Positions 1 through 38,069 of a stretch of DNA of 38,069 nucleotides are shown in pieces; within the stretch, counting starts at the first letter, position 1; each line of letters begins with the position of its first letter. The notes under the pieces are model-generated. The model worked only from the letters and a program-made list of their open reading frames with translations. It searched no databases and was not told the DNA's origin. The DNA is from a virus, in the IMG/VR virus record IMGVR_UViG_3300046782_000916, positions 1-38,069 of that record. The stretch is one strand, 5' to 3'. The translations under genes and the position numbers were made by a program.

Positions 1-127
1 GAGGATCTGTGGCCAACGAGGTCATCATCGCGAACGAGGGCAACTTCCTCGTCACCAACGTCATGGCGCGGCGGCTGGAGATGCTGCTGCACCAGCGGCC
101 CTTCATGCACCGGCTCTGCCGCTACAT
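1..127. repeat. Left copy of the 127-bp terminal overlap (circular genome)
   Basis: Bases 1-127 are identical to 37943-38069. The repeat starts at the ribosome binding site of the capsid gene and ends mid-gene, so it has no biological boundary. An exact 127-base overlap is what an assembler using a 127-mer leaves at the ends of a circular or circularly permuted genome. I read it as an assembly overlap and not as a true packaged terminal repeat. Confidence 0.93.
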
Positions 128-980
128 CGGCGACACGCGCAGCAGCGGGTCGAACCAGATCAAGCAGGGCCAGATCGACGACGACGACATCGGGACGAGC
201 GTGAACGAGAACAGCGCGATCTCCGGCAACACGGACATCACGAGCGGTTCGTACACCTCGACGCCGGGCCGCATCGCGATCAAGCGCGTGGTGTCCGACA
301 TCCTCCAGGGGATCGACGCGACGGGGCAGCTCAACGCCGTCGCGCTCGCCCAGTACAACTTCAACGGGGTGCAGCGCGGCTTCGACGCCCTCGTGGCGGC
401 GGCGACCCCGAGCCTCACGGGCACCGCCGGCACGTCGGGCGTCGCGATGTCGGTGGACGACTGGTTCACCGCTCAGCAGACGCTGGTCGAGCGCAACATC
501 GACGGCCCGCTGGCCGCGCTGCTCCACCCGCACCAGTGGACGAACCTGCAGACGGACCTGCGCGGCGAGGTCGGCCCGTGGCAGTTCGATCCGCAGGTCG
601 CCGCCGCGGTGCGCAACAGCACCGGCCAGAACTACAAGGGCATGCTCAACGACGTCCAGATCTGGACGAGCACCCAGGTCGCCGACGCCAACACGGGCGC
701 GGACCACGACGGCTCGATGTTCCAGATCCCCGACGAGTCGACCGCCAACGCCGCGACGGGCAAGTTCGACGGGGACGCCGCGATCTCGTACTCCGAGGGC
801 TCGCCCGAGCCGGTCACGCTGATCCCCGGCACCCGCGTCATGGCCCCGGGCGGCGTCGTGTACAGCACGCTCACCGCGGACGGCGACAAGGCCAACCAGG
901 CCGTCGTGACCAACTACTTCGCGGCGGCGCAGGTCGCCGACGCCAACAAGGGCATCAAGATCCGCACCGACCACGCCTGA
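9..980 (+). CDS. Major capsid protein (probable)
   Basis: A 323-aa protein with GTG start, preceded by GGAGGA that spans the circular junction. It follows directly after the scaffold-like gene (37089-37940) across the closure, which is the classical scaffold then capsid order. The N-terminal third is polar and helical; the rest has the mixed alpha/beta, Gly/Asp/Thr-rich look of capsid proteins, with a stretch near residues 270-290 rich in V, P and G. No catalytic motif is seen. I infer the assembled shell subunit, probably HK97 fold, from length, position and composition. A head decoration protein is less likely because the gene at 2105 fits that role better. Confidence 0.72.
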   Translation: MANEVIIANEGNFLVTNVMARRLEMLLHQRPFMHRLCRYIGDTRSSGSNQIKQGQIDDDDIGTSVNENSAISGNTDITSGSYTSTPGRIAIKRVVSDILQGIDATGQLNAVALAQYNFNGVQRGFDALVAAATPSLTGTAGTSGVAMSVDDWFTAQQTLVERNIDGPLAALLHPHQWTNLQTDLRGEVGPWQFDPQVAAAVRNSTGQNYKGMLNDVQIWTSTQVADANTGADHDGSMFQIPDESTANAATGKFDGDAAISYSEGSPEPVTLIPGTRVMAPGGVVYSTLTADGDKANQAVVTNYFAAAQVADANKGIKIRTDHA

Positions 981-1002
981 GCGCGGGTCCGAGAGAGGGA
1001 AC

Positions 1003-1812
1003 GTGTCCGGCTTCATCGTCGAGTCCCCGAACGCGCAACGCGCCACCGACGAGGGTGGGCGCGTTCGCGACGTGCCGCGCCCGAACTTCGTCTTCTACTA
1101 CCACCCGGCGGAGTGGCAGCTCGACGAGCGCGGCGAGCTCATTCCCTCGATCGGGCACTTCTCGCTCGCGCCGGGATCGGGCGCCGACCCGAACGGCGAC
1201 TTCAGCCAGCGACACGCCGAGATGACCAGCAAGGGGTTCGTGCGGATCCCTCACGACGTGCTCGGTGCCGCGCTGCCGGACTACGTGGCGAAGTACACGA
1301 ACCACCGCGGCAAGGCGGTCCACCGGACCGTGTTCCAGACGCCGTACAACGACGGCACCGGCACCACGCGGTGGCTCGACGACATCGAGTCGCGCCGGGC
1401 GTTCGTCGCCTTCCTGCGCCGCAAGGGGCTCATCGCGCGCCCGCGGCCCGAGGTGGTCGAGGGCAAGCTCCGCGAGGAGGAGCGCAAGCTCGGGCGCCTC
1501 GCCGACACCGAGCCCGCGAGCAACGCGCTCGCCCGAGACCGGTACGCGCAGAAGGTCGCGCGCGGCCAGCACGCGATCGAGACGCTGCAAGCCGAGCTCG
1601 CCGAGTCGATCGCGGTGTACGGACGCCCGGTGGCCCCGGCCCGCGGGGCCCTGCTCGCGCTCCTACAGGCTGATGAGACCGTGACGCCCGAGGCCGAGGC
1701 CGTCGTGCGCAAGGTGCGGACCCGGAAGCCGAAGCCCGAGGGGGCGCCCGCCCCGGCCGAGCCCGCTCCGACCGAGGGGGGTGGGTTCGAGCTCGGCGGG
1801 GACGACGAGTGA
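1003..1812 (+). CDS. Head-associated protein of unknown function
   Basis: A 269-aa protein with GTG start 22 bases after the capsid stop, behind GAGAGAGGGA. The N-terminal 130 residues are globular and aromatic-rich (an FVFYYHP segment near residue 29). Residues 150-205 are strongly charged and look helical or coiled-coil. The last 40 residues are a Lys/Pro/Glu/Ala tail ending in a Gly-Gly-Asp-Asp-Glu patch. I do not recognise the family. Position between capsid and connector genes suggests a virion or head-assembly role. The 3' end overlaps the next gene by 4 bp, so the two are translationally coupled. Confidence 0.6.
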   Translation: MSGFIVESPNAQRATDEGGRVRDVPRPNFVFYYHPAEWQLDERGELIPSIGHFSLAPGSGADPNGDFSQRHAEMTSKGFVRIPHDVLGAALPDYVAKYTNHRGKAVHRTVFQTPYNDGTGTTRWLDDIESRRAFVAFLRRKGLIARPRPEVVEGKLREEERKLGRLADTEPASNALARDRYAQKVARGQHAIETLQAELAESIAVYGRPVAPARGALLALLQADETVTPEAEAVVRKVRTRKPKPEGAPAPAEPAPTEGGGFELGGDDE

Positions 1813-2066
1813 GCGCCGGCCTCCCGATCGGCTCGCTCGTCGCGGTCGAGTCCTCAGCGACCCGAACCGCGGTGATCGCGTTCGCCCGCAAGCTGTACGC
1901 CGACCAGCTCCGGATCTGGCAGCGCAACAAGAGCGACAACGCGCGCAACAAGCCCGCCGCGCCCACGCTTGCGCAGTGCCTCGCCAAGAGCGTGCAGATC
2001 CGGACGAAGCGGGAGCGCGACTCCCGGTACTGGAACGACCTGGTCAGCGCGCACCCCGTGCACTGA
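1809..2066 (+). CDS. Small basic protein in the head module
   Basis: An 85-aa protein whose GTG start shares four bases with the stop of the preceding gene. It is strongly basic, with many Arg/Lys in its middle (residues 27-70), and lacks hydrophobic segments. No family is recognised. The coupling to the upstream head gene and the basic charge would suit a minor head protein or a DNA-contacting assembly factor, but that is inference. Codon third positions are G/C-rich as in the neighbours, which supports real coding. Confidence 0.6.
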   Translation: MSAGLPIGSLVAVESSATRTAVIAFARKLYADQLRIWQRNKSDNARNKPAAPTLAQCLAKSVQIRTKRERDSRYWNDLVSAHPVH

Positions 2067-2104
2067 TCCTCGCCCCCGGGGCCTGACCCCAGCAGGAGGA
2101 ACCG

Positions 2105-2872
2105 ATGGCCGCTGGCCGACACCTGAGCACCAACCCGAACACCCGGTTCACTCGCGACCTGTTCGTCAAGCAGGACACGGGCCGCCGGCACGGGGCGTTG
2201 ATCGCGCAGCGCGGGATCGCGCGCAACGAGTTCATCGAGGCCTTCTACGACTTCCAGCAGAAGGCTGGGTCGACCCCGATCCTGCCTTGGACGAGCACGA
2301 AGACGGGCACCGACGAGGCCGCCGACTTCGTGGCCAACACCGCCGACGGCGTCTACCGGTTCACCTGCGGAGGCACCTCCGAGGCGCAGACGATGCGGAT
2401 CGACTGGGGCGATCAGTTGCTCATCAACGTGAGCAAGGAGCCTCGGATGGAGTGCCGGATCAAGCCGGCACCGGCAGGCGCGAACTACGGCACCACCACG
2501 CGGCTCCTGGTCGGGTTCGCGAGCGCGTACAACTCGACGCTCGACAACGTGGTCACGAACGCCTGGTTCCGGCTGGGCGACCACGCCGACCTGAACATCT
2601 ACTGCGAGGCCGACGACGGCACGACCGACACCGACGACTCGGACACGGGCGCGGATTGGGTGGCCGCCACCTACTCGACGCTCGAGGTCGACATCGACAG
2701 CGCGCTGGTGGCGCACTTCTCGGTGGACGGGGTCGAGGTCAAGACGGCCAGCCTCGCCGCGCTGGCGGCCAACACGGTCGTGCAGCCGATGATCGCCTTC
2801 CAGCGTGCCAGCGGCACCGTGCTCGACGTCGCCAACATCGACTACGTCCACCTCTCGTGGAAGCGGAGCTGA
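2105..2872 (+). CDS. Jelly-roll-like head protein, possible capsid decoration protein
   Basis: A 255-aa protein with ATG start behind a strong AGGAGG site. After about 60 polar residues it consists of alternating short beta strands separated by Gly/Asn/Asp turns, including an Asp-rich loop near residues 175-190 and a final strand VHLSWKRS. This pattern resembles concanavalin-like jelly-roll domains seen in many environmental phage structural proteins. Placement right after the capsid block favours a capsid-stabilising or decoration protein. No lectin site can be assigned by eye, so a second shell protein or neck protein remains possible. Confidence 0.5.
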   Translation: MAAGRHLSTNPNTRFTRDLFVKQDTGRRHGALIAQRGIARNEFIEAFYDFQQKAGSTPILPWTSTKTGTDEAADFVANTADGVYRFTCGGTSEAQTMRIDWGDQLLINVSKEPRMECRIKPAPAGANYGTTTRLLVGFASAYNSTLDNVVTNAWFRLGDHADLNIYCEADDGTTDTDDSDTGADWVAATYSTLEVDIDSALVAHFSVDGVEVKTASLAALAANTVVQPMIAFQRASGTVLDVANIDYVHLSWKRS

Positions 2873-2874
2873 CC

Positions 2875-3294
2875 ATGAAGACCATCGTCCTGCCCTCCCG
2901 GGGCCAGCCCTCCGCGGCTGAGGTCGCCGGGTTCCACGAAGCCCGCGACCGCGAGCTCGCGCGGACCCGCGAGAACGTGACCAACGCCGTCGGGATGCTG
3001 GGGCTCCCCAAGCTCTACGTCCAGGCGCTCCAGGTCGGCGTGCCGGTGCTCGTCGACACCGCCTCGGTGCTCGACCGCGCGCTGCACCCGGAGGCGCCGG
3101 GCGGTCCCGGGCTGACGCGGGGCGAGCTCTCGCAGCTCGCGCGAGGCGCGGGGCACGAGTTGGAGCGGCGCATCAACGAAGGGCTCGCCCACCTCGTCAC
3201 CGCGGACCCGGGCCCCTCGGTCGGCCCCGACGAGACGCCCGCCCCGCCCGCCCCGGTCACGCCGGCCCCGGCCCCGACCACGCCGGCCGCCTGA
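2875..3294 (+). CDS. Small head-module protein with Pro/Ala tail
   Basis: A 139-aa protein with ATG start two bases after the previous stop. Residues 1-105 look helical (two segments rich in Leu/Arg/Glu), then a Pro/Ala/Thr-rich tail follows from about residue 110. Low-complexity tails of this sort are common on phage head accessory proteins of high-GC phages. No domain is recognised. The start is the in-frame ATG after the neighbouring stop; longer in-frame extensions upstream run through the preceding gene in another frame and are shadows. Confidence 0.6.
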   Translation: MKTIVLPSRGQPSAAEVAGFHEARDRELARTRENVTNAVGMLGLPKLYVQALQVGVPVLVDTASVLDRALHPEAPGGPGLTRGELSQLARGAGHELERRINEGLAHLVTADPGPSVGPDETPAPPAPVTPAPAPTTPAA

Positions 3295-3297
3295 TCC

Positions 3298-4080
3298 GTG
3301 TGGCCTGCCCCGCGATGGCTGCTTCCCCGGTTCGTCCAGCTCGGACGGGCGGAGACGCTCGACTGCCCGCTGTACGACAGCAGGGGGCAGCCCGTCGCGG
3401 TCACGGCCGGCACGTTCTCGCTCCTCGACCCCGAGGGCGTGGCGGTGGTCGACGCGGCGGCTGTGACCGTCACGGCTGGCGTGGCCTCGTACCCGCTCCT
3501 GTCCACGTTCGCCGACGACTACACCCTGCCGCAGACGCCGTGGCGCGAGCGGTGGGTCCTCGACGGCAAGACCTACGAGCGGGAGGTCCACGTCTGTCGG
3601 GTCGCGCCGGTCGCGCACCTGACGACGGAGGAGCTGTTCCGGATGCACCCGCAGTGGCGGAAGCAGCTCCAGTCCGCGCGCACCTCGACCACCTACGGGG
3701 AGCCGGTCGAGGACGCCTGGAACGAGATGATCCGCCGGTTGCTGGGCGACAACCTGCTGCCCCAGCGCACCCTCAACTGGTGGACCCTCGCGACGGTCCA
3801 CAAGTACTGGGCGGCGTCGCTGGTGGCGCGTGACTTCTGCGCCGACAACCCCAACGACAACCGATGGGCCGCGTTCGCCGACGCCTACTGGAAGCGGAGC
3901 CAGGAGGAGTACGAATCCTACACGAAGATCCAGGCGGACGCCGACGAGGATGGGATCGCCGAGAACCCGGGCCAGCTCGAATCGGTCGAGCCGCAGCTCT
4001 ACCTCACGAACGTCCCCGCGACGTGGTACCCGCCGGGCTGGTCGGGCGGGATCGGGGGCGGCGGTGGGTGGTGGCGGTGA
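3298..4080 (+). CDS. Head-tail connector-like protein
   Basis: A 260-aa protein with GTG start three bases after the preceding stop. The N-terminal 100 residues look like a beta sandwich (repeated V/T strands, then a WRERW segment). The C-terminal half is helical and rich in Trp and Tyr, like gp6/gp15-type adaptors. A Gly/Trp tail of about 15 residues ends the protein. The gene lies between head and tail modules, where the DNA-packaging adaptor is expected. The assignment rests on position and on the helix-rich C-terminus; no diagnostic motif is seen. Confidence 0.5.
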   Translation: MWPAPRWLLPRFVQLGRAETLDCPLYDSRGQPVAVTAGTFSLLDPEGVAVVDAAAVTVTAGVASYPLLSTFADDYTLPQTPWRERWVLDGKTYEREVHVCRVAPVAHLTTEELFRMHPQWRKQLQSARTSTTYGEPVEDAWNEMIRRLLGDNLLPQRTLNWWTLATVHKYWAASLVARDFCADNPNDNRWAAFADAYWKRSQEEYESYTKIQADADEDGIAENPGQLESVEPQLYLTNVPATWYPPGWSGGIGGGGGWWR

Positions 4081-4517
4081 GCACGCCTCGCACCCAGCAC
4101 GACCAACTCCAGCGGATCCGCCAGCAGATCGAGACGGACACCGAGCTGCGCGCGATGGAGACGCTGTTCAGCCTCGGACAGCCGGGTAGCCTGCTCCACC
4201 GCCGGTTCCGGTTCGAGCTGCCGACGAGCAGCTACGGCGCCCCGGGCCAGTCGCCCAATGCGGATCTGCAGCTCGACGTGATCGACGACCTCGTGATCCT
4301 CGTCGCACACGACGTCGACCCGCACCAGGAGGACGCCTCGTGGCGCCTCGCCTCTGACGACGTCGCCAAGCTGCTGATCGGCCTGATGGCGTCGGATCTC
4401 GGCCAGGAGATGCGGATCGCGGGCGGTGGGTCGGCCCCCTCGATCCGCGGCCAGACGATCGAGCAGCGGATCCGGCTGCAGTACCGGTACTACCTCACGC
4501 TCCCGGAGCCGACATGA
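4077..4517 (+). CDS. Tail terminator or head-tail joining protein (probable)
   Basis: A 146-aa protein. The GTG at 4077 overlaps the preceding stop by four bases; in-frame GTGs at 4071 and 4068 are alternatives. The sequence has an N-terminal helix, then strands with the phrase LQLDVIDDLVILVAHDVD, a helical region, and a C-terminal strand ending YRYYLTLPEP. A small alpha/beta protein directly before the major tail protein is the usual place of the tail terminator (neck) protein. Family membership cannot be confirmed by eye. Confidence 0.5.
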   Translation: MSTPRTQHDQLQRIRQQIETDTELRAMETLFSLGQPGSLLHRRFRFELPTSSYGAPGQSPNADLQLDVIDDLVILVAHDVDPHQEDASWRLASDDVAKLLIGLMASDLGQEMRIAGGGSAPSIRGQTIEQRIRLQYRYYLTLPEPT

Positions 4518-5086
4518 GCGCTGAATCCTGGGGATTGTTCGCCAACAATGGGTACCTGAACGCCTACGACGGATCCGGCGCCTCGCTCACGCGGCTGAAG
4601 TACATCGTCGGCGACGTCAAGATCAGCGGCCTGATGCGGATCTGCAACACGCCGGTGGACGCGCACATTCGCGGCGGGTTCTTCGGCACCGGCTACGGGG
4701 AGCCGACGATCCCGACGATCACGCTGTCCGAGCGGCTGATGCAGCTCGCGGCCGCCGCCTCGCCCGGCACGGTGGGGGAGTTCCTCAGCGGCACGGGCGC
4801 GTACGCCGCGAACTATTCGACGTTCGGGTCGGGGTTCCCCTACGCGGTCCACCTCGAGCTCGTGGCGAAGGGCTCGGCGCTCGGCAAGCCCGACAACACG
4901 CTGAAGCTCTGGCACGTCCAGTTCCCGAGCTGGGATCTGGCGCAGGGCGACCCGTGGACGCGGTCGTGGACCGGTCGCGTGCTGGGCGTGCCGGGGTTCT
5001 GGGCGTCGTCGGTCGGCGGGGCGGGCACGGTCGCCAGCATCGACGGCGCGATCTACAGCCGGAGGATCGACCAGGATGGGAACTGA
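4514..5086 (+). CDS. Major tail (tube) protein (probable)
   Basis: A 190-aa protein whose ATG overlaps the previous stop (ATGA). It is made of short strands and Gly/Ser/Thr turns without long helices or hydrophobic segments, the usual look of a tail-tube subunit. It lies immediately upstream of the frameshifted tail-chaperone pair and the tape measure, the conserved order in long-tailed phages. Length is typical for siphovirus tube proteins. The assignment is by synteny and composition. Confidence 0.6.
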   Translation: MSAESWGLFANNGYLNAYDGSGASLTRLKYIVGDVKISGLMRICNTPVDAHIRGGFFGTGYGEPTIPTITLSERLMQLAAAASPGTVGEFLSGTGAYAANYSTFGSGFPYAVHLELVAKGSALGKPDNTLKLWHVQFPSWDLAQGDPWTRSWTGRVLGVPGFWASSVGGAGTVASIDGAIYSRRIDQDGN

Positions 5087-5564
5087 CCCGACACAGACGG
5101 CCTGGACGCTGGGCCCGTACACGACGACGCTCCGCCGCCCCGAGAAGTTCAGCGACCGCTGGGGGATCCAGCTCGCGCGCGAGGACGCGATCGGGCGGAC
5201 CGACCTGCTCGTGTTCGTGCTCGCCGCCGCGATCGGGCTGTGCGACGAAAAGGTCGCCGAGTACGTCGACGAGAAGCACCGCCTCGCGCGCCGGCTCGGC
5301 CTCGCGCACTGGGGCGCCTGCATCGTCGACTACCTGACGAGCATCGACCCGCCGGCGACGCGCGCGCAGATCCTCGCCGCGGGACAGGCTGCCTTCCAGC
5401 TCTGCCTCGACGCCACGGTCACCCAGACCGCGATCCAGGAGGCGACGGATTTTTCGAGTCCCCAGCCGGCCGCTTCGACCTCGAGCAGCTCGACGTCGAG
5501 CGCGACTGGGGACAGCAGCCTGGCTGGTTGGGCACCCTCGACCCCGCCGACGCCGCCCGGCTGA
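5076..5564 (+). CDS. Tail assembly chaperone, unshifted (gpG-like) product
   Basis: A 162-aa product with ATG start, overlapping the tail-tube gene by 11 bp. Residues 1-125 are a compact helical domain (e.g. LLVFVLAAAIGLC, residues 44-56). From residue 127 the zero frame becomes a Ser/Thr/Pro/Ala low-complexity tail, as expected where another frame carries the conserved sequence. The slippery T-run at 5450-5454 lies at that boundary. The family keeps tape-measure protein soluble and recruits tail-tube subunits during assembly. Position directly before a tape measure agrees. Confidence 0.7.
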   Translation: MGTDPTQTAWTLGPYTTTLRRPEKFSDRWGIQLAREDAIGRTDLLVFVLAAAIGLCDEKVAEYVDEKHRLARRLGLAHWGACIVDYLTSIDPPATRAQILAAGQAAFQLCLDATVTQTAIQEATDFSSPQPAASTSSSSTSSATGDSSLAGWAPSTPPTPPG

Positions 5565-5620
5565 TCGCGCGGCACCGCAGGAGGCAGCGTGAGCAGCACG
5601 ATCGCCACCGTAAGCCTTGA
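5076..5620 (+). CDS. Tail assembly chaperone, -1 frameshift (gpGT-like) product
   Basis: At 5448-5456 the zero-frame codons are GAT TTT TCG. The Phe tRNA can slip from 5451-5453 to 5450-5452 and re-pair perfectly. Reading then continues in the -1 frame from 5453 to a stop at 5618-5620. The fused protein is about 181 aa. Its extra 55 residues start FESPAGRFDLEQLD and contain Trp, Asp, Leu and a basic Arg-rich end, unlike the Ser/Thr junk of the zero frame. Programmed -1 shifting at this gene is conserved across long-tailed phages. The slip is P-site only and not a full X XXY YYZ heptamer, so efficiency may be low. Confidence 0.68.
5448..5456 (+). promoter_or_regulatory. Slippery site for -1 ribosomal frameshift
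   Basis: Sequence GATTTTTCG, with a run of five T at 5450-5454. Phe tRNA on TTT can shift back one base without losing pairing. It is exactly where the zero frame turns low-complexity and the -1 frame turns protein-like. Confidence 0.62.
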
Positions 5621-5972
5621 CCTGCGACCGCTGGTGGCCCGCTGGGGCGAGGCCGCACGACAGGCGGCGATCGACCAGCTCCAGTTCGACGCCCTGAAGA
5701 TCGTCGCCGACGCCAAGCGCCCCGGGCAGTGGCCGGTGGACACGGGACGGAGTCGCGGCCTGCTGTTCGCGACGGAGCCGTTCGTCAACGGGGACCGCGT
5801 CACGATCAAGATCCTGGACGCCGCGCCGTACGCCTCGTACATCCACCAGCGCGGCTCGGCGACGCTCGTCTGGGACGCCCTGATCCTGCAGCCGCTCCAG
5901 GCGCTCTCGGGCCGGCGGTTCGTGCAGGCGATCGCCGCGCGGATCCGACAGATCCAGCAGCGTGCCGCGTGA
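5589..5972 (+). CDS. HK97 gp10-like minor tail/neck protein
   Basis: A 127-aa protein with GTG start behind GGAGGCAGC. The phrase WPVDTGRSRGLL (residues 48-59) followed by APYASYIHQRG (residues 79-89) matches the pattern DTG-x-L ... PYA-x-x-x-x-x-G typical of HK97 gp10-like proteins, which help join tail to head. In most siphoviruses this gene sits before the tail-tube gene; here it lies between the chaperone and the tape measure. Its first 32 bases overlap the end of the frameshifted chaperone, so frameshifting and its initiation may compete. Confidence 0.6.
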   Translation: MSSTIATVSLDLRPLVARWGEAARQAAIDQLQFDALKIVADAKRPGQWPVDTGRSRGLLFATEPFVNGDRVTIKILDAAPYASYIHQRGSATLVWDALILQPLQALSGRRFVQAIAARIRQIQQRAA

Positions 5973-7768
5973 GCGGCGAGGACGCGACCGCAACCGTCGG
6001 CGTCAACGTCCAGCCGTTCGTCACCGGGATCCAGCAACTCGTCCCGTCGGCGCAGGATGCTGCGACCAAGTCCGCCAAGGTGATGAGCGACACCTACTCG
6101 GCGGAGTTCAGCAAGATCAGCACGATCGGCGCTGCGGCGGCCCGGCAGGTGGGCGGCGAGTTCGGGCGGCTGGGCAGCGACATCAACCGGATCATCAAGC
6201 CGTTGACGATGATCGCCCCGGAGCTGGGCGCGATCGGCGCGGCGGCGGTGGTCGTGGGTGGCACCGCGCTGGCGATCAGGGGCATGGCGGACGCGGCCGT
6301 CAGCGCCGATGCCGAACTGACGAAGCTCGGCATCCACTTCGACCCCGAGGCGACTGCGAACATCGCCGCCTACACGAAGGCGCAGAAAGAGCTCCAGATC
6401 GTCTGGGACGAGACGAAGGTGTCGAGCGGATCGGGCATCGCGCTCGCGATGGCGACCATCGACACCGCGTTCGCCACCGACATCGGCACGATCGAGCGCT
6501 GGCTCGGGGACGCGGTCAAGGTCACCGACCAGATCAAGGCGATGGAGACCGCGATCCCGCGCGCGGCGGGCTTGATGGCAAGCCCGCTGTCCAACGCGGT
6601 CGCCCCCGGCACCGGGGGCACGGCCCCAGTGGACATGATGACGACGTCCACCATGACGGCGGCCGAGGCGCAGAGCGAGTACGTCCAGTCGCTCCAGGAT
6701 CAGGTCAAGCTGGAACCGACGCTGGCGAAGGAGATCAACGACCGGATCGCGGCGATCAAGAAGACGAATCAGGAGCAGAAGATCGCGGATCAGATCGACT
6801 TCGCCCACCAGCAGCAGGCCGCGGCGGCCACCAAGCAGCTCACCCAGACCTACAACCAGCTTCACGACGCGATCCTGGGGCCGCGCGAGCAGATCCAGGC
6901 CGAGTACCAGCAGACGATCGACAAGATCGAGCAGTGGAAGGCCGACGGCGCGGATCTGGTGCTGGTCCACAAAGCCGAGGCCGCCGCGCTCGACCTCGAG
7001 CTGCGCAAGCTGCACGACTACGACTTCGCCCAGGAGCAGATGTTCCACCACGCCGATCGCGCGTGGGACGACTACTATGCGAAGCTCGACGCCGGCCTCG
7101 CCGATCTGAAGGTCGCCGTCGCGGACGCGGACCGAGCGATCACCAAGGCGCAGATCGCGATGTACGCGCGAGCGACTGAAGCCTCGGCCGCCTCCACCGC
7201 CCAGATCCTCGGCAACATCGCGTCGGTCGAGAGCACCGAGGTGCAGTCGCTCCAGAACCGGATCAACATGGGCGACGAGCTCACCGCCGCGCAGGTCCGG
7301 CAGGGCAACGAGGCGATCCGGACGCAGCGCGACCTCTCGATCCTCCAGGCCGGGATCTCGTCGTCGCTCGCGGGGCTGTCGACCTACACGGCGCTGACGA
7401 GCGAGTTCGTACCGCCGCCGATCGCCGCCGGGATCGCGGGGGGCGTGGCGATCTCGAGCTTCGCCGCAGCCGTCGCGGGGATCGAGGCGGGCCGGCCCGC
7501 GTTCTTCAAGTACCAGGGGTTCGGCGCCGATCAGGCCGCCCCAGCCTCGGGGGAGCAGATCGTCTCGGCGAAGGGCGGATCCGTCGACACGAGCCATGGG
7601 TCGGACTCGGGCGTCGGCCGCGCGGGCCAGGGACCCCAGGCACCGGGCGGCAAGGGCAACGTGGACCGCACCCGGGGCGGCGGTCAGATCGACTTCAGCC
7701 CGGAAGCCAGCCGCCTCCTCCGCTGGAAGCACCGCGCGGGCAAGCGCGATCCGAGGGGGCGCCGGTGA
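5969..7768 (+). CDS. Tape measure protein
   Basis: A 599-aa protein with GTG start overlapping the previous stop. Long amphipathic helices are broken by two hydrophobic segments, one at about residues 77-105 (LGAIGAAAVVVGGTALAI) and one near residues 485-510 (IAAGIAGGVAISSFAAAVAGI). Gln/Ala/Lys-rich coiled coil lies between them, and the tail is basic Gly/Arg. This is the classical tape-measure layout, and the gene follows the frameshifted chaperone. At roughly 1.5 angstrom per residue the tail would be near 90 nm. It is short for the family, and no lytic domain is visible. Confidence 0.82.
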   Translation: MSGEDATATVGVNVQPFVTGIQQLVPSAQDAATKSAKVMSDTYSAEFSKISTIGAAAARQVGGEFGRLGSDINRIIKPLTMIAPELGAIGAAAVVVGGTALAIRGMADAAVSADAELTKLGIHFDPEATANIAAYTKAQKELQIVWDETKVSSGSGIALAMATIDTAFATDIGTIERWLGDAVKVTDQIKAMETAIPRAAGLMASPLSNAVAPGTGGTAPVDMMTTSTMTAAEAQSEYVQSLQDQVKLEPTLAKEINDRIAAIKKTNQEQKIADQIDFAHQQQAAAATKQLTQTYNQLHDAILGPREQIQAEYQQTIDKIEQWKADGADLVLVHKAEAAALDLELRKLHDYDFAQEQMFHHADRAWDDYYAKLDAGLADLKVAVADADRAITKAQIAMYARATEASAASTAQILGNIASVESTEVQSLQNRINMGDELTAAQVRQGNEAIRTQRDLSILQAGISSSLAGLSTYTALTSEFVPPPIAAGIAGGVAISSFAAAVAGIEAGRPAFFKYQGFGADQAAPASGEQIVSAKGGSVDTSHGSDSGVGRAGQGPQAPGGKGNVDRTRGGGQIDFSPEASRLLRWKHRAGKRDPRGRR

Positions 7769-10700
7769 GCGCGCTCTCGCCCCGGTTCTGCCTCGCCCTG
7801 CTGTCGCGGGACCTGAGTACCGACACGCTCGCCGCGGTGGGCGCGGGCACGTTCGACTCCTCCTACACCGAGGACGGCGCCGGACCCGGAACGCCCGAGC
7901 CGCAGGAGGACGGCTCGACGTGGCGGGTCCAGATCGGCCAGGCGCAGTCGGTGGGGCTGACGGTGGGCACGGCGCGCGGCGCCTACCCCGGCCTCGACGG
8001 CGCGCAGGTGGTCTACCGCCTCGCCTCCGACAGCGCGTCCACAGACTACCGGAGCTGGGAGGACCCGATCCTGATCACGGGCTGGTCGGCGCCGACGGGC
8101 GGATGGGCCAGCAACGCCGACTGGGACCAGATCGCCGTCACCGTGATCGCCGAGACCGGCGTGATCGTGATCGTGGCGGTCGACCAGGACGAGAACGACG
8201 CGCAGACGTTCTCGTGGGACCCGCGCACCGACACCTGGACGTCGCTGTACGACTGGGACGCGGGCGCGGCCGACGGGCTCGTGCTTCCCGTGGGCCTCGC
8301 CTACGACGCCGCCCGGGCCCGGCTCCTGCTCTGGTCCGGCTACAACGCCGCGGGGGTGCGCCAGCAGACCGCCTACGAGTCGACCGACGGTGGCACGACG
8401 TGGACGATCTACGCGCGCGGGTTCGCCGAGGGCTTCACCGACGACTCGGGCACGGGCGTCGGCACCTACAGCACGACGGGCAGCTTCTTTCCGGTGCTCG
8501 GAGACGACCTCGACTGGCTCATGATCGCCAACGAGGATCTCTCCGACCTCACCCTGACGATGTCCACGCCGAACGCGGCGAACGGCGTCCACCTCGCGAG
8601 CAGCGACGCGGGCGTCACCTGGGACCTGATCACGGACCTGTCGGCGGTGGGCCCCGGGCAGCCGCTCAAGAGTCCGGCCGGGTTCGTGTACTGCAAGGTC
8701 GATCTGGCCGACTCGAACCACCTCAAGGCCGTGATCACCGCGAGCGCGCGGGCCCGGTTCTCGACGTCGGTCACGATCTCCAGCGCCCGGTCGTACTCGG
8801 GCTGTTGGGCCTGCGCGGACGCCGACGGGACGCTGTACGTCGTGGGCCGAGGCGCCTCCGGGGGCGCGACGATCGGCAAGCTGCACCTGTTCCGGTCGCT
8901 CGACGGCGGGCTGACCTGGGACGACTACGGCTGGCTCCTGTGGGACTCGGGTAGCTCGAGCCACTACCTCGACCCGCGCGCGCTCGTCGCGGCACAGGGG
9001 AAGCTGCACCTCGTCTGCACGTCGCAGGGCACCGGGACCCCGAACAGCATCCAGGTGGTCTCGCTCGGCGGCTGGTCCCAGGTCGCGCACGGGTCGGGGG
9101 CAACGAACTACGTGCGCAACCCGACGCACCGCTTCGGGTTCGGGGGCGCCGACAGCACCGCGACCAACGGCTACGCGCTCGGGTACCTGCCGTTCGCGTT
9201 GCCCGCCAACGTGGGCTGGACCGGGGTCACGACCACCGGGACGACGAGCCTCGCCGCAGCGACCCCGGCGCTGCTGCTGACGACCACCGCCGGGCAGGGT
9301 GAGACGTTCTCGGCGCAGTCGAGCAACAACGCGACCTACGCCGCCGTCGACGTCGACGTGAAGCTGGACGCCTCGGGCAACGTGACGCTCGCCACGCTCA
9401 GCACCGCGGGCGGTGGCGTCGGCTTCCAGGTCGCGATGTCGAAGGCGGGCGGCGCCGGCTGGTTCTACGTCTGCGCCGTCGACATCGGCACCGACGGGAT
9501 CCAGGTCCGGGACGCGATCACGAGCGGCACGCCGTCGATCCGGTCGACCGTCTCGATGTCGATGACGAGCCAGTTCACCCGGATCCGCGTCCATCTGACG
9601 AAGGGGACGGCGACGGTCTGGTACAGCCGCGACTACGGCGTCACCTGGACCCGGCTGTCGAACGGCGTCACGATCACCGACAACGGGACCGGCGTGGCGT
9701 CGGGCGGCGACATCCTGCTCTGGGGCAACGGGACCACCCAGGTGGGGAAATCGTACTGGCGGCTCGTGGGCTTCGCCGCGGCGGCGGACTGGCAGTACGG
9801 CGTCGACGGCATCAACGCCGTCGGGGACAGCCCCGCGACCGGCCCGCTCGGCCACGCGTTCGGCAAGGCGGTCGCTCCACCCTCGTCCGGCGGCTACCCG
9901 ATCCCCGAGGGCACGGCGTCCGGTGCCGATCTGGCGCTGCTGTCGGCGACGGGCGGCCCCACGCACACGGGCGAGGTCGTCGACCTGCCCGTCAGCCACC
10001 AGTACGGGGCCGAGAACATCGACCCGATCGTGAGCCCGAGCCCGCGTCGGACGTGGCGGTCGTTGGCCAACACCGCGGCGGCGTTCGTCTGGGACCAGGG
10101 CGCGAACGAGGAGAAGTCCTTCGGCGGCGCACTCGCGCTCGTCGTCTCGTCGACCGTCCGGCAGTGGGTGCTCCAGATCGACGACGGCGCCTCGCCCCCC
10201 GTCGGCTGGACGACGCTGGGTACCCTCGACCTCGCGGCGGGCACCGGGCTCACCTTCACCCGCACGGGCCGCACGATCGCACCGGACACCGGCACCGCCA
10301 CCCTCTCGCGCCGGTTCGCCGAGAACGAGTTCGCGGGCGGGACGTGGACCTTCGACGACGGGACCTGTTGCAAGATCGCGTCGTCGACGGGCGGCTTCTG
10401 GACGGACAGCGCCACCGTCAAGCAGGTGTCGCTCACGCTCGAGGCCGTGGCGGGCACCGAGCCCTCGTCGGGCAGCGCCGGTATCCTGTGCGCGCCCGCC
10501 GGTGTGCTGGTCGTCTACCCGTCGAGCCAGCTCCGGCGCCGGTACGTCCGGGCCCGCGCCGCGGCGTCGCAGCCCTGCGTCGGAGGCCAGTACGAGGCCG
10601 GGTGCGTCGCGGTGGGGCGGCTCGTGGCGCTGTCCGACCCCGAGTGGACGTGGTCGGCGACGACCGGGCTCGTGCGCCAGTTCGCCACCTCCAGCGATGG

Positions 10701-11073
10701 CGTCACGACCGCCACCGAGCTCGGCCCGGCGGTACGGACGCTGACCTACACCTGGGGCACGGCCCCGCTCGCGTACGCCCAGACGCTCGCGACGGCGCCC
10801 GACATGTTCAAGGGCACCGGCGGCGTCGGGATCGGCTCGGCACTCAATGCGCCTGTCGACCTCCCCGGGCTCGTGGCGCAGCTCGAGTCGGGCGCGATCC
10901 CGTGCGTCGTGATCCCGCGCGCCCCGGCGGCAGCGGCGAGCACGACCGACCCGCGGCGGTTCCTCCTCGGGCGCGTCTCCTCCGGGAGCCTGTCCGTGGG
11001 CGCGTCGAGCGGCACGGAGGGTACCAACGAGTTCGCGACGGGGCCGAGCCTGTCTGTGGTCGAGCTCAAGTGA
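7765..11073 (+). CDS. Large tail-tip protein with Asp-box (BNR) repeats
   Basis: A 1102-aa protein with GTG start coupled to the tape-measure stop. Four Asp boxes (S-x-D-x-G-x-T-W pattern) lie near residues 203-212 (STDGGTTW), 277-286 (SSDAGVTW), 375-384 (SLDGGLTW) and 619-627 (SRDYGVTW). Such boxes mark beta-propeller blades of sialidases and related carbohydrate-binding proteins. The catalytic Arg triad, Tyr and Glu of sialidases cannot be assigned by eye. The C-terminal 400 residues are strand-rich without boxes. It sits where distal tail and receptor-binding proteins are encoded, so surface-glycan recognition is the likely role. Confidence 0.7.
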   Translation: MSALSPRFCLALLSRDLSTDTLAAVGAGTFDSSYTEDGAGPGTPEPQEDGSTWRVQIGQAQSVGLTVGTARGAYPGLDGAQVVYRLASDSASTDYRSWEDPILITGWSAPTGGWASNADWDQIAVTVIAETGVIVIVAVDQDENDAQTFSWDPRTDTWTSLYDWDAGAADGLVLPVGLAYDAARARLLLWSGYNAAGVRQQTAYESTDGGTTWTIYARGFAEGFTDDSGTGVGTYSTTGSFFPVLGDDLDWLMIANEDLSDLTLTMSTPNAANGVHLASSDAGVTWDLITDLSAVGPGQPLKSPAGFVYCKVDLADSNHLKAVITASARARFSTSVTISSARSYSGCWACADADGTLYVVGRGASGGATIGKLHLFRSLDGGLTWDDYGWLLWDSGSSSHYLDPRALVAAQGKLHLVCTSQGTGTPNSIQVVSLGGWSQVAHGSGATNYVRNPTHRFGFGGADSTATNGYALGYLPFALPANVGWTGVTTTGTTSLAAATPALLLTTTAGQGETFSAQSSNNATYAAVDVDVKLDASGNVTLATLSTAGGGVGFQVAMSKAGGAGWFYVCAVDIGTDGIQVRDAITSGTPSIRSTVSMSMTSQFTRIRVHLTKGTATVWYSRDYGVTWTRLSNGVTITDNGTGVASGGDILLWGNGTTQVGKSYWRLVGFAAAADWQYGVDGINAVGDSPATGPLGHAFGKAVAPPSSGGYPIPEGTASGADLALLSATGGPTHTGEVVDLPVSHQYGAENIDPIVSPSPRRTWRSLANTAAAFVWDQGANEEKSFGGALALVVSSTVRQWVLQIDDGASPPVGWTTLGTLDLAAGTGLTFTRTGRTIAPDTGTATLSRRFAENEFAGGTWTFDDGTCCKIASSTGGFWTDSATVKQVSLTLEAVAGTEPSSGSAGILCAPAGVLVVYPSSQLRRRYVRARAAASQPCVGGQYEAGCVAVGRLVALSDPEWTWSATTGLVRQFATSSDGVTTATELGPAVRTLTYTWGTAPLAYAQTLATAPDMFKGTGGVGIGSALNAPVDLPGLVAQLESGAIPCVVIPRAPAAAASTTDPRRFLLGRVSSGSLSVGASSGTEGTNEFATGPSLSVVELK

Positions 11074-12602
11074 CCCCGGCCTACTGGCTGCTCGAGGTCA
11101 CGATCGACGGACGGGTGTTCCGCTGGTCGACGACCCGGGTCGTGGTCGAGGGGACGACCTACTTCGCCGGGCTCCAGGATCTCACCACCGAGGCGGGCGC
11201 CGATCAGGTGTCGTTCTCGGTCGTCGACCCCTCGATCGACTGGCCCGCCCTCGCGCCTCAGGCCGACGGTGGATCGGCGGTCCTCCGGCGCTGGCGGACC
11301 GACCAGGCGCTCGACCAGGCGCTCGCGGTGACGTCGGGCGAGCTGCGCGTGGGCTCGTGGGGCGCCCGTGACGACCCCTTCGCCGCTACGATCTGGCGGA
11401 CCGTCGGCACCTCGCTCGGGACCGCGGTGCCCGACACGACCGCCCGGATCGCCGACGACACCTGGCCCGACACCGATCCGGACTCCGTGATCGGCGACGA
11501 AGGGCGCAGCTACCCGGTGATCCTCGGCTACCCGGGCCGGATCGACGAGTCGACGCTGGTGCCCGTAGTGCCGCTGCCGTTGGCGCAGTGGAACACGAGT
11601 GCCACGCTCACGATCGCGATCGTCGCCGAGGACGGGGCGCAGGCGATCACCTCGATCGCCGTCTACAACGCCGCGACGCTCGCGACGACCACCGAGACCG
11701 CGTCGGCGGGCACCGACCAGCTCGGGCACGATCTCCGGTACTGCGGGTTCCAGGCGGACAGCGCCGCATGGCCGCTCACCGCCGATCAGCCGCGCGAGCT
11801 GTACGCGGCGTACTCGGTCGCCGGTGGCGGGGGGCCGCGGACCGCCTACGACGTGCTCGTGTACGGGCTGCGTCGGTGGGCCCGCGACTCGGCGGACTGG
11901 GCGCGGCTGCCCGAGTCGAAGGCCGGGCTCGAGCGGTTCCTCGTCGACACCTGGATCGACGACCCGCAGTCGGACTGGTGGGCCTGGTACGAGTCCGCGC
12001 TGCTGCCGTTCGTGCCCTTCCAGATCCGCACCTCGGACCGGGGCCGGTACCTCGTCGAGCAGCGCTACGCGAGCGACCCGCGCCGTCGGGTGCGGTCGAT
12101 CGACGCCGACCGGGGCGAGGCGGCGATCACGAGTGCTATCCAGCTCTCGGACACCGGCCCGTACAACGAGTTCACGGCGAACTACCGCCCCGATCGCGAG
12201 GGAGACTGGCTCGGGCGGATCCTGCTCACCGGGCGCTCGGGCGTCGTCTCGGCGCGCGCGCTGGGCGCCGACGTCTCGGCGCTCGTCACCACCGCCGACC
12301 GCTCGGCCCTCTGCTCGCGGTCGGAGGCGCGGTACGGCGCACGACCGGCCCCGTCGGTGGACCTGGATTGGTGCTGGGACGAGGGCACGGCCCGCGCGGT
12401 GCTGGCGTGGATGGCCGAGCGGGACGCGCTGCCGGCCCGGATCGCCACCTACCTCGTCCTCGACGGCGACACGCTGCGCGAGGGGGACGAGGTGCTCCTG
12501 ACGGACACGCCGCGGGGGCTTGTCGACTCCCCCGCGATCGTCACCACTCCGCCGACACTGACGGCGACGGGCACAGCGATCGACTTCCGGATCCCGGCAT
12601 GA
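11070..12602 (+). CDS. Tail hub / baseplate-like minor tail protein
   Basis: A 510-aa protein with GTG start overlapping the previous stop. It starts with beta strands (ITIDGRVFRW-like pattern) and contains repeated strand-turn units. Residues 245-330 are Trp-rich and helical. The end is a C-terminal strand region with GDEVLLTDTP and a closing DFRIPA. The overall shape and place after the tape measure resemble gp27/Tal-type hub proteins that close the tail tube. No peptidase or lysozyme motif is visible. The assignment is by synteny. Confidence 0.52.
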   Translation: MTPAYWLLEVTIDGRVFRWSTTRVVVEGTTYFAGLQDLTTEAGADQVSFSVVDPSIDWPALAPQADGGSAVLRRWRTDQALDQALAVTSGELRVGSWGARDDPFAATIWRTVGTSLGTAVPDTTARIADDTWPDTDPDSVIGDEGRSYPVILGYPGRIDESTLVPVVPLPLAQWNTSATLTIAIVAEDGAQAITSIAVYNAATLATTTETASAGTDQLGHDLRYCGFQADSAAWPLTADQPRELYAAYSVAGGGGPRTAYDVLVYGLRRWARDSADWARLPESKAGLERFLVDTWIDDPQSDWWAWYESALLPFVPFQIRTSDRGRYLVEQRYASDPRRRVRSIDADRGEAAITSAIQLSDTGPYNEFTANYRPDREGDWLGRILLTGRSGVVSARALGADVSALVTTADRSALCSRSEARYGARPAPSVDLDWCWDEGTARAVLAWMAERDALPARIATYLVLDGDTLREGDEVLLTDTPRGLVDSPAIVTTPPTLTATGTAIDFRIPA

Positions 12603-12604
12603 CG

Positions 12605-12865
12605 TCACGCAGCCCCGGGACACGTCTCCTTGACGACCTCCTGCTCCTTCTCGGCGCAGGCCGTGGGACTGCTGCACGGCCCCGAGCGGATGTCGAACTC
12701 CTTCCCGTTCCAGCCCGCTGCGAAGGTGTACTGCACGAGCCCGTTTGGGATCGTCTCCCAGCACTCCCAGATCGAGCACCCATTACCGACCTCGACGGGG
12801 ATGCAGCCCGAGTCGGCTGGGACGCCTTGTTCTGGCTTGCACGCGACCAGCACCAACACCAGCAT
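12605..12865 (-). CDS. Small Cys-rich lipoprotein encoded antisense inside the tail operon
   Basis: An 86-aa protein with ATG start behind GGAGGT. Residues 2-8 are purely hydrophobic and end in the lipobox LVAC with Cys9 as lipidation site. The signal is very short and lacks a basic residue; a longer in-frame start 20 codons upstream would add Arg/Lys. The mature part has six Cys (21, 30, 35, 64, 70, 82), suggesting three disulfides in an extracytoplasmic protein. It is the only minus-strand gene within the tail block and looks like a moron gene. Membrane-anchored phage lipoproteins often block superinfection, but nothing here proves that role. Confidence 0.72.
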   Translation of the reverse strand: MLVLVLVACKPEQGVPADSGCIPVEVGNGCSIWECWETIPNGLVQYTFAAGWNGKEFDIRSGPCSSPTACAEKEQEVVKETCPGAA

Positions 12866-12920
12866 GCGACCTCCGTCGAGAGGTTCGCTCAGACCGCCCT
12901 TTCTATTCCAGAGGTGACCC

Positions 12921-13436
12921 ATGGCGCGTGAGGCGAGCGGAACGCTCAAGATCGAGGCGCTGTTCGAGGAGCGCCTCACGGGGCGCGGGGTGGGCAACGA
13001 CACCGCCCGGATGCCCCACAACCTGACGATCGTCGATGCCTTGACCACCACCGGGACCGCATCGGGGCAGATCGACCGCGTCTACTCCGTCAAGGACGGC
13101 TCGGTCGACGGCACCGGCACCACGATCGATCTGGTCGGCACCTCGATCACCGACGCGCTCGACACCGGGCTGACGTGCAACTTCACCAAGATCAAGGTCT
13201 TGGTGATCACGAACACCCACGCCACGAACAACCTCCTCATCGGCGGTTCGACGCACGTGCTGCCGATCCTGTCGGGTGGCACCGACCACCTGGTGCTGGC
13301 GCCCGGTGAAACGTTCGCGTGGGACTTCGGGGCGGGCGGGCGCACGCTGACGAACTCGAGCACCGACGAGCTCAAGCTGGCGAGCAGCGGCAGCGCCACC
13401 ACCTACTCCGTCGTGATCGCCGGCACGAGCGCCTGA
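12921..13436 (+). CDS. Tail protein, probable fibre-base or tip component
   Basis: A 171-aa protein with ATG start behind GAGGTGACCC. After an N-terminal helix of about 20 residues it is nearly all beta strands with Thr/Ser/Gly turns and no hydrophobic segment. It lies between the hub gene and the Gly-rich fibre. No family is recognised. The strand content and place suggest a small virion protein at the tail tip. Expression may resume here with its own ribosome site because the lipoprotein gene breaks the chain of overlaps. Confidence 0.55.
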   Translation: MAREASGTLKIEALFEERLTGRGVGNDTARMPHNLTIVDALTTTGTASGQIDRVYSVKDGSVDGTGTTIDLVGTSITDALDTGLTCNFTKIKVLVITNTHATNNLLIGGSTHVLPILSGGTDHLVLAPGETFAWDFGAGGRTLTNSSTDELKLASSGSATTYSVVIAGTSA

Positions 13437-13437
13437 C

Positions 13438-15099
13438 GTGCCCAACCGTGCCGCCGCGTCCGGGCCCTGGCTCACCGACGTCGACCCGACGTCGGGCGAG
13501 GACCGGACCGCGGGCTACACGACGGGCGACACGTGGGTCAACACCGCCACGCCCTCGATCTGGGAGCTGGTCGACCACACGACGGGCGACTGGCGGCAGG
13601 TGTACCCGGGCGGCGGCGGCTCCGGCACCCCGGCCAGCACCGTCGTCGACGAGCGGACGCTCAACCACGCCGCGTCCGCCGTCGGCGTGTCGACGGACTA
13701 TGCGCGGGCCGACCACACCCACGGGGCGCCCGCGATGCCGTCGGCCTCCGACGTGGGCGCGGTCCCCACGACCCGCACGCTGACCGGCACCGCGCCGATC
13801 ACGGTCGACGGGGACAACAGCCCGCACGATCTGAGCGCCGACCGGACGATCGCGGTCGCGACGGCGACGACGGGAGCGCTCGGCGTCGTGATCCTCGCGA
13901 CGCCGAGCGCAGACACCACGGCCGGCCACGTGGTGCAGGCCAGCGACGCGCGGCTGTCCGACTCCCGGGCTCCGAGCGGCTCGGCGGGCGGCGACCTCAC
14001 CGGCACCTACCCGAACCCGACGATCGCGTCGCATGCCGTCACCGGCGCGAAGTTCCGCCAGAGCGCCGGCTACTCGCTGGTCGGCGTCACGGGCAGCTCG
14101 ACGGCGGACGTCGCCGACATCACGGCCGCGGCCGACAACACGATCGCCGGACGCAAGGGCACGGTCGGGTTCTACACCATGGCCGCCTGGCTCGCTGTTC
14201 TGCTGACCGTCGCCGGCGACATGATCACGTTCGACGGCACGAACGTGATCCAGTCCGCAATGGTCAACCCCGGATTCGGCAACGGCGCGGACGGGAACGT
14301 GACGTACTCGGCGAACACGACGCTGGCCGCCAATGTCAACGCCGGAAATATCACGGTCAACTCGGCCGTCCGCGTCACGGCCGCGGGGTTCCTGATCCGG
14401 GCGACGGGTACGTTGACGCTCACGGATAATACGAGCTTCATCTCGAACAACGGCGGCGCGGCTTCGGGCGCCACCGGTGGGACGCAGGGCGCGACCGCCA
14501 CCCTCGGAGGCGGATCGGTCGGCGGGAACGGCAAGTCGATCGCCGCCGCTGGCGACGCGTCGGGGAGCCGGACCAACTCGTGGCCGTTTTCGACCTCGGC
14601 CACGAACACCGGCAAGGGGGGCGACGGGGGCAGCGACGGCGCGGGCCACGCGGGGGGTGCGGGGACGACCCCGGGCGCGGTCTCCGCGAACTCCAAGAGC
14701 TTCGGGTTCGCCTCCTACGACTTCGGGAGTACGGGCGGCGCCGGCGCGCTCACGAACCTCACCGGCGGCTCGGGCGGTGGCGGCGGGGGCAGTCCCGGCT
14801 CCGGCTCGACGTCGGGCGGCGGCGGTGGAGGCGGCGGGGTGCTGATCGTGTGGGCGTATATCGTGACCGGCTCCGGCCTCATCGAGGCGAACGGTGGCAC
14901 GGGCGCCGACGCGACGGGGACCAACGCGGGCGGCGGTGGTGGTGGGGGTGGAGGCGCCTCGATCCTGGTGACGCACCTGATCCAGGGGTCTGCGCCCACC
15001 GTGAGGGCGTCGGGCGGCACCCACGGCGGCAAGGTCGGAACCGGTAGTGTCGGCAGCGACGGCGCAGCCGGCTACGCTGAAACCCGGTTGATCGCATGA
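13438..15099 (+). CDS. Tail fibre with glycine-rich receptor-binding domain
   Basis: A 553-aa protein with GTG start one base after the preceding stop. The N-terminus carries fibre-type phrases: ADHTHG near residue 97 and GDLTGTYPNP near residue 184, both common in phage tail fibres and collars. From about residue 335 it is extremely Gly-rich, with runs of six to nine Gly broken by short hydrophobic strands such as VLIVWAYIVTG and ASILVTHLI. This alternation resembles polyglycine-II sandwich adhesins of the S16 gp38 kind, where Gly runs build the core and loops bind receptor. I infer the host-recognition fibre. Confidence 0.72.
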   Translation: MPNRAAASGPWLTDVDPTSGEDRTAGYTTGDTWVNTATPSIWELVDHTTGDWRQVYPGGGGSGTPASTVVDERTLNHAASAVGVSTDYARADHTHGAPAMPSASDVGAVPTTRTLTGTAPITVDGDNSPHDLSADRTIAVATATTGALGVVILATPSADTTAGHVVQASDARLSDSRAPSGSAGGDLTGTYPNPTIASHAVTGAKFRQSAGYSLVGVTGSSTADVADITAAADNTIAGRKGTVGFYTMAAWLAVLLTVAGDMITFDGTNVIQSAMVNPGFGNGADGNVTYSANTTLAANVNAGNITVNSAVRVTAAGFLIRATGTLTLTDNTSFISNNGGAASGATGGTQGATATLGGGSVGGNGKSIAAAGDASGSRTNSWPFSTSATNTGKGGDGGSDGAGHAGGAGTTPGAVSANSKSFGFASYDFGSTGGAGALTNLTGGSGGGGGGSPGSGSTSGGGGGGGGVLIVWAYIVTGSGLIEANGGTGADATGTNAGGGGGGGGGASILVTHLIQGSAPTVRASGGTHGGKVGTGSVGSDGAAGYAETRLIA

Positions 15100-15455
15100 G
15101 CGAGAGGCAGGCCAAGGCCGAGATCCGGACGCTGCGGGAGCAGGTGCGGGCGCTGTCCCCCGTCGAGCCCGCGGGAGAGGGGGAGATCGTCTACCTGCTG
15201 ATCCCGCATCCGGCGCCCCACGACGACGCCGAGATCTGCCGGCTCTCGGTGGCACTGGGCTGCAACGCGGTGATCAGCGGGACCGCGGCGCACACCTACC
15301 ATGCGCAGGCGCTCGTCGCGGGGCTGGACCTCAGCCGGCCCGTGATCTGGCGTCACCGGCGAGCGCCCGAGTCGCCGCGGGCGCTCGACCCCGCCGAACT
15401 GCTCGCCCGGATCGAGGAGCTCGAGCGGCAGATCCGCGCCTACCCCAAGCTCTGA
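15096..15455 (+). CDS. Small protein after the tail fibre, possible fibre chaperone
   Basis: A 119-aa protein whose ATG overlaps the fibre stop (ATGA). A short coiled-coil segment lies at residues 1-22 and another at 100-117 (LARIEELERQI). Between them is an alpha/beta stretch with GCNAVISGTAAHTYHAQAL. I do not recognise the family. Coupling to the fibre gene is the usual place for a fibre assembly chaperone, but this is inference only. Confidence 0.55.
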   Translation: MSERQAKAEIRTLREQVRALSPVEPAGEGEIVYLLIPHPAPHDDAEICRLSVALGCNAVISGTAAHTYHAQALVAGLDLSRPVIWRHRRAPESPRALDPAELLARIEELERQIRAYPKL

Positions 15456-15468
15456 CCCAGGAGATCCC

Positions 15469-15819
15469 GTGCCCAGTCGTCCCGTGTCCTACGACTACAG
15501 CGAGGCCACCGACTACAGCGCCAAGTCGACACTGACCTTCGTATACGGCACCACGCCGACCTACCAGATCGACGGACAGGCCGTCACCGTCGTGACCGAC
15601 CTCGGTGGCGCCGGTGGGCTCCGCGCGACGTTGCAGGAGTTCATCGCCGACGACGCGGATGGCCAGACCGACGTCACGGACCTGCAGAAGCGCACCCAGG
15701 GCGGGATCGTCGTGACTCGATCCTCCGACCTCTCGACGGTCGTGATCGGCCCTCGACCCGGCGTCCCGTGGGTGCGCGCCGTCGCGCTGCACGACCTGCT
15801 CGTAGCCCTCGGCTACTGA
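15469..15819 (+). CDS. Small structural-module protein of unknown function
   Basis: A 116-aa protein with GTG start behind CAGGAGATCCC. It is strand-rich at the N-terminus (YQIDGQAVTVVTDLGG) and ends in a short helix. It is the last gene of the late rightward block before the reverse-strand pair. No domain is recognised. Composition is like its upstream neighbours, so I keep it as a minor tail or accessory protein. Confidence 0.5.
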   Translation: MPSRPVSYDYSEATDYSAKSTLTFVYGTTPTYQIDGQAVTVVTDLGGAGGLRATLQEFIADDADGQTDVTDLQKRTQGGIVVTRSSDLSTVVIGPRPGVPWVRAVALHDLLVALGY

Positions 15820-15826
15820 CGCGCCG

Positions 15827-15925
15827 TCACGGGGTGAGGCACCGGTAGACGACGTACAGCGCGACCAGCACGACGAGTCACCCCACGACCACGATCGAGA
15901 GGTGCTCTCGTCGCTCGTCGCTCAC
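15827..15925 (-). pseudogene. Small single-pass membrane ORF interrupted by an in-frame TGA
   Basis: A GTG at 15925 overlaps the stop of the upstream gene by four bases, as real genes do here. Codons 1-15 read MSDERREHLSIVVVG, codon 16 is TGA (15878-15880), and codons 17-32 continue LVVLVALYVVYRCLTP before a second TGA. The two halves together make one clean transmembrane helix after a charged N-terminus; TGG in place of TGA would restore it. It may be a recent nonsense change, a population variant or readthrough. Elsewhere TGA is the normal stop codon here, so wholesale recoding is unlikely. Confidence 0.45.
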
Positions 15926-16212
15926 GGGCGCTCCGGACCGTACGTCCCCACGACGTACCCGTCGAGGCGGTCGAACAGCGGCGCCTCGGTGGGCTCCCCG
16001 AGGGCGCAGGCGCAGGTGCCCTGCTCGACGTCGACGACCCCGCGGCCTCCCTGGCCCGGGTGCTCGACCTCGACTGAGGCGCAGTGGTCTGCACAGGCCA
16101 ACTGCACCGCCGCGCCGTACCCGGTGGCCTGTCGCCAGAGCCAGTAGGGCACCGTCGAAGCAACCGTTAGAATCAGGAAGATCCGGACCACAGGCATCGG
16201 GTGTCGATCCAT
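15922..16212 (-). CDS. Secreted or membrane-anchored Cys-containing protein
   Basis: A 96-aa protein from the ATG at 16212; a GTG at 16236 and an ATG at 16197 are alternatives, none with a strong ribosome site. Residues 10-26 form a hydrophobic signal or anchor (IFLILTVASTVPYWLW), followed by an extracytoplasmic part with four Cys in two pairs (CADHC and CAC). Codon third positions are GC-rich, supporting coding on this strand. It overlaps the interrupted membrane ORF by four bases. The two form a reverse cassette between tail and lysis genes; a host-surface or exclusion role is possible but unproven. Confidence 0.55.
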   Translation of the reverse strand: MDRHPMPVVRIFLILTVASTVPYWLWRQATGYGAAVQLACADHCASVEVEHPGQGGRGVVDVEQGTCACALGEPTEAPLFDRLDGYVVGTYGPERP

Positions 16213-16236
16213 CGACCAATCTGCTAACCGATCCAC

Positions 16237-16299
16237 TGCCGGATCCGCACTAACGATATATCGACAGTTCGGCTATTATATCGACCAGCGGAGGTCAGC
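16237..16299. promoter_or_regulatory. AT-rich divergent promoter region with TATATCGAC repeats
   Basis: A short AT-rich island in a GC-rich genome. TATATCGAC occurs at 16257-16265 and 16277-16285, starts 20 bp apart (about two helical turns). The minus strand reads TATAAT at 16275-16280 and the plus strand reads TATTAT at 16274-16279, so -10 boxes for both directions overlap. No good -35 is seen on either strand, which suggests an activator. It serves the reverse pair (15827-16212) and the Tad2/lysis operon (16300 onward). Confidence 0.5.
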
Positions 16300-16581
16300 G
16301 TGGAATCTGCGATCCTGTCCGTGATCCCGGTCGAGTTCCTCCAGGAGCTCGCCGCGCAGGCGCTCCAGGAGCAGAAGCTCGCGGTCCCGGAGATCGTCGC
16401 CGAGCTCGTGGCGCTCACGATGCGCCTTGGGGTCCTCAAGCGGATCAAGGAGCCCTGGCGAACGGTGGTCGCCAAGTTCGAGAAGCAGCTCCTCACCTTC
16501 GCGATCTCGGAGATCGTCAAGGTGGCCGAGGACAAGCTGATCGCGGCTGGCCTGCTCCCCGCCCCGGCCCCGGCCGCCTGA
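16300..16581 (+). CDS. Small helical protein, first gene of the Tad2/lysis operon
   Basis: A 93-aa protein with GTG start behind CGGAGGTCAGC. It is entirely helical by appearance, with amphipathic segments and Lys/Arg in the middle and a Pro/Ala end. There is no transmembrane helix and no known family. It is the first gene after the divergent promoter and overlaps the Tad2-like gene by one base (TGATG). Function unknown. Confidence 0.6.
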   Translation: MESAILSVIPVEFLQELAAQALQEQKLAVPEIVAELVALTMRLGVLKRIKEPWRTVVAKFEKQLLTFAISEIVKVAEDKLIAAGLLPAPAPAA

Positions 16582-16931
16582 TGCACACCAAGACGACCGA
16601 TGAGACCCTGCCGCCCCGCGACTTCGGCTGGGCGATCCGCGCGCTGAAGGCCGGTCACCGTGTGCGGCGAGCCGGCTGGAACGGGAAGGGGATGTGGATC
16701 GCGCTGACGCAGGGTCCGCACCTGCACCGCCACCCGACCTCCGCCGGCGACCCGACCGGTTGGACCGGGCGGCTGAACGGCGCTGCTGCTGCGCTGCAGA
16801 CCGCGGAGAGCCCCGACGAGATCCGCATCGGCGACCACATCGACATGCGCGCAGCCGACGGCTCCCTCGTGATCGGCTGGCTCGCGAGCCAGACCGACAT
16901 GCTGTCCGAGGACTGGGAGTTGGTGATCTGA
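16581..16931 (+). CDS. tad2: Tad2-like anti-Thoeris protein (DUF2829)
   Basis: A 116-aa protein with ATG start. The N-terminal motif GWAIRALKAGHRVRRAGWNG followed by KGMWI, and the C-terminal HIDMRAADGSLVIGW, LASQTD and EDWEL, are the hallmarks of DUF2829/Tad2. Known Tad2 proteins form tetramers that sequester cyclic ADP-ribose signals made by Thoeris TIR proteins, so the host NADase or effector is not activated. A segment of about 30 residues between the two conserved halves (rich in Thr, Gly, Pro, then Ala) is longer than in short homologues. Location in the late/lysis operon is notable for a protein expected to act early. Confidence 0.88.
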   Translation: MHTKTTDETLPPRDFGWAIRALKAGHRVRRAGWNGKGMWIALTQGPHLHRHPTSAGDPTGWTGRLNGAAAALQTAESPDEIRIGDHIDMRAADGSLVIGWLASQTDMLSEDWELVI

Positions 16932-17419
16932 TGCGTCGCGTCCTCGCGATCGGTGCGGTGCTCGCGGGCATGCTGCTCCTGCTCGTCGCGATGTCGGCGC
17001 TCGCCGAGCCACCGCAGTGGCCTCCGCCGGAGGTGACGACCCAGCCGCACCCCGACCCGGCCGCCGCACCCCCGATCCCCCCCGCTGTGTCCACCGGCGC
17101 CCCGGCGGTGGACGCGGACACCACCGGGGCCGACTTCCTCGGATGGGTGACGGTCCTGCTCAAGCTCGCGACGGCGTTCGGAGCCGGCGTGGGCTCGGGC
17201 GGGCTCGGCTACCACCTCACTTGTCGTCGGGACCAGCTCTCGCTCAGCCGCGGGCCGATGGATCTCGACGCCCTCAAAGCGCAGCTCGACCGGATCGAGC
17301 AGCGCCTGGAGTGGATACCAGCGGAGATCCCACCGTCCCGCTCCCCGCCGCGTCCCGCGGACCTGCCCGCGCCGCTGCCCCTTCCCGCAGCGCAGCCCAC
17401 CATCGTGACGCCGCTGTGA
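16931..17419 (+). CDS. Two-segment membrane protein in the lysis cassette (holin or spanin candidate)
   Basis: A 162-aa protein whose ATG directly abuts the preceding stop. It has an N-terminal hydrophobic segment at residues 3-24 after two Arg (signal or anchor) and a Pro-rich spacer of about 40 residues. A second hydrophobic stretch lies at about residues 69-97 (FLGWVTVLLKLATAFGAGVG), followed by a cytoplasmic or periplasmic Pro-rich tail with a short coiled coil. The layout suits a holin or a membrane-bound lysis accessory. It is the first of four membrane genes flanking the endolysin. Confidence 0.5.
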   Translation: MRRVLAIGAVLAGMLLLLVAMSALAEPPQWPPPEVTTQPHPDPAAAPPIPPAVSTGAPAVDADTTGADFLGWVTVLLKLATAFGAGVGSGGLGYHLTCRRDQLSLSRGPMDLDALKAQLDRIEQRLEWIPAEIPPSRSPPRPADLPAPLPLPAAQPTIVTPL

Positions 17420-17733
17420 TGCCGGGCTCCGATGTCCTCGAGCGGATCCGGGCGGAGCTCGGCGGGTCGGGGGCGCTCCAGGGGCCCGTCTACTCCCCGT
17501 CCGGCCGCGAGCTGACGTCGAGCGAGGCGGTGGAGTGGCGCGTCACTCGGGTGGACGCGAAGCTCGAGCTCATGATCGAGCTCGGGCGCGAGCCTCAGGC
17601 GACGCTCGGGATCCCCGACCTCCGGCCGGTGCCCGTGTGGGTGCAGGCGGCCGTGCTGTCGATCGGGGTGGGGCTGTTCGTGACGCAGGGGTTCGGCCTA
17701 CTCGCGGTGCTGATCCTCTGGATCAAGGTCTGA
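17419..17733 (+). CDS. Small membrane protein, holin candidate
   Basis: A 104-aa protein with ATG overlapping the preceding stop (TGATG). Residues 1-68 are soluble with a charged helix. The C-terminal 34 residues are strongly hydrophobic (VWVQAAVLSIGVGLFV, then FGLLAVLILWI), enough for one long or two short membrane spans, and the protein ends in Lys-Val. It lies 11 bp upstream of the endolysin, the usual place for a holin. No family is recognised. Confidence 0.55.
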   Translation: MPGSDVLERIRAELGGSGALQGPVYSPSGRELTSSEAVEWRVTRVDAKLELMIELGREPQATLGIPDLRPVPVWVQAAVLSIGVGLFVTQGFGLLAVLILWIKV

Positions 17734-17744
17734 CGGAGGTGTCC

Positions 17745-18344
17745 GTGCCCTGGTGGCCGTTCAGCCGGAAGCCCGCCTCCCCCGTCGACGCGCCTGCGCC
17801 GATCGAGACCCCGCCCGTGCCCGCTCCGCCCGCGCCGGTGCCGATCGTGACGCCCCCCGTGACGCCGGCACCGGTGCTGGCTCCGACGCCGGCCGGGGTG
17901 TGGTGGTGCTCCCAGTTCCCGGGCAGTCGCGACCTCGCCGACCTCGCCGAGCCGTTCCGGACGTCGGTCGAGCGCTTCGTGGCCGACCTGCTCTCGCGCG
18001 GGTGCCGGGTCGAGATCACCGCGACGCGCCGCCCCGAGCAGCGCGCCTGGCTCATGCGCCAGGCGTGGGACATCGTCCACGGGCTCGTGCGGCTCGACGA
18101 GGTCCCGGTGCGGCCGGACATCCCGGTCCAGCCCTGGACGCTCGTGGGGGCGCTCGACATGCGCGCCGAGTACGGGCTCGTCGTCCGCCCGGCGCTCGAC
18201 AGCCGGCACATCCAGGGGCTCGCGATCGACATGCGCGTGGGCGACTGGATGGCTTCCGACGAGGAGCTGGGGGCGCTCGGGGCGTCGTTCGGGGTCCACA
18301 AGCTCGCTGGAGACGCTGTTCATTGGAGCTCCGATGGCCACTAG
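17745..18344 (+). CDS. Endolysin, M15-type zinc peptidase
   Basis: A 199-aa protein. GTG 17745 is chosen because GGAGGT ends four bases upstream. Residues 10-50 are a Pro/Ala/Val linker after an aromatic MPWWPF start. The catalytic domain spans about residues 52-199. SRHIQGLAID (153-162) supplies His155 and Asp162, and VHW at 192-194 supplies His193, the three zinc ligands of VanY/L-Ala-D-Glu peptidases (M15). It would cut the peptide cross-link or stem of peptidoglycan. There is no signal peptide, so it needs a holin. No separate wall-binding domain is seen apart from the N-terminal linker. Confidence 0.82.
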   Translation: MPWWPFSRKPASPVDAPAPIETPPVPAPPAPVPIVTPPVTPAPVLAPTPAGVWWCSQFPGSRDLADLAEPFRTSVERFVADLLSRGCRVEITATRRPEQRAWLMRQAWDIVHGLVRLDEVPVRPDIPVQPWTLVGALDMRAEYGLVVRPALDSRHIQGLAIDMRVGDWMASDEELGALGASFGVHKLAGDAVHWSSDGH

Positions 18345-18642
18345 CACCGACCCCCAGCCCGAACCGCGCCCCTCCTACTTCTCGGAGGTGACGCTGTCCG
18401 ACGAGGGGAGCCGACCCGACGATGCGGCGGAGGGCGTACTGCTCCACCGCCGCGTCCCGAGCCGGGCCGGGCTGCCGCTGACCGAGGCGGTGGGTCGGCT
18501 CGTCGAGCGGCTGGGCAAGGCCGAGGTGAGGCTCCACCGGCTGGAGGTCGCCGGCGGGGTCGTGGCCGGCGTACTACTCGGGGTCGTGGGGCTGGCGCTC
18601 GCGGAGGCGGTGCTGCTCGTCGTACTGTGGAGGGGGCTGTGA
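18334..18642 (+). CDS. Tail-anchored membrane protein of the lysis cassette
   Basis: A 102-aa protein with ATG start overlapping the endolysin by 11 bp. A polar, acidic N-terminus (1-50) leads to a coiled-coil-like helix (about 51-70) and a C-terminal hydrophobic span (residues 73-98, GGVVAGVLLGVVGLALAEAV). It ends RGL. One span, N-in topology and small size suit a holin, antiholin or spanin-like protein. I cannot tell which of the four membrane proteins is the holin. Confidence 0.52.
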   Translation: MATSTDPQPEPRPSYFSEVTLSDEGSRPDDAAEGVLLHRRVPSRAGLPLTEAVGRLVERLGKAEVRLHRLEVAGGVVAGVLLGVVGLALAEAVLLVVLWRGL

Positions 18643-18974
18643 CCAGCGGGACCGTCGCCTACCTGAAGAAGCACCTGGACCCGCGCCCACTGTCGATCAC
18701 GGCCAACTCCGAGGCCGAGGGCGTCTTCGACCGAGACAGCGCGTACCGCGACCAGACCCAGAGGACCCGCAACGTCGTCCGCGGGATCCTCGAGGAGTTC
18801 GAGCGGCAGGCGGTCCCGGACGACACCCTCGTGCCTGCGCTGCCGACGCCCGAGGACCGGTGGGCGTGGCTGTCGAACGCGGTCAAGGGCGGGATCGTCG
18901 GCGCGGCGCTGGCGCTCCATCTCGTCGAGGTGACTGTGATCGCGTGGCTGGTCCTCGACGCGGCGCGCCGCTAG
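18639..18974 (+). CDS. Second tail-anchored membrane protein of the lysis cassette
   Basis: A 111-aa protein. GTG 18639 overlaps the preceding stop by four bases; GTG 18627 is an alternative but would place GGAGGGG inside the gene. Residues 1-80 are soluble and charged, with a Lys-Lys-His near the start. Residues 86-107 form one transmembrane span (GGIVGAALALHLVEVTVIAW). Same topology as the gene before it. It is the last gene of the rightward operon and ends within a GC hairpin. Confidence 0.52.
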   Translation: MTSGTVAYLKKHLDPRPLSITANSEAEGVFDRDSAYRDQTQRTRNVVRGILEEFERQAVPDDTLVPALPTPEDRWAWLSNAVKGGIVGAALALHLVEVTVIAWLVLDAARR

Positions 18975-18989
18975 CCCCTCTCGGGGCGC
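18974..18989. terminator. GC hairpin between convergent genes, copy 1
   Basis: GCCCCTCTCGGGGCGC begins at the last base of the preceding stop codon. The stem GCCCC/GGGGC has a loop of TCTC. It lies between two converging genes and may end transcription from both sides. The same 16 bases recur at 19195-19210. No T-run follows. Confidence 0.5.
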
Positions 18990-18992
18990 TCG

Positions 18993-19178
18993 CTACGCCT
19001 GGACGATCCGGTAGAAGTGGACCGCCGTGCGGCCCTCCTCCATCCACTCTCCGTTCCGGAGTCGGACGGCGCCGAGCTCGCGGAGCCTCGTGTGCGCTTC
19101 GCGCTTCGAGTCGACGACGATCTCCGACCGCCACTCGAACCCGCCCGCCCGCAACGTCTGCTTCTCGATCGTGTACAC
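18993..19178 (-). CDS. Small hypothetical protein
   Basis: A 61-aa protein with GTG start behind a perfect AAGGAGGTG site. Compact alpha/beta composition: strand, FEWRSEIVVDSK, helix with REAHTRLRELG, then NGEW and a closing strand VHFYRIVQ. This looks like a complete small domain that might bind nucleic acid or protein. It lies downstream of hairpin copy 2, so it may be expressed by readthrough from the 42-bp promoter upstream of 19408. Confidence 0.6.
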   Translation of the reverse strand: MYTIEKQTLRAGGFEWRSEIVVDSKREAHTRLRELGAVRLRNGEWMEEGRTAVHFYRIVQA

Positions 19179-19194
19179 GACACCTCCTTAAATT

Positions 19195-19210
19195 GCCCCT
19201 CTCGGGGCGC
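19195..19210. terminator. GC hairpin copy 2, between two reverse genes
   Basis: Identical 16-base copy of the hairpin at 18974-18989. It lies between the genes at 19214-19408 and 18993-19178, just before the strong ribosome site of the latter. It could be a partial terminator or an RNA processing site setting the ratio of the two small proteins. Confidence 0.4.
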
Positions 19211-19213
19211 CCG

Positions 19214-19408
19214 TCAGAACAGGACCACCCCGACCAGGTCGCTGGCGCCGACCACCCGGAGGTCGGTCCGCCAGGCGCGGGGGAGCGGGCTCCAGGTCCG
19301 GGCGCGGGCCCAGATGTGGGGCTCGTTCTGGCGGCGGGCGAGGGTGGCGGCGTTCGCGAGGGTCACGAGGCGGGTGTAGGCGGCGCGGGTCACGGTCAGG
19401 GTGCGCAT
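19214..19408 (-). CDS. Small basic hypothetical protein
   Basis: A 64-aa protein with ATG start behind GGAGGACGAG. It is Arg/Ala-rich, with an N-terminal strand-helix (RTLTVTRAAYTRLVTLA) and a C-terminal hydrophobic end (DLVGVVLF). The first residues resemble short phage proteins that bind nucleic acid, but no family is certain. It is the first gene behind copy A of the repeated promoter/operator. Confidence 0.55.
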   Translation of the reverse strand: MRTLTVTRAAYTRLVTLANAATLARRQNEPHIWARARTWSPLPRAWRTDLRVVGASDLVGVVLF

Positions 19409-19425
19409 CTCGTCCTCCGATGCTT

Positions 19426-19467
19426 ATACTCTATCAGAGTCTCTGTACTCTGCAAGGGTATTTGTAG
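19426..19467 (-). promoter_or_regulatory. 42-bp promoter/operator element, copy A
   Basis: 40 of 42 bases match copy B at 19968-20009. On the minus strand TTGCAG (19450-19455) and TAGAGT (19428-19433) are spaced 16 bp, a plausible sigma-70-type promoter. Between them lie alternating half-sites ACTCT/AGAGT/ACTCT, including the inverted repeat ACTCTATCAGAGT. Conservation across both boxes and the half-sites argues for one regulator controlling two transcripts. Confidence 0.65.
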
Positions 19468-19485
19468 AGGCGAAGATCGTGCCAA

Positions 19486-19695
19486 CTACTCCGAGCCGCC
19501 GCGGGGTCCGGAGAACCGCTTGCGAGCCCGCTCGCGGGCGGCGTCGGTCGATCGGCCGTCCGGCTCGACCTCTCCCCCGAGCGCGGCCGTCCGGAGGTAC
19601 TCGGACCGGGGCACCTCGCCGCGGCGCTCGTCGAGTAGCGCCGCCTCCGCCTCGGTCAGCCACGTGGTGACGCAGACCGAGCGCCGCTGGCTCAC
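19486..19695 (-). CDS. Ribbon-helix-helix DNA-binding protein
   Basis: A 69-aa protein with GTG start overlapping the preceding stop. An N-terminal strand SVCVTTWLT is followed by helix EAEAALLDERR, a turn, and helix SEYLRTAAL. This is the beta-alpha-alpha pattern of Arc/CopG/MobC-type ribbon-helix-helix proteins. The C-terminus is a charged Arg/Asp-rich tail. Such proteins bind as dimers to repeated short half-sites, like those in the two 42-bp elements flanking this gene pair. Autoregulation is therefore likely but inferred. Confidence 0.68.
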   Translation of the reverse strand: MSQRRSVCVTTWLTEAEAALLDERRGEVPRSEYLRTAALGGEVEPDGRSTDAARERARKRFSGPRGGSE

Positions 19696-19925
19696 CGGGG
19701 GCGTTCCGCGGCGTCGCGGGCCACCTGCATCTCCTCCCGGTCGATCGGCTGGCCGTCGATCCGCTCGGCGCAGATCGCGACCCTGTTGCTCCCGGCCGGG
19801 ATCTTCCGGCTCCGGCGCTGGGCCTCACGGACCGCGATCTCCAGCGTGGCGTGGGTGCTGAAGACCTGCACCCGCTCGCTCCCGTTGTACTGGGCCACCT
19901 GGAACACTGCTTCCGACGGGTTCAT
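19692..19925 (-). CDS. Small hypothetical protein upstream of the RHH gene
   Basis: A 77-aa protein from the ATG at 19925, chosen because GGGAGACGAG precedes it in the same way as in the gene at 19408. An ATG at 19952 has its ribosome site too close, and the longest frame start at 19997 lies inside the promoter. It has an alpha/beta pattern: strand AVFQVAQYNG, strand VQVFST, helix LEIAVREAQRRS, strand VAICAERIDG. It may be a partner of the RHH protein. A toxin role is conceivable but unsupported. Confidence 0.58.
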   Translation of the reverse strand: MNPSEAVFQVAQYNGSERVQVFSTHATLEIAVREAQRRSRKIPAGSNRVAICAERIDGQPIDREEMQVARDAAERPR

Positions 19926-19967
19926 CTCGTCTCCCGGTCGGTCGGCGTCCATCGCCTCCCGACACCA

Positions 19968-20009
19968 ATACTCTATCAGAGTCTCTGGACTCTGCAAGGG
20001 TATTTGTGG
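19968..20009 (-). promoter_or_regulatory. 42-bp promoter/operator element, copy B
   Basis: Second copy, differing from copy A only at two positions (T to G and A to G). The same TTGCAG and TAGAGT boxes and ACTCT/AGAGT half-sites are kept. It drives the two-gene transcript 19925 to 19486. Flanking sequences of the copies differ, so this is a conserved functional element and not a gene duplication. Confidence 0.65.
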
Positions 20010-20056
20010 TTACGCGGGGCGTGTAACTGAGGCTGGGCCAGACCTTGGGCCAGATG

Positions 20057-20094
20057 GGGGTGGCTGGGGGTGGAATGCCTGGCCCAGCCACCCC
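20057..20094 (-). terminator. Terminator of the long leftward operon
   Basis: GGGGTGGCTGGG (20057-20068) pairs perfectly with CCCAGCCACCCC (20083-20094) around a 14-base loop. It lies 60 bases downstream of the last gene of the leftward operon and upstream of promoter copy B. A smaller hairpin CTCCC-CTT-GGGAG near 20133-20145 is just past the stop codon. There is no clear T-run, so it is a strong GC stem of the kind used in high-GC genomes. Confidence 0.7.
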
Positions 20095-20153
20095 GGCGAT
20101 CAGCCTACCGCCTGCCTTCTACGGGGCTCCGGCTCCCCTTGGGAGTACTCGTT

Positions 20154-20777
20154 TCACTGGTTCGACCTCGACTCCGTAGGAGGTTGGGCCAGGAGCTGGG
20201 CCAGACTCGCGAGCTCGACGAGCATCTTCGCGAACCCGATCGGGCTCGTCTCCGCCTCCCGCTTCCGCAGACGGGGAAGGTGGGTTCGTCCGCCGCCGTT
20301 CGACAAGAACGACACGAGGGCCGTCGCCTCGGGCCTCGACCAGTCGAGCGAGGGCGGATCGGGGCCGACGTAGTACAGCCACGTCAGCTTCTGGGCCCGG
20401 TGGCCGTACGCCGCCTGGCTCACCTCGGTCAGCCAGCCCGGACCGAACAGCTCCCGCTGCCAACCGCGCGGGGGTGGGGTCGGCAACCCGTACCGCGGCC
20501 AGGCCAGCGACCAGGCGGGGTGCTCGAGTACGCCGCCCCAGCGACGGACGGACGCGAGCGCGCTCTCGAAGCACCCGCCGTCGTCACCGACGCGGTAGCC
20601 GTACCGGGCCTCGACGACGCGCGCGATCCGGCACCACCGCTCGCACGGCGGGTGCGTGACGACGCGACGCGGGCCTGCGTAGAGCCTCGCGTCCCGCGCC
20701 TCGTCCCACCAGTCCACTACGAGGGACGGGTAGGGGCCGTCAGCGCGCACGAACAGCGCGGACACGTCAGCGGTCAC
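20154..20777 (-). CDS. Methyltransferase-like protein with HPPC motif, function uncertain
   Basis: A 207-aa protein with GTG start behind GAGGAGGTGGG. THPPCERW (about residues 41-48) and GGVLEHPAWS (about 80-89) resemble the PPC catalytic loop and the following ENP-type motif of cytosine-C5 methyltransferase-like phage proteins. The SAM-binding FxGxG motif I is not visible, so it may be a degenerate or divergent member. Several Trp residues surround the motifs. It is the last gene of the leftward operon and separated from the previous gene by 36 bp. Other possibility: a phage-specific protein sharing only the PPC loop. Confidence 0.4.
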   Translation of the reverse strand: MTADVSALFVRADGPYPSLVVDWWDEARDARLYAGPRRVVTHPPCERWCRIARVVEARYGYRVGDDGGCFESALASVRRWGGVLEHPAWSLAWPRYGLPTPPPRGWQRELFGPGWLTEVSQAAYGHRAQKLTWLYYVGPDPPSLDWSRPEATALVSFLSNGGGRTHLPRLRKREAETSPIGFAKMLVELASLAQLLAQPPTESRSNQ

Positions 20778-20813
20778 CCCACCTCCTCGAGCTTCCTCGT
20801 CACGGGGAACCGT

Positions 20814-21014
20814 TCATGGCGCCCTCCCGAGCCCGTCACGCAGGCGACCCCACCGGACCAGCTCCTCCTCCAGCACCAGCGCCGCGCGCTCGGCCTCCAG
20901 TACCGCTTCGGCGGCAGCGCGACGGGCGTGGTGCAGCTCGGCGGCGGCCTCCTCGACGCGCCACTGCGCCTCCTCGAGCATGTCGAGCGGAGTGAGGATC
21001 GGGAGCGCGCTCAC
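20814..21014 (-). CDS. Small coiled-coil protein
   Basis: A 66-aa protein with GTG start overlapping the thyX stop. Residues 11-55 form one long Ala/Glu/Leu helix with heptad spacing, ending with a basic segment. No family is recognised. It is a typical small accessory of an early operon and may act by oligomerising or binding a partner. Confidence 0.6.
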   Translation of the reverse strand: MSALPILTPLDMLEEAQWRVEEAAAELHHARRAAAEAVLEAERAALVLEEELVRWGRLRDGLGRAP

Positions 21015-21754
21015 GGCGTCCTCCCGAGCCGGAACAGTTCCCACGTCCGCGGGAACTGCTCGGCGACGATCGACCCCACCGCCTCGGCGAACTGCCGGAT
21101 CTCCCACTGCGCCGCGGGGTCCATCCGGAGCGTCAGGAACCCAAGCCAGTTGCGCAGGTTCGCGCTGGCCCGCATCCGGCTGTACCGGGCCACGGGCATT
21201 CCGAGCCGGGCCAACTCCTTGGGGACGCCGCACGCGAGCGCGATCTCGTACGCGGTCTGGAACGTGGCGTACTGGCCCGCCAGCGCAGACCGGAACGCCT
21301 GCGCGGCCTCGACGCTCAGGAGGTCAGCCCCCCGGAGCGCGCCGGCCTGCCGGTTGCCGGAGGCCGGCATCATCAACCGCTCGACGGTGGGCAGGTAGTG
21401 CAGTTCGGGCAGCGGGGCGTACCGAGCCGACATCTCGGAATACGACTGCGTCCGGTGCCGATGCCACTCGCGGAAGACGAAGATCGGAGCCTGGATCTCC
21501 AGCACCATGCCGGCGAACTCGAACGGCGTGCTGTGCGCGTGCTGGTACAGGTAGGCCAAGAGCTTCGCGTCGGAGTCCCAGCCACGGAAGCTGGCTTGAG
21601 TGCTCTGGCGGGCGGCTTCGATGATGCCGCACTCGTGGTCGACGATGAGGTCACCGTTGGCGTCCTCCCTGTCGGTCTCGCCCGCGTCCCCGTGGCCCCA
21701 CACCTCGACGAGCCGGACGTAGCCGTGGTCGAGGACCGTCAGGTGCGGGCTCAC
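21011..21754 (-). CDS. thyX: Flavin-dependent thymidylate synthase ThyX
   Basis: A 247-aa protein with GTG start coupled to the preceding gene. The family signature RHR-x7-S is present as RHRTQSYSEMS (residues 99-109), followed by ARY. It converts dUMP to dTMP using methylene-THF, NADPH and FAD, supplying thymidylate for phage DNA. Length fits the family (about 220-250). It is followed by a coiled-coil protein and preceded by DUF3310, a common partner in phage nucleotide modules. The ThyX fold is complete from the N-terminal strand to the C-terminal helix (PRTWELFRL). Confidence 0.95.
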   Translation of the reverse strand: MSPHLTVLDHGYVRLVEVWGHGDAGETDREDANGDLIVDHECGIIEAARQSTQASFRGWDSDAKLLAYLYQHAHSTPFEFAGMVLEIQAPIFVFREWHRHRTQSYSEMSARYAPLPELHYLPTVERLMMPASGNRQAGALRGADLLSVEAAQAFRSALAGQYATFQTAYEIALACGVPKELARLGMPVARYSRMRASANLRNWLGFLTLRMDPAAQWEIRQFAEAVGSIVAEQFPRTWELFRLGRTP

Positions 21755-22011
21755 CGCTGCCCCCGGTACGCCCGCGGGTCGGCCTCGCCGAACTGCACGT
21801 GGCGGGCCATCTGGCGGTACCAGCGCGCTTTCTCGAGATCGACCTCGGCCGGCCCCTTGTGCCCGGCCCGCAGTTCGTACTTGCGAGCGTTCCCGATGCA
21901 GAACGCCGCGAACCGTTCGTCGCCCAGCTCCTCGCGGATGATGTCGATCGCCTCGCGCCCCGTCGCCGTGTACCGGCTCGGGGCCGCGTCGAATCCCGTG
22001 TCATCGTTCAC
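21751..22011 (-). CDS. DUF3310 phage protein
   Basis: An 86-aa protein with GTG start overlapping the ERF stop. The C-terminal half KYELRAGHKGPAEVDLEKARW (about residues 44-64, read without gaps apart from start and end) matches DUF3310, where R-x-x-K-G-x-x-D-L-x-K-A-x-W-Y is conserved. The family occurs widely in phages near nucleotide-metabolism genes; its biochemical role is not established. Adjacency to thyX fits a link to nucleotide supply. Confidence 0.8.
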   Translation of the reverse strand: MNDDTGFDAAPSRYTATGREAIDIIREELGDERFAAFCIGNARKYELRAGHKGPAEVDLEKARWYRQMARHVQFGEADPRAYRGQR

Positions 22012-22805
22012 GCCGCACCTCCCGCCGTCTGCTCGTCGCGCCCGGCCCACTCCAGGATCGCGACCCGCAGCGACGGATCGGCGAGGCGGCGGAGGAGTTC
22101 GGCCCGCTGCTCCGACGACAGGTACGCCGGTGTGGTCTTGCCCTGCGCTTCGCGGTACGCCGAGAGCACCTCGAGCGGTACCGCGGGCTCCACGAGCTGC
22201 CCGAGCAGCCCCTCGAACCGCTCGCGCTCCACCGTCGTCCACCGCTGGCCTCCCCCGCTCGACCCCTCAGGGCCTGCACCACGAGCAGCCGAGGACGCGC
22301 CCGACACTCCGGACGCCGACGTCGAGGGGGGAGGCGAAGGGCGGCGCTGGTCGTGGTGCTGCTGCGCCGAGTCGGCGTCGCGACGAGGGGGCGGCTCGCG
22401 GTGGCGCTCGGCGTCCTCACCGGTCGGGACCAGGAAGGTGTGCCGCAGCGCATACTTGAGGGCGCCCGTCATCGCCTTGTAGACGCCCTTGTCCTCCCCG
22501 TCGATCCCGCAGCCGGGCGCTTGCACGGTCCTGCACTCGCCGCTCGCGTGCAGCAGGGCGTAGGTGACGAGCACCTCCGTGCGCCACTGGGGCTTGCCCT
22601 TGCCGTCGGGGCTGTGCTCTACCGTCTTGACGTCTACCCGCTCCGGGATCATCGCCAGCCCGACCTCTGCCATGGCGGGCTGCAACACCGTCAACAAGTC
22701 CTCGTCGCTCGCGTACGAGTAGCGGTGGAACGTGTTCTTCCCGGTCTCGGGCACGTACCGTACCCGGGCCATGACGGCGCAAAGCGCCTTGGCAAGCTCG
22801 CTCAC
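22008..22805 (-). CDS. erf: ERF-family single-strand annealing protein
   Basis: A 265-aa protein. GTG 22805 overlaps the HNH stop; a TTG four codons upstream is rejected. The N-terminal domain (residues 1-130) has the family pattern: NTFHRYSYASDEDL (24-37) and DKGVYKAMTGALKYALRHTF (105-124) followed by LVPTGED, which recall the Erf/Sak GxxxKAxTxAxKYxL motif. A Pro/Ser/Ala linker (135-190) connects to a helical C-terminal domain. The protein promotes annealing of complementary ssDNA and phage recombination. No partner exonuclease is visible nearby. Confidence 0.85.
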   Translation of the reverse strand: MSELAKALCAVMARVRYVPETGKNTFHRYSYASDEDLLTVLQPAMAEVGLAMIPERVDVKTVEHSPDGKGKPQWRTEVLVTYALLHASGECRTVQAPGCGIDGEDKGVYKAMTGALKYALRHTFLVPTGEDAERHREPPPRRDADSAQQHHDQRRPSPPPSTSASGVSGASSAARGAGPEGSSGGGQRWTTVERERFEGLLGQLVEPAVPLEVLSAYREAQGKTTPAYLSSEQRAELLRRLADPSLRVAILEWAGRDEQTAGGAA

Positions 22806-23368
22806 AGGTGCCTCCAAGCACGATTTGTGGTGATGCGGTGGACGGCAGAGCGACTGATGCCGAACCGCTCCGCCAGCGCCTTCAGGCCATCCGCCTTCGC
22901 GGCACGCATCGCGATCACGTCCTCGTCGGTCAGTTTGCTGTGCGCGTTGCGGACGCCAGCGCTCGTCTGATGGAGGACCCGATCGGCCGAGTTCTCTTCT
23001 CTCGTTCCGTAGGCGAGGTTCTCCAGCCTGACGTCGGCGCGGACGCCGTTCAGGTGCCTGATCTCCAAGCCGGGTGGCCTCGGCCCAACGAACGCTTCGA
23101 GGACCAGGCAGTGGACGCGCCGAAGCACCTTGCGTCCGGGGGCGGTCAACGTCACGCGCGGGTAGCCATGGACGAGCGCCGGCGCGAGGACTCGACCCCT
23201 GCGCACGTTGAACCGGCCGAGCGTGAAGACCTGCCGATCGAACGACCGCACGCGCCCAAGGCTGCTGACCTCATAGAAGTCCTCGAAGCCCACGACCGCG
23301 CGCCACTCCTCGACCTGCGCAGCCGCGCTCGCGGCCGACAGGGGGCTCGTGGTCGTCTCGTCAGCCAC
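22802..23368 (-). CDS. HNH endonuclease with NUMOD4 and helix-turn-helix
   Basis: A 188-aa protein with GTG start behind CTGGAGGTTCGCC. Domains in order: NUMOD4-like (residues 20-42, EEWRAVVGFEDFYEVSSLG), HNH_3 nuclease core (His86, RHLNG at 104-108, Asn117 in RLENL), and a C-terminal HTH (163-182, ALAERFGISRSAVHRI). This is the layout of free-standing homing endonucleases. It overlaps the ERF gene by exactly four bases, so it is embedded in the operon and not crudely inserted. It may act in homing, or have a packaging or nicking role. Confidence 0.85.
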   Translation of the reverse strand: MADETTTSPLSAASAAAQVEEWRAVVGFEDFYEVSSLGRVRSFDRQVFTLGRFNVRRGRVLAPALVHGYPRVTLTAPGRKVLRRVHCLVLEAFVGPRPPGLEIRHLNGVRADVRLENLAYGTREENSADRVLHQTSAGVRNAHSKLTDEDVIAMRAAKADGLKALAERFGISRSAVHRITTNRAWRHL

Positions 23369-23423
23369 GGCGAACCTCCAGGTTCAAGGTGTCAATCCAC
23401 TTGGACAGGCTGCGGCGGCTCAC
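23361..23423 (-). CDS. 20-codon ORF linking two operon genes
   Basis: GTG at 23423 overlaps the preceding stop by four bases and encodes MSRRSLSKWIDTLNLEVRRG, ending inside the start of the HNH gene. It carries the ribosome site for the HNH gene. Either it is a tiny translated leader that couples the two genes, or it is a remnant of a gene interrupted when the HNH gene arrived. Peptide function is unknown. Confidence 0.35.
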   Translation of the reverse strand: MSRRSLSKWIDTLNLEVRRG

Positions 23424-23647
23424 GGCGTCCTCCCCGGCGTCCAGTCCTCGAGCACGCGGCCGTCGGGGTCCAGCACCGCGAGCCGACACCGGGCGTCCCA
23501 CTGGATCGCGCGGCGGGTCAGCGCGGCCGCCAGCACCTCCGCCGGCACCCACCGGAGCGCCGCGAGCGCGACCCTGCGCATCGTCTCCTCGTCGACGGGA
23601 GCCACGGGGCGGAGGGCCTCCAGCGTCTCGCGGAAGGGGAGCGTCAC
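23420..23647 (-). CDS. Small hypothetical protein
   Basis: A 75-aa protein with GTG start overlapping its upstream neighbour. Helical N-terminal half (ETLEALRPV, then MRRVALAALRWVPAEVLAAAL), followed by a beta hairpin LAVLDPDGRVLEDW. The hairpin with D-x-x-G-R resembles the endings of the proteins at 25304 and 25555, hinting at a shared small fold or paralogy. No known family. Confidence 0.55.
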   Translation of the reverse strand: MTLPFRETLEALRPVAPVDEETMRRVALAALRWVPAEVLAAALTRRAIQWDARCRLAVLDPDGRVLEDWTPGRTP

Positions 23648-23874
23648 GGCCGCCCCCACCAGCACCCGCAGCGCGGGCACGGCTCGGAGCCGACGTGCAG
23701 CCCGCACCCGTCGCACCGGGGTGGGGCGAGGAAACCCGTGAGGGCCTTGTCGGGCGGCCGGAGGGGGCCCACGACCCCGAGGCCCGTCAGCGCGGCGAGC
23801 GTACCCACGCAGGTCAGCACCGCCCCGACCAGGGCGAGGGCGCAGGTCGACAGATCCGAGAGCAGGGCGATCAC
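23644..23874 (-). CDS. Membrane-anchored zinc-ribbon protein
   Basis: A 76-aa protein with GTG start. Residues 3-35 are hydrophobic (CALALVGAVLTCVGTLAALTGLG), one transmembrane helix. The C-terminus holds CDGCG and CPRCGC (Cys54, 57, 66, 69), a compact zinc ribbon. The combination of one span plus a short zinc ribbon is unusual in a phage early operon. A role at the host membrane is inferred; there is no known family. Confidence 0.6.
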   Translation of the reverse strand: MIALLSDLSTCALALVGAVLTCVGTLAALTGLGVVGPLRPPDKALTGFLAPPRCDGCGLHVGSEPCPRCGCWWGRP

Positions 23875-24425
23875 GGCGTGCCTCCGAGATGGGTGGCGAC
23901 GAGCGCGAGGGCGAGGCGGTCGATCCAGCGCGCGCCGTCGGGGAGGAGGCGGGCGTCGGTGGGGTCGAGGTCGGCGAGGGCGGGGACGACGTTCTCCACA
24001 GCCCGGGAGTAGGCCCAGCCGGTGAGCGGAGGGTCGCGCCTCGGTTGGTTCGCGAAGACCCGGACGCCGAGGCCGAGCTCGCCAAACAACCAGATGGCCA
24101 ACGGAGGATCGGCGCGGGCCGAGTAGCTTCGCCACCCCGGCGCCGTACACCCCACCTCCAGCCCCACCCGGCCCGCGCACCACCGCGCGACCCGGTCCGC
24201 CGTGGCGCTGTCCGAGAGGTTGGCGTCGAAGTCAGCGGGGTAGTGGAGGTTGCTACCGTCCTCGTTGACGTCGTCGGCGAGGAAGACGTGGACGCCGGTC
24301 GAGAGCGTCACGAGACCGGCGGGCAAGCCGTCCTCGCCGATCACGCGCAGCCCCACCGGGTCGAACCCGGGCAGCCTGTCGAGCGGCACCCGCAGGCGCG
24401 CCAACTCCTCCGACGTCAACGTCAC
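23871..24425 (-). CDS. Hypothetical globular protein
   Basis: A 184-aa protein with GTG start overlapping the cupin-like gene. Mixed alpha/beta with conserved-looking phrases VGLRVIGEDGLP, GVHVFLADD, NLHYPADFDANLSDS and VGLEVGCTAPGW. Later ENVVPALADLDP and a helix close the protein. No catalytic motif can be assigned. It is one of the larger unknowns of the operon and has typical codon use, so it is a real gene. Confidence 0.58.
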   Translation of the reverse strand: MTLTSEELARLRVPLDRLPGFDPVGLRVIGEDGLPAGLVTLSTGVHVFLADDVNEDGSNLHYPADFDANLSDSATADRVARWCAGRVGLEVGCTAPGWRSYSARADPPLAIWLFGELGLGVRVFANQPRRDPPLTGWAYSRAVENVVPALADLDPTDARLLPDGARWIDRLALALVATHLGGTP

Positions 24426-24844
24426 GGGGCACCTCCGGCCCACTGGGCTTGCGCATCGCGCCAGTAGATCCACTGTCCATCGACCAGGAAGCCCCACGAG
24501 CGGCGTCGCGGGCCGGTCCACACCAGCGTCCAGACCGGACGGTCGATCACCAGGCGATGCAGATCCTCGGCCTGGCGGCGGACCAGCGAGCACCACGGCC
24601 ACCGGCGTGTCCCGGTCGGCGTGATCTCGGTGTACCCGCCGGTCAACAGCAGCGACCAGAAGTCCCACGGGTGGTCGTGCAGCGCCCGCGCCTCATCGGA
24701 TCGGAGGATGTGGTGCAAACGAACCGTGAACCACGGGGTCTGCAGGTACCAGCGGCTCATGTAGGAGCCGATGTGGTTTGGGCCGAGGAACCACCGACTC
24801 GTGGTGCGGGCCCACGGCAGTCGACTGCGATCGAACAGCTTCAC
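24422..24844 (-). CDS. Cupin-like protein
   Basis: A 140-aa protein with GTG start overlapping the previous stop. LHDHPWDFWSLLLTGGYTEI (about residues 52-71) is the cupin-type metal motif: two His plus a strand and Gly-Gly turn, followed by a second His in EDLHRL. Proteins with this HDHPWDF phrase are common in phages and bacteria as small cupins of unknown substrate. It may bind a metal and modify a small molecule; no enzymatic role is certain. Confidence 0.65.
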   Translation of the reverse strand: MKLFDRSRLPWARTTSRWFLGPNHIGSYMSRWYLQTPWFTVRLHHILRSDEARALHDHPWDFWSLLLTGGYTEITPTGTRRWPWCSLVRRQAEDLHRLVIDRPVWTLVWTGPRRRSWGFLVDGQWIYWRDAQAQWAGGAP

Positions 24845-25047
24845 GGCTCCTCCTCGGGCGCGTCGAGCACGACGACGCCCAGCAGACGGTGGGTGGGGTC
24901 GGACGCCTGGACCGCGTCCAGGCAGGGGAGCACGGGCACGCCCTGGCTCCGCAGGAGGTCGAGCTCGGTGCGGCCAATGCGGCGCCTCGGCCACACCTCG
25001 CCCTGGGGCGGGCTGAGGCGGACGGCGATGAGCGGGTGGGCGGTCAT
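24841..25047 (-). CDS. Small hypothetical protein
   Basis: A 68-aa protein with ATG start overlapping its neighbour. Strand-rich beginning (LIAVRLSPPQGEVWP), a basic turn (RRRIGRTEL), then a strand pair ending LLGVVVLDAPEEEP. No family is known. Its acidic end and size resemble other tiny early proteins of this operon. Confidence 0.52.
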   Translation of the reverse strand: MTAHPLIAVRLSPPQGEVWPRRRIGRTELDLLRSQGVPVLPCLDAVQASDPTHRLLGVVVLDAPEEEP

Positions 25048-25307
25048 GGCTGCACCCGCCCGCGCGCGCAGTCCGCGGCGTCGTGGCGGACCGTGACGGT
25101 CCCGTCGCAGTCGAACCAGGTGTGGCACACGCGCCCCGCGTTGCTGGCCGCTGGCTCCCCGAGCCACCAGCGGGCACCGCAGCACCGACACCACCAGGCG
25201 CCGCTGACCACCGACCACGCGATCGCCGCGACGTCGCAGCCGCAGCGGACGCCAGGTGCCGGGAAGGGCTGGCCGTCGCGAGCGGAGATCCCCAGTGGGA
25301 GGTTCAC
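25044..25307 (-). CDS. Small Cys-rich, zinc-ribbon-like protein
   Basis: An 87-aa protein with GTG start overlapping the next gene upstream. Cysteines occur as CGC, then CRCCG, then single Cys near the end (CHTWFDC, DCARG). The spacing could coordinate one or two zinc ions. Trp-rich (AWWCRCCGARWW). No family is recognised. It follows several other small Cys- or His-containing proteins in this operon. Confidence 0.55.
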   Translation of the reverse strand: MNLPLGISARDGQPFPAPGVRCGCDVAAIAWSVVSGAWWCRCCGARWWLGEPAASNAGRVCHTWFDCDGTVTVRHDAADCARGRVQP

Positions 25308-25558
25308 AACACCCTCCCCGCGAGGAGCGCCCGCTCCGCCAACGTCTCCGCCGCGTCCGCGGTCACCGCGCGATGCGTCCGTCCCTCCCGATCCGTGACG
25401 GTCCAGAACGGGGCAGCGAACACGACCCGGACGCCGTCCTCGGTGATCGAGGCGCACGACGGGGCGTGGGCCACGAGGCGGTGCGCGGCCCGGCGGGCGG
25501 ACTCGAGCACGCGCGCGCGGGTCTCGGCTACGATGTCGTCGAGGAGGTCGTCGATCAC
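25304..25558 (-). CDS. Small hypothetical protein
   Basis: An 84-aa protein with GTG start overlapping the preceding stop. N-terminal helix DDLLDDIVAETRARVLESARR, then strands VRVVFAAPFWTVTDREGRTHR and a short C-terminal helix. The DREGR hairpin recalls similar hairpins in the proteins at 25555 and 23420. Possibly one of a set of related small proteins; function unknown. Confidence 0.55.
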   Translation of the reverse strand: MIDDLLDDIVAETRARVLESARRAAHRLVAHAPSCASITEDGVRVVFAAPFWTVTDREGRTHRAVTADAAETLAERALLAGRVL

Positions 25559-25956
25559 CAGCCACCTCCGAGCAGCGTCCAGCCCACTTCCTGGACCGAG
25601 GCGTCGGCGGCGTCGCGCGCCTCGGAGGGGTCGAGGAACGACTCGCCGGTCTCGTGGCCGAACACGAAGGCCAACCACGGTGCTGAGGGCGTGTCGCGGG
25701 AGACGTGGCAGACCGCCTCGTGCTGCTCGACTCGCCCTTCGCGGTCCATGCGGACGACGAGCGGCCAGCGGGTCCACGCCTCATCGCCGTCGGACCCCAC
25801 GGACCGGTGCCACGCTTGCGCGATCTGCGCGCCCTCGACGAGCTGCGCGTAGGTGGCGGGCGACTCGCGCAGGTAGGTCCGGATCGCCGGCAGCGCGTCG
25901 GCGCTGGACTGGGCGAGGATCCGGGCGAGGACCGCGGAACGCTTCGTGGCGGTCAC
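25555..25956 (-). CDS. Hypothetical protein
   Basis: A 133-aa protein with GTG start overlapping its neighbour. N-terminal helices (residues 5-50), then RWPLVVRMDREGRVEQHEAVC and a strand WLAFVFGHETGE, ending in a helix and GWTLLGGGW. The middle shares the D-R-E-G-R hairpin with the gene downstream. No known family. Real gene by codon use and coupling. Confidence 0.55.
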   Translation of the reverse strand: MTATKRSAVLARILAQSSADALPAIRTYLRESPATYAQLVEGAQIAQAWHRSVGSDGDEAWTRWPLVVRMDREGRVEQHEAVCHVSRDTPSAPWLAFVFGHETGESFLDPSEARDAADASVQEVGWTLLGGGW

Positions 25957-26260
25957 GGCTGCACCAGCTCGGGCCACGCGCCCTGGTCGAAGCGGGCCGC
26001 GAAGTCGGCGCAGGCTGCGGGCAACGGCACCTGCTGCTCGTCGGGGCCCCAGACGTGCCGGTCGCCGACCCACCAGTCGCCGTAGCCGTGGTCGGCGAGG
26101 TAGGCGGCCAGCGGGCACTCGTACAGGCGGCCGGGACGACCCTGGATCTGCAGGTCGAGGAGGTGGGAGGCCACCTCATCGGGGGTAGTGCCGAGACGGG
26201 CCAGGAGCGCCGCCGGGGACGGGGGCGTTGGGACGCGAACTCGAACGGGGATCGGCAGGG

Positions 26261-26264
<4 letters not shown>
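25953..26264 (-). CDS. Small hypothetical protein
   Basis: A 103-aa protein with ATG start overlapping the preceding stop (ATGA). It begins with a Pro/Val-rich strand, then a helix (SPAALLARLGTTPDEVASHLL). CPLAAYLADHGYGDWWVGDRH follows, which looks like a small domain conserved in some phages (CPxAxYL). A Trp/Asp-rich end closes the protein. The specific function is unknown. Confidence 0.55.
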
Positions 26265-26844
<580 letters not shown>

Positions 26845-26848
<4 letters not shown>

Positions 26849-27273
26849 GCGGCCTCCAGGGACTCGCCCTCGGCGATCAGCTCCACGATCCGGGTCTGGT
26901 CCAGCAGCGCCTCCAGCTCGCCGAGGCGGAGGTCCGGGGTGCTCCGGCGCAGGTCCAGCAGCGAGCGGGCCTGGCGGACCGCCTTGGGGTCCCGGCCCGA
27001 CAGCGTCTCGAGGAGGTAGGCGCGGCGGTCCCGCACCGTCGCGAGGGCCGCCTGAAGCTCGGGCGACTCGAGGTTGTGGTGGGCCTGCGCCCGGTCGGCC
27101 GGGCTGGCCTCGGACAACCGAGGGAAGCCCAGCAACTCGCGGGCGTCCGACAAGTCGAGGATCGTGGTGCCGAGGCGCTTGAGGCGGTCGGCGAGGTCGC
27201 GGCGCTGGCCCGGGGTCCACGTCGCCGGGGCGGCGTGGCGCTGCAGCGGGACGACCGGGATCGGGGCGGTCAC
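26845..27273 (-). CDS. Hypothetical helical protein
   Basis: A 142-aa protein with GTG start overlapping the first operon gene. Mostly helical with many Leu/Arg/Glu (DLADRLKRLGTTILDLSDARELLG, then several further helices). The C-terminal helix LGELEALLDQTRIVELIAEGESLE may form a coiled coil. No family is recognised. Second gene from PL, so expressed very early. Confidence 0.58.
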
Positions 27274-27620
27274 TTCCGCACCCCGATCTCGACGTCGAAC
27301 AGGCGATCGGCTTCGGCCTCGTCGATGAACCAGAGGCCCGTGATGATCGTGGGCTCGGGGTCGGCCTGGCGCTCCATCGAGGTCGCGTCCTCGTCGTCGC
27401 GCTCCTGCTGCGCGACCGGATCGAGGTACGGCCACCCGTCGGCCGCGAGCCGGGCGCGGGCCTGGATCTCGAGGTCGAGGATCCGCTGGTAGTACTCGGT
27501 CTGGGCGCGCAGCCCGGCGCAGGTCGGCGGCGGCGCGGGGGAGCGGCGGCCGCTCGGGAAGTCGGTGCGCGAGGGGGCGAAGTCGGGGGTCGGGTCGCGC
27601 TCGTCGGGGGTGAGGATCAT
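27270..27620 (-). CDS. First gene of the leftward early operon, hypothetical
   Basis: A 116-aa protein with ATG start behind CGGAGCCCAAC. N-terminus Asp/Pro/Ser/Arg-rich, then a helix (AQTEYYQRILDLEIQARARLAADG). An acidic stretch follows (QQERDDEDATSMERQADPEP), with a final alpha/beta end GLWFIDEAEADRLF. Unknown family. As the first gene from PL, it is a candidate host-takeover or anti-repressor protein, but there is no direct evidence. Confidence 0.58.
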   Translation of the reverse strand: MILTPDERDPTPDFAPSRTDFPSGRRSPAPPPTCAGLRAQTEYYQRILDLEIQARARLAADGWPYLDPVAQQERDDEDATSMERQADPEPTIITGLWFIDEAEADRLFDVEIGVRK

Positions 27621-27633
27621 GTTGGGCTCCGTT

Positions 27634-27652
27634 CGTCAGGTACAACATGACG
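27634..27652. promoter_or_regulatory. Operator O1
   Basis: CGTCAGGTACAACATGACG: arms CGTCA/TGACG separated by 9 bases, consensus CGTCAGG-N7-TGACG shared with O2-O5. It overlaps the -10 box and start point of PL. A repressor dimer here would block leftward transcription. Confidence 0.75.
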
Positions 27653-27678
27653 ATATCGGAGCCCGTTCCGGCGGTCAA
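27650..27678 (-). promoter_or_regulatory. Leftward early promoter PL
   Basis: Minus strand TTGACC (27673-27678), 17-bp spacer, TATCGT (27650-27655). The predicted start point near 27643 gives a leader of about 20 bases before the ATG at 27620. The -35 box lies inside operator O2 and the -10 overlaps O1, so repression would be direct. Confidence 0.7.
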
Positions 27679-27691
27679 GTACCGCCTGACG
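27673..27691. promoter_or_regulatory. Operator O2
   Basis: On the minus strand CGTCAGGCGGTACTTGACC, one arm base off the consensus. It contains the -35 hexamer of PL, so repressor binding would cover the polymerase site. Confidence 0.72.
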
Positions 27692-27694
27692 ATT

Positions 27695-28153
27695 TCAGGT
27701 TACATGGCGTTGCAACCTGGTGATCATGTCAATGATTACCTGACGATCCGCGGGGGGCAGCACGGACAGCGTCCTGCACACGTCCGCAAGCTCGATCGGG
27801 ACGCGGATCGCGACGGAAGGATCCGCGGACTGGACCAGGTCCACCTCGAGACGGAGACCCAGCGCCCGGGCCCACGCGGCGAAGGCGTCGATCTTCGGCT
27901 GGGTCTTGAACTCCTCCCAGTCCTGCAGGGATTGCTTGGACAGCTTGTCGCGACCCCACTCGCGCGCGACCACGTCCGCCGTCTCCTGCAGGGACCAGCC
28001 CCGCCGGATCCGCTCCGCCTTCAGTACGGAACGGAGCCACCGAGCGTGATCCGTACCCCTGCCCACATCGTCCTCCAGCACATGACGCGCGCCGGTAACC
28101 GGGCGCTCGTCAGGCTGTTCTTGACGACTCCACTGTTCCTCTGATACGTCCAT
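27695..28153 (-). CDS. Phage repressor (XRE-type helix-turn-helix)
   Basis: A 152-aa protein. ATG 28153 is chosen for the GGGGGG upstream and the promoter placement. Residues 37-85 carry an HTH domain: LRSVLKAERIRRGWSLQETA, then SKQSLQDWE with the recognition helix. Residues 105-150 are a helical C-terminal part (RTLSVLPPADRQVIIDMITRL) that may dimerise. There is no LexA/S24 peptidase domain, so RecA-driven self-cleavage is not expected. It is divergent from the Cro-like gene and flanked by five operators, fitting a lysogeny repressor. Operators O3 and O4 lie inside its coding sequence. Confidence 0.8.
   Translation of the reverse strand: MDVSEEQWSRQEQPDERPVTGARHVLEDDVGRGTDHARWLRSVLKAERIRRGWSLQETADVVAREWGRDKLSKQSLQDWEEFKTQPKIDAFAAWARALGLRLEVDLVQSADPSVAIRVPIELADVCRTLSVLPPADRQVIIDMITRLQRHVT
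27727..27745. promoter_or_regulatory. Operator O3
   Basis: On the minus strand CGTCAGGTAATCATTGACA, inside the 3' end of the repressor gene. It includes a perfect TTGACA, but no -10 box lies 16-18 bp further on. It is 54 bp from O2 on the same face (about five turns), suitable for cooperative contacts. Confidence 0.68.
28108..28126. promoter_or_regulatory. Operator O4
   Basis: CGTCAGGCTGTTCTTGACG, matching the consensus exactly in both arms. Its right arm is the -35 hexamer TTGACG of the rightward promoter, within the 5' part of the repressor gene. Confidence 0.74.
28121..28148 (+). promoter_or_regulatory. Rightward early promoter PR (candidate)
   Basis: TTGACG (28121-28126), 16-bp spacer, GATACG (28143-28148). 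The -10 is weak, but both -35 and start region coincide with operators O4 and O5. It would drive the Cro-like gene and the replication operon. Confidence 0.5.
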
Positions 28154-28172
28154 CGTCAGGCCCCCCATGACG
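28154..28172. promoter_or_regulatory. Operator O5
   Basis: CGTCAGGCCCCCCATGACG between the repressor start codon and the Cro-like gene. It covers the expected start point of PR and sits just downstream of the -10 of the repressor promoter, so it could both repress PR and autoregulate the repressor. Confidence 0.74.
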
Positions 28173-28176
28173 AGGG

Positions 28177-28205
28177 AATGTATGTCCGTTGCGCGACTGA
28201 TCCAA
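28177..28205 (-). promoter_or_regulatory. Repressor promoter (PRM-like, candidate)
   Basis: Minus strand TTGGAT (28200-28205), exactly 17 bp, TACATT (28177-28182). The start point near 28170 lies in O5, about 17 bases before the repressor ATG. Confidence 0.52.
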
Positions 28206-28424
28206 GAGAGACTCAAAGAGTTGGGTATGAAGGCGCCCCAGCTCCGGATCGAGCTGGACCGGAAGGGCGTCAGCGTCTCTCGGGCGGCGGTCCACGCCTG
28301 GTGCACGGGCATCGATCGCCCTCGTCCGGCGCACGTCCTCGCGTTGTGGGAGGTGCTCGTCGTCCCGCTCGAGGAGCGCCCTCGTTGGATGGAGGCGCTC
28401 GCCGAGCCGCGGGCGGAAGCATGA
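28182..28424 (+). CDS. Cro-like helix-turn-helix protein
   Basis: An 80-aa protein from ATG 28182, with GAGGGA four bases upstream; an in-frame ATG at 28167 lies within O5. The HTH pattern is VARLIQERLKELGMKAPQLRIEL, then VSRAAVHAWCTG as recognition helix and RPAHVLALWEVL, as in XRE/Cro proteins. It is divergent from the repressor with 28 bp between start codons. It likely competes for the 19-bp operators. First gene of the rightward early operon. Confidence 0.75.
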   Translation: MSVARLIQERLKELGMKAPQLRIELDRKGVSVSRAAVHAWCTGIDRPRPAHVLALWEVLVVPLEERPRWMEALAEPRAEA

Positions 28425-28579
28425 CCCGCCTCCGCGTCTCCCGGGCCTCGCTCGCGGCGCTCGTCGCCAAGTCCTCGGCCGCTCCCTCCGCGCCTCGCCC
28501 GAGCAGCACCTCCCGGGACGTGGAGCGGAGCGGTCCTCGAGCGTGGACGTCGGTCGGACCCGACACGGAGGTCGCGTGA
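28421..28579 (+). CDS. Very small basic protein
   Basis: A 52-aa ORF with ATG overlapping the Cro stop (ATGA). Arg/Ser/Ala-rich with an N-terminal helix (RASLAALVAKSSAA) and a disordered end. It links the Cro-like gene to the winged-helix gene by 4-bp overlaps at both ends, which supports translation. No family is known. Confidence 0.45.
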   Translation: MTRLRVSRASLAALVAKSSAAPSAPRPSSTSRDVERSGPRAWTSVGPDTEVA

Positions 28580-28779
28580 CGGTCACCCGCTCGGGGGCGC
28601 AGGTGCTCGAGGCGGACCTACTCCGCCTGCTCGCCGATGGTCGGCCGCGCTGGGCGGAGGAGCTGGCCACGGCGACGGGTCGGGCGGCGCTGTCCGTCCA
28701 GAACCAGCTCCGGGCCATGGTTCGGCGAGGGCTCGTGCGCGTCACCTGCCGGCGCCCGTTCACCGTGGTGCGGACGTGA
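28576..28779 (+). CDS. Winged-helix DNA-binding protein
   Basis: A 67-aa protein with GTG start overlapping the previous stop. Helix EADLLRLLADG, helix WAEELATATG, recognition helix ALSVQNQLRAMVRRG, and wing strands LVRVTCRRPFTVV match a minimal MarR/ArsR-type winged helix. It may regulate early genes or be a replication accessory. No known operator can be assigned. Confidence 0.65.
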   Translation: MTVTRSGAQVLEADLLRLLADGRPRWAEELATATGRAALSVQNQLRAMVRRGLVRVTCRRPFTVVRT

Positions 28780-29015
28780 TCCGCGGCGCTCACACCAACC
28801 TCGTCCCGCCGCGACTCCGGTACGTTGGGACGCCCGCGGCGGTCGACGTCCGGATCGAGGGCTGGGAGCGGCTCGTCCGCCTGTACGGCTGGGAGGACGG
28901 GTCGTCGCTGCGGCGTCCGGACCTGACGCCTCGCGCTGGTCCGCACGCGGCGGGCTGCGACTGCTGCGCGTGTCTCGGTCGGGTCGGCGTGGGGCTGGCG
29001 GGGGTGCGGCCGTGA
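28776..29015 (+). CDS. Small hypothetical protein
   Basis: A 79-aa protein with GTG start overlapping its neighbour. Contains RLYGWEDG and a C-terminal HAAGCDCCACLG, with three clustered Cys that could bind metal. It directly precedes the methyltransferase gene, which it overlaps by four bases. No known family. Confidence 0.52.
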   Translation: MIRGAHTNLVPPRLRYVGTPAAVDVRIEGWERLVRLYGWEDGSSLRRPDLTPRAGPHAAGCDCCACLGRVGVGLAGVRP

Positions 29016-29899
29016 GCGTGCTCGTCGATCTCTGCGCCGGCACCGCCTCGGTCTCGCTGTACGCGATGGCCCGGATCGGCCCGCTGTGCGGGTTTATGGG
29101 CTCCAAACGTCGCTATGCCCCGGCGCTCGTCCAGGCGCTCGGGGTCGACCGGCCCGATCGGGTGGTGCTGGTGGACGCGGGGCCGTGGGGCGACGTGTGG
29201 ACGGTCCTGCAGGACGAGTTCCACCGGGCCCGCGTGGCGCAGCTCCTCGAGGTCTGGGCCCTCGAGGACGTCTCCGCGCTGTGGGAGCGTCTCGTCTCGC
29301 GGGCGCCCTCGGCGGACCCTGCCGAGCGGGTCGCTCAGTTCCTCTGGCTCCAGGCCCGTGCGGCCGGCACGATCCCGATCTGGTGGTCGGCGGAGCACCA
29401 GCGTTGGCGGTCGCCGACGGGCGCGGTCGACGCCGCCGCGAGCTGCGACCTCGCCTCGATGACGAAGGGTCTCCCCGATCGCGTCGGGCGCGTCTCGAGC
29501 AAGGGCATCGCGCCGTCGGTCGCGGGACGTCGCGGGTGGGGCTCAGGACGCCGGACTGCCGGGCTGATCGCGCGCCGGGTTCGCGCCCTCGATGTTCTGC
29601 CCTGGGACCGGATCGAGGTGATCCACGGCGACGTGCGCGAGGTCGCCCCGATCCCGGGCGCCGTCGTGATCCTCGACCCGCCCTACGTCGGGTGTCCCCG
29701 CTACCCGGTCCTCTTCCCGCGTGCCGACGTCCTCGAGGTCGCCGAGCGGCACGCCGCGGTCTCCCGCGTCGTCGTCTGCGAGGCCGAGCCACTCCCGCTC
29801 GACGGGTGGACCTCGAGGCGTCTCGCCGAGCGCGAGTGGGTGACCGCGTCCTGGCCGATCGCGCTGCCCGAGCAGCTCGACCTCTGGAGGGCCGCTTGA
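29012..29899 (+). CDS. DNA adenine N6-methyltransferase (D12/Dam-like)
   Basis: A 295-aa protein with GTG start overlapping the preceding stop. DLCAGTASVSL (residues 6-16) is the SAM-binding motif I; GFMGSKRRYAPAL (27-39) resembles the GSKxxxxP segment of D12 enzymes; ILDPPYVG (220-227) is the catalytic DPPY motif. In typical Dam the GSK segment comes before motif I; here motif I comes first, so this is an unusual order. It probably methylates phage DNA, either to evade restriction or to mark the origin. No cognate restriction enzyme is nearby. Confidence 0.75.
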   Translation: MSVLVDLCAGTASVSLYAMARIGPLCGFMGSKRRYAPALVQALGVDRPDRVVLVDAGPWGDVWTVLQDEFHRARVAQLLEVWALEDVSALWERLVSRAPSADPAERVAQFLWLQARAAGTIPIWWSAEHQRWRSPTGAVDAAASCDLASMTKGLPDRVGRVSSKGIAPSVAGRRGWGSGRRTAGLIARRVRALDVLPWDRIEVIHGDVREVAPIPGAVVILDPPYVGCPRYPVLFPRADVLEVAERHAAVSRVVVCEAEPLPLDGWTSRRLAEREWVTASWPIALPEQLDLWRAA

Positions 29900-30030
29900 T
29901 CCCGATCCTCCTCCGCCTCCGCCTCGGGGCCGAGCTGCGCCTCGTGACGGTCGATCCGGCGCTGGCCCAGGCACTGCGGGACCAGCCGGGCGTCGCGCGC
30001 TGCTGGGTCGTGCGGTGGAGGCGCCGATGA
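29896..30030 (+). CDS. Tiny protein with TTG start
   Basis: A 44-aa ORF. The TTG at 29896 overlaps the methyltransferase stop (TTGA) and the ORF ends overlapping the next gene by four bases. Leu/Arg/Val-rich strand then helix (ALAQALRDQPGVARC) and a basic end WRRR. Coupling at both ends suggests it is translated, but TTG is rare here, so confidence is moderate. Confidence 0.42.
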   Translation: MIPILLRLRLGAELRLVTVDPALAQALRDQPGVARCWVVRWRRR

Positions 30031-30194
30031 CGCGCTGGTGGCGGATCGACGGTCGGTACTTCGTGGCTGGGCTGCGGGTCGAGGGCGGCACGGTGGTCGA
30101 GGCCGCGCCGATCCTCGCGTGGACCGTGGGCCGAGTGTGGACAGAGCTGCGAGCGCACTTCCGCCGGCGGGGCTGGCACGGGGAGCCGTTGTGA
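30027..30194 (+). CDS. Tiny hypothetical protein
   Basis: A 55-aa ORF with ATG start overlapping its upstream neighbour and ending in an overlap with the initiator gene. Opens MTRWWRIDGRYFVAGLRVEG, followed by VVEAAPILAWTVGR, a strand-strand-helix arrangement recurrent in small phage proteins near replication genes. Function unknown. Confidence 0.5.
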   Translation: MTRWWRIDGRYFVAGLRVEGGTVVEAAPILAWTVGRVWTELRAHFRRRGWHGEPL

Positions 30195-31177
30195 GCGGCT
30201 GGGTGCCCATGCCGGTCGACGGCTGGCAGGAGACGGCGGAGCTCCTCACCAGCACCGGGAAGCCTTGGCCCGAGCAGGCGGCGGTCACGGACCTCCGCTG
30301 GCACGTCGACCAGGGGCGGCCGCTGCCGGGGCGCCCGACGCTGTGCAAGCGGTGGAACTGGACGGACAAGCCCGTACGGAACCTGCTCGCTGCCACCGAT
30401 CGGTGGTGGGATCCGCTCCGTGGGCCTGCTCCGACCAGCCGCGTCGAACTGTCGTCGCACCATCATCCGGGTCGCGGTCCAGCTCAGGTCCAGGTCGGGT
30501 CCAGCCTGGGTCCAGCTCAGGTCCAGGTCGACAACGGAAGAACCTCGACTATCGAGACCGAAAGTCCAGCTCAGGTCCAGGTCGGGTCCAGCCTGGGTCC
30601 AGCTCAGGTCCACACGCGTGGGGATCCACCCTCACCCTCACCCTCACCTCCACCGGAGAAGAAGACAGACGTCGCGGACGGTTCCCGGCAGCCGCCTCCG
30701 GCGGAGTCTGCTCCCACGAAGGAGCAGCGGAGGGCGGACTTCGACCAGTTGCTCGAGGTCTGGAACACCGAGATCGTGCCGACTGCGCGCAAGCGCGGGG
30801 CACAGGTGGCGCCCCACGAGCGGCTACAGCCCTCGTCTGGCCTCGGAAAGCTCGTTCGCCAGCGCCTCGACCAGCACGGCCTCGACCGCTGCCTGTCCGT
30901 CGTCCGCTGGTTCGGGTCCGCCGATCACCCGCGGGCGCAGTTCCTCCGCGACGGGGGGCACGAGCTCTCGACGCTGATGCGCCCGCAGAAGTTCGACGAG
31001 TACGCGGCCTTCGCCGAGGCGCCTGTCGCGCTCGTCGGACGCCACAAGCACGACCCCGCCCCGGCCCGCGCGCCTCCTCCCGTCATGTCTCGCGAGGAGT
31101 ACGAGCGCGAGTTGGCGCTCCAGGCCGAGATCGACCGGAAACGGGAAGCAGAGCGGAGGCCGTTGTGGACGAAGTAG
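30191..31177 (+). CDS. Replication initiator (lambda O-like) containing the origin
   Basis: A 328-aa protein with GTG start overlapping the previous stop. N-terminal 85 residues are a winged-helix-like domain (GWQETAELLTSTGKPWPEQA, then LCKRWNWTDKPVRNLL). The middle (about 95-140) is encoded by iterons and reads as repeated PAQVQVGSSLGPAQV, followed by a Pro/Ser linker. The C-terminal part (about 178-280, ADFDQLLEVWNTEIVPTA and further helices) would contact the helicase loader, whose gene overlaps by 13 bp. Initiator, internal iterons and adjacent loader are the lambda O/P arrangement. Confidence 0.75.
   Translation: MSGWVPMPVDGWQETAELLTSTGKPWPEQAAVTDLRWHVDQGRPLPGRPTLCKRWNWTDKPVRNLLAATDRWWDPLRGPAPTSRVELSSHHHPGRGPAQVQVGSSLGPAQVQVDNGRTSTIETESPAQVQVGSSLGPAQVHTRGDPPSPSPSPPPEKKTDVADGSRQPPPAESAPTKEQRRADFDQLLEVWNTEIVPTARKRGAQVAPHERLQPSSGLGKLVRQRLDQHGLDRCLSVVRWFGSADHPRAQFLRDGGHELSTLMRPQKFDEYAAFAEAPVALVGRHKHDPAPARAPPPVMSREEYERELALQAEIDRKREAERRPLWTK
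30476..30612. repeat. Replication origin iterons inside the initiator gene
   Basis: Tandem 11-bp units GGTCCAG-N4. Array 1 has five units (30476, 30487, 30498, 30509, 30520). Array 2 has four full units (30563, 30574, 30585, 30596; the first starts with A) plus a partial at 30607. Unit types alternate in the same order in both arrays, so the arrays derive from an 87-bp (29-codon) duplication. Between them, 30531-30562 is less GC-rich (gacaacggaagaacct...), a possible melting site. In lambda the O protein binds iterons within its own gene. Confidence 0.78.
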
Positions 31178-32169
31178 GCGACATCCCCGACATCGACGCC
31201 GTGCTGAGCGTGGCCCGTCCGACGCTGCTCGATCCGGAGCTCGAGCCGGAGCCGGTCCTCTGCCGCACCTGCCGCAAGGAGCACCGGTGGTCGTGGTGGC
31301 CCGGTCGAGGCACCGTCCGCGGCCGCTGGTGCCCTCCACCGAGCCCCTGCACCGCGTGCGCGTTCACGCAAGAGCTGCTCGACGACCGGGCCGAGCTGGT
31401 CCGACGGCAGGAGATTGCCGAGATCGCCGAGGTCCACCGGAAGGCTCGCTGGTCCGCTCGCCTCGTTCAGCAGCTCGACGAGAGCTGGACCGACTTCGCG
31501 CGTCGCGTGAAGCGCCAGCCCGGACAACTCGGAGTCGCGGTCGCCGACCTGCCCGCTTCGCGGATCGTGGGCAACTGGAGGCCGGGCGACGGAGGGATCT
31601 TCCTGTCTGGCCCGATCGGATCGGGCAAGAGCCAATGGCTGTCGGCGCTGCTGACCGAGTTGATCGCTCCGACGTCGGGCGGTCGCGTGACGCTCGACGT
31701 GGAGCAGCAGGTTCGCCTCGGCGTTCCTCCCGCAACGGCCCGTCGCGCGGTCGAGACCGGCTGCAACGTGTGGGTCACACCGAAGGGGGCGCAGCGCTAC
31801 CAGGCGCTCGTCGTCGACGAAGACGAGATCGTGCGGCGCGTTCGGCTCTCGTGGAAGGGCGACCAGGTGCCGCTGCTGAAGATCTCGCGCAGTCCGGTGC
31901 TGCTCTATGACGACATCGGGACGGTGATCCTCTCGCACGGGAAGGGCGCGGACCTTGCTCGGGACTGCCTCGACCGCATGATCGACCTGCGGTGGCGCGA
32001 GGGGAGGCCGCTGCTCGCCACCAGCAACCGGTCGCTCGACGAGATCTGCGACGCGCTCGGTCGCAAGACGGCCGATCGACTGCGCGCGCTGTTCGACCAC
32101 CAGCTCGAGCTCCGCGGCGTGCCAGAGGATCTCGTCGCCAAGGGCTTCTCGTGGCGGAGGATCCCGTGA
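31165..32169 (+). CDS. DnaC/IstB-like helicase loader ATPase
   Basis: A 334-aa protein with GTG start behind GGAGGCCGTT. An N-terminal zinc finger has Cys33, Cys36, Cys56, Cys62 and Cys65, followed by a helical coil. The AAA+ core has Walker A GPIGSGKS (149-156) and Walker B LLYDDIG (246-252), and sensor-like ATSNRS near residue 286. It would load the host replicative helicase at the origin in the preceding gene. Length exceeds DnaC because of the zinc-finger region and an insert with repeated basic residues (185-240). Confidence 0.85.
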   Translation: MDEVGDIPDIDAVLSVARPTLLDPELEPEPVLCRTCRKEHRWSWWPGRGTVRGRWCPPPSPCTACAFTQELLDDRAELVRRQEIAEIAEVHRKARWSARLVQQLDESWTDFARRVKRQPGQLGVAVADLPASRIVGNWRPGDGGIFLSGPIGSGKSQWLSALLTELIAPTSGGRVTLDVEQQVRLGVPPATARRAVETGCNVWVTPKGAQRYQALVVDEDEIVRRVRLSWKGDQVPLLKISRSPVLLYDDIGTVILSHGKGADLARDCLDRMIDLRWREGRPLLATSNRSLDEICDALGRKTADRLRALFDHQLELRGVPEDLVAKGFSWRRIP

Positions 32170-32705
32170 TCCTCGCCATCGACCCGGGCCACGAAGGTGG
32201 CGCCGTCCTGCTCGACGGGCGGGGTCTCCCCGTCGCGTGGTGGAGCTGGAAGCCCCTCGATCGCAAGAGCGGGCGCGTGTACGCGATCGACCGCTCCGAC
32301 GCCGCGTGGGACCGGATCACGGTCCGCACCCTCGCGGGCGTCGGTGCCGAGCTGGCGCTCTCGCTGCGGGAGGAGCGGCAATCCGGCCTCCATCTCGTCG
32401 CCGAGGGGCTGTTCGTACACCCCGGCGCGCGAGGAGGTCGGGCGCACGCCGCGATCGAGCTCGGGAAGTCGGTCGGGTGGCTCACCGCCCCTCTGCTGGA
32501 GTCGGCGCTCAGCTACGAGGAGCCCCGCTCTGCGGTGTGGCGTCCGGCGGTGCTGGGTCCAGGGTCGAACGCCTCGAGCGACATCGCCGAGGCGCGGGCG
32601 CTGGCGCTGTGGTCGAGGCGGTGGACCGGTCCACCATGCCCCGACCCGCACGTCGCGGAAGCCTACTGTATCGGGTGGTGGCGACACACGAGGAGGGCGG
32701 CGTGA
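32166..32705 (+). CDS. RuvC-like Holliday junction resolvase
   Basis: A 179-aa protein with GTG start overlapping the loader stop. RNase H-fold signature: ILAIDPGHEGGAV (residues 2-14) with Asp6, VAEGLFV with Glu80, and CPDPHVAEAY with Asp160 and Glu165. Central segment GGRAHAAIELGKSVGWL (90-106) matches RuvC-type helices. It would resolve branched phage DNA before packaging. Slightly longer than bacterial RuvC (about 170), as usual for phage members. Confidence 0.78.
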   Translation: MILAIDPGHEGGAVLLDGRGLPVAWWSWKPLDRKSGRVYAIDRSDAAWDRITVRTLAGVGAELALSLREERQSGLHLVAEGLFVHPGARGGRAHAAIELGKSVGWLTAPLLESALSYEEPRSAVWRPAVLGPGSNASSDIAEARALALWSRRWTGPPCPDPHVAEAYCIGWWRHTRRAA

Positions 32706-32947
32706 GGCACTGGGAGCAAGAGCCGGACGGTACGTGGGCGCTGGCCGACCGCGGGAGCGCCCTGTTCTACGTCCGCTCGGACAACCCGAAGGGCTGGGGC
32801 ACCGTCACCGCGACGAGCCCAACGACCGACCTCGAGATCCGGCGTGGCCACAACGACGTGGCGGGCTCGCTGGAGGAGTCGATCGAGGTCGTGAAGGCGC
32901 TCGTCGAGGCGTACCTGACGTACGTGGCGGCGCAGAGGGGATCGTGA
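32702..32947 (+). CDS. Small hypothetical protein
   Basis: An 81-aa protein with GTG start overlapping the resolvase stop. Strands HWEQEPDGTWALADRGS and WGTVTATSPTTDLEIRRG, then a C-terminal helix SLEESIEVVKALVEAYLTYVA. Compact single domain. No family is recognised. It lies between resolvase and co-chaperonin, separated from the latter by 28 bp with a fresh ribosome site. Confidence 0.58.
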   Translation: MRHWEQEPDGTWALADRGSALFYVRSDNPKGWGTVTATSPTTDLEIRRGHNDVAGSLEESIEVVKALVEAYLTYVAAQRGS

Positions 32948-32975
32948 CGCGAACCGGCGCAATTCGGAGGGAACC

Positions 32976-33272
32976 GTGGTGCTGACCTTGCTCGACGACC
33001 AGGTGTTGATCCGCCGCGCTCCGGCGGAGACGGTCACGACCGGCGGGCTCGTGCTGCCCGACCGCGACGTGCCGATCCCGCTGCGGGGGACGGTGCTGGC
33101 GGTGGGGCCCGGCAAGGCGCCGACGTGTCCCTGTGGCGTGCGGGTGCCGGTGGCCGTCCAACCGGGGGACGAGGTACTCCACGCGCGGTACGCGGGCACC
33201 GACGTCGAGGTGGACGGGGCACCGTGCCTCGTGGTGCGAGAGGCGGACGTGCTGGGAGTGCTGACGCCGTGA
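32976..33272 (+). CDS. groES: GroES-like co-chaperonin
   Basis: A 98-aa protein with GTG start behind CGGAGGGAACC. It has all GroES landmarks: DDQVLIRRA (residues 7-15), the GroEL-binding mobile loop ETVTTGGLVLPD (18-29) with the GLV hydrophobic tripeptide, RGTVLAVGPG (37-46), VQPGDEVLHARYAGTDVEVD (61-80) and VREADVLGVL (87-96). It would cap host GroEL to fold phage proteins, as T4 gp31 does for the capsid. A CPC motif near residue 51 sits in the roof loop, which is unusual. No groEL is present. Confidence 0.92.
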   Translation: MVLTLLDDQVLIRRAPAETVTTGGLVLPDRDVPIPLRGTVLAVGPGKAPTCPCGVRVPVAVQPGDEVLHARYAGTDVEVDGAPCLVVREADVLGVLTP

Positions 33273-33754
33273 GCTCCACCGCGCGAACGGGCAAGGCGAT
33301 TGCCCTGCAACGTTTTGTCGCGGGCCGCAACACGACGGAAATCGCCGAAGAGCTAGGCGTAGATCGCATCACGGTCTGGCGGTGGCGGCGAGAGCCGGAG
33401 TTTGCCGAGGAGCTGGCGAACATCCAGCAGCAGATCCTCTCGGACGTGCACGATCAGGTTCTGGCCAGCGCGCTGAAGTCGATCGGCGTGATCGTGGAGA
33501 TCCGCGACGACGAGAAGCAGTCGGGGTTCACCCGACTGCGCGCGGCCGTCGCGATCCTCGAGCTACTCGGTCGCCACAAGGGCAGCCCCGTCTCCCCCGT
33601 GGTGTTGGAGGGGGAGATCGAGACCGAGGAGCAGCTCACCGAGGCGCTGAGCCAGATCCCCGAGGACGTGCTGCGCCGGGAGGTCGAGCGCCGGGCGACG
33701 GAGCGGGCCAGCCGGCCGGCGAGGCGGCGGAAGCCGAAGGTGAAGGACCTGTGA
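33269..33754 (+). CDS. terS: Terminase small subunit
   Basis: A 161-aa protein with GTG start overlapping the co-chaperonin stop. N-terminal HTH: AIALQRFVAGRNTTEIAEEL, then GVDRITVWRWRREPEF (about 31-46) as recognition helix. A central helical oligomerisation region (QQQILSDVHDQVLASALKSIG) and a basic C-terminal tail (ARRRKPKVKDL) that would contact the large subunit follow. It recognises the packaging site on phage DNA. Unusually, it is the last gene of the early/middle rightward operon and faces the large-subunit gene on the opposite strand. Confidence 0.75.
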   Translation: MSSTARTGKAIALQRFVAGRNTTEIAEELGVDRITVWRWRREPEFAEELANIQQQILSDVHDQVLASALKSIGVIVEIRDDEKQSGFTRLRAAVAILELLGRHKGSPVSPVVLEGEIETEEQLTEALSQIPEDVLRREVERRATERASRPARRRKPKVKDL

Positions 33755-33885
33755 GGGTGCCCGCCCGAGTGGCGCCGCCGGATTGCCGGAGTCGAACCGG
33801 TACTATTCGAGTATGAATCGAACGTCCCCACCTGGAGACAGCGTGTAGGCGGCGCGCGGTGGGCGGGCACGATGGACGTAACGGA
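33755..33885. other. Structured element with tRNA-Met-like half between the terminase genes
   Basis: Outer inverted repeat GTGCCCGCCC (33757-33766) with GGGCGGGCAC (33861-33870); inner repeat GCGCCGCC (33772-33779) with GGCGGCGC (33848-33855). On the minus strand the enclosed sequence holds an anticodon-like arm (TTCGA, loop TTCATAC, TCGAA; anticodon CAT, T33 and A37 present). A T-arm follows with the perfect box GGTTCGACTCC, and a D-arm-like GTCT/GGAC lies upstream. The expected 7-bp acceptor stem does not pair. It may be a degenerate tRNA-Met, an attP carrying a tRNA 3' half, a packaging signal or a bidirectional terminator. Confidence 0.5.
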
Positions 33886-35310
33886 TCAGGCCGCCATCAG
33901 CCGCTCGTCGACCCACCCGACCTCGACGCAGATCGCAATCGTCCCGTAGCGCAGAGAATCTGCTGCGTGTTTGAGGTCGTCGTCCTTCCCGCTCCAGTAG
34001 CTCAGCGCGTCGTGGACCCGCCCGCACTCCGACGTCACGATCTGGAGGCTCGGCGACGACCAGCCGTCGAGCTCGGCGGTGTGGTCGAGGAGCTGGTTCA
34101 CGCGAGCGACCTGCGCGTCCACCGAGTCCGGGCCCTTCAACGCGCGCCGGAACAGGATCTTCGGCTGGTCGGGCTTGCGGCCCATGAGCCGGCTCAGCTC
34201 CTGCTCGAACAGCTCGTTCATCGACCGGGCACCCTCGGACTTGCCGGCGCTGTTCGTGTCGCCGACGGCCCACGACACGTGCTCGAGCTCGAGTCCCGCG
34301 CCCTCGACCATCGCCTTGACCGCGCGCGCCTCCCGCTCGACGCTCATCCGCTCCGGGTTCGTCCACTCGCTCAGGACCCGGATCACCGCCTCGGTCCGAC
34401 CGCCGATCTGCACCGGCTGGTAGGCGAGCAGCGTCCAATGTGAGTGCCCGGCCCCTTCGCCGTGGTCGACCGACAGGCAGACGTGGACGCGCCCCGAGCG
34501 AGGCCACCCGACGCGCAGGTCATGCACCAGGAGCTGGTTGCGGTCGCTGTACCCGGTGAAGCACCGGTCGATCGCCACGCCTTCCCACGCGCCCTCGATC
34601 CGCTGGCGGTAGCTCCAGGGCTGCCGCGCCGCCTCGCGGATCCGGTCCTGCACCTGCTCCTCGGTGTACCAGGGGCAGTTCGCCGCGGACAGGCCGATCT
34701 GGTGGAAGGTCCAGTCGCCGGCCTGCACCCCGTCCTCGACGATCGCGCGCAGCCACTTGACCGGTCGGTTCACCGCCGTGAACGTCATCCACACCCAGCC
34801 GTCCGTGTCGAACACGCGGGCCAAGGCTTCCTCGAAGTGGCCGGGCGGCGGGGGCTCGTCGAGCAGCACGCCGTGCAGCGACGCCGATGCCATCGCATCG
34901 GGGCGCTGTTCGTACGAGTTGAGCTGGATCGTCGACCCGCCGACCGTCACCGCCTTGTTCCCGTGGGTGAACCCCCGCGCCGAGTCCCACCGCGACCCCC
35001 GCTCGAGGTGCCCGCGCAGGAAGTGTTCGAGGTAGCGACCGTGGGTGTCGTTCATCAGCTTGTTCGTCGGCGCCATGATCCGCAGCCGCACGGGCTCGCT
35101 GGCTCGGTCGGCGAGGATCGCGGCCAGCGCCACCTTCGCGATGGCGTGGTAGGTCTTGCCCGTTCTGTTGGCGGCCAGTACGCAGGACCGGCGCGCGTCC
35201 TCCTCGTAGAACGCGCGCAGCCCCGGGGACGGCGTGAACAGCAGCCGAGGCCGATCCTGGGGAACGCGACGGAGCCGACGGGCCGCGCGACGAGCGGCGG
35301 CGGAGATCAC
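33886..35310 (-). CDS. terL: Terminase large subunit
   Basis: A 474-aa protein with GTG start overlapping the portal-side neighbour. ATPase: Walker A AANRTGKT (46-53), Walker B GVLLDEPP (147-154). Nuclease: acidic residue Asp282 in CLSVDHGEG, then VGDTNSAGK and a C-terminal DDLKHAADSLRYG, as expected for the RNase H-like fold. It powers DNA translocation and cuts concatemers. Transcribed leftward with portal, on the strand opposite to the small subunit and to the other head genes. Sequence in the same frame upstream of 35310 belongs to the portal gene in another frame. Confidence 0.9.
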   Translation of the reverse strand: MISAAARRAARRLRRVPQDRPRLLFTPSPGLRAFYEEDARRSCVLAANRTGKTYHAIAKVALAAILADRASEPVRLRIMAPTNKLMNDTHGRYLEHFLRGHLERGSRWDSARGFTHGNKAVTVGGSTIQLNSYEQRPDAMASASLHGVLLDEPPPPGHFEEALARVFDTDGWVWMTFTAVNRPVKWLRAIVEDGVQAGDWTFHQIGLSAANCPWYTEEQVQDRIREAARQPWSYRQRIEGAWEGVAIDRCFTGYSDRNQLLVHDLRVGWPRSGRVHVCLSVDHGEGAGHSHWTLLAYQPVQIGGRTEAVIRVLSEWTNPERMSVEREARAVKAMVEGAGLELEHVSWAVGDTNSAGKSEGARSMNELFEQELSRLMGRKPDQPKILFRRALKGPDSVDAQVARVNQLLDHTAELDGWSSPSLQIVTSECGRVHDALSYWSGKDDDLKHAADSLRYGTIAICVEVGWVDERLMAA

Positions 35311-37007
35311 CGGCCGGGCGGACCCGGGGGCGGCCCGCCCCCGAGGCCCGGACCGGGGAGCACGTGGATCGGGGCGGGCGGAGGCGGTGGCGTGGTCGGC
35401 TGGAAGGCGGGCGTACCCGCCGAGCCGAGCAGCTTGGCGGCGGTCTCCGGGTTGACCGCCCCCGCCCACTGCACGAGCGCGAGTCCGGCGTCGCGCGGCA
35501 GCAGGCCCGCACCCACGTCCTCGATGATCTGGAGCAGGCTCGCGGTCTGGCGGCCGTCGGGCGCCGCGTCCTGCGCCGTGCCCGCCAACGCGGCGAGGGT
35601 CTGGGCCCGGAGCTGTTCCATCTGCTTCCGGGTGTCGAGCGCGAGGATATCGGCCTGCGCGTCGTCGAGGTCGGTGCCGGGGTGCAGCTCCTGGTACGCC
35701 ATGGCGCGGTCCATGAGCCCGCGATCCATCTCCTGCCCGATCCACTCGTCGACCGTCTTGCGCTCGTCGGCGGTGAGCGCCACGCCGGCGTACCGGGCGC
35801 GGAAGCCCTTCGCGGAGCACGACACGCCCCAGCCGCGGTTGACGGCTGCGACCACCTCCGCGAGCTGCACGTCGCCGAGCCGGAAGTGGACGAGGTCCCG
35901 CAGCGCGACCCGCCGCTTCCCCGCCTGGCTGACGGTGATCGAGGCGCCGGACGCCGGGCTCAGCGACTCGATCGCGACGTCCGACGGGCTGAGGTCGAAG
36001 TGGACCGCAAGGCCGTTCTGGTAGTAGCGGACGGTCTGCTCGGCCGCCACGATGTCGATGCTGGCGCCCCACGCACCGACCTCGACGTTGCCCGAGCCGG
36101 TGCCTTCGAGCTCGAGCACCGCGGTGGGGTCGGGCGTGATCAGCCGCACCGGGTGATCGCCGGCCTTGGCGGTCGCGCCGCCCCGTACGCGCGCGTTCGC
36201 GATCCACCGCTGGTCCCAGCCCGCCCTCAGGAAGCCGTGGACCATGCCGGTCCACATGAGCCCCACCTGCAACGTGCCGAACGCGATCTCCTGGTGCTGG
36301 TGCGGGTGCCAGACGCCGTTCCCCTGCCCGGCCGAGTGGTACAGCACCGCGGGCAGCACGGGGTTGCCCTGCTCGTCGCGGTACGGGTAGCTGGCGCCCT
36401 CCCAGGCGCCCGGGTCGGCGAACGCGGCCGTCACGTCGCGCTGGCGGTCGGCGGTCCAGACCGAGTAGCTGCCGACCCCAGAGGCGATGCTCCACCGGAA
36501 CCAGAACCACGCCTTCTCCGAGGGCCGACCGGGGATCGGGCGCTGGTCCGCGCGCCAGATCGTCACGGGTCGGCTGCGGTTCGTGGGCGCGGTCTCGACG
36601 GTCAGCAGGTCCGGCGTCACGAGGGAGAACGTCGGGTGTCCGAGGTCGCTGTCCCACCCCACGAACACCGCGGACTCGCGCAGGCCCTTGACGTAGCGCA
36701 TGTGCTGGCGCGCCATCTGCCACCAACCGCCGCGCTGGAAGCTGTCGTCCAGTACCGCGGTGGTCCCGCCGCCGATCTGCGGCTGGGTGTCGTACATCGT
36801 GCTGGTCTGGTCGATGACCGAGCTGAACAGGTTCGCGCTGGTGTCCCACTCGCCGACGAGCGCCGCGCGCGCCGGGCCGAGTTGGCGCCACCCATGCTCC
36901 GCCAGCAACGGTCGCCACGTCCCTTCGAGCATCTGGCGCAGTCGCCAGGACTCGACGATCCGCTGCTGATCCTCGGCTGGCGTGACGAGCGGAAGCGGAC
37001 CGTACAC
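35307..37007 (-). CDS. Portal protein
   Basis: A 566-aa protein with GTG start behind GAGGGGCCAC. The N-terminal third is helical with Trp-rich segments (WRPLLAEHGWRQ). The middle has alternating strands, e.g. GHPTFSLVTPDLLTVETAP, and a wing-like region. Residues 415-480 have helices (TADERKTVDEWIGQEM). The C-terminal 50 residues are Pro/Gly-rich. Order portal-terminase and length match portal proteins that form the dodecameric DNA gate. It is the first gene from the divergent late promoter at 37048, overlapping terL by four bases. Confidence 0.8.
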   Translation of the reverse strand: MYGPLPLVTPAEDQQRIVESWRLRQMLEGTWRPLLAEHGWRQLGPARAALVGEWDTSANLFSSVIDQTSTMYDTQPQIGGGTTAVLDDSFQRGGWWQMARQHMRYVKGLRESAVFVGWDSDLGHPTFSLVTPDLLTVETAPTNRSRPVTIWRADQRPIPGRPSEKAWFWFRWSIASGVGSYSVWTADRQRDVTAAFADPGAWEGASYPYRDEQGNPVLPAVLYHSAGQGNGVWHPHQHQEIAFGTLQVGLMWTGMVHGFLRAGWDQRWIANARVRGGATAKAGDHPVRLITPDPTAVLELEGTGSGNVEVGAWGASIDIVAAEQTVRYYQNGLAVHFDLSPSDVAIESLSPASGASITVSQAGKRRVALRDLVHFRLGDVQLAEVVAAVNRGWGVSCSAKGFRARYAGVALTADERKTVDEWIGQEMDRGLMDRAMAYQELHPGTDLDDAQADILALDTRKQMEQLRAQTLAALAGTAQDAAPDGRQTASLLQIIEDVGAGLLPRDAGLALVQWAGAVNPETAAKLLGSAGTPAFQPTTPPPPPAPIHVLPGPGLGGGPPPGPPGR

Positions 37008-37042
37008 GTGGCCCCTCGTGCAATCAGGGTGGCGTTATGCTA

Positions 37043-37078
37043 CGACTGTCGCATTATAATGCGACGACTGTTGCATTA
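37043..37078. promoter_or_regulatory. Divergent late promoter/operator with TATAAT palindrome
   Basis: GTCGCATTATAATGCGAC (37048-37065) is a perfect 18-bp palindrome, so both strands read ATTATAAT with a consensus TATAAT. Direct repeats CGACTGTCGCATTA (37043-37056) and CGACTGTTGCATTA (37065-37078) lie 22 bp apart and differ at one base. No -35 box is visible in either direction. It would drive portal/terminase leftward and scaffold/capsid rightward, probably through an activator. Confidence 0.65.
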
Positions 37079-37088
37079 GGGGGAACCG

Positions 37089-37940
37089 GTGACGACTCCG
37101 ACGGGAACGATCTCCACGAACGGCGCGCCGGCCTCGACGCCCTCGACAGCAGGCCCGGTGGTCCAGGCGGCCCTCGCGCCCTCGGCCGTGCAGGCTCCAG
37201 TCGCCGCACCGCCCGCGTCGGCGCCCGCCGCTCCGACGCCGACGCAGTACACCGCCGAGCAAGTCACGGCCTACCAGCAGCAGGTGCAGGCGCACTACCA
37301 GGCACAGCTGCAGGCGGCGCAGCAGCAGGTGCAGGCCGACATGGCGCTGCGGGTGGCGCTCGCGCGCGCGGGCGTCCACCACGACGGGTACGCGGAGTTC
37401 CTGGCGGGCCAGTACAACGGGCTGGCGCCGACGACCCGGCCCCGGCCCGAGCAGTGGATCGAGACCGCCCGCCAGCAGCACGCGGCGATGTTCGCCGGTC
37501 CCGGCGCCGCGGCGCCTCAGGCGCCCGTGCCATCCCCGGGAGGACCGTTCCCGCCTCCCTCGATCGGGGCGCCTCCGACGTTCGCGGCGCCTTCCGCCCC
37601 TCCGCCTGCTCCGCCGGGGTGGGTCTGGACCGCGCAGGGGTGGGTACAGGACACGCGCGCCGCTCCGCCTGCAGCCTCCTTCAGTTGGCCGACGCCGGTT
37701 CCGCAGCCCGCTCCGCCCGCGTGGCCTCCGGCGCCCGCTCCGACGTTCGCGGCTCCGCCCGCGCCGGCCGGCTGGCCGCAGCTCGTGCGGAGCAACCCCG
37801 ACCAGGGCGCGCCCTCGGGGACCGGATCGCCCGTCGACCCGCCGATCACGGCGGACCTGATTAACCGCATGGACCAAGCGACGTTCGCGCGACGCTGGCC
37901 CGAGATCGACACGTTCATGAGGGCCCGCCCGCGCGGGTGA
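37089..37940 (+). CDS. Capsid scaffolding protein (probable)
   Basis: A 283-aa protein with GTG start after the late promoter, behind GGGGGAACC. N-terminus Pro/Ala/Ser/Thr-rich, then a Gln-rich helix (TAEQVTAYQQQVQAHYQAQL, about 54-73). Long Pro/Ala linkers follow, and a C-terminal helix (TADLINRMDQATFARRWPEI) near residues 255-274, like the capsid-binding helix of scaffold proteins. Low complexity, Gln-rich helix and the position directly before the capsid gene (across the circular junction) fit a scaffold. A virion-tail or decoration role is less likely. Confidence 0.65.
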   Translation: MTTPTGTISTNGAPASTPSTAGPVVQAALAPSAVQAPVAAPPASAPAAPTPTQYTAEQVTAYQQQVQAHYQAQLQAAQQQVQADMALRVALARAGVHHDGYAEFLAGQYNGLAPTTRPRPEQWIETARQQHAAMFAGPGAAAPQAPVPSPGGPFPPPSIGAPPTFAAPSAPPPAPPGWVWTAQGWVQDTRAAPPAASFSWPTPVPQPAPPAWPPAPAPTFAAPPAPAGWPQLVRSNPDQGAPSGTGSPVDPPITADLINRMDQATFARRWPEIDTFMRARPRG

Positions 37941-37942
37941 CG

Positions 37943-38069
37943 GAGGATCTGTGGCCAACGAGGTCATCATCGCGAACGAGGGCAACTTCCTCGTCACCAA
38001 CGTCATGGCGCGGCGGCTGGAGATGCTGCTGCACCAGCGGCCCTTCATGCACCGGCTCTGCCGCTACAT
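37943..38069. repeat. Right copy of the 127-bp terminal overlap
   Basis: Exact repeat of bases 1-127. It joins the scaffold gene to the capsid gene: GGAGGA ends at 37947 and the capsid GTG lies at 37951. Closing the circle gives 37,942 bp. Confidence 0.93.
37951..38069 (+). CDS. Start of the capsid gene repeated at the contig end (partial)
   Basis: The first 39 codons of the gene at 9-980, truncated by the contig end. This is the same gene seen twice because of the circular overlap, and not a second copy. It shows that scaffold and capsid genes are contiguous in the closed genome, with 10 bases between stop and start. Confidence 0.92.
   Translation, partial: MANEVIIANEGNFLVTNVMARRLEMLLHQRPFMHRLCRY

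Follow-up and report, generated by a model that had tools for sequence, protein, structure and literature searches.

In phage lambda a leftward repressor gene lies between PL and PR, operators sit on the early promoters, Cro comes first rightward with replication genes and iterons behind it, and the recombination genes lie leftward; its O-ori-P arrangement exists without plasmid lysogeny. Cluster A stoperators are 13-bp asymmetric sites spread throughout the genome, and short inverted repeats are the binding sites of many host regulators. Excerpts of the account of the telomere phages N15 and phiKO2 describe an immB region in which five operators are divided between the two sides of the repressor gene and Cro lies beyond the right-hand sites; no self-cleavage residues were detected in that repressor, and the gene order recalls lambda-like phages (PMC4997575). 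The operators are 16-bp T-A-N10-T-A sequences, two OL, which lie before repA, and three OR; the same excerpts state that the phiKO2 prophage repressor binds all five and Cro binds OR3 only (PMC4997575). The lytic and lysogenic promoters of coliphage 186 converge and interfere, according to the passage cited (PMC6593788). For TP901-1, the partial text describes three operators (OL, OR and OD), a MOR protein that acts by binding CI, and a CI with no peptidase domain and no autocleavage, induction being RecA-dependent by an unknown route (PMC11149083). Mycobacteriophage BPs, as portrayed in the sections cited, has a small repressor (136 or 103 residues), a putative Cro-like gene, and Prep and PR with operators at the promoters; its half sites (CGACATATGTCG) are 12 bp long, its five binding regions are scattered over the genome, and its immunity depends on integration, with an integrase gene beside the repressor (PMC4557955).

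We analysed a stretch of 38,069 bases (the window), which is a whole virus record carrying an exact 127-base repeat at both ends; the assembly is most likely a complete circle of 37,942 bases. GC content, measured per 1-kb step, is 67-77%, ARAGORN found no tRNA genes in the record, and megablast of window positions 20001-38069 against 50,697 phage records gave no match. As judged from its sequence, the phage represents an undescribed high-GC lineage, many of whose proteins have no family match. We consider it probable that this phage carries an early transcription switch of the lambda/N15 type, built on a new operator sequence to which a regulator is predicted to bind. Its components are as follows.

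27634-27652, plus strand: O1, CGTCAGGTACAACATGACG; runs from the last bases of the PL -10 across the expected PL start.
27650-27678, minus strand: predicted promoter PL, TTGACC-17-TATCGT; expected start near 27643.
27673-27691, minus strand: O2, CGTCAGGCGGTACTTGACC; its TTGACC arm is the PL -35.
27695-28066, minus strand: repressor-like gene, 123 aa from the favoured GTG start with GGAGGA; an alternative ATG at 28153 would give 152 aa.
27727-27745, minus strand: O3, CGTCAGGTAATCATTGACA; within the 3' end of the repressor gene, its centre 54 bp from that of O2.
28108-28126, plus strand: O4, CGTCAGGCTGTTCTTGACG; its TTGACG arm is the -35 of the candidate PR.
28121-28150, plus strand: candidate PR, TTGACG-18-TACGTC (TG before the -10) or, with a spacer of 16, GATACG; weak -10; predicted start near 28157.
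28154-28172, plus strand: O5, CGTCAGGCCCCCCATGACG; lies where transcription from both PR and the leftward repressor promoter is expected to begin; scores lowest of the five with the matrix.
28177-28205, minus strand: candidate repressor promoter, TTGGAT-17-TACATT; transcription expected to begin near 28170, within O5.
28182-28424, plus strand: Cro-like HTH gene (P0002), 80 aa; first gene of the rightward operon.
32902-32920, minus strand: a doubtful sixth site, CGTCAGGTACGCCTCGACG, within the predicted gene 32702-32947.

The five 19-bp sites had been listed in a sequence-only reading of this DNA, starting at 27634, 27673, 27727, 28108 and 28154 with 9 bases between the arms, and we reproduced every position. 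Oriented as O1+, O2-, O3-, O4+ and O5+, all five read T-CGTCAGG-N6-[A/T]-TGAC and fall within 539 bp; the operator thus read is a palindrome carrying a constant asymmetry. On the plus strand one arm deviates in its outer base in O2 (GGTCA) and in O3 (TGTCA). The window has three exact copies of CGTCA-N9-TGACG, compared with 0.10 expected, and none of 100 shuffles contained at least three. With one outer arm base left free there are six sites genome-wide, five in the cluster and one at 19654, and the same count in 300 first-order Markov genomes had a mean of 0.37 and a maximum of 2. Leave-one-out matrices applied to 75,884 positions gave O1 and O4 the top rank; O2, O3 and O5 each came second, with 32902 the one position ahead of them. 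A matrix built from all five sites is biased in their favour; with it, no other site in the genome reached their scores, and the highest best score among 150 third-order Markov genomes was 20.4 against 22.2 for the weakest operator. The sequence-only reading had proposed a genome-wide scan for the motif; the sites proved to be confined to 27634-28172, bar the doubtful 32902. That site outscores O2, O3 and O5 in the leave-one-out tests. We kept it doubtful as a sixth operator: its score of 18.3 was equalled by the best score in 6 of 150 third-order Markov genomes, and no T precedes its arm.

We scanned the genome for promoters with a weighted sigma70-like matrix and ran a separate, stricter consensus scan of 26801-29000. 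PL has the highest sigma70-like score of the genome in the weighted scan (16.1) and is the only match of the consensus scan. Its TTGACC-17-TATCGT was present as previously read, with the O2 arm as -35 and the start region under O1; the idea that the arm itself supplies the -35 hexamer held for PL, through TTGACC of O2, and for the candidate PR, through TTGACG of O4. The further claim that PR repeats the arrangement of PL stands for the operator positions, O4 on the -35 and O5 on the start region, and fails for promoter quality: the -35 is good, every choice of -10 scores below 0, and the total of 7.7, with 18-base spacing and the TG bonus, ranks about 46th genome-wide against first for PL. The candidate repressor promoter is the second-best signal in 27000-29000 and sixth genome-wide in the weighted scan, and is absent from the stricter one; O5 does cover the expected start of this predicted leftward promoter, where the earlier reading had put it. 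If both are real, the best-scoring promoters at the right edge face each other, sharing O5 over their starts, PR being the weak member; a back-to-back leftward candidate at 28159 (score 6.5) is about as weak as PR. On the left, O1 and O2 overlap PL; on the right, O4 and O5 are in place at a candidate PR that is itself weak.

We also asked where else such sites occur. CGTCA-N9-TGAC spaced pairs across viral contigs defined 68 stretches, 13 of which we inspected by eye: in several the sites fall within replication-type genes or repeats of coding DNA (L018, L010/L054, L009, L045), and in others they lie beside HTH-type or terminase genes (L004, L015, L071, L022, L029, L034). In L018, three CGTCAGGTACAGCCTGACG-type repeats at 14252-14312, matching O1 at 17 of 19 bases, lie in a gene resembling a replication HTH protein and are probably origin iterons. 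CGTCAC/T-type 19-bp palindrome arrays in other phages (e.g. CGTCACCGTTTTGGTGACG) share arms and spacing and differ in the centre; by eye they lie near HTH-type or terminase genes (L004 6762-6900, L015 133-249, L071 2832-2904, L022 9025-9164 and L042 1356-1452). The best site scores of the controls L072-L078 were 11.3-17.0, all below the five operators, and that of the motif-selected L018 was 23.1. Because some same-motif stretches elsewhere are repeats inside genes, the motif alone does not prove an operator, and position supplies the rest. A search of literature text for CGTCAGG with operator and phage found nothing related, the spaced motif being seldom printed as that word.

Could the cluster be a product of chance, or a repeat without regulatory meaning? 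The words CGTCA and TGACG are frequent in this genome, allowing two mismatches yields 57 sites against 36.8 expected, and the three L018 repeats, like-scoring and resembling origin iterons within a gene, show that such sites need not be operators. However, none of 300 first-order Markov genomes reached the cluster, none of 150 third-order genomes reached the score of the weakest site (with the matrix trained on the sites), and the -35 of the genome's best promoter is the O2 arm. Chance clustering is largely refuted, and we give this explanation almost no weight. By position and statistics together the sites look like operators; we take the five to be real and probably bound by a phage regulator.

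The likeliest such regulators are encoded between and beside the sites. We searched the repressor-like protein in its 152-aa form from ATG 28153 (P0001), which matched phrog_3 (transcriptional repressor; E 2.6e-5) and HTH_3 (E 1.2e-4, just below the curated Pfam cut-off), both weakly; its single-sequence structure model was unusable (mean pLDDT 43). The 29-codon extension to ATG 28153 scores below 99% of 380 same-length coding windows and above 97% of wrong-frame windows, GTG 28066 is preceded by a GGAGGA ribosome site, and operators within a coding stretch would also depress the coding score of the extension. We favour GTG 28066 as the true start, in which case O4 would lie upstream of the gene and O3 alone inside it. 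Of the two operators earlier placed inside the repressor gene, O3 is there, in the 3' end, and O4 is probably upstream, given the favoured start. Searches of PHROGs, Pfam and NCBIfam detected no LexA-type (S24) self-cleaving or peptidase domain in P0001, and neither HTH protein gave a peptidase-domain match, in agreement with the earlier description of a repressor lacking one. The corollary drawn there, that induction must use another trigger, does not follow: because TP901-1 CI has no peptidase domain yet, in the partial text cited, is induced in a RecA-dependent manner, the absence of a peptidase does not imply a non-SOS trigger (PMC11149083). The Cro-like protein P0002 matched HTH_31 weakly (E 3.2e-4, below the curated Pfam cut-off) and was modelled as five helices; two of the five models were confident, the best having a mean pLDDT of 86.6. 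The solved structures closest to that model were the TP901-1 CI NTD (best, E 0.09), restriction C-proteins, P22 c2 and 434 Cro, and no match went below E 0.001. The gene finder starts this gene at ATG 28227, which would truncate the first helix; because the modelled first helix (residues 3-14) precedes 28227, we keep the predicted start at 28182.

We propose that dimers of the leftward HTH protein (27695-28066), and perhaps the 80-aa Cro-like protein too, bind the 19-bp operators. Binding at the left edge, to O2 on the PL -35 and O1 on the start, would turn off the leftward operon with its small genes and those for the Erf-like protein, the HNH nuclease and thymidylate synthase; binding on the right, to O4 on the PR -35 and O5 on the start region, would do the same to the Cro-like and replication genes. 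O5, lying over the start of the repressor's own promoter, would serve autoregulation or a Cro-driven shut-off, and as the lowest-scoring site it would suit being filled last. The Cro-like protein may occupy the same sites with a different order of preference; shared use is not to be assumed, because phiKO2 Cro binds only OR3 in the published excerpts (PMC4997575). O3 most likely aids occupancy of O2, their centres being 5.1 turns apart; the centres of O1 and O2 are separated by 39 bp and those of O4 and O5 by 46 bp, neither a whole number of turns. The sequence itself shows the sites with their positions and clustering, the PL sequence, the gene order and the HTH matches; from this layout we infer who binds, repression, autoregulation, the use of PR and the role of O3. 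A host regulator might bind the sites instead of a phage protein, as many host regulators use short inverted repeats and binding specificity is unreadable from sequence data. The sites, however, gather around the early promoters and two HTH genes of the phage, with almost none elsewhere in the genome, which makes a host regulator very improbable.

Genes were mapped by a simple codon-score method. The leftward run extends from 27620 to 18993 and the rightward run ends at 33754; three genes bear on the comparison with lambda.

27270-27620, minus strand: first leftward gene behind PL; no family match below E 0.2.
30191-31177, plus strand: O-like candidate gene, which holds 11-bp iterons; start picked by eye (gene finder: 30749).
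31165-32169, plus strand: DnaC-like helicase loader, in a position like that of lambda P.

Members of the leftward run are an Imm5-like domain protein, an HNH nuclease, an Erf-like annealing protein, thymidylate synthase, small genes, and a protein that matches phrog_4786 (cysteine dioxygenase) at E 1.2e-35 and has no Pfam match. The Imm5-like gene (26261-26848) encodes a putative immunity-protein domain above the Pfam cut-off, and its DNA from 26340 to 26544 is a GCGGCG-type repeat of 6- to 27-base units. The rightward run comprises the Cro-like gene, a gene with weak winged-helix-type matches, a weak MTase-like gene (E 0.003), the iteron-bearing gene, the DnaC-like loader, a weak Holliday-junction-resolvase match, a GroES-like protein and the protein of 33269-33754. 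A Cro-like HTH gene thus heads the rightward operon with replication genes downstream, a lambda-type feature, and by these assignments the gene order is lambda-like. Two 49-bp blocks of 11-bp repeats (GGTCCAGCTCA type) at 30466-30612 lie within gene 30191-31177, which gave no family match in profile searches; placed just before the DnaC-like loader, they likely mark a lambda-O-like origin.

Beyond the rightward run, the large terminase gene and the 566-aa gene behind it (33886-37007) run leftward, against most genes at 9-15819; the 566-aa protein has no family in PHROGs, Pfam or NCBIfam. At 37037-37078, between the start of the leftward gene beside the large terminase (37007) and that of a rightward gene (37089), two near-copies of TGCGAC-GACT-GTCGCA with one mismatch each are joined by TTATAA. 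They are perhaps a second, different operator pair for divergent promoters; this motif alone is unenriched, with 4 occurrences against 6.2 expected genome-wide at two mismatches.

The sequence-only reading called the region an immunity region. Immunity presumes lysogeny, and profile searches recognised no integrase, partition ATPase or protelomerase among the scanned genes, which took in every predicted gene of at least 250 aa at least once, some in a longer frame reading, and a part of the small genes. Lysogeny is therefore putative here, and so is immunity. Because many genes at 9-18974 match nothing, the absence of a family match is weak evidence on lifestyle.

That absence, in an apparently complete circular genome, would fit a phage that is no longer or never was lysogenic and in which the regulators time early transcription and shut off early genes with no immunity, a reading that differs in lifestyle only. 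We hold it to be possible and distinctly less probable than not: the repressor-like gene between PL and the right operators has a good leftward promoter of its own, as for a maintained repressor, and among the unmatched genes at 9-18974 an unrecognised recombinase would leave room for lysogeny, as would a plasmid-like mode. The last rightward gene, 33269-33754, also speaks against a purely timing role through weak matches in PHROGs to CII-like regulators (E 0.0016, 0.0022) and an excisionase family (E 0.013). The best PHROGs matches of its product are small terminase subunits, and in Pfam it matches transposase-type HTH domains.

A plasmid lysogeny like that of N15/phiKO2, in which the operators of a circular prophage would restrain both its lytic genes and its replication from the iteron origin, would accommodate the unrecognised integrase and the 11-bp iterons within the gene just before the DnaC-like loader. 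Lambda, however, has an equal O-ori-P layout without plasmid lysogeny, and we found neither a ParA-like nor a protelomerase match, nor a long perfect palindrome of telomere type, all 13 close-spaced inverted repeats of at least 14 bp being imperfect. The leftward gene 20154-20777 belongs to the unknown family phrog_12600, with relatives 30-49% identical in tailed phages and Microviridae. One of its relatives in 13 phage records is called ParB-like, which would favour a plasmid state; another is labelled a putative DNA methylase and the others are hypothetical. Because the relatives include Microviridae and that putative methylase, the ParB label is doubtful. The five operators and a repressor without self-cleavage, as excerpted for phiKO2/N15 (PMC4997575), point the same way as the iterons, and taken together we judge plasmid lysogeny unlikely. 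A more specific combination is less probable again: a lineage nearly without relatives in the collections examined would keep a full lambda-like early layout without integrase, five operators and a non-cleavable repressor would govern facing, 186-like promoters and transcription through the iteron origin, and these operators would fix both the copy number and the immunity of a circular prophage. We offer it as speculation.

An early transcription switch of the lambda/N15 type, our preferred reading, gains no homologous switch for comparison from relatives: neither P0001 nor P0002 was matched in phage records or in viral contigs, which left nothing by which to judge site conservation. Relatives in viral contigs were sought with P0001, P0002, 20154-20777, the terminase, the first structural gene and the MTase-like gene. 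One near-identical contig (L079/L083, 25,355 bases) is 99.0-99.9% identical, the compared parts running from window position 30307 over the joint to 10977; because these parts begin at 30307 and the whole contig contains no exact site, it misses the switch region. Other contigs are single-gene relatives, seven at 45-65% identity (20154-20777) and three at 30-34% (terminase). Ten gene-sharing virus records, including the near-identical contig and with L077 left out of 11, hold one exact site in total. Against 75 loci (the 68 stretches plus L072-L078), tblastn of P0001-P0003 gave one match, P0002 to L078 at E 0.44, and no homologous switch was recognised. P0001 has weak matches in Bacillus taeanensis (L084; 32% over 66 residues) and in one Vibrio tapetis plasmid (two records, E 0.5), and distant blastn of 27001-29400 gave three short matches at E 0.06. 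We rejected naming a host from the terminase, whose 25.6% match to Cellulosimicrobium phage DS1 is too weak.

For a high-GC lineage in which many proteins lack a family match, the locus supplies a predicted switch and an operator sequence open to test. In practical terms the yield is modest, amounting to three parts that could be tried directly: a repressor, a set of operators and a strong predicted promoter. We found no sequence kinship between the repressor and those of lambda and N15, yet the number and layout of the operators are similar, as would fit repeated origins of such switches.

With lambda the locus shares a leftward repressor-like gene between PL and the candidate PR, operators on PL and in place at the weak PR, a Cro-like gene first rightward, iteron-bearing replication genes behind it and recombination genes leftward; unlike lambda, it has no peptidase domain in its repressor and no integrase recognised among the scanned genes. 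Cluster A stoperators differ, as the sites here are confined to 27634-28172, bar the doubtful 32902. The sites are 19 bp long, against 17 bp in lambda as given in the excerpts cited (PMC4997575), and the predicted repressor promoter would face the weak PR, unlike the back-to-back pair of lambda in the passage cited (PMC6593788). Facing promoters, which here are predicted and include a weak PR, liken the locus by promoter layout to coliphage 186 as that passage describes it. By the partial description, TP901-1 resembles it in a CI without peptidase domain, several palindromic operators and a small HTH partner (PMC11149083), and differs in having three operators where this locus has five. BPs, in the sections cited, shares a small repressor, a Cro-like gene and operators at the repressor and rightward promoters (PMC4557955); its scattered binding regions, CGACATATGTCG half sites and integrase beside the repressor are not seen here. 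The locus agrees with N15/phiKO2 as excerpted in dividing five operators between the two ends of the repressor gene, in placing a Cro-like gene after the right-hand sites and in having a repressor without cleavage, which here means domain absence only (PMC4997575). It departs from those excerpts in its 19-bp CGTCAGG-type sites, three on the left (one inside the gene) and two on the right, and from these telomere phages in having no protelomerase match or perfect telomere palindrome. We judge the closest precedents to be N15/phiKO2 for operators and repressor and lambda for gene order. What is new lies in the operator sequence and the proteins; in parts and logic the locus is a familiar one and not a new kind of system.
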